The notes under the pieces: model-generated
What the model was told of the DNA's origin: nothing
Database searches by the model: none
Seen by the model: the letters and a program-made list of their open reading frames with translations, nothing else
Position numbers and translations under genes: made by a program
From: Histomonas meleagridis
Taxonomy: Eukaryota > Parabasalia > Tritrichomonadida > Dientamoebidae
Direction of reading: 5' to 3'
Length of the DNA: 64,000 bases
Assembly (NCBI GenBank): GCA_020186115.1
Contig: WSYJ01000156.1
Span: forward strand, 62,001 to 126,000
Part shown: positions 1 to 64,000 of the stretch, one piece after another
Layout: every line of letters begins with the position of its first letter
Numbering within the stretch: the stretch's first letter is position 1

Positions 1-425
1 ATTAAAAAGTGACACTGCTTTTTGAAATATTTTGATTAACGGTACCATATTTTGATTGAATTTCTATCGGATTTATCGCTTCACTTTTGTCCCATTTTAT
101 TACTGCTGATAATATCATGATTTTATTCAAACGTAGATCTCTAATGTATTTTGTCTGGCATGCCGCTTAGAATATCTTAAAAGTTGGATTTCGAGTAAAT
201 AAATAACAATTATTGAAATGACAAAGATTTCTAAATACCAATTAGCCCTTCTTATACAAAATAATTAGCGCATATAAAAATTTTATTTAGCTAATGAATA
301 GGGGAGTAGGAAGCTCTCAAAAATGATATTCATATTTTGGTGAAATTGATCATTCGTTTTTGATAAACATATTTTGTAATTACTTGTAATAAGAATTTTA
401 ACGTCTAGCCAGAACAAAATTAATT
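1..425. other. Intergenic, no gene seen
   Basis: AT-rich sequence downstream of the H-protein gene. I see no open frame with protein-like composition, no tRNA-like fold and no repeat shared with the rest of the window. Confidence 0.5.
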
Positions 426-818
426 TTAACTTTTAGACTTTAAAAAATTATTATATTCGGCTTCATTCATGAGTTTGGAAGTATCGTCACTATCAAGGCC
501 AAGCTTAAGAATCCAGCCTTCTTTTTCAGGAGATTTATTAACTAATGATGGGTCATTTTGAACAGCTTTATTGGCTTCAATGATTTTGCCAGGTAATGGT
601 GCAAATATTGGAGATGTAGCTTTAGTAGATTCTATGTCGCACAATTCATCACCTGCCTTAACTTCTTTTCCAATTTGGGGTTCTACAAAATTCACGTCGC
701 CAAGATGATGTACAGCATATGATGTAATACCAACAGTACCTACACGTCCAACAATATCGATCCATTCATGAGTTGGAGTATAAAATTTTGCAAATGATCT
801 CATAACAGAAGAAATCAT
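426..818 (-). CDS. gcvH: Glycine cleavage system H protein, probably hydrogenosomal
   Basis: A 130-residue lipoyl carrier protein. The core TPTHEWI...VGITSYA...LGDV and the lipoylation segment IESTKATSPI are diagnostic of the H-protein family; Lys66 is the predicted lipoyl-lysine. The family shuttles the aminomethyl group between P and T proteins. Trichomonads are known to keep only part of this system (H and L proteins) in the hydrogenosome, alongside serine hydroxymethyltransferase. The first ~11 residues (MISSVMRSFAKF) resemble short hydrogenosomal presequences with an Arg followed by Phe near the cleavage point. The ATG is supported by an Inr-like TCATTTT a few bases upstream. The gene is divergent from the Rab gene at 1045. 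Family assignment is firm; organelle targeting is inferred. Confidence 0.93.
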   Translation of the reverse strand: MISSVMRSFAKFYTPTHEWIDIVGRVGTVGITSYAVHHLGDVNFVEPQIGKEVKAGDELCDIESTKATSPIFAPLPGKIIEANKAVQNDPSLVNKSPEKEGWILKLGLDSDDTSKLMNEAEYNNFLKSKS

Positions 819-822
819 TTAT

Positions 823-829
823 AAAATGA
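823..829 (-). promoter_or_regulatory. Inr-like initiator of the H-protein gene
   Basis: TCATTTT on the minus strand matches the trichomonad initiator TCA-Y-W. The presumed +1 A lies 9 bases before the ATG, giving the very short leader typical of these organisms. Confidence 0.6.
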
Positions 830-1029
830 AATTCAGGAATACGTTAAAAATTGTGTAAGAAGAAACCGTTTGACGATGAAATCAATTTTTGAGAGCTTTC
901 GACATATTTATCTTCAGAAAATTCTGCAGTGTTTTCAGTATAACGATAAAACTTTTCAATGTCACTTTGGGGTGGGCCAAAAGGAACGTTATTTTTAGTC
1001 GTTCTTGTAACGTTCTCTGGTATGTGATC

Positions 1030-1037
1030 AACGGTTT
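1030..1037 (+). promoter_or_regulatory. M3-like core promoter element before the Rab gene
   Basis: AACGGTTT fits the published T. vaginalis M3 (Myb-recognition-like) consensus and sits 7 bases before the ATG. The same word recurs before many genes in this window. Confidence 0.55.
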
Positions 1038-1044
1038 TTAATTC

Positions 1045-1611
1045 ATGATTTCTTTAAAGGTTGTCCTTGTAGGAGATGCAAAAGTTGGGAAAAGTTGCAT
1101 ACTAAACAGGCTTGTTCATGGAACATTTGATAAAAATACACCTGCTACAATTGGCGCTGCTTTTATGGCAAAAATAATCCAAACACCAAATGAAACTGTA
1201 CGTCTTCAACTATGGGATACTGCAGGACAAGAGAAGTTCAGGTCTCTCGCGCCAATGTACTATCGATCAGCAGCTGTTGCTGTTCTTGTTTATGATGTAA
1301 CATCTCGAGAGAGTCTTGTAGGACTTGAAGAATGGGCTGCTGAGATAAACGATAAGACACCTCAACATTCAAAACTTGTTATAATTGGAAATAAAATTGA
1401 TCTCGAAGATCAAAGATGTATTTCCACTCAACAAGGTAAAGAATTTGCAGAACAAATCGGAGCTGTGATTCATGCCGAAACATCAGCTAAAACAGGTGAA
1501 GGGATCAATGAAGTTTTTGCAAAAATTGCAGAACTTGAAATCACGCAAGACGATATTGTCGAAAACCCAAAAGAACTCCAATCAAAAAATGAATCTGGAT
1601 GCTCTTGTTGA
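1045..1611 (+). CDS. Rab-family small GTPase (Rab5/Rab22-like)
   Basis: 188 residues with the complete Ras-superfamily set: P-loop GDAKVGKS (10-17), switch II WDTAGQE (57-63), guanine-binding NKID (116-119) and ETSAK (145-149). The C-terminal CSC is a dicysteine prenylation motif typical of Rabs. The effector region ATIGAAF resembles Rab5/Rab22 and suggests an endosomal role, but trichomonad Rabs have expanded widely and the subfamily call is tentative. The protein would be geranylgeranylated and cycle between GDI and endomembranes. An M3-like AACGGTTT lies directly upstream of the ATG. No oddities in length or motifs. Confidence 0.93.
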   Translation: MISLKVVLVGDAKVGKSCILNRLVHGTFDKNTPATIGAAFMAKIIQTPNETVRLQLWDTAGQEKFRSLAPMYYRSAAVAVLVYDVTSRESLVGLEEWAAEINDKTPQHSKLVIIGNKIDLEDQRCISTQQGKEFAEQIGAVIHAETSAKTGEGINEVFAKIAELEITQDDIVENPKELQSKNESGCSC

Positions 1612-2124
1612 TACAGCTATCACTTTAATAAAAATAGTATAAAATATTTAGTATCATTTAAAACTATTATAATTCCCTTAACCGGACTTATGTGAAGAAA
1701 AGCAAATAGTTTATTGTGCGGTTGTCGTCGTAATAAGTGAATAATTAAACTTTATGAATGAATTTGAATTAGGATTAAAAAGTGAATTTTTTTTATAATT
1801 TTTTTAATTCATTTTTTACCCAAATCTACACAGAAGTCTCTGGTTGATTTTTCGTGGGTATGAAAATATAGTCGTATAATGAATTTGCATCACGAAGTAA
1901 ATTCTTTTTTGTTTTATTTTTTACTTGATGCATTTTCTTTTAGCTTTATTAAAAAAGAATATATATTGGGTGATTAGTTAAAAAATGTTAATCACCAAAT
2001 AATCAATTTCAAAAAAAAAATTTGTAGTGGAAAAACAGAGAACCATTATAGACTAGATATCACTATAGTCATTTGTAATATTTGTGTTGATTTTGGGTTC
2101 ATTTTCCAAAAGAAGGGAAGCCTG
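1612..2124. other. Intergenic, no gene seen
   Basis: AT-rich spacer between the Rab gene and the palmitoyltransferase, both on the plus strand. Long A/T runs; nothing coding-like in either direction. Confidence 0.5.
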
Positions 2125-2886
2125 ATGAACAGAGGAGATTGTATTTTATCTATTATTACAAATTCTATTGTCATAGCTATTGGTCTTGGCTTTGCTTACA
2201 GTAGCCTCATTGTTTCAATTCCTTCTTTTAAAAGTGAAGATAACAAATTTTTCATCAACACTTTATGGTGTATTACAGCTTTCTTCTTTATAATGTGGAT
2301 TTGGTGTTGGATATATTCAGCAACTGCAGATCCAGGACGTACTTCTGATGATCTTAAGGACCGAGGATATCTCCAAGAAATCCAAAAAGGAAATATACCT
2401 ATTCCTCTAAGAGGACTTCCAATCTGTCATAAGTGTGGTCTCCCTCAGCCTCCAAATGCAGAGCATTGCGATATTTGCAATTCTTGTCATCTCAGATTTG
2501 ATCATCATTGTGGAGTTATTGGAAACTGTGTTGCTGACAAAAACCTAAAATCATTCACACTCAGTTTTATTTATGGTGGGATATTTTCAGCAATTACAAC
2601 TATTGTTGGATTAATCTCATTCAGTAAATTAAATAAAGAAAAAAAGGGAAATCCATCAGTTATAATTGGTCTTATCATAACAGTGTATAGTGGTGCAATT
2701 TCTATTGTTCTTATTGCTTTTGGTCTTGGAATTTTCTTTGAAAATTTAAGCCATAGTAAACTCAGTTTGACTAAGTATTTATGGACATTTGGGAATCACT
2801 GGTGGCAAAAATTGATCCCCATACAAAGGAAAACAACGTTTCTTGCATGGCCTGGAGTGTTCTGGGTTGATGACTTTGAAGCATGA
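2125..2886 (+). CDS. DHHC-type palmitoyltransferase (zinc-finger membrane protein)
   Basis: 253 residues. The cysteine-rich domain starts near residue 101 (CHKCGLPQPPNAEHCDICNSC) and continues into DHHC at 126-129 followed by GVIGNCV. The family acylates cysteines of membrane-associated proteins from Golgi or plasma membrane. Four hydrophobic segments (about 8-32, 43-65, 143-168 and 183-207) bracket the domain in the usual 2+2 arrangement. The usual Pro-Trp after DHHC is replaced by Gly-Val, as in a minority of family members. The length is short but complete. The ATG at 2125 is the first in frame. A second, differently built palmitoyltransferase lies at 60977-62334. Confidence 0.93.
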   Translation: MNRGDCILSIITNSIVIAIGLGFAYSSLIVSIPSFKSEDNKFFINTLWCITAFFFIMWIWCWIYSATADPGRTSDDLKDRGYLQEIQKGNIPIPLRGLPICHKCGLPQPPNAEHCDICNSCHLRFDHHCGVIGNCVADKNLKSFTLSFIYGGIFSAITTIVGLISFSKLNKEKKGNPSVIIGLIITVYSGAISIVLIAFGLGIFFENLSHSKLSLTKYLWTFGNHWWQKLIPIQRKTTFLAWPGVFWVDDFEA

Positions 2887-3225
2887 GATTATACTAGCTT
2901 CATTAGAATTCGTTTTAAAGCTATTATTTTGAAATAAACACACATATATATACATTTTTAATATCACATTTTGCATAGTTAATAAAAATAATATGAAATA
3001 CATAACTATTCAAAAAGATTTTGATTTCTATTTGTAATTTTCTTTTTTTAACATTGAAAATATTAAATATGAAGAAATCTGGTTTTATCATGTTTATAAA
3101 AATCAATTGAGTATGCAATTCTTTTTCAAAGTCAAAAATAATAAGACAATTGATATTGAGGATTAAACATTAAATATATTTTATAAAATTATCATTACAT
3201 GAATTTATTGAAATAAAAAATGAGC
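2887..3225. other. Intergenic between convergent genes
   Basis: AT-rich sequence between the convergent palmitoyltransferase and SAS-6-like genes. Two short overlapping open frames on the minus strand have no protein-like features. Confidence 0.5.
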
Positions 3226-3861
3226 TTATTTGAATGACCGCTGATGTCTCATTTGTTTAATGGCGCCAGGATTTTTGATCTTTAACATGGAATACAAGTT
3301 ACTAAGCTCTGTCTTTGCTGTGTTAGCTTCCATTCGCATTTTATTATATCGAAATTGAACCTGATCTCTAACATAATCATCAGGCGCTTGGACAAATCCC
3401 AATGAAAATATATCAACTGTCTTAAATTTTAATATCTGTTGAACATTTAATATTCCTGTATCGCTTTTGAGTGTAAAGTTGATATCGAATATGCCTGTTT
3501 GTTTTGCAAATTCAGTCAATATTTCAATTAAAACTTGAGGAAATTCATCAAATTCAGTGTTCATCTTTTGTTCCTTTTTGAATTTATCAAAATCTTTGCT
3601 ATTAATAGATAATTCAAATAAGAAAAATATATCTATTTCTGAAGTAACCTCAATAGCCATAAGAGAAAGGTGATCCTTCTCTTTGATTTCAATAATTTTA
3701 AACCTTAGAATGATTACTTCTGATGACTTTGTCTGATCTGAACGAAATTCAACTGGAATTTCGTTATTAAAAACAATTTCACCGCCATATCTTAAGCTTG
3801 GATCACATAACTCATTTCCTAAATTAAATGATTCCACGCTTTTCGTGTCATTATGTTTCAT
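3226..3861 (-). CDS. SAS6: SAS-6 N-terminal head-domain protein (centriole assembly), short form
   Basis: 211 residues from the ATG at 3861 (MKHNDTKS); an upstream in-frame extension has no ATG. The segment from VIILRFKIIEIKEKDH through FFLFELSINSKDFDKFKKEQ to FDEFPQVLIEIL matches the SAS-6 head, which dimerises into the ninefold centriolar cartwheel. ILKFKTVDIFSLGFVQAPDDYVRDQV fits the end of the head and the start of the coiled coil. Canonical SAS-6 then carries a long coiled coil. Here only about 45 residues follow, a short helical Lys/Arg-rich tail ending IKQMRHQRSFK, so this is a head-only or very short SAS-6. The assignment rests on remembered family patterns. An XLF/PAXX-like relative, with a similar fold, is the main alternative. 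Confidence 0.68.
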   Translation of the reverse strand: MKHNDTKSVESFNLGNELCDPSLRYGGEIVFNNEIPVEFRSDQTKSSEVIILRFKIIEIKEKDHLSLMAIEVTSEIDIFFLFELSINSKDFDKFKKEQKMNTEFDEFPQVLIEILTEFAKQTGIFDINFTLKSDTGILNVQQILKFKTVDIFSLGFVQAPDDYVRDQVQFRYNKMRMEANTAKTELSNLYSMLKIKNPGAIKQMRHQRSFK

Positions 3862-4318
3862 TTTTTGATAAACGTACGTTCGAAATAATAAACTATTCAA
3901 AAAAGAAAATCCAATTGGGTTTACAAAATAAGGATGAAACAAAAGATTTCTTTATTCTGATCAGTATCAAAATCCTTCTTTTCTCCAATACATGAATTTA
4001 TTCTTTCTTTGAAATAGTGATTAAACTTATATTTATTTTAAAAATTTTTTAATTAATGAAATTTAAATTAATATGTCTTCGGGCTCAGGAGCTATTGTAA
4101 AAGTAAAAAATGGCACACAAACATTAACCTTATTTAGTAAAAATTAAAAATAATTTTTTTTTTGAATTAGAAAAAAATTAGTCATATGAAACAACGATTG
4201 TTCTACTAAAACCAAGGCGTATGAAACATTAAAAAACCCCTCATTAGCATATCTTTTTATATATGTAATATTTAGCTTTGCATATAAATATCCTCTTTTA
4301 GATTTGCGCACAAAATTT
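3862..4318. other. Intergenic, no firm gene
   Basis: Between two minus-strand genes. A 24-codon plus-strand frame starts at about 4073 (MSSGSGAIVKVKNG...) but is too short to support. Nothing else is seen. Confidence 0.4.
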
Positions 4319-4711
4319 TTAATCATCAAGTTCATTTATATCAGAGCTCGCATAGTAAATACCTGTTAGAGTCAAAGGTCCTCCACTTGCCCGAACAGTT
4401 GGAATATTAAATTGTGAAAATGGAATTGTCACAGAAACACTTGGATTTTGCTGTGGAAACAAAGAAGCTATAACAGTTGATCTTACTTCTGTCTGAGCTG
4501 TATCACTTTCTTCCCCTAATTTATCAATTCTGATAGTCTGAATAATTCCTTCCAAAATAACCTTTTTAAGTGTTATATCAGCACAATGAATTCCAGTTAT
4601 AACGCAAGTGCACCCATTCGGAACTGGTAGATATGCAGGTTCCTTATCTTTTAATTCTAATGTCCAATTTCTTTTGTTGAACATTTTGCATACATTAACG
4701 GTCTCTTTCAT
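4319..4711 (-). CDS. Nucleoplasmin-like domain protein (tentative)
   Basis: 130 residues from the first ATG, 121 from the next one at 4684. I prefer the second: the M3-like GACCGTTA lies inside the N-terminal codons of the longer reading and just before the second ATG (MFNKRNWTL). The pattern W-x-L-E-L...AYLPVPNGCTCVITGIHCAD, a charged loop, then TVIASLFPQQNPSVSVTIPF and LTLTGIYY follows the beta-sandwich of nucleoplasmin-like domains (plant HD2, FKBP39 N-terminus), which bind histones as pentamers. A short acidic end (ELDD) is present but no long acidic tract. The assignment is inferred by eye. Any small beta-sandwich protein of unknown role is the alternative. Confidence 0.6.
   Translation of the reverse strand: MKETVNVCKMFNKRNWTLELKDKEPAYLPVPNGCTCVITGIHCADITLKKVILEGIIQTIRIDKLGEESDTAQTEVRSTVIASLFPQQNPSVSVTIPFSQFNIPTVRASGGPLTLTGIYYASSDINELDD
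4696..4703 (-). promoter_or_regulatory. M3-like element that decides the start of the nucleoplasmin-like gene
   Basis: GACCGTTA on the minus strand, 12 bases upstream of the second ATG. Because M3 is a core-promoter element, its place inside the first codons of the longer reading argues for the shorter protein. Confidence 0.5.
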
Positions 4712-5031
4712 TTTTTAAACTGGAAAAAATTTGATCATTTCTCAATCTTTTTTTAGCAAAATTCTTTTTATACAGATTATTTGCTTGCATTTATTATTCT
4801 TTGAACATAAAATTAAAAAAAATTATTGTTAATAATAATGATACAATCGCTTTTTATAAAAATTGTTTCTAACACCATCATTTTTTTAGAAATCTATTAT
4901 ACACAGAAAGCTAATCTTGACATACATTTCTCTATTTGGCTTCTTCGAAGATTTGCAAAGATCAGAACGTCTCTTTGGTGTGGCACTTTTCGTAAGTGAT
5001 TTCACTCGTTTTTTGAATTTGCAAAAATGCT
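4712..5031. other. Intergenic, no gene seen
   Basis: AT-rich spacer upstream of the nucleoplasmin-like gene and downstream of the longin-like gene; both are on the minus strand. No coding features. Confidence 0.45.
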
Positions 5032-5784
5032 TCACGCCATTAAACCTTCTGCTGTTTGGAAGCAAAGGTTAAGCATTGCCAACGTGTCTTTAACCTGTGA
5101 AATAACACTTGGAGAATGTGATTGTGCTCGAATTTGGAGAACTACTGTGGTTGCACCAAAAAGAACAATATGTGAAAATATATGTCCGCCTTCAATAACA
5201 AGTTCATATGGCACATCTTGTGTTAAATTAGCAACTTCTTGAAGCGCAAATTGAAGTTGTTGCAAATTTGCAGCAACGGAAATTGAATCTGCATTTGATG
5301 GATAAGTGTAAATAGCATCGCCATCACTGAAAATAACAGCGAATTGAATGGCTCCTCTAAGTTTGTCGATTAAGTTAAGAAGGATAATATTTGATGCAGA
5401 TCTAATTGCGGGACCTAATCCTGAATTAAATCTTCTAAAATTAGATGAATCAGTCAAGTTTAATGTTTCTGGATTAAAGCGTTCAAGGAAAGCTCGTAAA
5501 ATTTGTGTAGCAATACAATGTGCCAAAGATCTGTAAAATGTTGCATCATGAAAAATAAAAACTTTAATCCCCGTTTCTTCTGATTGCACAATCGTAATAG
5601 CTATTGTTGACATAACCATGTAAGAAACAGGGGCTCCTACAGATCTACTTGATAGATCATTCATTGCTGTTATAAGACCTCCAAATGATCGTAGATTACG
5701 AGAACCGCCTTCAAAATCAGCTGAAAATATTACAATACCACTTTTAGCTGTGATACAAATTGATTTTAGCTCTGGGCGATTCAT
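5032..5784 (-). CDS. Conserved-type protein with two longin/roadblock-like halves (tentative)
   Basis: 250 residues from the ATG at 5784 (MNRPELKSICITAKSG). The frame is open further upstream, but that part has no ATG and contains the M3-like AACGGTTT at 5819-5826. The N-terminal half starts ICITAKSGIVIFSADF and continues VSYMVMSTIAITIVQ...IKVFIFHD...SLAHCIATQILRAFLERF. The C-terminal half runs AIQFAVIFSDGDAIYTYP...LIEGGHIF-like ELVIEGGHIFSHIVLFGATTVVLQIRAQ. Each looks like an alpha-beta-alpha longin or roadblock fold, as in trafficking GTPase regulators such as Mon1/Ccz1-type or Ragulator-type proteins. I cannot name the family. A vesicle-traffic role is inference only. Confidence 0.6.
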   Translation of the reverse strand: MNRPELKSICITAKSGIVIFSADFEGGSRNLRSFGGLITAMNDLSSRSVGAPVSYMVMSTIAITIVQSEETGIKVFIFHDATFYRSLAHCIATQILRAFLERFNPETLNLTDSSNFRRFNSGLGPAIRSASNIILLNLIDKLRGAIQFAVIFSDGDAIYTYPSNADSISVAANLQQLQFALQEVANLTQDVPYELVIEGGHIFSHIVLFGATTVVLQIRAQSHSPSVISQVKDTLAMLNLCFQTAEGLMA

Positions 5785-6693
5785 CGAATCAAAATTTGGT
5801 ATAATAAGTTTTTCTGAGAAACCGTTTGTGGGTAAACGCACTTTTTATTTGCTCACAGCCGATTTTTTAACGTATTTTTAACGAGCATTTTTTGTTTTCA
5901 TTTTGCTCAATATTAATAGTAATTTTCACAAAGTTATACACTCCATTGTGATTACAATTAAATACATATCATAAAATTATATGAACTGGTGTGTTTCATT
6001 TCTGAATTTGAAAAAATTAAATAGATTTTTCCTTACTCTTATCTTATTTTCTGACTATGATTTTTTATGTATAAATATAATTTAATGACACAATTATCAA
6101 TGACATGTTAATTTGATTTTTTTTATTGTTGTATAAATAATGAGCAATATTCGATATCTCAACAGAAAATTAAAAATTGAGATATTTGTCTGACATATGT
6201 AAAAAAATTGTTTTCTCGAAGAACCTTTGAGTGCCAACAGATATTTAATGATTATATTCCAGATTTTCCTCTCGGCATCTCTCAACAACTGAACGATACA
6301 TACCGATATGTCACATTCTTGTCATAATTTTGTGAAAAAGCGGTTATTTGATACAATTTTCGGAAAATGATGAGGTATCCATTTTGGCAAAAATATATTT
6401 GTAATCGCATAACTTATTGTTCTGTATTACATAGAAACTCCATGAACAAAATAAAATTCCTTCCACTATGTACAGCAAATATCAAAGTTCTTAAAATTTT
6501 TCAAATTATTAATTTTCATAAGAATTCAAAAGAAACTTGTTTTCCATAATTTTTTCAACTTTCCATTAAAGCGCTTATTTATGTTCCGCAGCATCATGCT
6601 TCTTAAAATTAATTTGAAGAAACATAATTGTCAGTTCCCTGCAGAAAATGGGATGCCCGAACGGTTCGAGGACGTTTAATAGCACTTGACTCG
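5785..6693. other. Divergent intergenic region, no gene seen
   Basis: A 0.9-kb spacer between the minus-strand longin-like gene and the plus-strand alcohol dehydrogenase. Short open frames near 6.1 and 6.4 kb have no protein-like pattern. An M3-like AGCGGTTA lies near 6340. Confidence 0.45.
5819..5826 (-). promoter_or_regulatory. M3-like element of the longin-like gene
   Basis: AACGGTTT on the minus strand, about 35 bases before the ATG at 5784. It supports that ATG over any upstream start. Confidence 0.5.
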
Positions 6694-7947
6694 ATGTCGT
6701 CTCTTGTTCCATATCACTGGATGAACGATACCCACATCGCATTTGGTGTTGGTGCTATTGAAACAGTTAAGGAATATGTCAAAAAAGGCACAAAAATTTT
6801 ATGTATTGCTGATAATCAAAAGCACATATATAAAAGCGGAGCTAAATCCGATGTCGACAGAGTTCTTTCTGAAATTGGTGCCAAGTATACTTGGAGTGAA
6901 AAAATTGAAGCCAATCCAGACTACTCCACCATTTGTGAATTAATTTCAGATATCAGGAAGAATCCAGTTGATCTTCTTCTTACTGTAGGTGGTGGCTCTG
7001 CTATGGACGCTACGAAATTTATTTCTTCTGCTGTTAATCTTCCTTCTTCTGTTGAACCATGGAGCATTCTTCGTCATCCAGAACTTATCGGGAAGACCAT
7101 ACCAATGATTTCTGTTTGCACTCTTGCCGCAACTGGTTCTGAGTGGAATGAGCGCTTTGTAATATCTCGCCGCAGCACAGGCGAAAAAGTTGCAGGCGCA
7201 AATCCGCACAACTTTTTCAAAGTATGTTACTTGGTCGGACGGTTATACCGAACGACCGTTTATCCATGAACTAACTCATAGCTTTCTGTTTTAGACCCAC
7301 GCTATACTCTTACTGTTCCAGAACGTCAGACATGCAACGGCCTCTTTGATTCTTATTGCCATGTCATGGAAGAGTACATTACCGGTCATTTTGCACCTAT
7401 GCAAGATCGAATGAGTGAAGGTGTTGCCAAAACAATCATTGAATTAGCACCAAAATTACTTGAACATCCAAGTGATTTGAACTTCCGTGCAACAGCTATG
7501 CAAACATCATCAATGGCTCTTAATACTCTTCTTCAAACAGGCACAATCTCTTGCTGGGGAACACACCGAAGCTCAATGATCCTTACTGCAAAGTATGGAA
7601 TGGATCATGGCCAGTCACTTGTACCAATTCTTGCAAATGTTTGGAAACGATTCTTCGATGTCAAGAAATTCAAGCTTGCACAAATGGCGGACCGCGTATG
7701 GGAATACAAAGGTTATGGCACCGTCGATGACAAGGCCAAATACTCAATTGATAAAATGCAAGAATTTGCTCGCATGCTCAAATTGAAGTTGACAATCAGC
7801 GAATACACACACGAAGCACATCCGGAGCAAGCTGTGAAGGATATGGTGGAGTACACTTGGGACATGATGGGAAGGAAGCCGTTTGGCGAAAGAGGAATCA
7901 TCAAATCAAAGGAAGACCTCGAAGTAATATACTCAAATTCGTTCTAA
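6694..7947 (+). CDS. Iron-containing alcohol dehydrogenase (YqhD/butanol dehydrogenase type), spliced
   Basis: Two exons, 6694-7221 and 7282-7947, give 397 residues, the normal family length. The enzyme would reduce aldehydes to alcohols with NAD(P)H in fermentation. Visible motifs: nucleotide-binding GGGSAMDATKF; metal ligands Asp and His in GLFDSYCHVMEEY; His in WGTHRSS; and His in YGMDHGQSLVPIL. These are the one Asp and three His of group III dehydrogenases. Splicing restores FFK to LSVLDPRYTLTVPERQ, which matches the VLDPxYT-TxPxRQ segment of the family and fixes the junction. The ATG at 6694 (MSSLVPYHWMNDT) is chosen because the upstream in-frame part has no ATG. The bacterial flavour fits lateral acquisition, but the intron shows it is fully domesticated. 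Confidence 0.92.
7222..7281 (+). other. 60-bp spliceosomal intron in the alcohol dehydrogenase gene
   Basis: It begins GTATGTT and ends ACTAACTCATAG, the trichomonad 5' splice signal and fused branch-point/3' splice signal. It also contains an imperfect GC-rich hairpin at about 7232-7256 (GGTCG...CGACC). Removal restores an alcohol dehydrogenase frame with no gap in the family alignment, so the call rests on both signal and homology. Confidence 0.95.
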
Positions 7948-8107
7948 GTGAATTGGATGACAAAACTCATAGTAAAATTTGATTTCTTCACCAAAATGTT
8001 TTGATGAATCACAACAAAATGAAATTTGTTGATTTTCTTTTGAAGTTTATTAAAGTTAAATTTGATCAAATTTGATACTTGAGATATTGTTCCGATCTTT
8101 AAAATGT
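7948..8107. other. Downstream flank of the dehydrogenase, no gene seen
   Basis: AT-rich 3' flank leading into the ankyrin-family relic that follows. Confidence 0.4.
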
Positions 8108-8395
8108 TAATTATAAAGAACTACCAAAGAATGATTGGGAATTACATAAGAGATATGGTAAAGAAGGCGTTCGAATGAAATTGCGAAAATCATTCGAAAT
8201 GATGACATCGAATAACTTCAAAAACAACACAACCAAACTTTGATTAAAATACCAAAAAATACCAAAATCATTATATGAACGATGTACATTTGTTATTAAT
8301 AAATATGGTGTTACATTAATTGATTATTCTGCATATTTTGGCTCATTAAAATGTTTTAAATATTTGTTACTACAATTGTAGGCGGATATTTAAAG
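8108..8395 (+). pseudogene. Decayed DUF3447/ankyrin gene fragment
   Basis: Read across several frames, the plus strand gives LPKNDWELHKRYGKEGV, EIAKIIRNDDIE, YERCTFVINK, VTLIDYSAYFGSLKCFKYLL. These pieces match, in order, the central part of the intact DUF3447 proteins at 15870 (minus) and 55265 (plus). Frameshifts and stops separate the pieces, and neither the N-terminal part nor the ankyrin units are present. It is a relic left by duplication of that family. Confidence 0.8.
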
Positions 8396-8613
8396 AAAAA
8401 TGATTAATGTCAACAAAATAATTTTTCATATGAATGGCTCTTGTTTAATTGATAAAAATGTTTACCATTCATCTTGATCTTTTATCATCGCCATATTAAT
8501 TCATTTTTAAAGATTAATTATTTTATTTAATCACATTCATTTGTGTTACTATCATAAATAAAATATAAATGAAAATAATTAATACATATTTACAAACATA
8601 ATATTTTTACTCA

Positions 8614-10539
8614 TTAAGGTATATATAACACTTTTTTATCATTTCTTAATTCGACGAAGCCTCTTCTTTCCATATCATTTAATCTTCCCATGAATTCGTT
8701 ATGATCCAACGCGTATCTATTAACCAATTGCTCATTAACCAAACCCTCCAATTCATTTAAGTTACATAATTTCTTTAATTTCATTATTCTTGCTATAGTT
8801 GAATCTATAGCATCATTTTTCATATTATTTAATTTTTTATTAATATTATTACTTTTAATGAAACCTTTTTGTGGTAATTTTACAATTACATTTTTATTAT
8901 TCACTTTAAACTCATTATTCAAAACAAATTTTTCATTATCTTTTATTAGAATTGGAATTTTCTTAGTACTCAAACTCATTAAACCAATTAATATCATTTC
9001 AGACGAAATATTTGGTTCAAAGTCATTTTCAACAACGAAATTTTTTTTATTATATTTCAAAAGTATTTCAGCTTGTATACCATTTACTTGAATTTTTATA
9101 TTTTTACTCACAAAATTCATATAAATAACCCAATGTTGAATTGGAAATGATAAAATTCGATTCGAAAACAATTTCTTATATTTCGTCACAATATTATTCG
9201 TCACAAATATCAAATTTATACACTTAGGAAAAGTCTCATAAAAAGGCCATAACGAAGAACGTATAAACAATGTGTTATTAATATGGAAATCTAATGATAA
9301 ATTCGCATCATATAATAACGTGTTAATATCTTTAAGCTCAAAATTCGATGACGTTTCATTGATTTGTTTCGAAATGTATTTTTCGATCTCGATTTGTTTA
9401 CTTGTTAATGGTATAAGTCGTCGAATCATATTACGTAAATGTAATAATTCGAATTCCGTTCGATACGAAAGATATTTAAGAATCGGCTTCGCGTTTTTGA
9501 TGTTTCCATCATTTCGCGCTTGTTTATTGATATAACTTATTAAGCTCTTTAAGATGGAACGTGAATCTTTATTAATGTATTGTGAAATTATTCGTTGTAT
9601 GTTAATTCGTAAGTATTTGTTATCGTTAAATGAATTCTGAATTAATTTGTTATAAAATTTTATGGTTTCGCCAAAAGTTGGTAACGCAATATCTTCTTTA
9701 AACAGTTGCGTAGAAATGGATTGTATTAATATATTTAATGTTTCATTTGTTGGTTCGCAAATTGTAATTAATTCGTACAAAAGTGACAGCGATTGATGAT
9801 CGCGCATTTCACAATAATTGGATGAATATGAAAGACATGACTTAAAAAGATCCGTTGTGGTATAGCGATTATATATGTTTTGGATAAGATTTTGGGTAAA
9901 TGTTTCTGGAAATAAAAAATTGAAATAATTAATTTCGTTGTGAAAATAGGTAAGTGAGGCAGTAAGAATATCAGGCGCAGTAAGATTTGAGCTCTTTTGG
10001 ATGAAAATGTCGGTATATTGAAGACAATTGATGGAAAGTAAATTGAAAAATCCACTGGTTTTGTCGGGAAAAACAAATAAAATTAAACGAGATAAGCTTT
10101 GTAGGTTTAGGTACTGTGGATTTTGGGTTATTTCATCATTATGATAAAGATCAAATTCTGATGCAAATTGTCTTGTAATGAAAATAAAGCTAATGGATTC
10201 TTGGGAAATTTCACAAAATTTTGTATTAATATAATCTACAAACGAGAAATTTGTAATTCTTTCTGATATTTTAAATAAATTTACAAAACAATCTCGAAAG
10301 AAAACAAAATCATTCCAAACATTGGAATATTTACTTATTATATCCGTCGATTGATCTTGTATATTTCTTGTTATAATATAAGTCAGACAACCTGAAATAA
10401 TTTCACAAAAATGATTAATGAAATCTTCATTTGGAGTAACAATTGATAAATGATAAACTAATTGGAAAGCATGAGAAAATGTCATATTTGGTTTTGTATG
10501 ATTTGAAATATTCATAATGATTTCATGAGCTTCTTCCAT
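8614..10539 (-). CDS. Cullin-family ubiquitin-ligase scaffold (divergent)
   Basis: 641 residues. The C-terminal ~65 residues (IDSTIARIMKLKKL...LVNEQLVNRY...FMGRLNDMERRGFVELR) match the cullin winged-helix end, with the neddylation lysine expected in IARIMK at about residue 587. About 200 residues earlier, INTLLYDANLSLDFHINNT and SSLWPFY match the cullin-homology region that holds the RING protein. The N-terminal half is helical and poorly conserved, as in cullin repeats. It would scaffold an SCF-like E3 ligase. Its ATG lies only 22 bases after the stop codon of the upstream minus-strand gene, unusually tight. The subfamily is unclear; at 641 residues it is shorter than most cullins (about 750). 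Confidence 0.82.
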   Translation of the reverse strand: MEEAHEIIMNISNHTKPNMTFSHAFQLVYHLSIVTPNEDFINHFCEIISGCLTYIITRNIQDQSTDIISKYSNVWNDFVFFRDCFVNLFKISERITNFSFVDYINTKFCEISQESISFIFITRQFASEFDLYHNDEITQNPQYLNLQSLSRLILFVFPDKTSGFFNLLSINCLQYTDIFIQKSSNLTAPDILTASLTYFHNEINYFNFLFPETFTQNLIQNIYNRYTTTDLFKSCLSYSSNYCEMRDHQSLSLLYELITICEPTNETLNILIQSISTQLFKEDIALPTFGETIKFYNKLIQNSFNDNKYLRINIQRIISQYINKDSRSILKSLISYINKQARNDGNIKNAKPILKYLSYRTEFELLHLRNMIRRLIPLTSKQIEIEKYISKQINETSSNFELKDINTLLYDANLSLDFHINNTLFIRSSLWPFYETFPKCINLIFVTNNIVTKYKKLFSNRILSFPIQHWVIYMNFVSKNIKIQVNGIQAEILLKYNKKNFVVENDFEPNISSEMILIGLMSLSTKKIPILIKDNEKFVLNNEFKVNNKNVIVKLPQKGFIKSNNINKKLNNMKNDAIDSTIARIMKLKKLCNLNELEGLVNEQLVNRYALDHNEFMGRLNDMERRGFVELRNDKKVLYIP

Positions 10540-10561
10540 TTTTCATATTTTGCTATAAGTT

Positions 10562-12100
10562 TCATATCACATGTCCCATGTTCGATTCGATTTCTTCTGA
10601 AATGAAATCAACAATTGTTTTAATTTCAGCAGAACAATCTTGATCCGGTGGTATTTTTTCAAGGATTGAATCATTTATAATATCATTAGGTTCGACGAAA
10701 TTTAATTGATTTTTTAATTCCACAAATTTTCCATTCATTTGAGCGAATGTGATTATTATAGCAATAGCTCTCAAATAATCACAAATTTCGTCGCTTATGA
10801 TATCTAACAATTCGATTAAAATTGGCAAAAGTTCAAATTCATCGATAATTCTTACGAACAAATCAGATGAATCCATCTCAGAAAAGTGCAGAATTATCTG
10901 AACGAAAGCTGACGAAATTATTACTTCGTTTTCTACCGATTCACTTAAATGAAATTTCAATACTTCGACAATCATTTTATGGAAATTTTCCGATTTCTCA
11001 TTTTGTAGAACCAAAAGAACGATTTCCAACACATTTGGATCCAATTTAAACGATTTAACATCTCCGATAGAGTTATTTATGTAATACATTATTAGATCTG
11101 TAAGTCCAGCGTCAAAAAATTTTTCGTAATGCGAATCGAAATCGAATTTTAACAAAGAATAAAGCATTTCAAGTAATGTAACAACAGTTTTTTTTGTGCA
11201 TTCTCGAACTCTCATGAAAACGAATGGATCGAATTCATCCGAAAGTATAAATTCGGATAAAAATTCAATGTTTTCATTACAAAACGAATTTAATGATTTT
11301 GTTAATAATAAAATAATTCGTTTTTCTGTTTTTAAATGTTTTTTAGTTTCACTCAATTTAAATATATTGATATAATGGAATATACATCGATAAAGAAATT
11401 GGATAATTGGAAACGAATTATTTGATTTGGGAAGATTTTGAAATATTTTCTGTAAAAATGGTAACGTTGACAAGAAAAAATGATTTGCATCTTGAAGATT
11501 TATTATAATTTTTTGGTTTTTATCAATAACTGGTAATAAATTATTGCCAATTCCTAAAAAAATTGAAATAGAAATATCTATAATTGATTGGTCGACATTA
11601 AATAGAAATTCAACACATTTAGGAAACGCTTGAATAAGATTGTCTAATTGCTTAAATATGATTTGAATAAATGGTGGTTGATGAACAATTTCTTGTGTCG
11701 TAAGATATGATAAATAATACGGAATTATTTGCGCTATTATTATCGATTCAAGTTCAGGAATATTATTTACTGATGCTGTAAAATAACCTAAAACTTGGAA
11801 TATCTCAGAACAAAGTTGGATATCTAATGAAATAGGGTCAGAAACTAAAGCAATAATAAAATCAGGTGGAATAATATGATTTAATTTTTGCTCTTTAATT
11901 AAATGATTTAAATCATATAGAAGCTCAATTTTAGAATCAAGATCTAAATTAGGATATATTTGGAAATTAAAATTACTTAATATATCTTCTTCTTGATTTT
12001 CTTCTTCGGGACGAATTTTTATCTCATCTTGGTCACTCGATTCGTCAATAATCCCTTGAAGAGAAACAGGCCCTAAAGAACCTTTCTTATAATTGCTCAT
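10562..12100 (-). CDS. Armadillo/HEAT-like helical protein, unidentified
   Basis: 512 residues from the ATG at 12100 (MSNYKKGSLGPVSLQ). An upstream in-frame extension lacks ATG and contains the M3-like GACCGTTT at 12129-12136. An acidic stretch near residues 20-40 is followed by about 450 residues of leucine/isoleucine-rich helices with Pro-Asp turns, typical of an alpha-solenoid, for example LVSDPISLDIQLCSEIFQVL and FLSTLPFLQKIF. Many trichomonad proteins of this kind are known but uncharacterised. No catalytic motif is visible, so a scaffold or transport-type adaptor is the most that can be inferred. Confidence 0.72.
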   Translation of the reverse strand: MSNYKKGSLGPVSLQGIIDESSDQDEIKIRPEEENQEEDILSNFNFQIYPNLDLDSKIELLYDLNHLIKEQKLNHIIPPDFIIALVSDPISLDIQLCSEIFQVLGYFTASVNNIPELESIIIAQIIPYYLSYLTTQEIVHQPPFIQIIFKQLDNLIQAFPKCVEFLFNVDQSIIDISISIFLGIGNNLLPVIDKNQKIIINLQDANHFFLSTLPFLQKIFQNLPKSNNSFPIIQFLYRCIFHYINIFKLSETKKHLKTEKRIILLLTKSLNSFCNENIEFLSEFILSDEFDPFVFMRVRECTKKTVVTLLEMLYSLLKFDFDSHYEKFFDAGLTDLIMYYINNSIGDVKSFKLDPNVLEIVLLVLQNEKSENFHKMIVEVLKFHLSESVENEVIISSAFVQIILHFSEMDSSDLFVRIIDEFELLPILIELLDIISDEICDYLRAIAIIITFAQMNGKFVELKNQLNFVEPNDIINDSILEKIPPDQDCSAEIKTIVDFISEEIESNMGHVI

Positions 12101-12880
12101 GGATTTTACAGGACATGCTTGGATAAATAAACGGTCGAAAATGTACGTTAATTTCAAAAAATGAACATTTTTGCAATGGATATCGAAGCAGACGTAAAAG
12201 CATAAGGTTGCCAATCATTAATAAGTATTAGTGCTGTTAATTATGATTCTTTCAAGGTAAAAATTCATTTGTATTCAAAGTTGAAGTAAAAAGTTTAAAC
12301 AATTTTTTCAAGGTAAAATTGATTTCAAACTAATTAACAATAATCATGACAACACCTAGTGTATCTATAAAAACATATTCCATTCAAAAATCTGTCTTTG
12401 GAGGTTCGAGAAAATTTAATAGAAGTTATTGTATACAAATCAGATTTTTATTATAATGTATACAGTTGATTCAAATCAATTTTTAATTTTCCAGCTGGAA
12501 ATGATCGAGCGTAAAATATTTGTATGGATTAAATTGTGGATAAACATCTCAAAATTTTGTGAATACGAATTCGTATTGGCAGAAACAGAACATTTTGCCC
12601 ACAACTTACTTTTTGATTTTCACTATTTTACATTGTTAACCATTCAAAAAGTTAGGATATTTTTCAAAATATGAATTTCTTGTCACAAAAATGATTTTGA
12701 ACCATATGAAATAAACAAATACTCCACAATATAATGTAGGGATAAATATTTATTTAAATTAAAATTTGTAAGAGAACCCAGCAAGGACGTGCAAAACAGC
12801 GTCAAATTTGTAATGGTTGCCTGTATAACAAAATTCTGCATGAGTGTGCTATTTTTATTTCAAGTTTAATTGAGTTACGT
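12101..12880. other. Intergenic, promoter side of the armadillo-like gene
   Basis: Contains the M3 element and the ATCCAAGCATGTCCT word (minus strand, 12110-12124). An 81-codon plus-strand frame near 12.4-12.7 kb is hydrophobic and AT-driven and is not supported as a gene. Confidence 0.45.
12129..12136 (-). promoter_or_regulatory. M3-like element of the armadillo-like gene
   Basis: GACCGTTT on the minus strand, 28 bases before the ATG. The surrounding ~41 bases (12110-12150) recur at 58636-58677. Confidence 0.55.
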
Positions 12881-14627
12881 TTAAATGTTTTTTTGATAAT
12901 TTTGAAGTAATTGAATTAATTCATCATAATTTTTAGAGGTTGCAATCATAAGTGCTGTTTGAAATGTTTTATATAATTTCCAAATATTATTTAGAAATAT
13001 CAAATTATTAAAATAAATTTTAAACAATATAAATAATTATCACTAGCATTAATATCAATTCCTTCTTGTTCAATAAGTAATTTAACTGTTTCAATTTTAT
13101 TATTTCTAGCTGCCCACATAAGTGCTGTATTAAATAATATAAATAAACTCCAAATATTAGATTGAAATATCAAATTATTAAAACAAATTTTAAATAAAAT
13201 AATAAAATATCTTTAGTATTAATATCAATTCCTTTTAGTTCAAGAAGTAAATGAACTATTTCTCTGTGGTCACACATCGATGCATACATAAGTGCTGTTC
13301 TAAATAATTTAAATAATTTCCAAATATTATTTAGAAATAAAAAATTATTAAAATAAATATTATTTTCAGCATTAATATCAATTCCTTTTTGTTCAAGAAG
13401 TAATTTAACTATTTCTGTATGACCTTTATCAGATGCATACATAAGTGCTGTATCAAATAATTTAAATAATTTTTAAATATTATTTTGAAATATCAAATTA
13501 TTAAAATAATCATTAAATAAAACAAATAAATATCTTTAGCATTAATATCAATTCCTTCTTGATCAAGAAGTAATCTAACAATATCTGTGTGACCAAATTG
13601 AGATGCAGCAATTAATGGAGTCCAAAATTATTTAAATAAATTCCAAATATAATTATGAAATATATGTTCCAAATAAAATATATTAATCTCTTTAGCATTA
13701 ATATCAATTCCTTCGTGCTTAAGCAGTAATTTCGCAATTTCAGGTTCTTTTTCAATAGCTGTTGAAAGGGCAGTATGAAGTTTTATAAACAAATCATGAA
13801 TAATATATTATAACAAATTATTATTAAAATAAAATTTAAATAAAACAAATAAACATCTTTTGCATTTATATCAATACCTTCTTGTTCAAGTAGTAATTTA
13901 GCAATGTCAATATGACCACATTCTGATGCTAAAATAAGAGGTGTTCTAAACAATTTGAGAAGAATTCACAAATGATTATATAAAGCAAAATTTTATGAAA
14001 ATTCTTTATCTCTTGTATTAATATCAATTCCTTTTTGTTCAAGAAGTAATTTAATACCATAAAAGTTTTGATTTATTACAGCAATTGTTAATGGAGCCCA
14101 AAACAATTTATATAAATTCCATATTATTATTATAAATATCATATTATTATTATAAAATTTTTATAGACAAAATAAATATCAAACAAAATAATAAAATATC
14201 TTTTGCATTTATATCAATATTTTTTTGATTGAGAAGAAATTTAACAAGTTTATTGTCATGTGATTCTTCTGCCATCCATAGTAGTGTTTGAAATTATATC
14301 AACAAAATCCAAATTATTTAATTAAATTTCAAGTTATTAATATATACATTATATAAAGTGAACAAAAGTCTTTTGCATTAACATCAATATTTTTTTGTTC
14401 AAGAAGTAATGAAACACATTCAATATTCTTATCTTTAAATGCTAACATTAATGCTGTTAGAAACTTTAAAAATAATTACCGAGTTTTGATATAAAATTTT
14501 AAGTTTTCTTAAATAATATCAAACAAATAGTTAAAACATTTTTTGCATTAACATCAATGTCTTTTTGTTCAAGAAGTAATGCAACACATTCAATAAAATG
14601 TATTTGGATAGCTTTCATAAGTGGTGT
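12881..14627 (-). repeat. Array of 11 ankyrin units with conserved AT-rich spacers
   Basis: Unit starts (high coordinate) include about 14627, 14458, 14288, 14102, 13944 and 13778. The spacer 5' side usually reads GATATTTATT. The 3' side is often AATATTTGGAAATTATTTA followed by an A/T-rich run ending TTATTT, one variable codon, then ACAGCACTT or ACACCACTT. The alternation ACAGCA/ACACCA encodes Thr-Ala/Thr-Pro of the ankyrin repeat, so the apparent 'CAG' is coding and not an invariant splice acceptor. Confidence 0.85.
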
Positions 14628-15870
14628 ATATTATAAATATAATAAATTCCAAATTTATAAAATCAGTTAAAACAGCATCTCTTTCATTAATATCAACTTC
14701 TTCTATTTGAAGAATGAATTTTATTGTTTCAATATTTCCAGATTCAATAGCTTTAAATAATAAATTTTTATACATTTTTTTATTCTCAATGAAATATTTT
14801 AAAAGATATGTATTTCCTAAGTATGCAATTTCTTTTAATATATTCACATTAATGTTTTTATTTTGCATTAAAAATGAAAAAATTTCATAATTATTATATT
14901 TGATACAAATTTTTTTCAGCATTTCATCCAACATTTCATTTTTATTTGAGACATCATCGCTTTGTATTATATCCTCTAGATCATGAATTTTTTTATCATA
15001 AAAATAATGAAAAATATTATTTTTACGAAACTTAATTGCTGTTTTATAGGCTTTTTTATATGAAGCTTTATTATTTTCACACAAATGAATAATTTCTATA
15101 TTTCCTCCGACAATTGCATATTTTAATGTATCTGCAATATTTGCACCATTTATTAATAAATATTTGAAACATTGTATTGATCCGAAAAATGCTGCATAAT
15201 CAATTAATGTAACATTTTCATGATTAATAAAGTCACATCTTTCATAAAGTGATGGTTCAATTGTTTGATTAAAATTAAATTTCGCTTGTGTTGATATGTT
15301 TTGAAATTTTTCGATTTCATCATTTCGTATTATTTTGGCAATTTCATTTGTGTTGACTCCTTCTTTTATTAATTGTTTATGAAGTTTCCAATTATCTTTT
15401 GATAACTCATTGATGTTAGCCAAAAATTGATATTGAAATGGAAGAGGTATAACTTGTGAGATTTTAAATGTTTCTTCAATAGTAAGATGATGTGCAAAAT
15501 AGTATGATAACCTTTGATAACCATTGAAATCAAACTCATACTGAACTAATCCTTGTTCAATCATTTGTTCATATAAACAATATGATTCTTGGGAAAATAT
15601 GTTGCATAAATAGTTTGCAAAAACTTCTATAATTGTTATGTCATTTTGTATTTGTTTATCAATGTAACAAATAAACTTTATATATAAATTTGGATCTGAC
15701 TTTCTTATTACAAACGTTATATAAATTAATTTACAAAGAAGAATATCAAAAGTAAGTGGTAAACTAGAATCAAATAGATTTATGATAGATTGAGCGGAAG
15801 TTTCAAAATTTTCTTCATTCAACCCATAAATCGTGGATTCCAAGCTCGTTAGCATTTGTAGTTCGTTCAT
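12881..15870 (-). CDS. DUF3447/ankyrin-repeat protein in one-repeat-per-unit format
   Basis: The ATG at 15870 (MNELQMLTSLES) opens a ~397-residue N-terminal part. It includes the DUF3447 signature ELSKDNWKLHKQLIKEGV, IAKIIRNDEIEKF, ERCDFINHENVTLIDYAA and degenerate ankyrins. From about 14677 downward the gene becomes 11 ankyrin units of about 30 codons each (pattern T-A/P-L-M...EIVKLLLEQKGIDINAKD). AT-rich spacers separate them, and the period is roughly 145-190 bp. Every unit is open. The last unit ends in its own stop at 12881 (LLQNYQKNI). The spacers contain stops and change frame, so a protein would require their removal. They lack GTATGT/ACTAAC signals. Either these are unconventional introns or the tail is not translated; intact units favour the first. 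Ankyrins bind proteins; no specific role is known. Confidence 0.7.
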
Positions 15871-16089
15871 TTAAAAAAAAAATAAGCGATGAGATGTAAA
15901 CTATTTGTTTTTGAGAAGGAAAAAAAATTAAACGGAAAAAAAAATTTTTCTGAAATTCAACTATATATTGTTACTCTTTGTACATTTTATACATAATATG
16001 AATACATCTTTTTAAATTTTATTTTTAATATCGATTATATCCCTATTTTCAATAATAGAGCATATATTTGTACTGATAATTATCTTAAT

Positions 16090-16350
16090 TAAGCATAAGC
16101 ATTATGTGAGAAATTCTCCAATTGATCATGGTATTGTTCAGGATTGGAGTGGCATGAAAAAAATATCTAATCAAATATTTAAATATAAATTAAAAATTGA
16201 TCCTTCTGAACATCTGATAATTATCCCTAAAACTTTAAATGATACACATTGGAAAAGATATGAGATGACAAAACTTTTATTTTACAATTTATAAAGTTCC
16301 ATCAATAATCATGGGCATTCGTGAAGTTCTTTCTTATTTTAATATATGAA
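16090..16350 (+). pseudogene. Actin/actin-related protein relic
   Basis: The frame from about 16106 reads SPIDHGIVQDWSGMKKI, then SEHLIIIPKTLND, then YEMTKLLF. This aligns with the actin segment YPIEHGIV-W-DMEKIWH...EEHPVLLTEAPLN...KMTQIMFE. After a stop, a shifted frame continues KVPSIIMGIREVLSYF, matching the next actin block (NVPAMYVAIQAVLSL). No start codon and no other actin parts are present. It is a short broken fragment of an actin or Arp gene. Confidence 0.75.
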
Positions 16351-16662
16351 AAGAAAGATATCCAAACTTTTTCTCAAGATGAAAAATAATTTTATTTATT
16401 TTCATAAAGAATCTTCTTCAGAAATTTGTTTTATAGCTGATTACCAAAAATATATTTTTAATTTTTCTTAAATTTATTACAAAAGTTTTAGTTAAATGAA
16501 TATATTGCCAAACATTTATCATAAAATTGTTTGAATGGATATATTTTGGTTAGAGACAGAAAAACATTTTATGTAACTTCAAACAGCACTTTTATCACAA
16601 AAAAAATGTAAACTATTTATTAATTGACTAACTTTGCCCAACTTATTTCGAGGTTCCAATTA
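16346..16662. other. Intergenic, upstream of the first Stealth gene
   Basis: AT-rich. The last ~40 bases (TTGACTAACTTTGCCCAACT, from 16624) are nearly identical to those upstream of the second Stealth gene, so they belong to the duplicated unit and may be its promoter/leader. Confidence 0.45.
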
Positions 16663-17844
16663 ATGTCGCGACGTTCCAAACCAAATTATTTCTTCATTTT
16701 CATCTTCGCTTGTTACGTTTGTATTCTTACGTTTAACAAGGAGCCAACAGTACAGTTCCAAGCAACATCATCACAACTGATCAATGATCATCCAAAAAAT
16801 TCTTCATCAACAACAGATTCTTCTCCAATTTCGCCACTTCCAACGCCAACGCCACGAAATCCCGATGACATTAATGTGGACATTGTCTATACATATGTTG
16901 ATGGCGATGATCCAGTTTGGAAAGCGAAGAAGAAACGAACTGAAATACAATGCGGAAAGAACACAAACGAGAAATTAGACAAAGCGCGTTACATTAACAT
17001 CGAAGAGATTCGTTACTCGCTTCGAAGCGTCGAATTATTTGCGCCGTGGGTACATCACATATTCATTGTTACTGATAACCAAACGATTCCATTTGTGAAA
17101 CGGAATCATCCGAAGATTACATACATTGATCACACGCAAATTCTTCCGAAGTTTGCATTGCCAACGTATAGTTCAAATGCAATTGAACACGGAATATTAA
17201 ACATTCCGAATCTATCCGAACATTTCATATATCTGAACGACGACTTCTTCTTTTCACGGCCAACAACGAAATGGGAATTCTTCGATAAGGAAACACATCT
17301 TCCAATTATCTATGCGAAGAAGAACAATTGGTACAACGTGCATCGACAGTATAATGTATTTAAACATTCGAATATAAATGATAAAGACGGCGATGAATAT
17401 TGGGCTTCGTTACATTACACAGTTAGCGCTTGCACAAATAAAACAGGTGTCCCACCAAAAGGAGAAGTGCCGCATACAATGATTGCGTTGTCTTTACCTT
17501 TAGTCAGGAAGATGAATGAATTATTCAACAATGAAATCAATCAAACACTAAAGAAACACTTCAGAAGTTTCCCCGACTTCCAATTCCAGCCGCCGGTAAT
17601 GCAAACATGTGTAGCGTATAGAGATTTATGTAAATACGTGGAATTGGAAGGAAGCGCTTTATACGATAATTCGCGTTTCTTTTATTACAAAGGAAGAGAT
17701 AACCCGTTCGAAGGAATAAATCCAAAAAATTCGCGATCAATTTGCATTAATTCTGCGTTAGGTGTCACTGAAGAATATTATAAAAATGCAAAGAAATTCT
17801 TAGAAAGTTTCTTATCGAAGAAATCAAGTTTCGAATCAGATTAA
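16663..17844 (+). CDS. Stealth-family sugar-phosphotransferase, copy 1
   Basis: 393 residues from ATG 16663 (MSRRSKPNYF). Residues 9-24 form a signal anchor, giving a type II membrane topology in the secretory path. A Pro/Thr/Ser linker follows. Stealth CR1 is at about 70-88 (VDIVYTYVDGDDPVW). CR2 starts at about 109 (YINIEEIRYSLRSVELFAPW), continues through IFIVTDNQ and YIDHTQILP, and ends with HFIYLNDDFFFSRP. CR3/CR4 include NVHRQYN, VPHTM and CVAYRDLCKY. The family moves hexose-1-phosphate from a nucleotide sugar onto a glycan (bacterial capsule enzymes, animal GlcNAc-1-phosphotransferase). Here it would modify surface or lysosomal glycans. The tandem paralogue starts at 18607. The 3' ~240 bases are almost identical between copies, suggesting gene conversion. 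Confidence 0.92.
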   Translation: MSRRSKPNYFFIFIFACYVCILTFNKEPTVQFQATSSQLINDHPKNSSSTTDSSPISPLPTPTPRNPDDINVDIVYTYVDGDDPVWKAKKKRTEIQCGKNTNEKLDKARYINIEEIRYSLRSVELFAPWVHHIFIVTDNQTIPFVKRNHPKITYIDHTQILPKFALPTYSSNAIEHGILNIPNLSEHFIYLNDDFFFSRPTTKWEFFDKETHLPIIYAKKNNWYNVHRQYNVFKHSNINDKDGDEYWASLHYTVSACTNKTGVPPKGEVPHTMIALSLPLVRKMNELFNNEINQTLKKHFRSFPDFQFQPPVMQTCVAYRDLCKYVELEGSALYDNSRFFYYKGRDNPFEGINPKNSRSICINSALGVTEEYYKNAKKFLESFLSKKSSFESD

Positions 17845-18606
17845 ATATTATAATATTAATTTATATATATTAAATTTTCAAAAATTAATTGATAACAAAT
17901 TGAATATAAAAATTGATAGCTTACTTGAAAAGTGTGCGCGAACAATTTGCATCAAAATTGTATTCAAATTTTCTTTACTTGATGGAAACCGTTAAAATTT
18001 GGGCAGACGGTTTTTATAATGGTTGGAATTGGTTTTGGCTTTGGTTTTAGTGACAAGTCAGTGGATTTTCTCTCCTTGACTTAATAACACACAAGAACTA
18101 AGGATGCTTCAACATATATTATGGTGGATTTAAAATTATGACCAAAAATTTTGATTAATTTCAGAGACACAAAAATAATATGAGATGAATTATTACATCT
18201 TATTGTAATGTCTCTTGTAGTCATAATATCATAATATAAAAAGAATAAGAGAATTAAAAATTTTCAATTGAGAAATGTGTTAAAAAAATTCGGTAAAATT
18301 GAATTAAATGGATAACAACAACACTGTGCGTTATTTGCTATAGATAAGGATCGTCAAAACGTCGAGTAATTTGAAATATATTGATAATGAATTTCGATCA
18401 CCAAAATAATTTCTTTTTATAACCCTTAAAAAGTGTTTATCATCAATATCATCAATGTGTGAGTATATTTTCACCTTTAAAAATCGAAAATTAAATAATA
18501 TTTCTCTTGTAGATATTTGAACCACTTTCCAGTTTCCATTTGAACCAATTTGTCACAGCTACAAATTGACTAACTTTGTCCAACTGATTGCTCAAGTTCC
18601 GTTTTA
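17845..18606. other. Intergenic between the two Stealth genes
   Basis: AT-rich, no gene. The final bases before 18607 repeat the TTGACTAACTTTG-CCAACT leader seen before copy 1. Confidence 0.5.
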
Positions 18607-19791
18607 ATGGTTCGTCGTTCCAAACCAAATTATTTCTTCATTTTCATTTTCGCTTGTTACATTTATATTCTTACATTTCATAAGGAGCCAACAGTCCAAT
18701 TCCAAGCGACATCATCAGATTTGATCATTCATTCACCAAAGAGTGACTCTTTAAATTTAGATTACAAGCCACAAACAGAACCTACGCCAACGCCCGAACC
18801 TAAAGATCCCAATGACATTGATGTAGACATTGTCTATACATATGTTGATGGCGATGATCCAGTTTGGCAAGCAAGAAAGAAGAAAGCGGAAGAACAATTC
18901 GGAATCAAGTCCAGTGCGAAATTAGACAAAGCGCGTTACATTAACATCGAAGAGATTCGTTACTCACTTCGAAGCGTCGAATTATTTGCGCCGTGGGTGC
19001 ATCACATATTCATTGTCACTGATAACCAAACGATTCCATTTGTGAAACGGAATCATCCGAAGATTACATACATTGATCACACGCAAATCCTTCCGAAGTT
19101 TGCATTACCTGCATACAGTGCATATGTAATCGAACACGGCCTTATAAATGTTCCCGGATTGTCTGAGTACTTCATATATTTGAACGACGACTTCTTCTTT
19201 TCAAGGCCAACAACGAAATGGGAATTCTTCGATAAGGAAACACATCTTCCAATTATCTATGCGAAAAAGAACAATTGGTACAATGTGCATCGACAGTATA
19301 ATATTTACAGACGTTCAAATATTAATGACGGTGACGGCGAAGAGTTTTGGGCTTCGATCCATTACACAGTTAGCGCATGTAGTAATAAGACGAGAGCGCC
19401 ACCGAGAGGCGAAGTGCCGCATACTATGTTTGCTTCGACATTGACATTGTCGCGTAAGATGAACCAATTGTTTACTTACGAAATTAACGACACGTTGAAG
19501 AAGCATTTTCGTATTTTCCCCGATTTTCAGTATCAACACGCGGTAATGCAAACATGTGTAGCGTATAGAGATTTATGTAAATACGTGGAATTGGAAGGAA
19601 GCGCTTTATACGATAATTCGCGTTTCTTTTATTACAAAGGAAGAGATAACCCGTTCGAAGGAATAAATCCAAAAAATTCGCGATCAATTTGCATTAATTC
19701 TGCGTTAGGTGTCACTGAAGAATATTATAGAAATGCAAAGAAATTCTTAGAAAGTTTCTTATCGAAGAAATCAAGTTTCGAATCAGATTAA
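18607..19791 (+). CDS. Stealth-family sugar-phosphotransferase, copy 2
   Basis: 394 residues, starting MVRRSKPNYFF. It has the same architecture as the upstream copy: signal anchor at residues 9-24, a variable linker rich in Pro and Thr, CR1 (VDIVYTYVDGDDPVW), CR2 with YLNDDFFFSRP, CR3 with NVHRQYN, and a CR4 region ending KKSSFESD. Divergence is concentrated in the linker and in the CR3-CR4 span (for example SVIEHGLINVPGLSEY-type and SNKTRAPPRG changes). The N-terminus, the core of CR2 and the last ~95 residues are nearly unchanged. Both copies keep all motif residues, so both are probably active. The different central parts may give different acceptor choice (inference). Confidence 0.92.
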   Translation: MVRRSKPNYFFIFIFACYIYILTFHKEPTVQFQATSSDLIIHSPKSDSLNLDYKPQTEPTPTPEPKDPNDIDVDIVYTYVDGDDPVWQARKKKAEEQFGIKSSAKLDKARYINIEEIRYSLRSVELFAPWVHHIFIVTDNQTIPFVKRNHPKITYIDHTQILPKFALPAYSAYVIEHGLINVPGLSEYFIYLNDDFFFSRPTTKWEFFDKETHLPIIYAKKNNWYNVHRQYNIYRRSNINDGDGEEFWASIHYTVSACSNKTRAPPRGEVPHTMFASTLTLSRKMNQLFTYEINDTLKKHFRIFPDFQYQHAVMQTCVAYRDLCKYVELEGSALYDNSRFFYYKGRDNPFEGINPKNSRSICINSALGVTEEYYRNAKKFLESFLSKKSSFESD

Positions 19792-20457
19792 ATATTATGT
19801 AAATCAAAAATTAATTTTTGAAATGTTGTTCCAAAGAAGTTATGATACTTTTCACGTAATGTATACAATTATGATATTATTATGTGAGTATTATAAAGAT
19901 CCATGGAAATGCTTGATTTTCTATTAGGATATCCGTTAGCAGAAATTTGAGTAGTAGCCAATATTAATGCTTAAATTAGTTGAGTATAATTTTTGGTTTC
20001 ATTAAATTTTAAATGTAAATGTGAAAATTTGCAATTGATTAGAAGCTTTAAGATAATATTTAATAAAATTATGTTTATAATGTATTAGAAATAGGTAAAT
20101 AAATGTACCCATGATTTAAGCTTTAATTAAGTAAAGCTTCACGATAAAGTGGAAGTATATCCAATAAGGAAATAATGCATATATTAATAGAAATCGCTTT
20201 TTAATATTTAAAATGACTTGCCAAGGACTAATCAGTAATAAAAATCCAATTTGCTAATAAAATAGATTTACTGTGATCTTTCAACTTCATATTCAAAATC
20301 TACGTTTTCTATTTCTTTAATAAATTCAATTTAAACTGTATCCAAACAGTTGCCAATGAATAATTTATTTTTATTCAATATTAGACGAAATAAATTGCAA
20401 TCGAAAACCATGAATTTGAATTGTTTGAATCCCTTACTATCACCCAAAAGCAAAAAT
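19792..20457. other. Intergenic, no gene seen
   Basis: AT-rich spacer between the second Stealth gene and the DUF3431 gene. No coding, tRNA-like or repeated content was recognised. Confidence 0.5.
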
Positions 20458-20465
20458 GACCGTTA
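20458..20465 (+). promoter_or_regulatory. M3-like element of the DUF3431 gene
   Basis: GACCGTTA, 9 bases upstream of the ATG at 20475. Confidence 0.5.
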
Positions 20466-20474
20466 GTTTTTCCA

Positions 20475-21263
20475 ATGTTGATTAGCACTGCTAAAATCAA
20501 GATTTATATATTGCTTTTTATTCTTATTTCCTTTAATATTATTTACACAAGGTTATTTCCTTTTCAAGGGGGACAGTCGGATCTACATATAAAATTAAAT
20601 TCAAAACGAAACCATGTTCTAATTGTTTATCATTCTTGTGAAGTAAATAAACATCCATGGTCTTATTTCAAATCCAAATGGCCACTTTACAAAGCCTCTT
20701 GTACATCAGAACATTATCATGATTGCTATGAAGGAGTTCCATATATTGACTTTCTGATTAAAGCTTATGATAATCCTCCAGCAGATATTATTATATTTTC
20801 ACATGCACATGATTATTCATGGCATTACTCACGAAACTTTTGGGATCAAATTAACGATTTAATTGGTACTCCTTACTTTGAAGAAACAAAATATGGCGGT
20901 ATTTGGCATGATCATTGGAACCATGGGCCAGATCCTTATCAACCGAATCGAGGTGAATCATGGTATGTACCTGCATATGAAGCTGTTTATAATGGTACTA
21001 CTATGCCACATGTAAATGTTAGTGTGAATAATATCTTTCCATGTTGTAGTGCTATATTTTTCAAATCAGAACTTATTCAAAGCCGACCAAAAGAAGAATA
21101 TATTAAAATCCGTAACAATCTAGTCAGTTGGAGTAAAAGTCATACACATCTGGAAAGGCCGCCTGGTTATTATTGTGGAAGAGTCATGGAATTTACATGG
21201 CATATATTACTAGCTAATAAAACCAATATTTTATCAATTAAAGAATGGAAAAACTCAACATAA
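20475..21263 (+). CDS. DUF3431-type membrane-anchored protein, probable glycan enzyme
   Basis: 262 residues. Residues 9-25 (YILLFILISFNIIY-rich) form a signal anchor, so the body faces the secretory lumen. The core HVLIVYHSCE...YIDFLIKAYDNPPADIIIFSHAHDYSWHY, then FPCCSAIFFKSELIQSRPKEEY, follows the DUF3431 pattern (long loop, 'YDNLPD-TVF-HGH', then 'C-AQF-VSRERI-RP-E-Y'). That family is widespread in fungi and protists and is often found near glycosyltransferases; its reaction is not established. Sitting next to two Stealth genes suggests a shared role in surface-glycan modification (inference). An M3-like GACCGTTA is directly upstream. Confidence 0.75.
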   Translation: MLISTAKIKIYILLFILISFNIIYTRLFPFQGGQSDLHIKLNSKRNHVLIVYHSCEVNKHPWSYFKSKWPLYKASCTSEHYHDCYEGVPYIDFLIKAYDNPPADIIIFSHAHDYSWHYSRNFWDQINDLIGTPYFEETKYGGIWHDHWNHGPDPYQPNRGESWYVPAYEAVYNGTTMPHVNVSVNNIFPCCSAIFFKSELIQSRPKEEYIKIRNNLVSWSKSHTHLERPPGYYCGRVMEFTWHILLANKTNILSIKEWKNST

Positions 21264-21348
21264 CAATAGTTTTCTTTCCCATAAAATTTAAATTATGAAA
21301 GATTTGTAATAAAAATAAAATAAAAATCATATTTGCAAATACAAAATA

Positions 21349-22335
21349 TTATAAATTTTCATTAGTTTCACTATATATACTTTTTCTTTTGCCCTCATTT
21401 ATACTCATTATTCCTTGCAATATGACAATTCGTTGTTTAATTCTTCTTAATGTTCCGCCTGCTGACAATGAATTTCCATGCGCTTCTAAACTTTTCATTA
21501 TGTTCTTTAATGTTTCATCATCTTTTATGAAATTACTTCTTGCAAATTCGATTTGTTGTTTCACTTCTGTAACGTTATCGAAACATTTTGGAATTGAAGT
21601 TAATTCTTTTCCGAAAATTAATTCTTCGGTGAATTTAACAAGCATTTCATTACGTAAGTTATTACAGAACAAAGAAATGAAGTTTGTGATGTTCGCCGCA
21701 GTAAAATTTCGATATGTGATTACTCGTGATGCAAATTGATTAACAAGAAGAAGTGATGGAAATACTTGAATTGTGTACATTTGGATAAGGGTGGACGTGT
21801 CAGACTTGTTAAGATATGTTGGAATGATGTTGGAGTCTGTGGATAAAAGATCAAATATTAATTCTGTAAAGGGAGGTAAACGTGTACTATTGGCAATAGA
21901 AATAACAACACACTTACCAAGATCAGATGATTCAATAACAGAGGATAAGCTCATTTGTGTAACATTGGAAAAGTTAATTGGAGAAGGAATGTTTGTATGC
22001 TTTGTAATAAATAAACTAAGTGATTTAGCTGAAGGATAGTCAGTAAACCTATAATGTTTATCGCATCTTTCATCACAAAGAACAACTTGAGGTACACCAT
22101 ATGCAGAATGAGAATGACAAAACCATGTATACTTATTGCAATCTATAGAGTAAAAAGAAATATTCGGCTCATCTCTAAATAATAAAGATACTCTTTCAAA
22201 AGGAAAAGTATAAGGAAAACATGTTGTGCAATTTGGCTTTTTAAAATATGTTAAATGCCATTTGGTTGGTGATGAGAAAAAAAATGGTCTTTCGAGTACT
22301 CCATAAATTGTTAACCCGAAAAAGACCGAAATCAT
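21349..22335 (-). CDS. Protein disulfide isomerase-like ER protein
   Basis: 328 residues. The N-terminus (MISVFFGLTIYGVLE) is a signal peptide. A thioredoxin domain follows with the active-site motif CTTC at 36-39 in the context LTYFKKPNCTTCFPY, then FYSIDCNKY and the cis-Pro region YGVPQVVLC. A second, CxxC-less thioredoxin-like domain seems to occupy about 115-225 (VVISIANSTRLPPF...IQVFPSLLLV). The C-terminal ~90 residues are helical. There is no KDEL-type end (it ends ETNENL), so ER retention would need another signal. It would help oxidative folding of secreted proteins. An M3-like word in reverse orientation (22368-22375) lies upstream. Confidence 0.75.
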   Translation of the reverse strand: MISVFFGLTIYGVLERPFFFSSPTKWHLTYFKKPNCTTCFPYTFPFERVSLLFRDEPNISFYSIDCNKYTWFCHSHSAYGVPQVVLCDERCDKHYRFTDYPSAKSLSLFITKHTNIPSPINFSNVTQMSLSSVIESSDLGKCVVISIANSTRLPPFTELIFDLLSTDSNIIPTYLNKSDTSTLIQMYTIQVFPSLLLVNQFASRVITYRNFTAANITNFISLFCNNLRNEMLVKFTEELIFGKELTSIPKCFDNVTEVKQQIEFARSNFIKDDETLKNIMKSLEAHGNSLSAGGTLRRIKQRIVILQGIMSINEGKRKSIYSETNENL

Positions 22336-22484
22336 TCAGCGCAAAGAAAACGTTTAATGAAAACAGAGACCGTTAAATACACAAAACATTTGATAAGTTT
22401 ACAATTCCCAGTTTTGAGAGCTTAATTGGTTGAAATGATGAAAAGTGATATGAAATAAAACCAAAAATTATTGCTGTAAATTCT

Positions 22485-23555
22485 TTAGAACTTTCCAAGG
22501 CGGTGGAAGATATCAGCGCAGCGGCAGCTGTACATCCATTCGTTATCGTACCATGAGAGGACCTTGACGAGTGAACCACCATCTGGGTTTGGAAGGACCA
22601 TGGTTGAAAGACCATCAACGATTGATGAGTGTGGGTCATCAATGATATCGGATGAAACGAGTGGTTCCATTGAGAACTTCATGATTCCCTTAAGTTGTTC
22701 AGATTCGCAAGCCTTCTTAAGAACTTCGTTAACTTCTTCCTTTGTGACTTCCTTCTTAACATTCATTGTGACATCGACGAGTGAGCCAGTGATTGTTGGG
22801 ACACGGAGTGAGAGACCGTCCATGGACTTTGGTGGGAGTGCTTTGACAACACGTGGGAGGGCGATGGCAGCACCAGTGGATGTTGGGATGATGTTCATGC
22901 AGGCAGCACGAGCACGGCGGAGATCCTTGTGCATAACATCGGTAACGACTTGATCATTTGTGTATGAGTGGACTGTGGTCATGAAACCGTTCTTGATGCC
23001 GAAGGCGTCGTTGATTGTCTTAGCAACTGGGGCAAGGCAGTTGGTTGTGCATGAGGCGTTTGAGATGCATTTTGTTTCTGGTTTGAGATCTTCATCATTA
23101 ACACCGAGAACAAGTGTGCATTCGATTTGGTCTTGGGATGGAACAGAAAGAACAACCTTCTTGGCACCAGCGATGATGTGACCATCATAGCCATCCTTTG
23201 TAACCTTGCCATCTTCAACGACAGCCTTTGTACGGAAGATACCGGTGGATTCGAGAACAACATCAACACCTAATTCCTTCCATGGGAGTTGGGATGGGTT
23301 AAGACGACCACCAAGATTCTTGACGGTCCATGCGTTTTCGCCTTCACCAACTTGGAATGTATCATCACCAGTGATCTTGATTTCTTCTGGGAACTTTCTG
23401 TGGGCTGTATCATATTTGAGAAGATGAACGTTGGTCTTCATGTCACAAAGATCATGGATGGCAACAACTTGAACTTCGTTTGGATAGAGAAGACGGCATG
23501 CACGGAAAACAAGACGTCCAATACGACCGAAACCATTAATGGCAACTTTAACCAT
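22485..23555 (-). CDS. gap: Glyceraldehyde-3-phosphate dehydrogenase
   Basis: 356 residues, full length. NAD-binding start VKVAINGFGRIGRLVFR; catalytic Cys169 in SNASCTTNCLAP; partner His196 in TVHSYTNDQ; C-terminal WYDNEW. It is the glycolytic enzyme that makes 1,3-bisphosphoglycerate. Trichomonad GAPDH is known to be of bacterial type, and some forms are also surface-exposed. Codon use is visibly more GC-rich and regular (AAG, TTC, ACC-type endings) than in the neighbours, as expected for a very highly expressed gene. A textbook Inr (TCACTTT, 23561-23567) lies 6 bases before the ATG. No defects. Confidence 0.97.
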   Translation of the reverse strand: MVKVAINGFGRIGRLVFRACRLLYPNEVQVVAIHDLCDMKTNVHLLKYDTAHRKFPEEIKITGDDTFQVGEGENAWTVKNLGGRLNPSQLPWKELGVDVVLESTGIFRTKAVVEDGKVTKDGYDGHIIAGAKKVVLSVPSQDQIECTLVLGVNDEDLKPETKCISNASCTTNCLAPVAKTINDAFGIKNGFMTTVHSYTNDQVVTDVMHKDLRRARAACMNIIPTSTGAAIALPRVVKALPPKSMDGLSLRVPTITGSLVDVTMNVKKEVTKEEVNEVLKKACESEQLKGIMKFSMEPLVSSDIIDDPHSSIVDGLSTMVLPNPDGGSLVKVLSWYDNEWMYSCRCADIFHRLGKF

Positions 23556-23560
23556 TTTGC

Positions 23561-23567
23561 AAAGTGA
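23561..23567 (-). promoter_or_regulatory. Inr of the GAPDH gene
   Basis: TCACTTT on the minus strand, just before the ATG at 23555. It matches the trichomonad initiator exactly. Confidence 0.75.
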
Positions 23568-24065
23568 ATTGATACTATTGAATTTTTTTCTGAATTAACT
23601 CCTATCAAAATTGTGTGCTAATTGGTCGGAGATGCCGTGGCCGATCGCATAATTGAGTTCAAAAGTATCGGCGACCTATCATCCCATAAAAAACAGAATT
23701 ATGGCTTCACCATATAGTTTTTTTGTGAATTGAACGAATTAGTTCAATGTTTCTGAAAGGAAATAAATTGAAAATTCTTTGATAGAAATCGAAATAAAGA
23801 ATTAGCCAAAGAAACGGTCATTTTAAATCAAAAAATTCATTTTTTCATTTTCCACTGAATTAAATTTCATGAAATTAAAATAAATTATCTTATATATCAT
23901 AATCAATAAATTAATATGTATAAGTTTTATTATATTACTCTTTTATGAACAATCTCCAAAATTTCAAAATACTTTTTTTGGCTTCAGAATAAAAAGCAGA
24001 AGCTCAAATTCAAGACATATGTGAGACTCAAGATACTTGATATTTTTTCTATTAATTTTAATAAA
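23568..24065. other. GAPDH upstream region with a GC-rich structured block
   Basis: Mostly AT-rich, but 23624-23676 is markedly GC-rich. It can pair GGTC with GACC and GCCGAT (23640-23645) with ATCGGC. It does not fit a tRNA cloverleaf or any small RNA I recognise. It may be an upstream regulatory block of GAPDH. Confidence 0.35.
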
Positions 24066-25243
24066 TTTATTTTACCATTAATTAATAATGTTGGAGAGAT
24101 TGAAAGTAATGCATTCAGTAATTGACCTTTTTTAACATCAGTAATAATTGGAGAGTCAGTTGAAAATATAAATAGTGGAGCATTCGCATAATGTAAATTA
24201 GAATATATACAATTTCTAGAAAAATTAATGAGTGGAATTGGAGATGGTTTTTATGAATATATTTCATTAATTAATATTACAATTCGTTGTAATAACATTG
24301 GTGGTAATGCATTTTTGAAATGTACAGGACTTGTAACAATAACTTTAGATGTAGGCGTACGAAATATTGGATCTGATTCATTCAGAGGATGTACAAACCT
24401 TATGATTATTTATATACCAAGTTCTGTTTATTCGATTGGAAATCCATTTTTAGAATGTACAAATCTTCAATTTATTAATGTTTCAGAAGAAAATATTGAA
24501 TATTCGAATTATCAAAATGATGGCGTTTTATATGATAAAGAAATTACACAAATTATTAGTTATCCGAATGGGAAAAGTAAAACATTTGCAATTCCTAATT
24601 CAGTCACTTTTATTATGAATAATACTTTTGCAAGTTGTATTAATTTAGAAAGAATTTTTATTTGTGAAAATGTTAATTATATTATTTAATGGTTGTTCTT
24701 CATTATCAAATATTACAATTCCTGATACTATTATAGAAATTTATGACTTTGCATTTAATGGATGTAATTTTGTATATTTTAATATTCCTAAATCAGTTCA
24801 ATATATAGGTACAAAAGTTTTCAGTTATTGTAACAATCTTCAAAATATTTATGTATCAATTGAAAATGAATTTTATTCCAATTATAATAAAGATGGAATT
24901 CTTTATAACAAAAATTTAACGACAATTAATATTTATCCAATTGGAAAAAACATTGAAACATTTAGAATTCCAACAACAATTGAAACAATATGTGAAAGAG
25001 CATTCTATGGTGTACTCATTTAGTAACAGTTTTCATTATGAAAATGTCAACAAAATCGAAAGCTATGCATTTGGAGATCGTGCAAATTTGAAATGTATTT
25101 ATTATTATGGTGATATGGAACCAGAAACAGAATCCAATTCATTTTCAGGAGTTGGGATTTTTTTCTTATCACTAAATTTATTGATTGATCTTAGATATCT
25201 GAGCGAAGAGATCTACTCAAAAAAGATTACATACAAAATATAA
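24066..25243 (+). pseudogene. BspA-like leucine-rich-repeat pseudogene
   Basis: Repeats of the TpLRR/LRR_5 type (for example GGNAFLKCTGLVTITL, IGSDSFRGCTNLMIIYIPSSV, IYDFAFNGCNFVYFNIPKSV) run through three reading frames: 24081-24689, then about 24664-25023, then 24941-25243. Two in-frame stops occur near 24122 and 24189, and two frameshifts near 24.67 and 25.0 kb. No N-terminus or membrane anchor is seen. BspA-like proteins are the largest surface-protein family of trichomonads and bind host matrix and bacteria. This member is dead unless the breaks are sequencing errors. Confidence 0.85.
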
Positions 25244-25456
25244 GTGATGCTTTATATTTTATTGCACTCTCTTAAAACCAACAAATAAAATGCTTTTTAA
25301 TTCTGAAATTTATTTGAATTAAAACAAGATACATCATAATGTAAATCTTTTTGAATTTACGATCAAGTAATTATTATGATAATTTCATTCATAATTATAA
25401 TGAAAACATAATAAAAAGTAAAATACAATTTATTAAAACAAAAAACACACATACTT

Positions 25457-26215
25457 AAAGAGTTGTGGAATAATATGTGCCACTTCTGCTTTGTATATCA
25501 TTTTCATTATCATTGAGTATATTTATGAGCATTTTGCTGTCTTCTTCCAAAATCTTTACTAAATTTGTAATTTCTTTTTGCACATTATTTGATAATATTT
25601 TCATTGCATAAGAAAAAATTATTTAATTCCATATTTTCTATTTGCATATATTATATCGCTGAAATTATATCTCCGAATGATTTTATATTTAAAACATTCG
25701 AAATTTTTTTTATATATGTTTTCATATTTATGTAATAAATTTCTTTGATTCGATATTTTTTCGAAAAAACAAAATTTGTTCAAAAATGATTTATTGTTTA
25801 TAAACATTTTCGTTATGAACTTTTTTGCTTAATAAATTCATATGCTTTAGTTTCAATTTAACACAACATTTTTGTCGCGCTCATTATAAATGCTTTCAGT
25901 TTTTGTTCTTTATTAAATATTTCGTTTTGTAGTTCATTGATTAAACTTGTTCTTTAAATCATTGTTTTCTTCTTTAATAAAATCTTTTTGCTTGTTTTCA
26001 TATGTTATTTTAGTTTGAATATCTGTTAATTGTTTCTTCAAAATATCAGTATCATTTAGTAAATTTTCTTTTTCTTTAGCTAGAAAGAAAGAAATCAGCT
26101 AAATCAGCGAGCTTTATTTTTAATCTCTGATTCTTTTTATTTAATTTTTCTTCTTCATTATATTTAACATAATTTTGTTTTTGAATTTCTTCCTAATGTT
26201 CAGTTCAATGAACAT
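25457..26215 (-). pseudogene. Decayed coiled-coil protein gene
   Basis: On the minus strand, coding-like pieces appear in order: EEIQKQNYVKYNEEEKLNKK and KNQRLKIKLADLAD; then AKEKENLLNDTDILKKQLTD and ENKQKDFIKEENNDLKNK; then LNKFCFFEKISNQRN-like text; and finally ILEEDSKMLINILNDNENDI ending SGTYYSTTL at a stop. Stops and frame changes separate the blocks. The composition is Lys/Glu/Asn-rich coiled coil. No family is recognised. It is a broken gene on the strand opposite to its neighbours. Confidence 0.55.
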
Positions 26216-26543
26216 TGTTCATATCTTTCTTTTGTTCAAAACACAGAGAATGTCATGAAATATTCCCCAGTATACTGGCTGAGCACGATTTCAAAGCCAA
26301 TTTCATTGAATTGACCATCGATGTAAAAACCGAATTTTCACCAAAAAAATTGAATGAAAAGTTTAATAATTATTGAATACATGTATTGTATATGTGTGTC
26401 ATAAATAAACAACAGATCAAAGAGCTTGAATTTAACCGTTAGTAATAGAAATTGGTATCAAAAAGCTGGTACGATACAAGTGGTTCTTTGTTTGGTCGGA
26501 CCACCCCGAGCTTGGCGTACGTTATGCCCTTGTTGAGTTGACT
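26216..26543. other. Upstream region of the acetyltransferase gene
   Basis: Contains a GC-rich patch at 26480-26530 that includes TTGGTCGGACCACC and an M3-like AACCGTTA near 26433. No gene is seen. Confidence 0.4.
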
Positions 26544-26550
26544 TCACATT
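26544..26550 (+). promoter_or_regulatory. Inr-like element of the acetyltransferase gene
   Basis: TCACATT directly before the ATG at 26553. It decides that start over the later internal ATG (26604). Confidence 0.5.
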
Positions 26551-26552
26551 TA

Positions 26553-27200
26553 ATGTTATCCATTGCATCACGTTGCTCTGGAGGACTTTTTAGAGGATTT
26601 GCAATGACTCCAAATGCAAGCCAGTTAAAAACAGAGAAAGAAAAGATGCTTGCTGGTGAAATGTATAATCCATCTGATCCAGAACTCTTATTCCTCAGGA
26701 AACAATGTCGCCAAAACATTGAAGAATTCAATAAGTCAAGTGTTAATGATATGGGTGGAAGAAAGAAAGCAATGGCAAAATTATTTGGAAAAGACTATCC
26801 AGATTTATATATTGAACCACCATTTTATTGTGACTATGGTATAAATATCAAGCCCAAAGGTAATGTTTACTTTAATTACAACTGTATCCTTCTTGATGTA
26901 TGTCCAATTACAATTGGTAATAATACAATGTTTGCACCCAATGTTGGAGTTTACACTGCAACTCACCCAACTGATGCCAAAACAAGAAATTCCGGGAGAG
27001 AATATGCTAAGCCTATCACAATCGGTGAGAATTGTTGGATTGGAGGAAGTGCTACAATATGTCCTGGAGTAACAATTGGTGATAACAGCGTCGTTGCGGC
27101 TGGAGCTGTTGTTGTTAAAGATGTTCCGCCAAACTGCATAGTAGCTGGAGTTCCTGCTAAAATCATAAAAAGATTACCGCCTCCAGAGGCAGACAAATAA
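26553..27200 (+). CDS. Hexapeptide-repeat O-acetyltransferase (maltose/galactoside type) with organelle-like presequence
   Basis: 215 residues. After a 17-residue leader the protein starts like the bacterial Maa/LacA/NodL family (KTEKEKMLAGEMYNPSDPEL). The left-handed beta-helix follows: GNVYFNYNCILLDVCPITIG, catalytic-type His in GVYTATHPTDA, WIGGSATICPGVTIGDNSVV and AGVPAKIIKRL. It transfers acetyl from acetyl-CoA to a sugar or related hydroxyl. The leader MLSIASRCSGGLFRGFA resembles hydrogenosomal presequences (MLS..., Arg, then Phe). If genuine, it would place this enzyme where acetyl-CoA is made; that is inference. The sequence looks bacterial, consistent with lateral transfer. It is less likely to be a serine acetyltransferase because the N-terminal Maa domain is present. 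Confidence 0.88.
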   Translation: MLSIASRCSGGLFRGFAMTPNASQLKTEKEKMLAGEMYNPSDPELLFLRKQCRQNIEEFNKSSVNDMGGRKKAMAKLFGKDYPDLYIEPPFYCDYGINIKPKGNVYFNYNCILLDVCPITIGNNTMFAPNVGVYTATHPTDAKTRNSGREYAKPITIGENCWIGGSATICPGVTIGDNSVVAAGAVVVKDVPPNCIVAGVPAKIIKRLPPPEADK

Positions 27201-27663
27201 AAATAAAATATTAAAATTAAAATGGCGTGTTGTAAAATTTTGATATCTATGTATAAATCATATATTTCATATATTCTCAAATCTTCTTTAATAAACATAT
27301 TATTTCCTTCAGTGAAATATATTGGCTAAAAATCATATTTTTTATAAAATGAAATATATTAATTCATCAAAATGATTCAAATTAATTTACTTTATTTTGT
27401 TAAAATCTTCTTATACATATATTTGTTCAAATTGACTTATTGGTTAAATAAGTTTTTTGTTCTTTTTTTCGATTCAATTAAATTATTTCATTTCTCAAAA
27501 AAGATAATTTCTTGTACAAAATTACTATAATGCAATAAGATCCCTTCTTTAATAGCTGATAATAATTGTTTTTATTTTGAATTTCGATAGTATCTGAATC
27601 ATTAACATTCTTAAACACGAAATTCATAAGTTACAAAAATATTTTTAAAATTCTTTGGAAAGT
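27201..27663. other. Intergenic between convergent genes, no gene seen
   Basis: AT-rich 3' flanks of the acetyltransferase and the inositol monophosphatase. No coding or repeated content. Confidence 0.5.
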
Positions 27664-28524
27664 TTACTTATCATTAGTTCCTATTGCAGCGCGTGCAATT
27701 TGGATATTTTCTAGTATCTGTTTGTGGATTGCAGGCGTTGCACAAACAAGTGAAAGAATTGGCTGCTGCAATGACTCGCGCGTGAATCCTTTTCCATCAT
27801 AGTGGGTGACGAGGCATCCGGCCTCCGTTGCAACAAGCCATCCGGCTGCAACATCCCATATGTGAGGTCCGAGTTCCCAATATCCATCTAATCGGGCAGC
27901 GGCAACGTAGCAGAAATCAAGACAGGCACTGCCAAGACGCCTTAAGCATCTGATTTTAGGAAGAATCTGAGCGATTTCTTTGAGGTTGTTATCTGATGAA
28001 TGAACATGACCTGGATTGAAACCTGTGACAAGAAGACATTTGATAAGCTCAGTGTTACACCTGGCATGGAGTTGCTTTTTACCTTTTGGAGATTCAAGGA
28101 AAGAGCCTTTGCCTTTGATGGCAGAAAACATTTCATCACGATTTGGATCATAGACAACTCCTACAAGAGGTTGGAAGTTACAATCAAGGGCTGCAATACT
28201 AACTGAGAAGATTGGTAAGTTACAAGAGAAGTTTGTGGTTCCATCTAATGGATCAGCACATAACCAAATTTCATCAGGACCAGGATGAGCTGGTTGAACA
28301 GAACTACCTTCTTCTGTAATGACACCAAAAGTTGGGAAATTTTTGGCAAATTGTTCACGAATGAACTTATCGCTTTCGAGATCTGCATCTGTAACAATAT
28401 CTGCAGATGTGGCTTTTGTATTTTCGTGGAGTTGGTCAGATTCAAAATACTTCATAAGGATTTGACCTGAACCACGAGCAATTTCTTTGAGTTTATTGCA
28501 TATTTGTTCAAAGTCAACGCTCAT
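27664..28524 (-). CDS. Inositol monophosphatase family protein
   Basis: 286 residues, usual length. Metal-site motifs: TEEG (Glu71/72), ADPLDGTTNF with Asp91 and Asp94, and WDVAAG with Asp224. DADLES near 46-51 is the N-terminal signature. The family removes phosphate from inositol phosphates, and related members hydrolyse PAP or fructose bisphosphate. The GTTNF and WDVAAG context favours true inositol monophosphatase (bacterial SuhB type). It would recycle inositol for phosphoinositide and glycoconjugate synthesis. Both an M3 element (28554-28561) and an Inr (TCACTGC, 28542-28548) are present upstream. Confidence 0.93.
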   Translation of the reverse strand: MSVDFEQICNKLKEIARGSGQILMKYFESDQLHENTKATSADIVTDADLESDKFIREQFAKNFPTFGVITEEGSSVQPAHPGPDEIWLCADPLDGTTNFSCNLPIFSVSIAALDCNFQPLVGVVYDPNRDEMFSAIKGKGSFLESPKGKKQLHARCNTELIKCLLVTGFNPGHVHSSDNNLKEIAQILPKIRCLRRLGSACLDFCYVAAARLDGYWELGPHIWDVAAGWLVATEAGCLVTHYDGKGFTRESLQQPILSLVCATPAIHKQILENIQIARAAIGTNDK

Positions 28525-28541
28525 TTAAATAGACACTTTTT

Positions 28542-28561
28542 GCAGTGAAAAATAAACGGTC
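28542..28561 (-). promoter_or_regulatory. M3 plus Inr pair of the inositol monophosphatase gene
   Basis: GACCGTTT (28554-28561) followed by Inr-like TCACTGC (28542-28548), then the ATG at 28524. This is the clearest combined core promoter in the window. Confidence 0.65.
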
Positions 28562-28720
28562 GAATATACTTTATCTTTTACTTTGTGGAAAATTTTGAAA
28601 CAGACTTGCTCTATTTATAGATATAATTATGATTTTGATCCAAATTTGGATTGAAAAATATTTCATAAAAAATATTTTAAGATCATTGTTTTAATTAATA
28701 ACAAACAAAATTTAGAAAGA

Positions 28721-29482
28721 TCACAAAGGTTCTATTGGATGCACTGTTTGCATTTGAAGTGATTTTGGCATGTTACGTTCAGGTTTAAACTTATGCGTGA
28801 TCCCAACAACATGAGAAGCATTAGTAGAATTGAATGAAATAAAAGCTTCTTCTTCAGATATTCTTCTTTTAATATCTACCTCATTTAACTCAGAGTTCAT
28901 TCTTTGTAACAGTTCATCAATCTCAGCTTGGTGGCGTGAAATCATATTTTTCATTCTGTTTTCATAGTAATTGTCAGATTTGATTTTAAGGGTATTACTA
29001 AATTCACTTTGCTCTTGCATTGCTTTGTCACGAATGGTAATTGCTTTACGGTATTTTCCTTGGGATGCAACAATTTGAGCTGTTCTCATTACATTATCAA
29101 AACTATTCTGTGTTTCTGTAATAATAGAGGAATGAGCATCTTGCCATTGCTTAGCCAAGTTTTCTATTTCTATTTCTTGCCTTTTTTTTAATTTGTTGAA
29201 TATTTTTTGATATCTTTGCCTGATGAAATTTAATGTTTTCTCATTTTTATTTTGCTTACTTTGGACACGACTATTATATCTATTGGCTAGGTTTTGATTA
29301 CCATTTAAATAATCATCTACAATATGACCAAGATTGATTTCTTCTTCATAATTCTTAAAATCCTGTATTAATTTGTTGTACTTCTCAGCGGCTGCGAAAT
29401 CCCCTTCTTTCATTGCTTGAGCATGCAATTCTTCAGCTTCTTTTAGTGATTTAGGTCTAGTTTTTTTGTTTGTCTTGCTCAT
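28721..29482 (-). CDS. Coiled-coil protein, unidentified
   Basis: 253 residues from the ATG at 29482 (MSKTNKKTRPKSLKEAEELH). An earlier ATG at 29506 lies only 4 bases from the M3 element and is less likely. Residues 15-50 (LHAQAMKEGDFAAAEKYNKL) look like a helical-hairpin unit. About 75-210 is charged coiled coil with RQRYQKIFNKLKKRQEIEIE and RHQAEIDELLQRMNSEL. The tail is basic and Pro-rich. It resembles a class of uncharacterised trichomonad cytoskeleton-associated coiled-coil proteins. It is divergent from the CLEC16A-like gene, and each gene has its own M3. Confidence 0.7.
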   Translation of the reverse strand: MSKTNKKTRPKSLKEAEELHAQAMKEGDFAAAEKYNKLIQDFKNYEEEINLGHIVDDYLNGNQNLANRYNSRVQSKQNKNEKTLNFIRQRYQKIFNKLKKRQEIEIENLAKQWQDAHSSIITETQNSFDNVMRTAQIVASQGKYRKAITIRDKAMQEQSEFSNTLKIKSDNYYENRMKNMISRHQAEIDELLQRMNSELNEVDIKRRISEEEAFISFNSTNASHVVGITHKFKPERNMPKSLQMQTVHPIEPL

Positions 29483-29510
29483 GAGTAACTGAATTAACGT
29501 ACACATTACA

Positions 29511-29549
29511 AAACCGTTTATTTCAATGTGTTGTTTCTTTTAACGGTTT
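29511..29549. promoter_or_regulatory. Divergent promoter with two M3-like elements
   Basis: AACGGTTT on the minus strand (29511-29518) serves the coiled-coil gene. AACGGTTT on the plus strand (29542-29549) serves the CLEC16A-like gene. The two are inverted copies 23 bases apart. Confidence 0.6.
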
Positions 29550-29584
29550 CAATACAATATTGTATTTTTTGCCACTTTTGCGGA

Positions 29585-31234
29585 ATGGATCAAATTGCAG
29601 AATTAAAAGAAATATGTGACAAAATTCAGAGTCAAGACCTTTCAAATGATTTAATGGAGGAGCTAATCAAAACAATTGATGCCATTCCAAGCGTTTTAGC
29701 CAGTTCTTCCGATTCTTTTCTAAACAAATTAAAAATGTTATTTGATTCTAATTTATTTAAAGCAATCGAATCTATTTCCAAAAAGTCAATTGATGGCAAA
29801 TATCAACTTAAAATTTTGCATTTTTGGGACTTCTTAAACCAAACAAGCAATTCAAAAGAAGAATTTTCCATTTTATTTTTAGATGATTTTACAAATCAGT
29901 TGATTTCTAATAGCACCAATGCATTTGACTTAAATTCCACCGAAGTGCGTCAAGCTCTTTCTACAGTTTTTAAAGGAATTTCAATGAAGATGAATCTTGT
30001 TGATCCAAAACTTCTTTTTGACAAAGATGGGGAATGCCCTTTATTTTCTCATTCGCTACAGTTTTTAAGTGATGAGAATTCTGTTTCCGTTTCTGCAGCA
30101 CGTTATATTTTATTAAATTTTTGTTTATTTAAGAATCCATCTACTCAAGCTCTACTAACAGAAAACAAATCGTTTGTTTTCATTGGCAAATTATTCGAAA
30201 ACATGAACGATGATACTCTTGACTTCATTAATGACCTTTTAGATGTTGCACCCGAAGAATTGGGGCAGTTCATTCTGTGTAAAATAAAGAAAAAGTTGCA
30301 AATAGCCGAATTAACGGTCTTCGCTCGAGCTGTTTCTTTTTTGGCTAATGGCAAAGCAAGATCCATTGTAATCAAAGCTGTTTCCAAACGAATCCATTCT
30401 TTCCCAATTACTCAACCACTAACACTTGCGTTACTTTTATATAGCTTGCAAAACCATTTAATTTTGTATGATCTTGCAATTAAACTCGGTTTAATTAGCT
30501 CAGATGGTGAAATAATAAAGTTCTCTAACAAATCAGCACCTGTGCCACCAGCTAGCTTCTTCGAAGAGATTGTAATTGTTTTAAATCAAAAAATATCTTC
30601 AATTGAATCCATTTCACTCTCACTTCAAATCATATCTTTACTTCAGCCTCAGATAAACCCAACTGTTTTTGTCATCAACGACGAGTTAATTCAATCAATT
30701 CGTGAAATGCCAACAGAATCAGTCATCCAATCTCTTTTGCAACCACTTCAACGACAGCGCCATGATCTAAAATATCATTTAGAACGAGCCTCTAACAACG
30801 ACAAGGTCACTTCAGTTACAAAAGAATATCAAGCGATACAACAATTATATGAAATTCAAATCTATTTATGTAACAAAATGAAGAAATCATTTCCAAAGTT
30901 TTGTTTAAATGATCTTCAAGGGGCCGAAAGAGAAGAATATGAAACTTCTTCAGAAGGTAAAAAAGTTACATTAACACCAGCATCAATAACTTATGGCGAA
31001 AACCAATTCAATCTCTCGAGTATCTATGTTTCATATAAGAACAATAAGCCAAACAAAAGGGTTCGAGTTTTCATTGTTAGAAAAAATGGAAAATTAAAGA
31101 CGAAAACGGAGGAAATAATAATTGAGTTCCTGAATTCGTCAGTTTCAAACGCTTTCATGAAAAATGTTAACAGATTTCATAAGGGAATGATTGACATTTT
31201 CTTGGATTCGCTTGTGAAAAGAGACACGAAATAG
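29585..31234 (+). CDS. CLEC16A/FPL-domain-like alpha-solenoid protein (tentative)
   Basis: 549 residues from ATG 29585 (MDQIAELKEICDKIQ); upstream in-frame codons hold the M3 element and no ATG. Residues 90-180 contain LKILHFWDFLNQ, STVFKGISMKMNLVDPKLLF, CPLFSHSLQFLSDENSVSV and AARYILLNF. These follow the FPL pattern of CLEC16A/Gop-1 ('F-SFLKSLSLKLN...FPLY-EALKF--H-DSMVRIAVRTL-LN'). CLEC16A proteins act in endosome maturation and mitophagy. The C-terminal ~110 residues (KVTLTPASITYGENQFNLS...RVRVFIVRKNGKLKTK) look like a PH-type beta domain. The match is by eye. An unrelated HEAT-type adaptor is possible. Confidence 0.65.
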   Translation: MDQIAELKEICDKIQSQDLSNDLMEELIKTIDAIPSVLASSSDSFLNKLKMLFDSNLFKAIESISKKSIDGKYQLKILHFWDFLNQTSNSKEEFSILFLDDFTNQLISNSTNAFDLNSTEVRQALSTVFKGISMKMNLVDPKLLFDKDGECPLFSHSLQFLSDENSVSVSAARYILLNFCLFKNPSTQALLTENKSFVFIGKLFENMNDDTLDFINDLLDVAPEELGQFILCKIKKKLQIAELTVFARAVSFLANGKARSIVIKAVSKRIHSFPITQPLTLALLLYSLQNHLILYDLAIKLGLISSDGEIIKFSNKSAPVPPASFFEEIVIVLNQKISSIESISLSLQIISLLQPQINPTVFVINDELIQSIREMPTESVIQSLLQPLQRQRHDLKYHLERASNNDKVTSVTKEYQAIQQLYEIQIYLCNKMKKSFPKFCLNDLQGAEREEYETSSEGKKVTLTPASITYGENQFNLSSIYVSYKNNKPNKRVRVFIVRKNGKLKTKTEEIIIEFLNSSVSNAFMKNVNRFHKGMIDIFLDSLVKRDTK

Positions 31235-31391
31235 AACAAACAACAATCATAATGTTATTAAATCGCACTTTTTCAATTATATTGTAAACTCCTTATCGCC
31301 TTATTCAAAAATTCACAACTTTATTGTTTTCATCTAACTTAGTTTCGAAGAAAATAAATTTTAATGAACAAAATATTTAATCAGAAGTGTC

Positions 31392-32123
31392 ATGACAATC
31401 GATTCATATAGCGGCCAAACATTGTGCGGTATAAATGCAAGTAAAGGAACAGTCATTGATGAATGTCTCCCACCAACGCAATCGTTCACACAATCGAACA
31501 CATACTCAAACACATTTACCAAGTCTAATACATTAACTAAGTCAAATGCATATACTAAATCTAATCCACTAACGAAGTCATGTGAAATTTCATTTGTTGT
31601 TTCGAATTCATTTACTTTTTCATATTCGAATAGTATAACATTAACGAATACAATCACATTAACACAATCATTATCTATTACGCAAACAATAAGTATTTAT
31701 AATTCGACGTATTCGAATTCATTTTCTGTTTCTATTTTTAATTCTGTATTAACATATGTTTTGAGTGAATTTATTTATTACAAATATACTGTTATTGTAT
31801 ATTCGACTTATTACATATATTATAGTAATTTCTTTACAATTATATATCAAAATGAAAATATTAAAGATGATAATAAAAATACAATAATAATTATAAGTGT
31901 TTGTGTTGTATTTGTCGTAATTGTAATAATTGCAATACTTATCATAGTTTTGGTGCGAATTCACAATAAAAAGCAAATAAGTAATGAACAAGAAGCAAAA
32001 AGTTTCGAAGAAAATCAAAATGAAAAAGAAAATACATTTGCATTGGGAACATCAATGAATAATATTGATGAAGACCCATATGCTGATGATTTTAAAGAAG
32101 AAAAATTCATTAATCATATTTAA
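31392..32123 (+). CDS. Ser/Thr-rich single-pass surface protein, likely truncated 3' part
   Basis: 243 residues. A short Cys-containing start (GQTLCGINASKGTVIDECLPPT) leads into about 90 residues of Thr-Lys-Ser/Ser-Asn-Thr low complexity (for example TFTKSNTLTKSNAYTKSN). A strong transmembrane helix at about 174-190 is followed by a ~50-residue polar tail ending DFKEEKFINHI. This is the typical C-terminal half of trichomonad polymorphic-membrane-protein-like or BspA-like surface proteins. No signal peptide precedes it, and only about 158 bases separate it from the upstream gene, so the ectodomain is missing. It is probably a truncated copy. A Tyr-rich patch (YYIYYSNFF) just before the helix is odd and may reflect decay. 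Confidence 0.6.
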   Translation: MTIDSYSGQTLCGINASKGTVIDECLPPTQSFTQSNTYSNTFTKSNTLTKSNAYTKSNPLTKSCEISFVVSNSFTFSYSNSITLTNTITLTQSLSITQTISIYNSTYSNSFSVSIFNSVLTYVLSEFIYYKYTVIVYSTYYIYYSNFFTIIYQNENIKDDNKNTIIIISVCVVFVVIVIIAILIIVLVRIHNKKQISNEQEAKSFEENQNEKENTFALGTSMNNIDEDPYADDFKEEKFINHI

Positions 32124-32489
32124 ACATTTGCTTAATTGAGTAAAAAAAATCGGTAAAACTTAAATTTACTCGTCGAATAAGATTTTTCTCATGAGATAAG
32201 TTGTTTTTTTTATTTAACTGCATAATATCACTGCTAACCTGTTAGATATGGACATTAATATATCAGAATCAGAACTTCAGCAAAATTTAAATTTTCAAGG
32301 AATTTTTTATGTAATTGCATAATATCACCCCCCAGCCACTCATAAGCCTTAAGTCCAAAGTGTCAGATTTAATACTAATTTCATAAGTTAACGGTGACAT
32401 TTCTGTCATATCGTATATCTATCGTCAAAAGTGAATGTTTATGTAAAATATATGAATACTTTACATATATGTAAATGGTCACAAAATTT
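32124..32489. other. Left flank of the mobile element, no gene seen
   Basis: AT-rich sequence between the surface-protein fragment and the left terminal repeat of the recombinase element. No coding content. Confidence 0.45.
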
Positions 32490-32539
32490 AATTCTCAGAA
32501 AACTTTTTAATAATAATTTTGTGTAACAACTTTTTCAAT
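32490..32539. repeat. Left terminal inverted repeat of the recombinase element
   Basis: Inverted copy of 34944-34993, with one mismatch in 50. Confidence 0.85.
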
Positions 32540-32582
32540 CTCATATAAAAAATTATATGGACAAATTTAAATTGAGTTTTAA

Positions 32583-33494
32583 TTAAATTTTTACTGTAAT
32601 TGCATCTCCAGCCTCAACCATTTGGATAGAAGTATAACGCTGATAGCATGAAGAAATCCATCTTCCTTGGGCTTTAATTTTGCAATCAGCAATTCCAGCC
32701 AATGATGCTTCATGAGCGGCCCCTTTACGAAAAGAATGTGTTGAATAACTCTCTGGATTCACTCCAATTTTTTTAAGTTGCAATTTAAACTTTCTCCTAA
32801 CTGTTCTATCACATAATGTAAAGACATTCGATTCTTCATTTATATAACTTAATTCTTTCCATTTTGGTAACCATAGAAAAGGGGAATATATTGTGTTTGA
32901 ACGCCAAATGTACACATTTACTCTCCTCCCTGTTTGATCTGTTCTAGAATAAGGAATGAGTAATACCAAACGTCCGTCCTGATCATATGTTATTTCTTTC
33001 CACATTAATCTGCACGCCTCAGAAATTCGTAAAAAACCATAAATGCACAAATCTTCTATTGTCATAAGTTCTATTTCATTTTTTACATTTTGATTAGTAC
33101 TTTTTGCAAGTCTTATCATAAGTTGTATTGTGACATACTTTTTCGCATTTGGAGATGTATCCCCCTTTATTATTCTTTTCAAGCCAAGCATGTACGACAT
33201 AAAATTATATGTTTTCGTAAAATCATCTAAGTTATTTTATCTTAAATAAGATACAACAGCTGAGACGAATGATTTAAGGTAGGAATAGGTTGTTTGAGGG
33301 TGTTGACTTCTATAGAATTCCAAAAAAGCACGTAATTTATTCTCAGTAATGGGATATGATTCGGGTGCATTAGGAATTTGATTCATTGTATTTTCATATG
33401 AACGCAACAAAGAATTATATGTTCTTTGTGTGTTTTCAGCAATCCTTTGTTGTTCAACAGATACATTAGCTTGAACTAAACTATTAAGATCCAT
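32583..33494 (-). pseudogene. Tyrosine recombinase with one in-frame stop
   Basis: From the likely ATG at 33494 (MDLNSLVQANV) the frame reads an N-terminal helical core-binding domain (AENTQRTYNSLLRSYE...LRAFLEFYR). A single TAA follows SYLR near 33237. The same frame then continues through the catalytic domain: GFLRISEACRL (first catalytic Arg), HSFRKGAAHEASLAG (His-x-x-Arg), IKAQGRWIS (Trp/His box) and the nucleophile Tyr in SCYQRYTSIQM. All catalytic residues are kept and no frameshift is seen, so inactivation rests on one nonsense codon. Related enzymes occur in Crypton/DIRS-type and polinton-like elements. Confidence 0.82.
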
Positions 33495-33627
33495 GTGGTA
33501 GCTCATGGACCACTGTGTGGTAAGAGAAAATCCGTACGACTTCACCTTTCCCCACTTTTTGATAGACCACATAGAAATGTTATATGAGTTCATACAAAAA
33601 GCTGTATTGAATGGTTTATAATAAAAC

Positions 33628-33671
33628 ACCGATACAACTTTTTGAGAGTACTATCAAAAAGTTGTATCGGT
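33628..33671. repeat. Perfect hairpin inside the nested element
   Basis: Arms of 18 bases (33628-33645, ACCGATACAACTTTTTGA, and 33654-33671) with an 8-base loop. It lies just inside the left 101-bp repeat and downstream of the transposase gene, so it could serve as a terminator or transposase site. Confidence 0.75.
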
Positions 33672-33835
33672 CCGTCGTCTATATGCAAGAGAATATTATT
33701 ACATATAGATGCACATTGGAATTCAAATTTGACCAGCCTATCGGGAACCTGGAAATTAAGCAATTCCAAGTCATATCAGTACCAGGCCAAAATAAACGTT
33801 CTCATTAAAAATAGGGTGGATTGAGATGCGATTTA

Positions 33836-34741
33836 TTAAACCGACTCAATTATGGCATCATCTTGACCTGTGTACTTCACCATGGTGTTCCATGCTTCAA
33901 GGGGAGTCATGTTTTGACCAGTTAGCTTCTTCAGGCTTCGATGATTCCAATAGGTATTGTACTCATTGATCGTTTCTTGGATCTTCTCGAGACTCCACTT
34001 AAATAATGGACCTCTAGCTCTCTCGATCGTAGACCAAAATCTTTCTATCTTCCCATTCTGCTGGGGAGTATAAGGGTGAGTACGGAATTCTTCTATCCCA
34101 TTTGCACTTAGAACAATTTGGAAAGGATTTCCAACAAACTCTCCACCATTGTCAATGGCGAGCATCTTTGGTCGAAACTGCACCTTGTTCAAAGCTCTCT
34201 CGAGTGCCTCGCTACAGAGTTTCGAATCCTTGCTTGCGAGAACTTCATAGTGCAGTAGAAAGCGTGTACGATCATCGATGAAGCCAAGGAGATAGAATTG
34301 ATTATCATCAATTCTAACATAGTGGATATCAGCATGCCATAGTTGCCCAGCATAACGAACAACAAAGAGGCTATTGTGCTCATTAGGTTTCTTCGGTGGC
34401 TTGTGGTAGTTAAATAGGTTCTGCTCTCCGAAAAACTTTCGAACATTCCATTCAGTGGCTGAAAATCCCTTCCGTTTGGCAACTCCAGCAACTCGCTGAT
34501 ATCCGGCACCATGGTAGTCGCTCTTGTATCCTTGGATGTAGCTGATCGTTTCTTGACTTGCATTGTTCGCAGGTCTTCCTCTTCCTGGAATTGGGATATT
34601 GGCTTGTTGGCATATGGCTCTGAGTCTCTCTCTCCCAACAAAGAATATCTTCATGGTTGCCTCAACTCCATTCTCTTCAATTGACCTGCGGAATGCATCT
34701 AAATCAATTCCATCGCATGGATCAATAAGTTTCCTGAACAT
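33836..34741 (-). CDS. rve-family DDE transposase/integrase
   Basis: 301 residues, intact. N-terminal helical DNA-binding part (ERLRAICQQANIPIPGRGRP...YQRVAGVAKRKGFS). The catalytic triad is Asp138 (LWHADIHYV), Asp197 (LAIDNGGEFVG) and Glu233 (PQQNGKIERFW), a DD(35)E spacing. IDDRTRFLLHYEVL and YNTYWNHRSLKKLTGQNMTPLEAW complete the retroviral-integrase-type fold. Such transposases occur in bacterial IS3/IS481-like, Ginger and Maverick elements. The small size and long inverted ends point to a cut-and-paste element rather than a full Maverick. The open frame contrasts with the broken recombinase around it and suggests recent insertion. Confidence 0.88.
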   Translation of the reverse strand: MFRKLIDPCDGIDLDAFRRSIEENGVEATMKIFFVGRERLRAICQQANIPIPGRGRPANNASQETISYIQGYKSDYHGAGYQRVAGVAKRKGFSATEWNVRKFFGEQNLFNYHKPPKKPNEHNSLFVVRYAGQLWHADIHYVRIDDNQFYLLGFIDDRTRFLLHYEVLASKDSKLCSEALERALNKVQFRPKMLAIDNGGEFVGNPFQIVLSANGIEEFRTHPYTPQQNGKIERFWSTIERARGPLFKWSLEKIQETINEYNTYWNHRSLKKLTGQNMTPLEAWNTMVKYTGQDDAIIESV

Positions 34742-34943
34742 TAAATAAATATCTTATGAAAAAGTGATATTGATAAATCTCATATAATATATTAATTGTG
34801 ATTATGAAAAAGCGGGAATTATAAACCATTCAATACAGCTTTTTGTATGAACTCATATAACATTTCTATGTGGTCTATCAAAAAGTGGGGAAAGGTGAAG
34901 TCGTACGGATTTTCTCTTGCAACAGCTCATGGACCACTGGTCT

Positions 34944-34993
34944 ATTGAAAAAGTTGTTACACAAAATTATTATCAAAAAGTTTTCTGAGAATT
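34944..34993. repeat. Right terminal inverted repeat of the recombinase element
   Basis: Inverted copy of 32490-32539. It begins only 4 bases after the 16-bp direct repeat that ends the nested element. Confidence 0.85.
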
Positions 34994-35004
34994 CAATTAT
35001 ACCT

Positions 35005-35033
35005 ACACTTTTTGAGCTTCGCTCAAAAAGTGT
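35005..35033. repeat. Perfect hairpin flanking the mobile element
   Basis: ACACTTTTTGAGC and its inverted copy (13 bases each) around a 3-base loop, 11 bases outside the right terminal repeat. Confidence 0.7.
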
Positions 35034-35179
35034 CCGTATAATTTTAAATTATAAATTTTTGATATTGTTTCGAGCGATCATTTTTACCATAAAATGTCTA
35101 TCGTCCGCTATCGTAAATAACGTATTTTTACCGGGGCGTAGTTCATTTTATGAATTTGTGACCCCTTTTCACAAAAAAA

Positions 35180-35266
35180 TTTGGAATATGTTTTAATAAT
35201 TTTGGATATGTTTTAATAATTTGAAATATGTTTGAATAATTTGGAATATGTTTTAATAATTTGAAA
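35180..35266. repeat. Minisatellite derived from ankyrin-array spacer
   Basis: About four imperfect tandem copies of a ~21-base unit (AATTTGGAATATGTTTTAAT). The unit resembles the AATATTTGGAAATTATTTAA spacer of the ankyrin arrays and runs directly into an ankyrin-unit relic. Two more copies recur at about 35360-35405. Confidence 0.75.
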
Positions 35267-35530
35267 CAGCATCTTATATAGCAGTTAAAAATAATAATAT
35301 AGAAATAGTAAAATTACTTTTAGACAAAGGAATTGATGTTAATACAATATATATTCACATGAATAATTTGGAATATGTTTTAATAATTTGAAATATGTTT
35401 TAATATTATGATACAGCAATTCAAATCGCACAACAAAAAGGTTATAACATAATATAAAATTTACTTCGTGAAAAAGGTGCAAAAGAAAATTCTAATTCAG
35501 AATCTTGCTACTTGGCTTTCGATAAGTAAT
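35267..35530 (+). pseudogene. 3' relic of a DUF3447/ankyrin gene (two units)
   Basis: The unit from 35267 reads TASYIAVKNNNIEIVKLLLD then KGIDVNT. After a spacer of the usual kind, ATTATGATACAGCA begins a second unit, TAIQIAQQKGYNII, a stop, then LLREKGAKENSNSES. It is the decayed end of another copy of the interrupted ankyrin gene. Confidence 0.75.
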
Positions 35531-36408
35531 GAAATGTGTTTTACAGATGAACAAAACCAACCCGAATTACAAGTGTATAAAGAAGACAATAAAAAGGAAA
35601 ATATCATAACATCAGCACACAAACTTATGAAAATCATCAAATTCACAAAATACATTGTAATATTTTACTTTTAAAGAAACATACGTCATAAAGCGAAAGG
35701 GGTTTATTCTAATGCTGTTTTGCTACGAGGATGGGACTCAAAGATTTTTTAAAAATATATTTTCCATTTTGGAATTAAGGGCGACCGTTAACACATGAAA
35801 TTTGGGATGATAATCTGACACATTGCGTACACTCACGACAACTAACTTAGTAAATTAAAATGACTTTTCACAGTTAGAACCGATCACTTCAAAGCTAACG
35901 CAAAATTGCGTTATGTTATTCATAAAATTATCATATAATTTTGAAAGTTTCTTTTATTCATTTATTTATTAATCGCATAAGATTAGAAAACATTTCCGAA
36001 ATTCTTCTGTTTGTAGATATATCAATAGAGATCATATCTTTTAATGATGAGTGAATAATTCCAGAAAATGTCAAAACCCCGCCATAATAACCGTAAAAGT
36101 GATGTTATATGGGGTGCCCCTATAACGTTTATTTTTTTGGTGGGGCTAAGGGAAAGATACATATAAATTTATACTATATGAGCATAAAGGAACACTTTGC
36201 ATAACGATTTTCTCAATATGTGCGTTTAATAGTAAATTATTTTTTTTCTACATTTGTGTAAGCAGGTAAAAGTTTCTTATGATGTTTTACATCGCCCTGA
36301 AAAAATCAATCAAAAACAGGTAAGCTTTTTTTCAGAAGATAACTTTTGATAGCTTTATACCGCCACTTTGAATACATATTTTTCAAAGTTTTACTCTCAC
36401 ATCATACG
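35531..36408. other. Intergenic, no gene seen
   Basis: Mixed-composition spacer between the ankyrin relic and the winged-helix gene. No convincing coding stretch. An Inr-like TCACATC lies directly before the ATG at 36409. Confidence 0.45.
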
Positions 36409-37404
36409 ATGATTGCACCACAAAACGAGACATTTGAAACAATAAGCGATGCAATCATTTACGTATTCCGACACGAGCAAACCTCCCTCCTCAGTTTGGA
36501 CAGAATTTGCGAAGTTTTAAATAATTCAAACTTATTCATTATTCTCAAAAAGCAACTTGTCCCTTGTTCCTCAATTGCTCGCCGTCGTGTTTCCAGTACA
36601 CTCTCATCTTCAGATTTGTTTGTTAGAGCAGGTGCTCCACGTGCATGTTTATGGGCAATTCGGCCAAATAATCCATTATTTGTCAGTAATAATTCAATAT
36701 CATCATCACTGGAGCAGATGCTAACAACAAATGGGCCCATGACTCTTGCTCAATTTGTGGAAACGACTGAGCTTTCAGGGGCAAACTTACAATTATTCGA
36801 GAGATTTTTGACAGAACATACAGCAGATTACACATGTGCTGAGGATGGGACTTATTGGTTTACAGGGCAGCCACGCCCGCCACGTAAGAATTTCGACAGC
36901 ATTAGCCTTGCTCTTGTATTTGCATTTGAATCTTTTCCAAATGGTGCCTCAGTTGAAGAACTTCACTGGTATTTATGCTTATCCACAGTCTGCGAGACGA
37001 AGCGGATTACTCGCCGCTGCGTTTCTCGTGAGCTTTCACGTCGACAAGATTTATTTTCACATCTTTCACGAGCTCGCTATATACTTATTGCAAATGCAAA
37101 CAGACAGCAACAAAACCCACAGCCTTTCGTACCAAGCAGTGTTAATGCTGTCCAAAACCCACAGATAGAGAAAGACAATTTCACATTTCTCATACAACTC
37201 CCACAACAAAACTCCCCTCAAAGCGCGCCGAACGAGTATTCGATCGATACGCTACAGTCAGACACAGATTTCACATCACTCCATCTTCAAAGCGGATTTC
37301 ATGATTTTGATGATCATCAACTTAGATTAGAACCCGCTTATGAGAACGATATTTTTGACCCAGTGAGCTTCTTTAGTAATGATTTCCATTTTTCCTTCGA
37401 GTGA
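36409..37404 (+). CDS. Tandem winged-helix-like protein, possible transcription regulator
   Basis: 331 residues from ATG 36409 (MIAPQNETFETISDAI). An upstream in-frame extension has another ATG but lies before the Inr-like TCACATC. Two similar ~70-residue modules occur. One spans about 10-88 (TISDAIIYVFRHEQTSLLSL...RRRVSSTLSSSDLFVR...ACLWAI). The other spans about 165-235 (SISLALVFAFESFPNGASVE...RRCVSRELSRRQDLFSHLSR). Each has the helix-turn-helix-wing layout of HARE/forkhead-like domains. A middle helical segment and a Gln/Asn/Asp-rich acidic tail (DIFDPVSFFSNDFHFSFE) resemble a regulator with an activation tail. Function is inferred from shape only. Base composition is higher in GC than that of the flanking transposons. 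Confidence 0.68.
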   Translation: MIAPQNETFETISDAIIYVFRHEQTSLLSLDRICEVLNNSNLFIILKKQLVPCSSIARRRVSSTLSSSDLFVRAGAPRACLWAIRPNNPLFVSNNSISSSLEQMLTTNGPMTLAQFVETTELSGANLQLFERFLTEHTADYTCAEDGTYWFTGQPRPPRKNFDSISLALVFAFESFPNGASVEELHWYLCLSTVCETKRITRRCVSRELSRRQDLFSHLSRARYILIANANRQQQNPQPFVPSSVNAVQNPQIEKDNFTFLIQLPQQNSPQSAPNEYSIDTLQSDTDFTSLHLQSGFHDFDDHQLRLEPAYENDIFDPVSFFSNDFHFSFE

Positions 37405-37596
37405 TCGGATAAAAATAAACCTCTATTTCTAGATTTTGTCTGTGAAAATTTTCAATGAGTCAAAATTGTTTACGCAATTCAATATTCAGAAGCCCGAAAA
37501 ATAACCCATTCAAAAAGCTGAAAATTCGAATCGTTTTACTCACAAAAAGTTTCTTCGTTTGGCAAAACGTTCCTATGAAAGCAACCGATAGAACTA

Positions 37597-39358
37597 CAGT
37601 TAGGGATTTAAACGTGTCCCAGGAATCAAAGTGGTCCCATACGTTAAAATACGTTTATAAATAATTATTAATAAAACCTCATTTTTCTCAATGTCAACAT
37701 TAGCACCAGCAATGCCACTAGATTAAATTAAACAAAAATTAGATAGTATTGGTATAACTCAAAGATTTACTCGATCATTATTTAGGAATTAAGACTTTAT
37801 GAACTTAGAATATTAAAATCATCAGCTTTGTTTTCTTTACAAATATGCATCTGAATTAGATGATGTTACTTTCACTTTTAATCAACTAGCATTCGTCTAT
37901 AATATGTGCCGTAAAACTGTATCTAGAAGTATCTCAAACGGCCCACAAGATTCAAAACCTTTAGGTCGACATAGAGCATTAGATGAAGATAAAGAAGAAA
38001 TAATTGTTCAAGCAATTATTGATTCATCATCTAATGAAGGTCATGCAATGACCCAAAGGCAGTTATTATCTTTTATCAATGAAAAATTTGATTTATCTTT
38101 AACAAAAGGATGGATAAATCAATTTTATCTTAGAAATATAGATAAAATTAAAAAATGTAGATCACTTCCTCAAGAAGACACATAAATGACAGTTCCTAGA
38201 GGACATTTAAGAGATTACTTCCAAAACATGCATAAACATGTGAATGGAAGGTTAACAGAATTAGTTTTTAATTCAGATGAAGTAGGAACTTCATCTTGGG
38301 AAGATCGAAAACCGAAGAAAGTTTTTGTTGATGCTAAAATTAACTCAAACAATGTTCATCATTCTTCAACAAGAAAAGTAACGCATATGACACTCCTTAC
38401 ATGTGTTTAAGCAGCAGGTGATGCTCTTACTCTAATGTTAATAACCAAACACTTATATAGTGATTATTTATGAAAAAACTATTTACGACAAGATGAATAT
38501 GTAATGATTCGTATTCGAAATCCACCTTACGTTAATTCTGTGTTATTTAATAAATATATTAATGATGTATTGATTCCATATGTCAAAAGTGTAAGAGAAA
38601 TATATGAAGTTGAGAAGTATAAAGCAATTTTATTATATGGATTCATTTGGTGCGCATTGTAACGTTGACATTCTAGAAGTTTTGAGAGAAAATAAATTAA
38701 TTGTTTTATGTTTTACTTCCCATACCACAAACATTTTCCAAGCCCTTGATTTGTCTTTATTTGGCGTTTTTAAAAAAATCAAAAATACTGTTGAAGATGG
38801 AGAAAGCCAAAAAATGGTAGAAAATGCAATTATTGTCATATTAAAGGCATACGAGCAGACCACAACATCATTTAACATTCGTGGGGCTTTCAGAAGGACA
38901 GAAATAAGTACTAAAACTGTTGCTGGTAAGAGAGTTGTCGAATTTGTTGCCAAAGAGCTGGTTTCAAATCCGGGATTTAATGAACTTTGGAATTTTAATA
39001 TAAAAATCGATGAAGTCAAAAAGAAAAAACAACAAAAATTCGGCATCGTGAATTCTGAATACCTTCCACCTGGTTGTACTTTAATTAGCAACGAAACTCC
39101 AAAATATGAAGATGAAGATGAAATAAATCAACTTTTGCAATAAAAATTAAATTGCACTTTTTTACTTTTCTATATGAGATATCATAGTTCAAATGAATAT
39201 TTATACTTCAAAGAATAATTTAAATTATTTTTATAAATATAAATAATTAAAACCAATAAATAAATGAGATATTTATCTTTGTTTCTAAAATTTCTGACAT
39301 CTAAGTGTAAACGTATGGGACAACTTTAATTCATGGGACACGTTTAAATCCCTAACTG
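37597..39358 (+). mobile_element. pogo/Tigger-like Tc1-mariner DNA transposon, 1762 bp
   Basis: Perfect 24-bp terminal inverted repeats (CAGTTAGGGATTTAAACGTG... at 37597-37620 and 39335-39358) are bordered by TA on both sides (37595-37596 and 39359-39360), the Tc1/mariner target duplication. A second subterminal pair (GTCCCATACGTT at left, AACGTATGGGAC at right) is also inverted. It contains a broken DDE_1-type transposase. Intact ends mean it could still move if an enzyme were supplied elsewhere. Confidence 0.92.
37691..39143 (+). pseudogene. pogo-like transposase, broken by stops
   Basis: The pieces in order are: a CENP-B/HTH-like N-terminus (FTFNQLAFVYNMCRKTVSRS, RQLLSFINEKFDLSLTKGWI); the first catalytic Asp in ELVFNSDEVGTSSWEDRKPK; the second in YYMDSFGAHCN; and the third in TTNIFQALDLSLFGVFKK, the counterpart of PHTTHLLQPLD in pogo/Tigger enzymes. 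Stops lie near 37722, 38183 and 38408 and again near 38470. Frame changes occur in the N-terminal part, before about 37.85 kb. The catalytic Asp residues themselves are still readable, so decay is moderate. Confidence 0.88.
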
Positions 39359-39360
39359 TA

Positions 39361-40031
39361 CATGTTGAATATTCAAAAATTGACGTGAATTTATTGTCTA
39401 TCCAAAATATATAATGGTTTTAACATGGAATCAAAAACTTCATGAAGAAGTGTATAATACAATGATTTCCATAAATAAAATTCATTCTAATTAAATTTAA
39501 AGATCAATTTCAATTTCATTATTATTCATCAACATCATTATTTTGCATATATTCTAACTAGTTATTCGATTCGAAAATAAATACTATAAAAAAATTCATT
39601 TTTTATTCAAATTGATCAAGATATTATGATTTTTATTATGAATTAAAAAAGGTAAATCAAAGATCAAAGTCTTCAAGCCTCTAAATATCTTCCTAAAGCT
39701 TTCAAAATTTTTGCATGTTTTAAGCTTGAATTAAACGATATTTCATCTAGGAATGAAAAAAAAATCAATATTGAGATGTTGCATTTAAATACCTAATTAC
39801 ACATTTCGGTAGTCATAAGTATCATTCATATGATTATCAGGAACAAAATGAATTTATTTGTTATCTAATTTCACTATTTTCAAAGTTTAAGTTTTACTTA
39901 CTTTATTACAGCGCATTTAAGATAAAAAAGCAAAAAAAAACAAATTCTTTTTTATTGGAACATGTCCACAAAAATAGTACACAAAAAAAACAATAATAAA
40001 TTTCAATTGCAAACGAAACATCCTTTGCCTC
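39361..40031. other. Intergenic, no gene seen
   Basis: AT-rich right flank of the pogo-like element, up to the 3' end of the Galpha-like gene. Confidence 0.45.
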
Positions 40032-40601
40032 CTAAGTGGTGTGCAACTTTGTTTTCGATATAGTTTTCGTTGCCCACTTTGAGTCAAAGAAATTCTTTTC
40101 GATTTCAAGAAGAACTTTGGTGAAATTCTCAATTGTTTGTGGATCTGTTTCGCAAAGTGGGATGATGTCGATCGGAAATGACATGTAACTCTTAAATTCT
40201 TCAATCTGTTCAATTTTTGTGTATAGAACAACTATCTGAAATTTGGACTTGCGAGCTGCATTCCTTAAAAACCAATAAAGGGTCTTCACAGTAAGCAAAA
40301 GAGTACTGTGACTTCTTGCATCGGCTAGATAAATAAATGTGGCAGTATCTTTTTTGCTTGTGATTTCTTTAGTCCAATAGCGACGAGAGCTTCGTTGATT
40401 CGCAGCATCAACAAAGCGTACGTTGATTGCTCCTTCATCTGTTTCTTCATCTTTTGGATTTAATTCATTTGCAATGCAACGAATCATGGCTTCTTTGACG
40501 GAACCTGGTAAATAGAATAGCAATATGGGTGCCTTAGGTTTAATTGTACGATGGGGCTTTGCGGCTTGTACCGGTGTTTCTTGTGAGTGTGCACAGCCCA
40601 T
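40032..40601 (-). CDS. Galpha-like pseudo-GTPase with lipidation signal
   Basis: 189 residues. The start MGCAHSQ is a classical N-myristoyl/palmitoyl signal, as in Galpha and Arf-like proteins. VRFVDAANQRSSRRYWTKEI followed by ATFIYLADARS lines up with the Galpha switch II and next strand (DVGGQRSERRKW...IIFVVALS). The P-loop position reads LFYLPGSVKEAMIRC, lacking the Gly-Lys-Ser/Thr of a nucleotide site. The NKxD position reads VLYTKIEQ. The helical insertion of Galpha is missing. It would sit at membranes but probably cannot bind GTP normally. It may be a regulatory dead GTPase. The relationship to Galpha versus Arf is uncertain; loss of the G1 and G4 motifs is directly visible. Confidence 0.68.
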   Translation of the reverse strand: MGCAHSQETPVQAAKPHRTIKPKAPILLFYLPGSVKEAMIRCIANELNPKDEETDEGAINVRFVDAANQRSSRRYWTKEITSKKDTATFIYLADARSHSTLLLTVKTLYWFLRNAARKSKFQIVVLYTKIEQIEEFKSYMSFPIDIIPLCETDPQTIENFTKVLLEIEKNFFDSKWATKTISKTKLHTT

Positions 40602-41204
40602 ATTGGCGTATAAACGTTATTTGTGGAAGGTTTTTATTGAAAAAATTGAGTCGATTTTATATTTGTTTTTCTATACTTTATTACAATTGAATGGGTTTAA
40701 ATGCTTGCAATGAAAAAAAATATTGCAATGATTTTGAACTATTCAAGATATTTAACAAAATATTTTTATTAATACAATAGCATACTATATTAAAGTCAAA
40801 TGTTTTATATATTATTTCTCCAAATAGAAATGATCAATATAAAAAGAGTATTTCTAATGTCTCAGTGTGGGGTAATTGTATTCAAACTTTGCGAATATTA
40901 AAGAAATGTCTCTATCTTCATACTCTAATATACATCATGGGGTTCTGAAAAAATAGTAGTAAAAGTATCTTTCAATCTTATAAATTGCATTGCATATTAT
41001 GTAGCTGCTTTCTTCCTGTGTTTGATAATATTTGTTATATTCGAAAAATTTGGATCTGTTTTAATATATTTCCATTTTGTAACTTCGCAATGGCAAAATT
41101 CGTTCACATATTATGCAACGTTCTCACAGTCGTTATACACCAGAAAGTTGAATATGGAAAAAAAAATTTTAAATAGTTTATTTGAAGTTTGAATAGCTTT
41201 AAAT
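40602..41204. other. Intergenic, no gene seen
   Basis: Upstream region of the Galpha-like gene. The short frame near 41 kb is Cys/Phe-rich from base composition only. Confidence 0.45.
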
Positions 41205-41400
41205 CGGTTTATTTGACTTTCTTTCTTCTTTCATGGTAATCACTAAGTAAAGGATTTTTTGTAAGATACTGCATGACAAGATTTATCTTTTTACTCAATG
41301 GATGTAATGAATATTTGGTAGTTAATTGGACGAAACCATCAAGATTTTAAAACATTTTTTAATATCAACTCTAAATTCCTCAATAGCTTTTCATTGAAAA
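41205..41400 (-). pseudogene. C-terminal coding relic, unidentified
   Basis: The minus strand reads AIEEFRVDIKKCFKI, a frame change, then DGFVQLTTKYSLHPLSKKIN, LVMQYLTKNPLLSDYHERR and KKVK before a stop at about 41207. The composition is clearly protein-like, but no family is recognised. It begins beside a word (AACGTATGGGCAACTTT) shared with the subterminal repeat of the pogo-like element, so the gene may have been cut by such an element. Confidence 0.4.
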
Positions 41401-42251
41401 TCAAAACGTATGGGCAACTTTGGGTGTTGAGTTTAATTATAAATTTTTAGGCAATTTCGACTACTGAATTTTGAGATCTCGATCAATTTTTCTCTTTTTT
41501 CTAAAATTTTCGAAAATCCTTTCGAACAATAAAACCCTTCAAGGTCTCCAATGTAAATATCAAAAATTTTTTCTTGGTTTTTATTCAATATTTGGAGAAA
41601 AAGTGAAAATATGTGAAAAAATCAAACATTTCAATGTTAATTCAAACGAATCTTTATATATCGAATGGCGATGTGATTTTATTTTTTATATATTAATATA
41701 AGTGATATTTTTTTCATAAATACATATGTTTTAGCATAATTTAAATTGTTAAGAATGAGAAATTTTTGTTTCAAAATAAGGTGAAGTGACAAATTAAGGT
41801 GTGATTTTTTCTAATTTTTTGATTTTTTTTATGCAATGTAAAAATTATTATGAATTGCGTTGCATGATTTTAATCTATCTTGCTATTACTTTAAAATGCC
41901 TAGTTATTTTTGTTAAACTCTTTATCGATTTTTCATTATTTCATAAATTCTTCGATAAATACTTTTTAAATCTATTTACATTAATATATGCAAGTATTTC
42001 ATTTTAAATTTTATGTATTATTAAAATATATTGGCATAATCCAAAGATATTATCATTTTTAATTTTGTTATATTGCCCACCCCCTGCTTCTTATTATTCG
42101 CAGCGATTCCAAATAAGAAATTTTAAGAATGATCATATCTAAAAATATACGTTGTTTTTTCATGAATTTTTGCAGTGAATTTTTTTTTTCATTCTTTGTG
42201 CATTTATTGGAAACTTTTTAACCGCATTATTACTCACAAAACTTTGTCTAC
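41401..42251. other. Intergenic, upstream of the RasGEF gene
   Basis: Very AT-rich. The Phe/Ile/Lys-rich open frames here are composition artefacts. The M3-like element of the RasGEF gene ends this stretch. Confidence 0.45.
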
Positions 42252-42259
42252 GACCGTTT
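42252..42259 (+). promoter_or_regulatory. M3-like element of the RasGEF gene
   Basis: GACCGTTT, 19 bases before the ATG at 42279. Confidence 0.6.
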
Positions 42260-42278
42260 ATTTAAGAATTGACGTCCG

Positions 42279-44111
42279 ATGTCAGCTCCAACTCACACAA
42301 CTTCAAACTCTCTTGATACAACAACACTACAATCAAAATCCTTAACACCCCATGCCAAAGCCTTTTTGGATACTCAAGAAAAGCCAACTCAACCACAAAT
42401 CCAACGTCCATGTCTTCCTATTTCCCCTGAGTATGACATGGTTCGCGAAAATTATTTCAGCAAAGTTGACGTTGATCGCTCTCAATGGATGGCACAACTT
42501 CTCCAATTAAATCCAGAAATCAAACAATTTAGAGAAAGAGTTTTACCGTTAGAACGTGCCGTTGAATTCGGACGTCTGTATCTTCCAGATGATCGTCTTG
42601 TTAATCATAATGTTGTTCTTTCGTTAATATCTCAACATTTACGTACACTCGGACTTGTTGAATCACAATCCTCTCTTCATTCAGAATGGGATTGTCCTTT
42701 AAATATACCCACATCTCTTGATCACTCTCAAATTGTCCTTCTTATACAACGTGGAATACAACATGCAGAACGATTCTGGGAATTAACAATGGACGGAACA
42801 GCTCCAAATGATCCTGATCGTAAGCAGCTTCTTGAAGAGATTTCTCGTGTTATTGGTGGTGCGCCAGTAATTCAAGATAACGGAAAGGATTTGAAATCAG
42901 AAACACCAAACGACCCACAGTTCATTACTGTTGTTGATGGAGTTCTAAAGTCGGCAACTCTCAATCAATTAATTTGGATATGTACAACAAACAGTCAATA
43001 CAAAACGCCAGACCTTATTTCAGCAGTATGTCTCACATATTCATCATTCACCAAAGCAGGAATTCTCTTTTCTAAGCTTTGTGAAAGATTCAAAATCGCA
43101 TTTGCAGAACCAAATTGGGATGATCAAAGACGTTCAGTCGAACTTACGTTTGATTTCTTACATCGTTGGTTACGCGAAAGTGGTCGTGAAATGGAAGATT
43201 CCGTATTATCAGCAATTCGCACATTTGTTGACAAAGAAATTCGACCACGGTTCCCCAACCTATGCGAACGATTACGCGACTTAGATCAACCTCGAAGCCC
43301 AGATGATTATATTGATGAATCACGTGCTCCGAAAGTTGAACTTGGAGTTCGTCACACCCTTTGGACTGAAGAATTCACGCTCACATCATTACCACCCGTC
43401 GAACTTGCTCGGCAGCTCACAATGTGGACGTCGCGCCCATTCTACAGCATCAAAAGGAGTGAGTTCCTCGACGGTTCTTGGGATGACCCACGCCGACAGC
43501 ACCGATCACCCAATATTGTGAAGATTACCAAAAAGTACGATGTAGCGGTTAGTTGGTTTACCATCAACGTCTTGAAACCTCCACAAGGTTTTGATCGAGT
43601 TGGAATTATATCATACTTTATTAAGGTAGCTAAGAAGCTTTATAAGATGCATAACTATCTTTGTTGTATGTGGGTTCTTTCAGCATTTAACAATCCGCCA
43701 TTATTCCGTCTGAAGAAAACAATGGCGGTTGTTGACAAGAAGAAAGTTCAATGGCTCAATGATGCTGTTAAAAAGTTGTTGAACTTTAGTGATAACTTTA
43801 AGGTACCTATCGATATATCGAACAATGCACTCGCAAAGAATCCAAAATCGCCTGTTTTGCCTGCACTAACATGTATCTTGTCACAACTTGCGACATATAC
43901 AGCAGGTGTTTCGGCGATGTCAAATAATCAGCAGATTAATGTTCGAAGAGCACTTGAAATTTTCACCTACATCCAGAGTATTGAGAAGTTCCAGAAGGAG
44001 AGATACTGCTTCTTGCCAATAGATCAGGCTCAGGACTTGATTGAAGGACTTGTCAAAATTGATAGCGATGAGCTGGATGCATTATCAAGAGAAGTTGAGC
44101 CGCCAAATTAA
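42279..44111 (+). CDS. LisH + RasGEF (CDC25-homology) guanine-nucleotide exchange factor
   Basis: 610 residues. After a Thr/Gln/Pro-rich start, a LisH-like dimerisation motif lies at about 109-137 (NHNVVLSLISQHLRTLGLVE). A RasGEF N-terminal domain occupies about 220-335 (VVDGVLKSATLNQLIWICTT ... ELTFDFLHRWLRES). The catalytic CDC25 domain occupies about 365-600: LTSLPPVELARQLTMW, ISYFIKVAKKLYKMHNYLCC, MWVLSAFNNPPLFRLKKTM and RYCFLPIDQAQDLIEGL. It would load GTP on a Ras/Rap-type GTPase. LisH plus RasGEF is a combination known from amoebae and other protists. The start is supported by the M3-like element just upstream. Confidence 0.93.
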   Translation: MSAPTHTTSNSLDTTTLQSKSLTPHAKAFLDTQEKPTQPQIQRPCLPISPEYDMVRENYFSKVDVDRSQWMAQLLQLNPEIKQFRERVLPLERAVEFGRLYLPDDRLVNHNVVLSLISQHLRTLGLVESQSSLHSEWDCPLNIPTSLDHSQIVLLIQRGIQHAERFWELTMDGTAPNDPDRKQLLEEISRVIGGAPVIQDNGKDLKSETPNDPQFITVVDGVLKSATLNQLIWICTTNSQYKTPDLISAVCLTYSSFTKAGILFSKLCERFKIAFAEPNWDDQRRSVELTFDFLHRWLRESGREMEDSVLSAIRTFVDKEIRPRFPNLCERLRDLDQPRSPDDYIDESRAPKVELGVRHTLWTEEFTLTSLPPVELARQLTMWTSRPFYSIKRSEFLDGSWDDPRRQHRSPNIVKITKKYDVAVSWFTINVLKPPQGFDRVGIISYFIKVAKKLYKMHNYLCCMWVLSAFNNPPLFRLKKTMAVVDKKKVQWLNDAVKKLLNFSDNFKVPIDISNNALAKNPKSPVLPALTCILSQLATYTAGVSAMSNNQQINVRRALEIFTYIQSIEKFQKERYCFLPIDQAQDLIEGLVKIDSDELDALSREVEPPN

Positions 44112-44544
44112 GGATTAATATGCGGTCGGTGTAGTTTTGGTAAATTTGGATATTTTAAATTATATTTTTTTTCATATTTATTGTGAAAAGATGTAAAAAT
44201 TCATCAAAATGAATAAACGCTCGAGGAGCTTAATGAGTTTAAATGAAGTTACGTTGAGCATTGTTTTATTTTGTGTTTGTTTGGTCTTGTCTTCTTCCGG
44301 AAATATTTGCCGAAGGTCAAAATTAGATGGCATTTATTTCCTGACGGCCACTCTCTGGCAGAAGATTCTTCTAGAAAATAATAAAAAAAAGAAAATATTT
44401 CTTAAAGATGGATTCAAATCAAAAAATTTATTTGACAAATGTGTTCATTTTCAATGATGTTGTTAAAAATTAGTTCAGAAAAAATGAATATTACAACACT
44501 TGCTATTGAGAAAATTTAAACTTCATGAAGTTATGAGTGAAAAA
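44112..44544. other. Intergenic, no supported gene
   Basis: Includes an 82-codon plus-strand frame (44209-44457) with one hydrophobic segment but no family match and no promoter word. I do not support it as a gene. Confidence 0.4.
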
Positions 44545-44850
44545 ACACAAACAATTCTAAAAACAAAAAATTAGTAATTGAACAAAAATCAGATAATGTG
44601 AAAAAAATATCAGTTACATCATCAAATACATATGATGAATGTACATGCACAAATTGATTAAAATGGAAAAACTCATTTATATTGAAAATTATTGCCAATT
44701 CTATCATTGTTAATTCACGTATGGTACCTTTGTTTAGTATAGCTCAAAAAATATGAAAATCATGGTAATTTAAGCATTAATTGCACAAATTTGTATCGAG
44801 AGTCTTCTCCACTATTGCGCCCAATCAACTTTAATTAATTTATAAAAAAC
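44545..44850 (+). pseudogene. Unidentified coding relic
   Basis: The plus strand reads VIEQKSDNVKKISVTSSNTY, DECTCTN, a stop, LKWKNSFILKIIANSIIVNS and RMVPLFSIAQK. A shifted frame then reads YENHGNLSINCTNLYRESSP. This is protein-like but broken, with no recognisable family. It lies just outside the left arm of the large inverted repeat. Confidence 0.35.
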
Positions 44851-44926
44851 TTATTTTATCATTATAATATCATAGGAAAATTTATTCATTTTGCTATTTA
44901 AAATCATTACTTAAAACATATTTTCT

Positions 44927-47485
44927 TTATTTATTAACACCGACAAGTGAGTTTTCTTTATCTTCTTCAAAGATTTCAAGTGCTTTTTCAATCGTATTGA
45001 TAACGTCATTCATCGCCATATGTTCATAATCCATTTCGATAACTTTCGTAAGGAATTTCACATAAGGTTCATTTTGATCAATAACAATTTTCGTTGGGAC
45101 TTCTCCTGTTTCATTATCTGCGATTTCTAATTCAATCGCTTTTTCTTTCGCTCGTTTGATAACTGAAGCTGGAAATCCTGCATGTTCTGCTGCTTCGATA
45201 CCAAATGACTTAGAGAATGGGCCTGGGCGTAATTGGTATAACATTACAATACCATTGTTATTAGTCGCATCCATATGACAATTAAATACATTCGGAAGTT
45301 CATTCGATAAATTACATAATTCATGAAAATGTGTCGCAAATAATGTAAATGATCCGATGTCTCGCGCTATTCGTTTAGAAATAGACCACGCAAGGCCAAA
45401 ACCATCGCTGCTGCTCGTGCTACGCCCTAAGTTCATCAACAAGAATTAATGACGTAGGCTTAGCATTCTGTAAAATAGATGACATTTCTGTCATCTCAAC
45501 TGCAAATGTAGACATATGAACCGAATCCCATGCTCCAACACGCGCATGAATAGATGTAATAATAGGGATGATGGCTTTGTGACATGGAACAAATGATCCA
45601 ATATGTGATAAAAATATACAAATTCCAACTGTTTTCATTAACGTAGATTTCCCTGCTGAGTTTGGTCCACTAATAATTAAAAATGATGAATTTCCTCGTT
45701 CCATTCGAATAGTATTAGGAATAAAATTAAAACAATGTTTCTCAATAAGAGGATGACGCGCTTCTTCTAATGAAATAAGATTAGACGTTTTATCAAATTC
45801 AGGACAAACATAATTATTAGAAATAGATACTTTCGATAATGATATAAAAACATCAATCGTCGAAAAGATATCATTTAATATTTGAAATATCGGGGAAAAT
45901 TCTTTTAATGTGCAAATTAATTCTTCAATAATTTCTTTTTGTTTGTTATCATATTCATTCTCATATTCAAAATATTCTTCAATAATTCGCTTAAGTTGAT
46001 ATGACGTAAAACGAACACCATCTTTCCGCGTTTCTAAAATCTCAAAATCTTCATGATTACGAATGTTTCGTTCTAAATTACGTGAAATTCGAAAATAAAA
46101 TGTTTTCATATTATTACTTCGTTCAAGTTTAACTTTATCTTCTTCAATATTAATTTCATCGGATACATTTCGTCGAAGTTCTTCCATTTCATTTTGTTTA
46201 TCTTCCATTAATTGTGACGTGTTACCTAACGTTTCATCAAAATTAGGTTTAATCCGATAAATATGTTGTGGAATCTTATCAAAAATCAATCGTTTCTTCA
46301 ATAAGTCGTTGAACTTTATTAAGTTCTTCTTCAATATTTTTTATATTCATTAACAAAATTTTCAATCATTTCATTATCATTCGTTGTTTCTTCAAATATT
46401 TTCAAATCTTTAGATACAAGAACAATATCATATAAACGAACACAATCTTGTAATGTACTTTTGTTCTTTACAAATTTACGAATTAATCGTGAAATATCTG
46501 GAAGTTGTTTCATATGATTACTAATTTTAAGACTAACTTCTTGATGATTATTAAAATATTCGATAATTCGTTGTCGTTTCTCAATTTCTGTGATGTTTAA
46601 TAATGGCTGTTGTAAATATTGATGAAGTAAACGCGAACCCATCGGCGTAACACACTCATTAAGTAATTGGTAAAGTGACGTAGGCAAACTATTCTTTTTA
46701 TATGAATTATTCTCTGGAAAAATATTTAACGCATTAGTTGACGAATAATCTAATGTTAAAAATTCATCTAATGAAAACGTTTGATGAACAAATTCATTTA
46801 AATTAATATGTAAATTATTAACTAACGCTTTCATACTTTTACTATTCGGAAATTTATCAATTTCAACATTTTTAACACTTGAAACTTCTTTATATGGAAT
46901 TTCAAACTTTTCACTAATAACTTTCATATTAATTAATATTTCAGGTGGAATAGAATAAAATAAAAATTTCACTCGGCATCGTTTGTGTAATTAAACTTTC
47001 AAAATGGTTTAAACTTGAATTATCATAAAAATTCAGTGGTTGAAATTGTAAATAATGTAGGATCACAACATGATGCATCAAATAAATATTCTTCATTCCG
47101 AAAAATTACAAGAAATTGATAACAAAAGTGAAGTGGTGGAAAGATCTAAATCACTATTCATCAAATCAATAACTTGCGAAATATCACCTGGTGACGCTTC
47201 AACGACTTTATTCCATTCATTACTTTCAAACTCGTACAACTCAACTGACGTTCGGTTGTAAAGTAAAAGATCTCGTAATAATGAAACATATAACGTTTCT
47301 GAAATACTAATATAATGTCCTGTTTTATTTTGTGTTTCTTTAAGTGAACCAATCGACCTTAAATACTTTTGTGCGATAACTTCTGCGTCTTCTTCAATCG
47401 CGTAATAACTACCTCCTTTCTTATAAAAACGAATAGTTCGAGGTTGTTCCTTTGGAAGTTTTTTTAATTCTTGAATATCAATCAT
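44927..47485 (-). CDS. MSH2: MSH2-like mismatch-repair ATPase, left arm copy, frame-interrupted
   Basis: About 850 codons. N-terminal MSH2-type domain (IRFYKKGGSYYAIEEDA...SISETLYVSLLRDLLLYN), core lever (TPMGSRLLHQYLQQPLLNIT), and the C-terminal ATPase: Walker A GPNSAGKST, FVPCHKA, ARVGAWDS, Walker B LILVDEL followed by a region homologous to GRSTSSSDGFGLAW, and FATHFHEL. Eukaryotic MSH2 usually has GPNMGGKST; here Ser-Ala replaces Met-Gly. The frame is broken by one extra base in A/T runs at 47101-47105, 46962-46966, 46337-46342 and 46281-46285, and by an extra T at 45428. At each of these points the right-arm copy is in frame. Either the gene is dying or these are sequencing errors. Confidence 0.85.
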
Positions 47486-47732
47486 TTTTTATATATAAAA
47501 GTTTTCTTTATTAAGAAGGGAATTAACGTCGCGGGCTTATATTATAAACGTACACCAAAAGTGCATTTATAAACGCGCATTTTAACCGGGACACTAAATT
47601 TTGCCATTTCGGTTTTATTCTGACGTCCATCATCGTTTCTGATTCCAAACAACATGAGCTCAAACCAAACCGTAACTTTTTCAAAAAAGATTTTTCCGAT
47701 CCGGAATTAGCATTCCTTCATACATTTACTTG
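47486..47732. other. Upstream region of the left MSH2 copy and 3' side of the WD40 gene
   Basis: The first ~75 bases (up to 47560) match the right arm exactly or nearly so; the rest is unique. It contains CG-containing words (GTCGCGGGC) unusual for the region. Confidence 0.5.
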
Positions 47733-49292
47733 TTAAATAGCAATGCTAATAAATTTTGCCTCCTGTGCATCGTTTTCATCTGTTTTTTCAGGCACCACAA
47801 TCATGTTTAATTTATTTTCTTGACTATTAAAATTCATTTCGATTGCATAACAATTATCATCAATTTGTATCTCGTTAATTTTCTTCGAGTCATCCCATAT
47901 CCGTACTTTCCCGTCGTTGCACCCGACAAATAACAAGCGACGATAATCGTTCGTCTGTAAGATCGATGTTATGCAATTTCCTGTTTCGAGGAGCTTCTTC
48001 ACCTCGAAGTCTTTTCCAGGCTCATGCACACGTTCCCACATTCGAACTTTCCCGTCCTCCGAACCAGAGAAGAAGAAGTTGTCCAAGAACGGGAATATGT
48101 TACTAATACGTTCTGTGTGTCCATAAACTTTTGAAGTACATTTTCCATTTAAGTTATATACATTAATTTCTCCTTGATTTGTGCCAACAATTAATCGATC
48201 ATTAACAACATCCATACATGAAATCTCTTCTTGAAGAACAATTCGCCTCTTTGCTGGTCTTCCTTTAGTAAAATCGATTTGCTCTTTATCAAGTGTCATT
48301 ATATAATTTATATAATTTTTATCTTTTAATATTCCTTTATCGACTGAATCAATGAAATTTTTCTCGAACAGAAACACATTCGATGATATTGAAACGATAA
48401 TAAATTTGTCATTAAAGCATAAAAAAGATTCTTCCACCACAAGTGGAGATATAAAACATGTATCAACACACTCAAGTTGTCCCATTCCAACACATGCGAA
48501 CGCACGAATTCGGACATCGCCTTGTAAATATATTCGTTTTGCTAAGCTGTCATATTTGATCGATGTGACTTTGTTGAAGAAACCTGTGGGATATTCTTTA
48601 TATTTATACGATATAACATATCGTGAATCAGAAAGATTTAAATAACTACATATTAGTGAACCATCAGGATCAAATGTGCCAACTTCGAAATTATCGTAAA
48701 TTGGAATTTCGTTAACTTGAGGGTTCCGCTTTTTAATTGGTAGGTTTCTAAGTGGAACAGACATAGGTTGATATTGATGTTGTGGTGGAGGTGGAGGTGG
48801 TGATGATGAACGTTGATAATTTACTTGAGGTAATGGAATGGGACTTTCACGATTATTGATACCCTCAATCATTTGTTGAGGAAAAATTTTGTGATATAGA
48901 ATGCCAGGCATAACTGGATAACCTTGATGTGAATTATTTTTATATGTCAATGTTTGTAGCAAGTTGTTAGATTTGCCGATTGTGACCATTGGTAAGTTGC
49001 TTGCAACAAATCCGGGTTGAAAACTATTACTGAACTTAAGAATATTACTTAATTTTGCTATTTTTCTGTTTTTATCTTTGTCTTTGTGGGTTTCATTATT
49101 AAACCGACCTTGGACACGCTTTTTTGTCCAATATTCACTGTCAATTTTTTGAAGCTCTTCAAGACATTGATCAACAATACACATTCTTCCGCTTGAATAG
49201 CTTGGGTTTGCATGATAAAGTGGGTAATATTTGCTAATAATTTCGTTTTCCTCTGTTGTTGGCTGATGTCGATTGTTTTGAAGCTGAATCAT
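47733..49292 (-). CDS. Myb-like/WD40 protein, copy A
   Basis: 519 residues. The N-terminus (ENEIISKYYPLYHANPSYSS...YWTKKRVQGRFNNET) looks like a Myb/homeobox-like helical DNA-binding domain. A linker with a run of prolines follows (SSPPPPPPQHQ). A region from about 200 (FEVGTFDPDGSLICSYLNLS, YPTGFFNKVTSIKYD) leads into WD40-type repeats, clearest in HTERISNIFPFLDNFFFSGS, EDGKVRMWERV and LLFVGCNDGKVRIWDDSKK. Only three or four repeats are obvious, so a full propeller would need divergent blades or a partner. It is head-to-head with copy B, about 100 bases between ATGs, and an M5-like CCTTT lies just before this ATG. Function is unknown. Confidence 0.8.
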   Translation of the reverse strand: MIQLQNNRHQPTTEENEIISKYYPLYHANPSYSSGRMCIVDQCLEELQKIDSEYWTKKRVQGRFNNETHKDKDKNRKIAKLSNILKFSNSFQPGFVASNLPMVTIGKSNNLLQTLTYKNNSHQGYPVMPGILYHKIFPQQMIEGINNRESPIPLPQVNYQRSSSPPPPPPQHQYQPMSVPLRNLPIKKRNPQVNEIPIYDNFEVGTFDPDGSLICSYLNLSDSRYVISYKYKEYPTGFFNKVTSIKYDSLAKRIYLQGDVRIRAFACVGMGQLECVDTCFISPLVVEESFLCFNDKFIIVSISSNVFLFEKNFIDSVDKGILKDKNYINYIMTLDKEQIDFTKGRPAKRRIVLQEEISCMDVVNDRLIVGTNQGEINVYNLNGKCTSKVYGHTERISNIFPFLDNFFFSGSEDGKVRMWERVHEPGKDFEVKKLLETGNCITSILQTNDYRRLLFVGCNDGKVRIWDDSKKINEIQIDDNCYAIEMNFNSQENKLNMIVVPEKTDENDAQEAKFISIAI

Positions 49293-49392
49293 CCTAAAGG
49301 TGATTTTGTCAAATTTCTGATAGGTTTCTAAGAAACATTGGATTTATTAAAATTTTTACTGAATTTTTGTCAGGATAAAATTTTAAAATTAA
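49293..49392. promoter_or_regulatory. 100-bp bidirectional promoter of the WD40 pair
   Basis: It separates two divergent ATGs. The minus side has CCTTT (49296-49300), the M5 start-site element of T. vaginalis, 3 bases before the ATG. The plus side has only AT-rich sequence and no clear Inr. Confidence 0.5.
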
Positions 49393-50982
49393 ATGGCAAA
49401 AATGTCAAAATATCTTCGAAGGGGATCCCCGATGACACAGGCCAAGAACAGACATAACGATTCCCAAGCGGAAAAAGATATAATACAGGAGTTTTATGCT
49501 CAATATGATGAACATGACAACTACTCAAGTAGCCGTGATAGTATTGTTGATAACTGTTTAACCAAACTAAAACAAATAGACGATAATTATTGGACAAAAA
49601 AGCATGTTCAAGAACGTTTCAATAGTATAACATATAAAAGGAGAACTGTGAAGGTTGCTAAAATGGGAGATAGTTTTTTGACAAATTTTCAACACGGCTT
49701 TGTTATACGTCCACCACCGATTGGGATCGATATTAATGCATTGGGGAACAGTCGTTTTCCAAGTCTAGGCATAACTCATAATCAAGGGTATCGTCTTATC
49801 CATATGAACACAGTTCGTCCTGTGGGTGGCCTAGAAAACGGTGTTTGTTCATCGTCAAGTAGTGATATTTCGGGTATCTCTAGGGCTTCTCCAAAGTCTA
49901 GTAGTATTCTATCCAACTTAAATTCTCCTGAAATTCCATTACCATCACCTCCACCACCGCCATCTCCTCCTGTTGTCCAATCCCGCGCCATGCCTATCCA
50001 ACGTATAAATTCCCAAGTTAGTGAAATTCCAATCGAAGGAGATTTCGAAACGGGGACATTTGATTCTGACGGGTCGCTTATATACAGTTATTGTAATCTC
50101 AGTGATGCACGGTATGTTATTTCATATCGCTGCAGGGAATATCCCACAGGATTCTTCAACAAAGTCACGTCGATCAAATATGACAACTTAGCGCGACGAA
50201 TATATTTACAAGGCGATGTTCGAATTCGATGCTTCACCATTGAGAATGAAGCCCTTCGTTGTGTTGACACATGTTTTATCTCACCCACAGTCATTGAAGA
50301 ATCGTTTTTATGTTTTAACGACAAGTTTATCATCGTATTAATCTCATCCACCATCTTTTTATTTGATAAATTCCCCGAATACATACAAAACGAAAGAGTA
50401 TTATTAGACGAAAATACTTATTCGAACTTTATCATGACATTAGAAAAGAAAGAAATCGATTTCACGAAAGGACGACCCGCCAAGAAGCGAATTGTCCTAC
50501 AAGAAGACATCTCGTGTATGAACGTTGTGAACGATCGAATAATCATTGGCACGAAGCAAGGCGAAATTAACATATACAACGTAAGTAATGGAAAATGCAC
50601 ATCGAAACTTATCGGACACACAGAACGTATTAGTAACATATTCCCGTTCTTGGACAACTTCTTCTTCTCTGGTTCGGAGGACGGGAAAGTTCGAATGTGG
50701 GAACGTGTGCATGAGCCTGGAAAAGACTTCGAGGTGAAGAAGCTCCTCGAAACAGGAAATTGCATAACATCGATCTTACAGACGAACGATTATCGTCGCT
50801 TGTTATTTGTCGGGTGCAACGACGGGAAAGTACGGATATGGGATGACTCGAAGAAAATTAACGAGATACAAATTGATGATAATTGTTATGCAATCGAAAT
50901 GAATTTTAATAGTCAGGAAAATAAATTAAACATTATCGCTACTGACGAAACAGAGGTAAAACACTTTTGTATTTCATGCTGA
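49393..50982 (+). CDS. Myb-like/WD40 protein, copy B
   Basis: 529 residues, paralogue of copy A in inverted orientation. It has the same N-terminal helical domain (DIIQEFYAQYDEHDNYSSSR...NYWTKKHVQERFNS), a Ser-rich then Pro-rich linker (PSPPPPPSPPVVQ), a conserved middle (FETGTFDSDGSLIYSYCNLS) and a WD40 end. From HTERISNIFPF onward the protein and DNA are practically identical to copy A over about 300 bases, whereas the N-terminal third is only about half identical. It ends HFCISC instead of copy A's longer acidic tail. The sharp change in similarity points to recent gene conversion between 3' ends. Confidence 0.8.
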   Translation: MAKMSKYLRRGSPMTQAKNRHNDSQAEKDIIQEFYAQYDEHDNYSSSRDSIVDNCLTKLKQIDDNYWTKKHVQERFNSITYKRRTVKVAKMGDSFLTNFQHGFVIRPPPIGIDINALGNSRFPSLGITHNQGYRLIHMNTVRPVGGLENGVCSSSSSDISGISRASPKSSSILSNLNSPEIPLPSPPPPPSPPVVQSRAMPIQRINSQVSEIPIEGDFETGTFDSDGSLIYSYCNLSDARYVISYRCREYPTGFFNKVTSIKYDNLARRIYLQGDVRIRCFTIENEALRCVDTCFISPTVIEESFLCFNDKFIIVLISSTIFLFDKFPEYIQNERVLLDENTYSNFIMTLEKKEIDFTKGRPAKKRIVLQEDISCMNVVNDRIIIGTKQGEINIYNVSNGKCTSKLIGHTERISNIFPFLDNFFFSGSEDGKVRMWERVHEPGKDFEVKKLLETGNCITSILQTNDYRRLLFVGCNDGKVRIWDDSKKINEIQIDDNCYAIEMNFNSQENKLNIIATDETEVKHFCISC

Positions 50983-51172
50983 ATTATTAATAAAGTTAAT
51001 CAGAATTTCTATTTGATGTGAAATGACGTTAACATGTAAAAATATTTAAAGTTTTTGTGTTTATTTCGGTTTATGAGAACGATGTCTATGAATTGTTTTG
51101 GATTTCAATGGAATTTATGTGACAGAATATGCTTTGATAGAAACCGTAAATATGAAACCGCCCGGTTAAAAT

Positions 51173-51409
51173 GTGGTAAAGGATTTTATTGATGATCTTT
51201 ATCTGATTTGTGATAATGCAGTATTATTCAATAACAAAGATTCTTTAATCGGTTATATTGCACTGGACTTAAGGAATTGGGTTGACAAACAGTACAAAGA
51301 AAAATCCTCTTCTCTTGAAGAAGAATGGGAGAAACGACTCAAAAGTATTGTTTCTCGTCTCCAAAAGCACATTGACAAATCACCAATCCATGTTTCAACA
51401 GAAGTATAG
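51173..51409 (+). pseudogene. Bromodomain C-terminal fragment
   Basis: The frame from 51173 reads VKDFIDDLYLICDNAVLFNN, KDSLIGYIALDLRNWVDKQY, then a charged tail. This is the end of a bromodomain, including the acetyl-lysine-binding Asn region (DNAVLFN). It has no ATG in frame. The nearby ATG at 51171 runs into a stop after two codons. The first helices (ZA loop) are absent, so this is a truncated gene inside the inverted-repeat spacer. Confidence 0.65.
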
Positions 51410-51780
51410 ATAAACTTTTATTGTTTTATTAGTCAATAAATTCAACTTGAATACATTGTCCTTTACTATCACACACGTTTTGTTTGATTATGTTACTTTA
51501 TAAGCTGCAACCTTTATTTATGATCTTAATTATAGATGTTTGTATTTTCCTCGAAATTATTTTGATTTTTGTTGATACGACAATTTTTCTTCTTTTCCGT
51601 TGTATTAAAAGAACTTGGGGAAATGGATTTATTACACTTCCTCATAACGTTTGAAACATGGGAGAGTTATATAATTCCCATTTGTATTCTTTGTGTGATG
51701 TGGCGCGATATGGCGGCATTTGGTGCACGTTTATAATATAAGCCCGCGACGTTAATTCCCTTCTTAATAAAGAAAACTTT
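51410..51780. other. Intergenic, includes upstream part of the right MSH2 copy
   Basis: 51410-51718 is unique AT-rich sequence. From about 51719 the sequence is the inverted copy of 47486-47560. Confidence 0.5.
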
Positions 51781-51792
51781 TATATATAAAAA

Positions 51793-54348
51793 ATGATTGA
51801 TATTCAAGAATTAAAAAAACTTCCAAAGGAACAACCTCGAACTATTCGTTTTTATAAGAAAGGAGGTAGTTATTACGCGATTGAAGAAGACGCAGAAGTT
51901 ATCGCACAAAAATATTTAAGGTCGATTGGTTCACTTAAAGAAACACAAAAATAAAACAGGACATTATATTAGTATTTCAGAAACGTTATATGTTTCATTA
52001 TTACGAGATCTTTTACTTTACAACCGAACGTCAGTTGAGTTGTACGAGTTTGAAAGTAATGAATGGAATAAAGTCGTTGAAGCGTCACCAGGTGATATTT
52101 CGCAAGTTATTGATTTGATGAATAGTGATTTAGATCTTTCCACCACTTCACTTTTGTTATCAATTTCTTGTAATTTTCGGAATGAAGAATATTTATTTGA
52201 TGCATCATGTTGTGATCCTACATTATTTACAATTTCAACCACTGAATTTTATGATAATTCAAGTTTAAACCATTTTGAAAGTTTAATTACACAAACGATG
52301 CCGAGTGAAATTTTATTTTATTCTATTCCACCTGAAATATTAATTAATATGAAAGTTATTAGTGAAAAGTTTGAAATTCCATATAAAGAAGTTTCAAGTG
52401 TTAAAAATGTTGAAATTGATAAATTTCCGAATAGTAAAAGTATGAAAGCGTTAGTTAATAATTTACATATTAATTTAAATGAATTTGTTCATCAAACGTT
52501 TTCATTAGATGAATTTTTAACATTAGATTATTCGTCAACTAATGCGTTAAATATTTTTCCAGAGAATAATTCATATAAAAAGAATAGTTTGCCTACGTCA
52601 CTTTACCAATTACTTAATGAGTGTGTTACGCCGATGGGTTCGCGTTTACTTCATCAATATTTACAACAGCCATTATTAAACATCACAGAAATTGAGAAAC
52701 GACAACGAATTATCGAATATTTTAATAATCATCAAGAAGTTAGTCTTAAAATTAGTAATCATATGAAACAACTTCCAGATATTTCACGATTAATTCGTAA
52801 ATTTGTAAAGAACAAAAGTACATTACAAGATTGTGTTCGTTTATATGATATTGTTCTTGTATCTAAAGATTTGAAAATATTTGAAGAAACAACGAATGAT
52901 AATGAAATGATTGAAAATTTTGTTAATGAATATAAAAATATTGAAGAAGAACTTAATAAAGTTCAACGACTTATTGAAGAAACGATTGATTTTGATAAGA
53001 TTCCACAACATATTTATCGGATTAAACCTAATTTTGATGAAACGTTAGGTAACACGTCACAATTAATGGAAGATAAACAAAATGAAATGGAAGAACTTCG
53101 ACGAAATGTATCCGATGAAATTAATATTGAAGAAGATAAAGTTAAACTTGAACGAAGTAATAATATGAAAACATTTTATTTTCGAATTTCACGTAATTTA
53201 GAACGAAACATTCGTAATCATGAAGATTTTTGAGATTTTAGAAACGCGGAAAGATGGTGTTCGTTTTACGTCATATCAACTTAAGCGAATTATTGAAGAA
53301 TATTTTGAATATGAGAATGAATATGATAACAAACAAAAAGAAATTATTGAAGAATTAATTTGCACATTAAAAGAATTTTCCCCGATATTTCAAATATTAA
53401 ATGATATCTTTTCGACGATTGATGTTTTTATATCATTATCGAAAGTATCTATTTCTAATAATTATGTTTGTCCTGAATTTGATAAAACGTCTAATCTTAT
53501 TTCATTAGAAGAAGCGCGTCATCCTCTTATTGAGAAACATTGTTTTAATTTTATTCCTAATACTATTCGAATGGAACGAGGAAATTCATCATTTTTTTTT
53601 TTTTTTGTACCAAACTCAGCAGGGAAATCTACGTTAATGAAAACAGTTGGAATTTGTATGTTTTTTATCACATATTGGATCATTTGTTCCATGTCACAAA
53701 GCCATCATCCCTATTATTACATCTATTCATGCGCGTGTTGGAGCATGGGATTCGGTTCATATGTCTACATTTGCAGTTGAGATGACAGAAATGTCATCTA
53801 TTTTACAGAATGCTAAGCCTACGTCATTAATTCTTGTTGATGAACTTGGGCGTAGCACGAGCAGCAGCGATGGTTTTGGCCTTGCGTGGTCTATTTCTAA
53901 ACGAATAGCGCGAGACATCGGATCATTTACATTATTTGCGACACATTTTCATGAATTATGTAATTTATCGAATGAACTTCCGAATGTATTTAATTGTCAT
54001 ATGGATGCGACTAATAACAATGGTATTGTAATGTTATACCAATTACGCCCAGGCCCATTCTCTAAGTCATTTGGTATCGAAGCAGCAGAACATGCAGGAT
54101 TTCCAGCTTCAGTTATCAAACGAGCGAAAGAAAAAAGCGATTGAATTAGAAATCGCAGATAATGAAACAGGAGAAGTCCCAACGAAAATTGTTATTGATC
54201 AAAATGAACCTTATGTGAAATTCCTTACGAAAGTTATCGAAATGGATTATGAACATATGGCGATGAATGACGTTATCAATACGATTGAAAAAGCACTTGA
54301 AATCTTTGAAGAAGATAAAGAAAACTCACTTGTCGGTGTTAATAAATA
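51793..54348 (+). CDS. MSH2: MSH2-like mismatch-repair ATPase, right arm copy, frame-interrupted
   Basis: Inverted duplicate of the gene at 44927-47485, with the ATG at 51793 (MIDIQELKKL). The motifs are as in the other copy, with VDELGRSTSSSDGFG here uninterrupted. Breaks occur at A/T runs 51947-51951, 53227-53231, 53661-53666 and 54131-54136, each one base longer than the left arm. The start of Walker A is also damaged: a 14-T run (53592-53605) replaces the sequence that in the left arm encodes LIISG. None of these breaks is shared with the left arm. The gene therefore reads full length only if arm-specific errors are discounted. Confidence 0.85.
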
Positions 54349-54376
54349 AAGAAAATATGTTTTAAGTAATGATTTT

Positions 54377-55264
54377 TTGACCACAATACTAAGTATCACC
54401 AAATGGTTGTATATATCAAATGAATTAAGAAATAATTTGGTACAAAAAGAAAAAATAATTTTTCAAAAAACATATTTGCCAATAAAACGCATGTTGTAAT
54501 TTTTATTTTTTCAGAGAACTAATTTTTGAAAGAAGAATTTGTCAAGCAAATTGATAAAATTAATAAAATATTTTTTTTTGTTTGATTTATTCAAGATAAT
54601 TTTTTATTAAAAAATCTTTTGACAGAATATGGTTTAGAAGAAATAAATGCCATTTAATTTTGACCATATGCTATTCTTTATGGAAATTGTTTAAGCAAAC
54701 ACTCAAAAATATTTGAATAGATGTGATATAAAATAATTTTAATTTGATAACATCAATATTAACAACACGCCGGGAAAAAATTAAATATAAGTTCTGTGGA
54801 TTCTTCCTATTATAGCTTGAGCCAATTCTATTTTGTTTTGTGAGATACATTCACGTGCAATGTCATTGACATTGTTCAGCTGCCAAATAGAGGACATATG
54901 CTATTAATGATATCATTAGGTGTAACTGCTGCTTAACTACTGTACTTGACGAATTAATAACGGAACTGAATGTGACTTAACTTCAATTTGAACATTTCAT
55001 TTTCATTCATCTCAAATCATTCGATAAAATTTCAATGATTTTCAAATATTTTTTATCATCACAGTATTCAGCATATTAAAGAAATCAAATAAATGAAAGT
55101 TATTACTTTAAATTTTCATTTTATTTTATTAAGCACCTTCCGATTGATGGAAGGTGAAGTCATTTAGAAAATGACAGAATAAACCAAGCACAGTAAGTGA
55201 AAATTGACTCTGACCAAAATGCAGAGGCAATTCAGTAGTTTATCACCGTTATAAAGGCCATTAA
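54377..55264. other. Intergenic with a possible short coding relic
   Basis: Mostly AT-rich. On the minus strand at about 54783-54895 a protein-like end reads NDIARECISQNKIELAQAII then GRIHRTYI before a stop. It is too short to identify. Nothing else is seen before the ankyrin gene. Confidence 0.35.
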
Positions 55265-58172
55265 ATGGGAAGAAATAATAATGCATTAAACAGAACATTT
55301 CTCACAAAATTACAATCACTCAATCAAATTATTCGTAACTTAAATGAAAAAAATATTCCTGAGTCTGTACAATCAATAATTGGTTTATTCAATCGGTGTT
55401 CATATTCCCTTAGTTTTGTTATTAGTCAACTAATTTATATGTCTTTTCTATCCCAAAAGAAGAATTTTGATATTTATTTATGCTTTCTTAAAGAAATACA
55501 ATCCAATGAGCAAGAAAATCAAAGAAAAATAATTTATACTTTTGCAAAGTTTCTTAATAATCTTAAAACATTTGAATCAAATTATCTTCTTTTTGAAATG
55601 ATTGAACAAAAAATAATTGAATCTAAAATTATTTCAAATAAAAAATCTCTATATTTTGTAAATTATAATACAGAAGAAACAAAAAATATGGAATATGATA
55701 TGGATGATTTTGATGACAAATATATAAAAATATTTTGGGAATATTTTAATAGTAATTTAGAAATATTAAAAAAGAATGATTGGGAAGTTCATAAAAAATT
55801 AATTAAAGAAGGACATAATCCAAATGAAATTGCTCAAATAATTCGAAATGATGAAATCGAAAAACTTCAAGAAATATCATCACAGACAAATTTTGATTTT
55901 AATCAAACAATTGAACCATCGCTTTATGAAAGATGTTCATTTATTAATAAAGAAAATGTTACATTAATTGATTATGCAGCATTTTTTTCATCAGTTAAAT
56001 GTTTTAAATATTTACTTATGAATGGTGCTAATATAGAAAATGCAGGTAAATACGCTGTTGCAGGTGGAAATGAAGAAATCACTCATTTGTGTGAACAAAA
56101 TCATTCATCATTTGAAGGTTCATATGAAGCTGCAATTGAATATCATCGAAATAATCTTTTCCATTATCTTTATGAAAATGAAATTATTGAAATCAATAGT
56201 TTAGATGAATTAGGAAAAGTATGTGTTTCATATCATAACTATGAAATTTTATCATTTTTATTAGAAAATGGAATGGAAATAAATGATGCAATTATATACG
56301 AATCTGCAAAAATTGGAAATATATTTCTACTAAAATATTTACTTATAGGAAAAAACCCTCCAAAATTTTTATTACATTATGCAATTGAATCTGGAAACTC
56401 TGATCTTGTTAATTTCGTTTATTTAAAAACTAATATAAATGGGAAAGGTGTTAATTTATTTTGTATCCTGTTTATTTTTATGTATTAATATTTTAAAATC
56501 ATGTTTTCAGTTTATATAAATAATATAGTATGCCTCTTATATATGCAATTGAAAAAGGTGATATTGAAATTGTTAAAATACTTCTTAAACATAAGAATAT
56601 AAATATTAATTGTGAAGATATTTTTTTATAATTTTCGATATTTATTTAAGTTATTTTGGATTAAAATATAATATTTGGTGAGTATTTATATTTCTTTTTA
56701 CACCACTCATTAGTGCAATTAAAAAGGAAAATGTAGAAATTGTTAAATTGATTCTTGAACGAAAAGGTATAGATGTTAATTTTAAAAATAAAAATTATAT
56801 AAATTATTTAAAATTCTAAAATATTATTTGGAAATTCTTCATTATATATGATTCAGCACTTTTGATTGCATCTGAAATAGGTAATAAAGAAATAGTAAAA
56901 TTACTTCTCGAAAAAAAGGAACTCGATATAAATATAAGAAATTATATTTATTTCTTGAATAATTAATTTCAAAATAATATTTGGAAATTATTTAAATTAT
57001 TTGATACAGCACTTATGAAAGCATCTTATGAAGGTCATGCAGAAATAGTTAAAATACTTCTTGAACAAGAAGGAATTGATATTTTTGCTCGAAGCATTTA
57101 ATTTACGTATTTAATGTTTGTTTTTGATATTATCGGTTTCATAATAATATTTGGAAATTGTTTATATTGTTTAGTACAGCGCTTATATTTTCCGCTCATA
57201 ATGGTAATATTGAAACAGTTAAAATACTTCTAGCACAAAAAGGAGCTGATATAAATGATAAAGATATTTATTCATTAAATAATATGTTTATTTTAAAAAT
57301 TTGGTATTTATCAATAAAAAATGGAGTTTGTTTAAATGATTTTGGTCAGTATTTTTTAGTGCGGTTTTCAATGGAGATGTAGAAATCATCAAATTTCTTC
57401 TTGGATATAAAGAAATTGATATTAATTCTCCTGATATTTATTAATTTTATTTGAATTTGAATTTTGTGATTTTATATTTCAAAATAATATTTGAAAATAA
57501 TTTAAATTATTTAAAACACCACTTATGGTTGCAACTGAAAATGGTCGAACAAAAGTAGTAAAATTACTTCTTGAACAAGAAGGAATTGATGTAAATGCTG
57601 GTGTATTTTAACAATATTTGATATTTATTTGATTAATTTAATGTTTCAAATTTGTACAAAATAATTATTTGAATTATTTTGGACAGCACTTATGTGCGCA
57701 TCTTCAAATGGATATGCAAAAATCGTTAAATATCTTCTTGAATTTAAAGGAATTAATATAAATGCTAAATCTATTTATATATTTTTTATGAAGTTTGTTT
57801 TAGTGATTTAATGTTTCAAAATAATTATTGGGAATTATTCATGTTATTTTATACAGCTTTTATGTTTGCTGCTTATTATGGGAAAACAGAAGTTGTTAAA
57901 GTTTTTCTTGAACACAAAGGATTTGATATTAATGAGAGAGGAATTTGTTAGTTTTATTTAAAATTAATTTTATTGATTCGATATTTCATAATTAAATTTG
58001 GATTTTATTTGAATAAAATAAAACAGCACTTATATTAGCAGCTGAAAATGGAAATAAAGAAATTATTTATTTACTTCTAGGACAAGAAGGAATTGATACG
58101 AATATGGATATTCCTGAAACATTTCAAGAAGACAATGAAAAAGAAGAAGATAATGAATATTATTATTATTAA
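55265..58172 (+). CDS. DUF3447/ankyrin-repeat protein, second locus, one-repeat-per-unit format
   Basis: ATG 55265 (MGRNNNALNRTFL) opens a ~395-residue N-terminal part. It is homologous to the minus-strand gene at 15870: KNDWEVHKKLIKEGHNPNEI, AQIIRNDEIEKLQEIS, SLYERCSFINKENVTLIDYA and degenerate ankyrins. From about 56445 it becomes 10 single ankyrin units separated by AT-rich spacers. Unit starts are near 56529, 56700, 56855, 57004, 57174, 57350, 57519, 57685, 57852 and 58022. All units are open. The last has an acidic tail (NMDIPETFQEDNEKEEDNEY) and a stop at 58170-58172, as expected of a real C-terminus. The spacers carry stops, shift frame and lack GTATGT/ACTAAC signals. A protein requires their removal. 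Confidence 0.7.
56529..58172 (+). repeat. Array of 10 ankyrin units with conserved AT-rich spacers
   Basis: Period about 150-190 bp. The spacers repeat AATAATATTTGGAAATTATT-like text, almost the same as in the minus-strand array 42 kb away. Units diverge in protein sequence (for example TALMCASSNGYAKIVKYLLE versus TAFMFAAYYGKTEVVKVFLE) but never contain a stop or frameshift. Confidence 0.85.
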
Positions 58173-59624
58173 TAAATGAAATTAAAAAGAATTGAATTTA
58201 ACCATATGGAAAATTGAGTTTATTATTATTTTTTTTTTAATACTGATAATTATAATAAAGATTGCACACAATGATATCAATATTTTTTGATATTTCATTA
58301 TTTTGTTTAAAAACAGTGACCCGCTATAAGTTATATGAGTAACATTGTTTACACAAATATCAGATTAGATTTCGTGGGAGTCACTCTCTATGGTTATTCC
58401 AAAAGGTGTGTTGGATACAATTTTTTGTAAAACATTTTGAAGACCAGAAAAGTTTGTATACAAAGGCTTGACGGTTTTTAGCTCATGTTTTGTGCCAAAA
58501 AGATGTGATACTCTGTTTATAACTATTATTCATTATCAGATGTATGAAAATAGTGATTACTCATGGGCACATATAATTTATATTGATACATAACACATGC
58601 ATTATTGGGAAAATGCACTTAAAATACCTTCCTATAGGACGTGCTCGGATAAATAAACGGTCAAAAACTGCACGTTAAAATAATGAAAATTCATTTTTTT
58701 CCATGCCTTTTCAAGAATTGAAATAAAATGATACATTACATAAATCTATATTTTAAGTGTGTTTGTTTAAGGTAAGTTTTAGATGGTAATATTCAATGTT
58801 GAAAATCCGAGTCTACTTTCTCTGAATTTTTTTTTTTAAATTGATTAATCTTATCTAAATTTTATGCAAATATCTCAATACCTATGAACTGAACTCAAAA
58901 TAGACATTGCAACTTATATACCAAAATAAAATCAAAATCATAATAAGCTGAAGAATGCTTATAATTTCCTGAACTGAACATTGAATTAACCAATAACCGT
59001 CACAAATCAGACAACCTAGTGGACCGTTAAAAATATAATTGTAGTGTTTTTATTTCAATACTTTATGTGGATACGATTAAAATATACTGATTTTTTCTAA
59101 AATAAAACAGAAATACCTATATCGAAAATTAATTTATAAACTAATATATGCTATTAAAGAATATAACTATTTATGTATATTATAATTTACTAAAATAATT
59201 AGAAATTATAAGAAAAATCGATCCGAGCATGTCCTTTCCGATAATTTGCAAATTGTTCATACCTTTCAATTTTAAAAAGTGCCATACGTTCACAATTGTT
59301 TCAGTTTACTTATCTTTTTGTTTCTTTATTTTGCTTTAAATCAAAAGAACTATTACAATAATTTTTCAATGCGTTCACATCCGAAAAATGTTTACATAAA
59401 ATTTTATATAATATTCTGTTGGAAAATGCTGTAAACTCGTTGCCACCAGCATATGGTCGTAAACCAACACAAAAATTTACGACACCATAAAAAATTGAAC
59501 CATTGTATGGTCGTAAAACAACTTTTTGAATACATGTGAACTGGCCAGTTCCTTTTTACATCCCAATTGAAATTTCAGAGGGTAAACAAATTGTTAATTC
59601 AAAAACTGAGCTTGGTTGTATGCC
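58173..59624. other. Long intergenic region with orphan promoter block and repeated motifs
   Basis: No gene. 58636-58677 repeats the promoter block of the armadillo-like gene (12110-12150), including an M3-like TGACCGTTT-type word on the minus strand, but no open frame follows. The word ATCCGAGCATGTCCT occurs at 59221-59235. TATGGTCGTAAA occurs twice (about 59453 and 59510), with an inverted variant between them. Confidence 0.55.
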
Positions 59625-59632
59625 AGCGGTTA
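59625..59632 (+). promoter_or_regulatory. M3-like element deciding the start of the CK1 gene
   Basis: AGCGGTTA, 38 bases upstream of ATG 59671. It lies after the earlier in-frame ATG (59620), which makes that one unlikely. Confidence 0.5.
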
Positions 59633-59670
59633 GATCGTTTTTAGTTAACGCTGGTCAAAATCCTAAAAAA

Positions 59671-60606
59671 ATGAGCGTCGAACAAAGAAACCTCCCATCC
59701 TTCAGTCAAGGTAAAAAGGTTTCACACTTCACAATCCAAGGTCTTGTTGGTGCAGGTGGTTATGGCGCTATTTATTCTGTAATTGATAATAATAATAATG
59801 AAAAATATGCATTGAAAGTCGAGTCGTTAAATGCAGAGAAGGAAGGACTTGTTAATGAAATCAGAACAATGTACGCCCTTAAAGGCAATCCATACTTCCC
59901 TCAATTAATTGACGATGGAATTTTCGAAGATTACAGATTTTTAACTATGTCTATATACGGCCCATCCGTTTGCGATTTACGACATCAAATGCCAGAGCAT
60001 AAATTTTCATTGAAAACAGGCATTATTTTAGCAATTGAAATGCTCAAACCAATTCAAGAGCTACATAAAGCTGGTTATATTCATTGCGACATCAAGCCAT
60101 CAAACTTTCTCATCAATCCAAACGCCCAACCTTTTGTTGTTCTTATTGATTTTGGATTATCACAAGAATACATTAACAGACATAATGGCAAAATCAGAGA
60201 ACCCAGAAAAGGTGTTGGATTTGTTGGTACAGATCGTTATGCATCTATCAATGCACACTCATCAAAACGGTTATCTCCACGAGATGACTTAATGTCTTGG
60301 TTCTACTCTCTCATTGAGATGCTTAAAGGACGTCTCCCATGGACGGGCGCAGGTAACCACGAATTAGTTGGGAAGATGAAGAAAAAGATTTCTCGATGGA
60401 CATTATGCAAAAATCTTCCATTTGAACTCCAAAGGGTTTACTCACACATTAAATCCCTTGGGTATGCGGACACTCCCAACTTTGACCATTTGACAAAATT
60501 ATTACAAAAGTCGATCAAAAAGATTGACAACGGAAATGTAAAGTTAGACTGGGAAACAATGGGAAATGAAAATTGGAATCAACCAGAAGTTGTTCCAATA
60601 GAATGA
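59671..60606 (+). CDS. Casein kinase 1-family protein kinase
   Basis: 311 residues from ATG 59671 (MSVEQRNLPSFSQGKK). Gly-rich loop VGAGGYGAIY (26-35); catalytic Lys49 in YALKVES; HCDIKPSN (138-145), with Cys for the usual Arg of HRD; metal-binding IDFGLSQ (Asp160); and the CK1/TTBK-type activation segment VGTDRYASINAH in place of APE. The family lacks Arg in HRD and phosphorylates acidic or primed Ser/Thr sites. CK1-like kinases are expanded in trichomonads and nematodes. There is no extra domain or lipid signal. Upstream in-frame codons exist but contain the M3 element, so the shorter start is chosen. Confidence 0.92.
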   Translation: MSVEQRNLPSFSQGKKVSHFTIQGLVGAGGYGAIYSVIDNNNNEKYALKVESLNAEKEGLVNEIRTMYALKGNPYFPQLIDDGIFEDYRFLTMSIYGPSVCDLRHQMPEHKFSLKTGIILAIEMLKPIQELHKAGYIHCDIKPSNFLINPNAQPFVVLIDFGLSQEYINRHNGKIREPRKGVGFVGTDRYASINAHSSKRLSPRDDLMSWFYSLIEMLKGRLPWTGAGNHELVGKMKKKISRWTLCKNLPFELQRVYSHIKSLGYADTPNFDHLTKLLQKSIKKIDNGNVKLDWETMGNENWNQPEVVPIE

Positions 60607-60976
60607 GTATTGATATCAATTTTTTCTATTTCTCGGTTAACCGCGGAATACTATTATTTATATTATTTAGAATAAAGCTAAAGATAAAGGCATGACTTTT
60701 TAATCGTTTTGTAAATCAATTAAATTGACTTCAAAAATTGATAATTAATTTTTTTTAAATTTATTTTCATGTGTTCTATTATATGATTTAATTTCTTTAT
60801 TCTTTATTTTGCTTTTAAGCTTCAAAATGAAGTTCATAAAAGTAAATTTTAACGATGATTTCCAAAATCATTAAATCATGTGATGAATATTGAACAACAT
60901 TCAATAACTACAGAATCTTAAGTAATGTATCACAGTGCAATACAGACGAATAAATAAGATATTCAAAAAAATTTAT
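60607..60976. other. Intergenic between convergent genes, no gene seen
   Basis: AT-rich 3' flanks of the CK1 gene and the second palmitoyltransferase. Confidence 0.5.
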
Positions 60977-62334
60977 TTATTTTTTGCTCCTTTTGTTCCT
61001 TGGCAAACTTTTTCTGTTTTCATCTGCGGTTTTCATCGGCTTTCCCACAATGTTATCGCCTTCGATTGAATACTCCATCGGCTGATGCTTAACGATTTTT
61101 GGGGGGAACCAGAAACTTTTCCAGTTGCCAATAAATCCTTTGGAATAAAAGTTTCGTACTGGCTCCTTGTTTCCTATTTTAGCTCTGTATTCTTTCACAG
61201 CTTCATACTTATCAATTTCGATTTGTGTAACATTGATAGATATAAAATAGCATACTTGACCGACAAAGAAAGTAAGAACCACAACGATAACGCTTAAAAT
61301 GACAAAGTTAGCAGCAGTGAAGAGATCTGTTCGCATAATAACTGCAACGCAGATGAAGAAATTTCGCATTTTTAAATCTGGATCCCAACGAATGCGTGGA
61401 CTAAGCTTATCTATGCGCCAAGCCATCTGTTTGTATGAGTGAAATGCAAGATAACTTGCTGCTATTATATCAAAGATTAAAAATAGTAAGAAAAATCGAT
61501 GTGTACGTTCACCAATTGTAGCAAGAACCCATGGACAATAATGGTCATACTTCCTGTGTGTTAGTGTTTTAAAAAAATGTGAAAATAATTATCATGAGAT
61601 AATTAATTTCCATATAAAACATACGCAATACGTTTGTTAGTATATTGGCAATAACGGGAACGAGGAACAACTGGGATTTTGAGTGTTCTGCAGAGTGATG
61701 GTTTGTATATAACATTATCATAAGGATATACTTGAAGATATGACTGAACATTCTCGTTGGTGATTTCTCCTGGATCAAGAAATTGAAGAGCTACAAAAAT
61801 TACCCATGGCCATGGTAAAACAAAAAATGAGAAAAATTCTCTTATTTTGTAGGAATTAGGATAAACATATTTTAAGTTAGGAAATGTTTGGGAGAAGTAA
61901 GTTATTGAAAAAATCATGTAAATAGTGTAAAAAAATATTGCGACAAAATATCTACATTTACCATGTGGGCCCATGCAACTATTATCTATATCTTCATCTT
62001 CATTTCTTTTTGCAAGTTTTGGACAAATTTTTAACGTCAAACTCCTAAAATAAAAAGGGACTTTGATTGATATAAATCTATAAATCGAACCAATAATTCC
62101 ATTTCGATGGAACTTGTTATTACCGCATATCATAACATAAACAAAAAACATCATTACAGCGAGATAAATCCCACAAATGAATATCAATGTTTCCACATCC
62201 ATTTTGTGAGTTTGGAGGAGCGGTCCGACCAAATATGCTATGAAATATGATATCAAAAAATGGACAAAAAACAAAAAAATTTCGATAAATACTAAGTATC
62301 TTAAAGAAAAGCATATATAAAAAGTATTACCCAA
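60977..62334 (-). CDS. Palmitoyltransferase (DHYC variant), spliced
   Basis: Exon 1 ends at 61627 and exon 2 runs 61553-60977, joined by removal of a 73-bp intron. The junction gives TNKRIA to KYDHYCPWVLATIGERTHRF, the palmitoyltransferase active site with Asp-His-Tyr-Cys, a variant also known in yeast Akr1. The preceding Cys-rich part is reduced (SLCRTLKIPVVPRSRYCQYT). Hydrophobic segments: about 10-40 and 50-68 of the longest reading, then two around the FFYTIYMIFSITYF and FFSFFVLPWPWVIFV segments, and two after the active site (FFLLFLIFDIIAASYL, FVILSVIVVVLTFFVGQV). The tail is basic (RKSLPRNKRSKK). The start is uncertain. The longest frame has no ATG before 62202 (MDVETL), while an ATG at 62314 is in another frame and would need a one-base shift. 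Confidence 0.85.
61554..61626 (-). other. 73-bp spliceosomal intron in the DHYC palmitoyltransferase gene
   Basis: On the minus strand it starts GTATGTT and ends ACTAACACACAG, identical to the published T. vaginalis branch/3' splice motif. Splicing rebuilds the palmitoyltransferase core exactly at KYDHYCPW. Confidence 0.97.
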
Positions 62335-63075
62335 TTACATATATCACATGCTCAAATCAATATTTCTTGTAATATTGCCTATTATGCAAAAACAAAAATT
62401 TGGTAATATTTCAAAAAATTACCAATTACTTGGTAATGATATTTTATATTTTCAATATATCAACAATTTAACATATAGTCCATTTGGAAAATTATAACAT
62501 TCAAAACAAGTTTTTTAGAAATTCATATTTTTTTAATACGCTTAATTTTTGAGTGCTTTATTTCATTCAAAAAATTAACGTATTCACTTATTTTTAGGTC
62601 AAAACCTTTTAATGATTATTTTAATATAAACCAATGCATCTGGATGTATGCAATTTCTGATATATAAATTTTTAGTTGAAAATTTTTTTTGTTTAAGATA
62701 AATTGCACTAGTCCTGGAAAAACCCTGTCATTTCTTTAAAAAAAGTCTTTTTTTCCGGTGAAAAATAATTGTGTTGAAACATATAACCGGCTGATTATGC
62801 GCACAAAAAATGAATTTCACTTTTATTATTTTTCGGGAATTACAATTCCAAAAGTAATGTATATCTTTATCACAGCTTCTCGGAACATTTTTGATCTGTT
62901 TTATGAAAAATAAAATGTCGAATATTTTCATTCAATATTTTATGCCACAGAAACGTCACATCGTTTGTTTTGATGCACAAATAGCATTGCAAAAATAAAT
63001 TTCTTTTATTTTACTCAATCTTTTCTAAAAAAATAATCAATTTTGAATAAATCCGCATAATTACAACAGTTCAAA
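62335..63075. other. Intergenic, no gene seen
   Basis: AT-rich spacer between two minus-strand genes. A 67-codon minus frame near 62.8 kb is not supported. Confidence 0.45.
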
Positions 63076-64000
63076 TTATTCAATTTCAGCTAAGATTTGT
63101 GGCAACGTTTTCTTCTTTGTTTGCTTGTTCAATATGCTCGACAGCCCTTGTAATGGCGCATTCCAATTAGTAGCGTAAAGCATCGACATTTGACTCATAA
63201 TTTTCGGATAAACATTTAAATTACCATAAAACAAAATGCATTCGATGACTTTCGGAACACCAGATAACACTATAACTTTCATTGAACAATAAACAAACTT
63301 ATTAATATCATTTTCTCCGAAGTAATATTTAATAGTATTTAATACATCGCATAATATTTCGTTCATTTTGAAGAAACAATTTCCTAACATTTTACCTTTT
63401 AACGTTGCGAATCGTTTTTTGGATCTTTTAATGATTAAGTCTAATAATTGAGAATCATATTCATTAATGTACATAACATTCGATGGTATTATAGTTGAAA
63501 ACAAAATTTTCGATTTCTTCATTTCGAATATACAAATGATTCATAACAAATATCAAATACAAAAATGATAAATATGATTCTTTTTGGAATATTTGGCATG
63601 GGTTCTTAAATATGGACTTTACAACTGTTAATACTTTTCCATCATTTGGTTCATTAAAATGATAATCAAAAATATTCGAAATGAATTCAATCGATGGAGA
63701 CATCAATTTCTTCGGTAAAGTAATTGTTTCTTCCATGAACGATGTTTTTCGTGCACTATAAACAAATTTGTTGATTACATATTCTTGCATATATATACTT
63801 GAACCGATAATAAAATCATGTTGTATTAAAGCTAACTCATTAAAAACCCATTTAGCTTTAAGGAAATCTTCGAAATTTTGCTCTATTTTTTGCTTTTTGT
63901 GATGAGTTTTCACAAGCGCAAAATCAATGAAATTCTCCGTTTTGGCAATGTCAGAGTTATCGATGATTCGCTTCGTGTAGATATCTTTTGGCGTGAGGAG
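63076..64000 (-). CDS. Unidentified helical protein, 3' part, frameshifted; continues beyond the window
   Basis: The frame is open from the window edge (LTPKDIYTKRIIDNSDIAKT...FALVKTHHKKQKIEQNFEDF) down to about 63500. There the coding signal moves to another frame (near EEIENFVFNY / MKKSKILFS) within A/T-rich sequence. It continues LLDLIIKRSKKRFATLKGKM ... NKFVYCSMKVIVLSGVPKVI to a stop at 63076 (LPQILAEIE). The composition is Phe/Ile/Asn-rich alpha-solenoid. No motif or family is recognised. A single-base indel, real or technical, explains the break. The N-terminus lies outside the window. Confidence 0.6.

Follow-up and report, generated by a model that had tools for sequence, protein, structure and literature searches.

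The window, by which we mean the whole stretch of 64,000 nucleotides of Histomonas meleagridis DNA that was analysed, harbours two ankyrin genes of the same layout, gene A on the minus strand (15870-12881) and gene B on the plus strand (55265-58173). Their parts, a third array and two introns are listed in Table 1.

Interrupted ankyrin genes of the window

Gene A begins with an open N-terminal part followed by 11 ankyrin units, and stop-bearing AT-rich DNA lies ahead of every unit. Coordinates and a unit profile bear out the first-pass annotation in this respect. The N-terminal open frame (14590-15870) comprises 426 codons, tail included. Read straight through, the array region contains 45 stops; all 11 units are open and the final one is closed by a stop, as had likewise been claimed. 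In order, the spacers measure 46, 77, 77, 97, 60, 77, 63, 77, 60, 77 and 77 nt. The Pfam model Ank_2 scores 40 bits on gene A and 37.7 bits on gene B, both above the curated cut-off of 27.3. DUF3447 (PF11929) scores 26.4 bits on gene A, slightly below its cut-off of 26.9, and 36 bits on gene B. Two canonical introns with GTATGTT and ACTAAC are present in the window and the spacers carry neither motif, in agreement with the earlier reading. The third array was recognised from 20-nt tandem repeats, an element scan and translation; an adjoining N-terminal part was not seen. Other genes of the window, the LRR gene among them, show single-base frame breaks.

Table 1. Features of the window. Elements are 17 nt long; readings are given in one-letter amino acid code.
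Feature	Position	Strand	Details
Canonical intron, 60 nt	7222-7281	+	ACTAACTCATAG
Gene A N-terminal coding part, incl. last continuous ankyrin unit (14677-14769)	14677-15870	-	open frame; Pfam Ank_2, DUF3447
Gene A spacer 1, 46 nt, two elements	14631-14676	-	script: 14651-14667, 14631-14647; codon/element cut ambiguous: D-AVLG-YT, or D-A-K-F-G-Y-T with other cut
Gene A ankyrin unit 1	14538-14630	-	unit profile 60.5 bits
Gene A spacer 2, 77 nt	14461-14537	-	elements 14521-14537, 14501-14517, 14481-14497, 14461-14477; single codons GAT, AAA, GGT; reads N-DKG-LT
Gene A ankyrin unit 2	14368-14460	-	unit profile 59.7 bits
Gene A spacer 3, 77 nt	14291-14367	-	elements 14351-14367, 14331-14347, 14311-14327, 14291-14307; single codons AAT, GAA, GGA; reads D-NEG-QT
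Gene A ankyrin unit 3	14198-14290	-	unit profile 55.1 bits
Gene A spacer 4, 97 nt, five elements	14101-14197	-	14181-14197, 14161-14177, 14141-14157, 14121-14137, 14101-14117; single codons GAT, AAA, GAT, GGA; reads D-DKDG-WA
Gene A ankyrin unit 4	14008-14100	-	unit profile 56.4 bits
Gene A spacer 5, 60 nt, three elements	13948-14007	-	script: 13988-14004, 13965-13981, 13948-13964, two side by side; lowest script score of 11 (-9.2); 20-nt layout gives K-C-E-R
Gene A ankyrin unit 5	13855-13947	-	unit profile 65.7 bits
Gene A spacer 6, 77 nt, four elements	13778-13854	-	script: 13838-13854, 13815-13831, 13798-13814, 13778-13794, two side by side; reads D-KFM-HT; 20-nt layout equally in frame
Gene A ankyrin unit 6	13688-13777	-	unit profile 47.1 bits
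Gene A spacer 7, 63 nt	13625-13687	-	elements 13671-13687, 13645-13661, 13625-13641; codons GGA ACA TAT, GGA; reads E-GTYG-WT
Gene A ankyrin unit 7	13532-13624	-	unit profile 62.9 bits
Gene A spacer 8, 77 nt	13455-13531	-	elements 13515-13531, 13495-13511, 13475-13491, 13455-13471; single codons AAT, GAT, AAA; reads D-NDK-DT
Gene A ankyrin unit 8	13362-13454	-	unit profile 67.7 bits
Gene A spacer 9, 60 nt, without first element	13302-13361	-	AAT, then 13342-13358, 13322-13338, 13302-13318; further codons TTT, GGA; reads N-NFG-RT
Gene A ankyrin unit 9	13209-13301	-	unit profile 59.6 bits
Gene A spacer 10, 77 nt	13132-13208	-	elements 13192-13208, 13172-13188, 13152-13168, 13132-13148; single codons AAA, GAT, GGA; reads D-KDG-NT
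Gene A ankyrin unit 10	13039-13131	-	unit profile 62.2 bits
Gene A spacer 11, 77 nt	12962-13038	-	elements 13022-13038, 13002-13018, 12982-12998, 12962-12978; single codons AAA, GAT, GGA; reads D-KDG-QT
Gene A last ankyrin unit (11) and stop codon	12881-12961	-	15.6 bits, partial unit, TAA end
Third array, second subfamily	35178-35409	+	ATATGTTTTAATAATTT-type 17-nt elements, 20-nt steps round one ankyrin unit
Gene B N-terminal coding part	55265-56449	+	open frame 55265-56488; Ank_2, DUF3447
Gene B spacer 1, 77 nt, segmented by eye	56450-56526	+	elements 56450-56466, 56470-56486, 56490-56506, 56510-56526; codons CCT, AAT, TCA; outside the script's nine spacers
Gene B ten ankyrin units and nine further spacers, then C-terminus and stop	56527-58173	+	unit profile; script segmentation
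Gene B further spacers, first five	56620-56696, 56790-56849, 56943-57002, 57096-57172, 57266-57342	+	readings D-DWG-FT, N-KKG-DS, N-YLG-DT, S-NSG-ST, D-YGG-WS
Gene B further spacers, last four	57436-57512, 57606-57679, 57773-57849, 57943-58019	+	readings D-EYE-KT, V-QN-WT, S-ENG-YT, G-KDG-KT
Canonical intron, 71 nt	61554-61624	-	ACTAACACACAG

Seventeen-nucleotide elements and single codons

Two features go beyond the first-pass annotation: spacer lengths are quantised, and spacers are modular, being built from 17-nt elements and single codons. The first loci yielded 303 unique spacers, of which 219 have a length of exactly 77 nt and 41 a length of 60 nt. Over all fetched loci, 418 of the 453 unique ankyrin junctions measure no more than 94 nt and 352 of these 418 fit 9 + 17m nt; such a fit has a chance of one in 17, and the 77-nt class makes up most of the 352. 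The remaining 66 mostly have another codon number (37, 57, 63, 74 and 80 nt) or one 18-nt element (61 and 78 nt). Junctions of 12, 20, 46, 55, 68, 75 and 76 nt are represented by one or two cases each, some of them ambiguous, and the two 68-nt spacers would require an 8-nt element. Element length is near-constant at 17 nt; 18 nt is rare. Overlapping loci enter the unit-profile, 303-spacer, 219-spacer stop, 455-unit and pN/pS counts given here. The sets of 453 junctions, 291 spacers and 521 elements exclude L001, L017, L020, L023, L024 and L057 as well as identical junctions.

A spacer has the form of a chain of AT-rich 17-nt elements with single codons in between, GAT[17]AAA[17]GAT[17]GGA[17]xxx-ACA. 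We read one spacer as two to five separate elements, in other genes up to 23. An element of this kind begins with the ATTTATT seen at the spacer edge, and in the 60-nt class exactly the first element is missing. Spacer indels are often not multiples of three; the units stay at 93 nt, rarely 90 nt. Segmentation by script placed 40 elements in the 11 spacers of gene A, 8 of which have Gly as the last codon before x, and 34 in nine spacers of gene B, 7 of which do. The script put some elements directly next to each other in two spacers of gene A and one of gene B, all of which also admit a 20-nt layout; in the gene B case, a 74-nt spacer, three elements adjoin each other and a layout one codon earlier avoids this. 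Without its 40 elements, gene A is open over 769 codons to its natural stop. It is open as well with whole spacers left out (733 residues) and with the cuts moved by -2, -1, +3 or +4, so that codon statistics and not the open-frame test carry the argument.

Sixteen further loci, the next N-terminal matches in rank order, yielded 15 arrays (L052 has none), nine of which were assigned by eye to a second subfamily. Its spacers measure 17 + 20n nt, the module being a variable triplet plus a 17-mer like ATATGTTTTAATAATTT. Lengths of 37, 57, 77, 97, 117, 137, 157, 197, 217, 237, 317, 357 and 457 nt were seen, with n ranging from 1 to 22; the 457-nt spacer of L049 consists of 23 elements and 22 triplets and is stop-free. 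Of 25 spacers of at least 117 nt, 22 agree with 17 + 20n, a 197-nt spacer of L038 only by chance, and three do not. Given these lengths, translation would be unable to keep the frame through the spacers. The 77-nt class follows this plan as well, with n = 3 and modules that have diverged, GAT [17] triplet [17] triplet [17] triplet [17] x.

Stops occur in the downstream frame in 75 of the 219 spacers of 77 nt, in the upstream frame in 135 and in the third frame in all 219. Translation of the spacer in frame was rejected: although the consensus lacks stops in the downstream frame, the 75 spacers just mentioned contain them. A programmed -1 frameshift in every module was also rejected; the arithmetic fits, but a slippery site is not kept and, by eye, the third-element consensus has a stop in that frame.

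Stops are avoided in the triplets between the elements. For the 77-nt class, 291 unique spacers were compiled from 44 loci, and not one stop is found in their triplets, versus about 32 expected by column shuffling (7.6, 24.7 and 0 at triplets 1, 2 and 3, with 0 observed at each). After thinning to one per locus and triplet, stops number 0 of 155 at triplet 1 (5.7 expected) and 0 of 169 at triplet 2 (15.6 expected); zero was reached by 0.03% and 0%, respectively, of 3,000 thinned shuffles. Triplet 1 mostly encodes N, K, D or E, triplet 2 Y, D, N or W, and triplet 3 is Gly in 233 of 291. The 60-nt spacers (n = 42) likewise have 0 stops in their triplets, and Gly in 36. In the second subfamily, stops are absent from 169 triplets of spacers shorter than 140 nt (21.3 expected from pooled columns) and the triplets of its longer arrays are stop-free; the first 100 triplets listed for its 1,345 genome-wide matches include one TGA. 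Variation is threefold higher at triplet positions (0.24) than at element positions (0.076).

Ankyrin units here have 31 residues. Contiguous ankyrins of H. meleagridis have three extra codons between D and x, among them VDG, KDG, KNG and KAG; the contiguous relatives L039, L031 and L036 carry these three codons with no element. As the sequences read, the triplets supply the ankyrin turn (D-x-x-G-x-T), including the Gly, that is absent from the 31-residue units, and complete a 34-residue repeat. In L034, eight of nine junctions are 9, 26 or 60 nt long (9 + 17m), each leaving three codons (VDG, KFD, DEK, KDG, ENG, NEG, ENG, NDG), and six of the eight end in Gly; the ninth (61 nt) comes after a unit that the profile truncated. 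These mixed lengths indicate that the same turn is interrupted by 0, 1 or 3 elements. The way to L034 was a scan for isolated strong element matches (14 of 1,578 in 290,102 bases, some antisense); no near full-length paralogues of it were found.

Because the triplets inside behave as codons, the spacer is not a single intron. The earlier proposal of a distinct intron class is supported insofar as intervening sequence of an intron-like kind explains the data best, and is not supported with regard to one intron per spacer. Removal of each spacer whole, inner triplets too, as one non-conventional intron would leave 31-residue repeats in the protein. The open 733-residue frame of gene A and spacer edges well kept on both sides would suit it. 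The stop-free triplets and their prevalent third-position Gly speak against it, as do length steps of 17, 20 and 3 nt, junctions of 26 and 43 nt and the three codons retained at that site by contiguous relatives, and we consider it very unlikely.

Spread of the arrays and evolution of the units

Genes A and B share their layout with a large family in H. meleagridis. The genome searched was the 43.28-Mb assembly of a virulent strain in 121 contigs. A 36-base spacer core matches 3,738 times genome-wide with no more than three mismatches (1,851 forward, 1,887 reverse), the reversed control 0 times. Gene A has 103 matches in its own genome, of which 30 loci were fetched, and its N-terminal part found a match in all 98 candidates scored out of 3,015. 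This recurrence, gene B included, argues that the spacer layout is not chance. At about 11 cores per gene, the family is estimated to comprise probably some hundreds of genes.

Frame breaks from nanopore errors would be an artefact of assembly, to which the single-base breaks in other window genes lend some colour. The nanopore-based assembly was polished with Illumina reads to an accuracy of 99.8% (PMC8529796). The arrays contain whole 17-mers, reproducible at thousands of sites, many without a run of more than three, and the units between elements are almost never broken, which renders such an origin exceedingly improbable. Occurrence of elements in kinases and in the LRR gene of the window was rejected: kinases are almost free of breaks, about 123 of 133 matches being full-length and stop-free as read from the match listing, and the LRR gene is broken by single bases.

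The metagenome record P0006, at most 60% identical to the H. meleagridis genome, has one continuous junction (VMF) followed by spacer-like residues, which suggests that the relative behind it may share the 17-nt elements. The H. meleagridis protein records P0013 and P0014 both lack the array. Units joined by X returned as protein queries only general ankyrins among the best 120 of 5,689 and of 2,171 matches, and neither the 17-nt elements nor spacers of Histomonas ankyrin genes were found in the part of the literature searched. DUF3447-type ankyrin proteins of trichomonads are alike in N-terminal part and ankyrin units; the relatives L039 and P0017 of this type are continuous or nearly so, and the 17-nt elements are the novelty of the arrays described here.

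The dN/dS check named by the first-pass annotation was run as pN/pS on the units. Values are near or above 1 for closer pairs (1.09 to 1.16) and lower for more distant pairs (0.67 to 0.95). They are ambiguous, since changes are concentrated at codons 1, 6, 9, 10, 12 and 13 and the other codons are near-invariant. Several of these six correspond to variable binding-surface positions of designed ankyrins. Detection of units in stop-to-stop fragments makes the stop-free state of 276 units true by construction, and large inter-unit gaps were used instead. Three such gaps are conspicuous in a set of 455 units in which overlapping loci count double; two hold intact low-scoring units and one a truly broken unit (L029).

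If the arrays were silent, only the N-terminal protein would be made and the units would be donor cassettes, or decaying copies homogenised by recombination. The published models (P0013) do stop around the first spacer, and the unit framework is conserved to a similar degree as the spacers, as expected from recent concerted evolution. However, the units stay open with a single true break, their changes cluster at binding-surface-like codons and stops are avoided in the triplets; silent arrays are in our view unlikely.

Element sequence and possible routes of removal

The element consensus from the 38 most divergent spacers is R T W T R T T T W A A T A A T T T. Among 521 distinct elements, 397 start with A and 366 end in TTT; 77 start with GT, one ends in AG and none has both. 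Preceding codons are diverse (GAT, AAT, AAA, TAT, GGA and others). Element conservation does not exceed that of silent positions of conserved unit codons, and apart from length and ends little constraint on the element letters is seen. No covarying pairing was detected in 208 unique 77-nt spacers, tested whole, either for a proposed stem (C-G 153, C-A 18, T-G 17, T-A 4) or for the top-ranked pairs, and a conserved spacer hairpin was rejected for this reason. Splicing of the 77-mer as GT(9)...ACAG was rejected as well, being out of frame with the G in 74% only (partly by eye). The exact canonical intron pattern gave 0 matches at a gap of 10-40 and one at a gap of 30-60, the window's own intron. 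A U6-like RNA with ACAGAGA is present at 43.7 bits, just below the gathering score of 44; U1 RNA was not found among the 41 of 450 candidates scored. Set against the extended GTATGT and the ACTAAC fused to the 3' site, the elements show likeness and no match. Elements of the second subfamily are the most similar to the intron motifs of the host (GTATGTT, ACTAAC); the likeness is suggestive and could reflect AT-richness.

Spliceosomal introns of T. vaginalis (types A and B) are GT-AG introns of at least 23 nt in which the 5' motif is extended and branch site and 3' site are fused (PMC12316389). Like them, the elements are AT-rich and interrupt coding sequence in a trichomonad; some resemble the GTATGTTT start of parabasalid introns, those of the second subfamily ATATGTTT. 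Unlike them, the elements measure 17 nt, start mostly with A, end mostly in TTT and stand in tandem between single codons. Introns of the ciliate Stentor coeruleus are 15-16 nt long and mostly start with GU and end with AG (PMC9505925). Near-constant length and AU-richness are common to both, but the elements have 17 nt (rarely 18), lack the GT + AG pair in all 521 cases and are strung together with one-codon exons. Nonconventional introns of euglenids have no conserved GT-AG borders and fold into a stable structure that joins their ends (PMC6221363, PMC4770533). The elements likewise lack such borders, but they are far shorter, and the earlier comparison with euglenid introns fails on the one feature tested, the 77-nt spacers having no covarying pairing.

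Byp elements of Magnusiomyces mitochondria and the insert of phage T4 gene 60 are mitochondrial and phage inserts that are bypassed on matched codons; in known bypassing, the peptidyl-tRNA re-pairs with a matching landing codon. Like the elements as proposed here, they are short coding inserts invisible in the finished protein; the elements differ in lacking matched take-off and landing codons. Elements kept in the mRNA and hopped over by the ribosome, 17 nt at a time, would agree with the DNA evidence as well as removal does, and with the absence of splice motifs and the near-constant element length. The varied codons before the elements and their usual TTT end yield no matched pair, though, and we know of no precedent for at least four successive hops one codon apart; we rate such bypass as unlikely.

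On the DNA evidence, our verdict is that the 17-nt elements represent a new class of intervening sequence, whose layout appears to match none of the intron types compared. We prefer, as the probable explanation, that each of them is removed from the RNA in a separate excision, because the intervals must vanish in any number and independently of frame, and because exact loss is possible, as in the 60-nt class. The usual junction, GAT [17] K/N/D/E codon [17] Y/D/N codon [17] GGA [17] x codon ACA GCA, would comprise four elements and three single-codon exons. The elements would be cut out singly, ahead of translation, as ultra-short non-GT-AG introns, and gene A would then encode an uninterrupted ankyrin protein of about 769 residues. 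A spliceosome-derived route may serve as a first guess on account of the weak likeness to host intron motifs (GTATGTT ... ACTAAC). A point against excision is that 3-nt exons between 17-nt introns are hard to fit with the spliceosome. Further points against it are that GT and AG ends are never combined in the 521 elements, that unit pN/pS is near 1, that one listed second-subfamily triplet is TGA, that the 68-nt spacers would require an 8-nt element, that U1 was not found among the candidates scored and that no joined product appeared among the best 120 matches of either protein query; the U6-like RNA counts in its favour. Extrapolating from 3,738 cores with about four elements each, we tentatively propose, at somewhat less than even confidence, that some 15,000 17-nt intervening sequences divide the ankyrin genes of H. 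meleagridis into single codons and are removed other than by the GT-AG spliceosome reaction, either by a spliceosome re-tuned for A...U-ended 17-mers or by distinct machinery for RNA excision that measures out 17 nt.

If this is true, gain or loss of a 20-nt module (codon plus 17 nt) would change the protein by one residue without frameshift, and loops could therefore grow freely. The published H. meleagridis genome counts 573 introns (PMC8529796, Table 1). If the elements are introns, thousands would be added to the genome, sought by no gene finder. Excised from RNA, they would lie at or below the size thought manageable by a spliceosome, without end signals and with one-codon exons, and the lower limit of splicing, or another route of excision, would become directly testable in a cultured protist. 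If bypassed by the ribosome, they would represent nuclear translational bypassing at a scale for which we know of no precedent. Either way, the databases hold truncated versions of a variable ankyrin family of a poultry parasite.

Other and duplicated genes of the window

Two MutS-like gene copies (MSH4-type by our reading) and two related repeat-protein genes lie in opposed orientation and form an inverted duplication; each MutS-like copy carries frame breaks, at positions that differ between the two. The reading frame of the leucine-rich-repeat gene seems to be broken by single-base shifts, and no 17-nt elements occur in it; the gene is either a pseudogene or the product of an assembly error. 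The integrase-core gene lies about 0.4 kb away from the third array of the window, which is laid out in 20-nt steps (from 35178).

Further genes in the window
Feature	Position	Strand
Stealth-domain gene (sugar-phosphate transferase type), tandem pair	16624-17844	+
Stealth-domain gene, tandem pair	18574-19791	+
Leucine-rich-repeat gene (BspA-like, by eye)	24126-25240	+
Integrase-core (rve) gene, mobile element	33836-34753	-
MutS-like gene	44927-46990	-
Repeat-protein gene	47733-49343	-
Related repeat-protein gene	49393-50982	+
MutS-like gene	51920-54144	+

Long and irregular spacers

Among the ankyrin array loci fetched from the same genome, very long spacers are found in L049 (457 nt), L042 (317 nt), L047 and L048 (both 237 nt), in which one-codon modules, up to 22 codons rich in G, E, Y and R, are strung between two ankyrin units, with growth by 20-nt steps. 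Two 68-nt spacers, in L005 (+) and L011, fall outside the 17-nt rule unless one codon is skipped, as their final element would measure 8 nt (AATTATTT). In a further ankyrin array, L058, spacers range from 37 to 266 nt and several match neither 9+17m (main family) nor 17+20n (second subfamily), reflecting either a third spacer type or misplaced unit ends.

Variability of the ankyrin units

In the units of gene A, gene B and loci L001-L030, codons 1, 6, 9, 10, 12 and 13 are hypervariable and the remaining codons are nearly invariant, silent sites included. This variation resembles a designed ankyrin library, as a natural repertoire.
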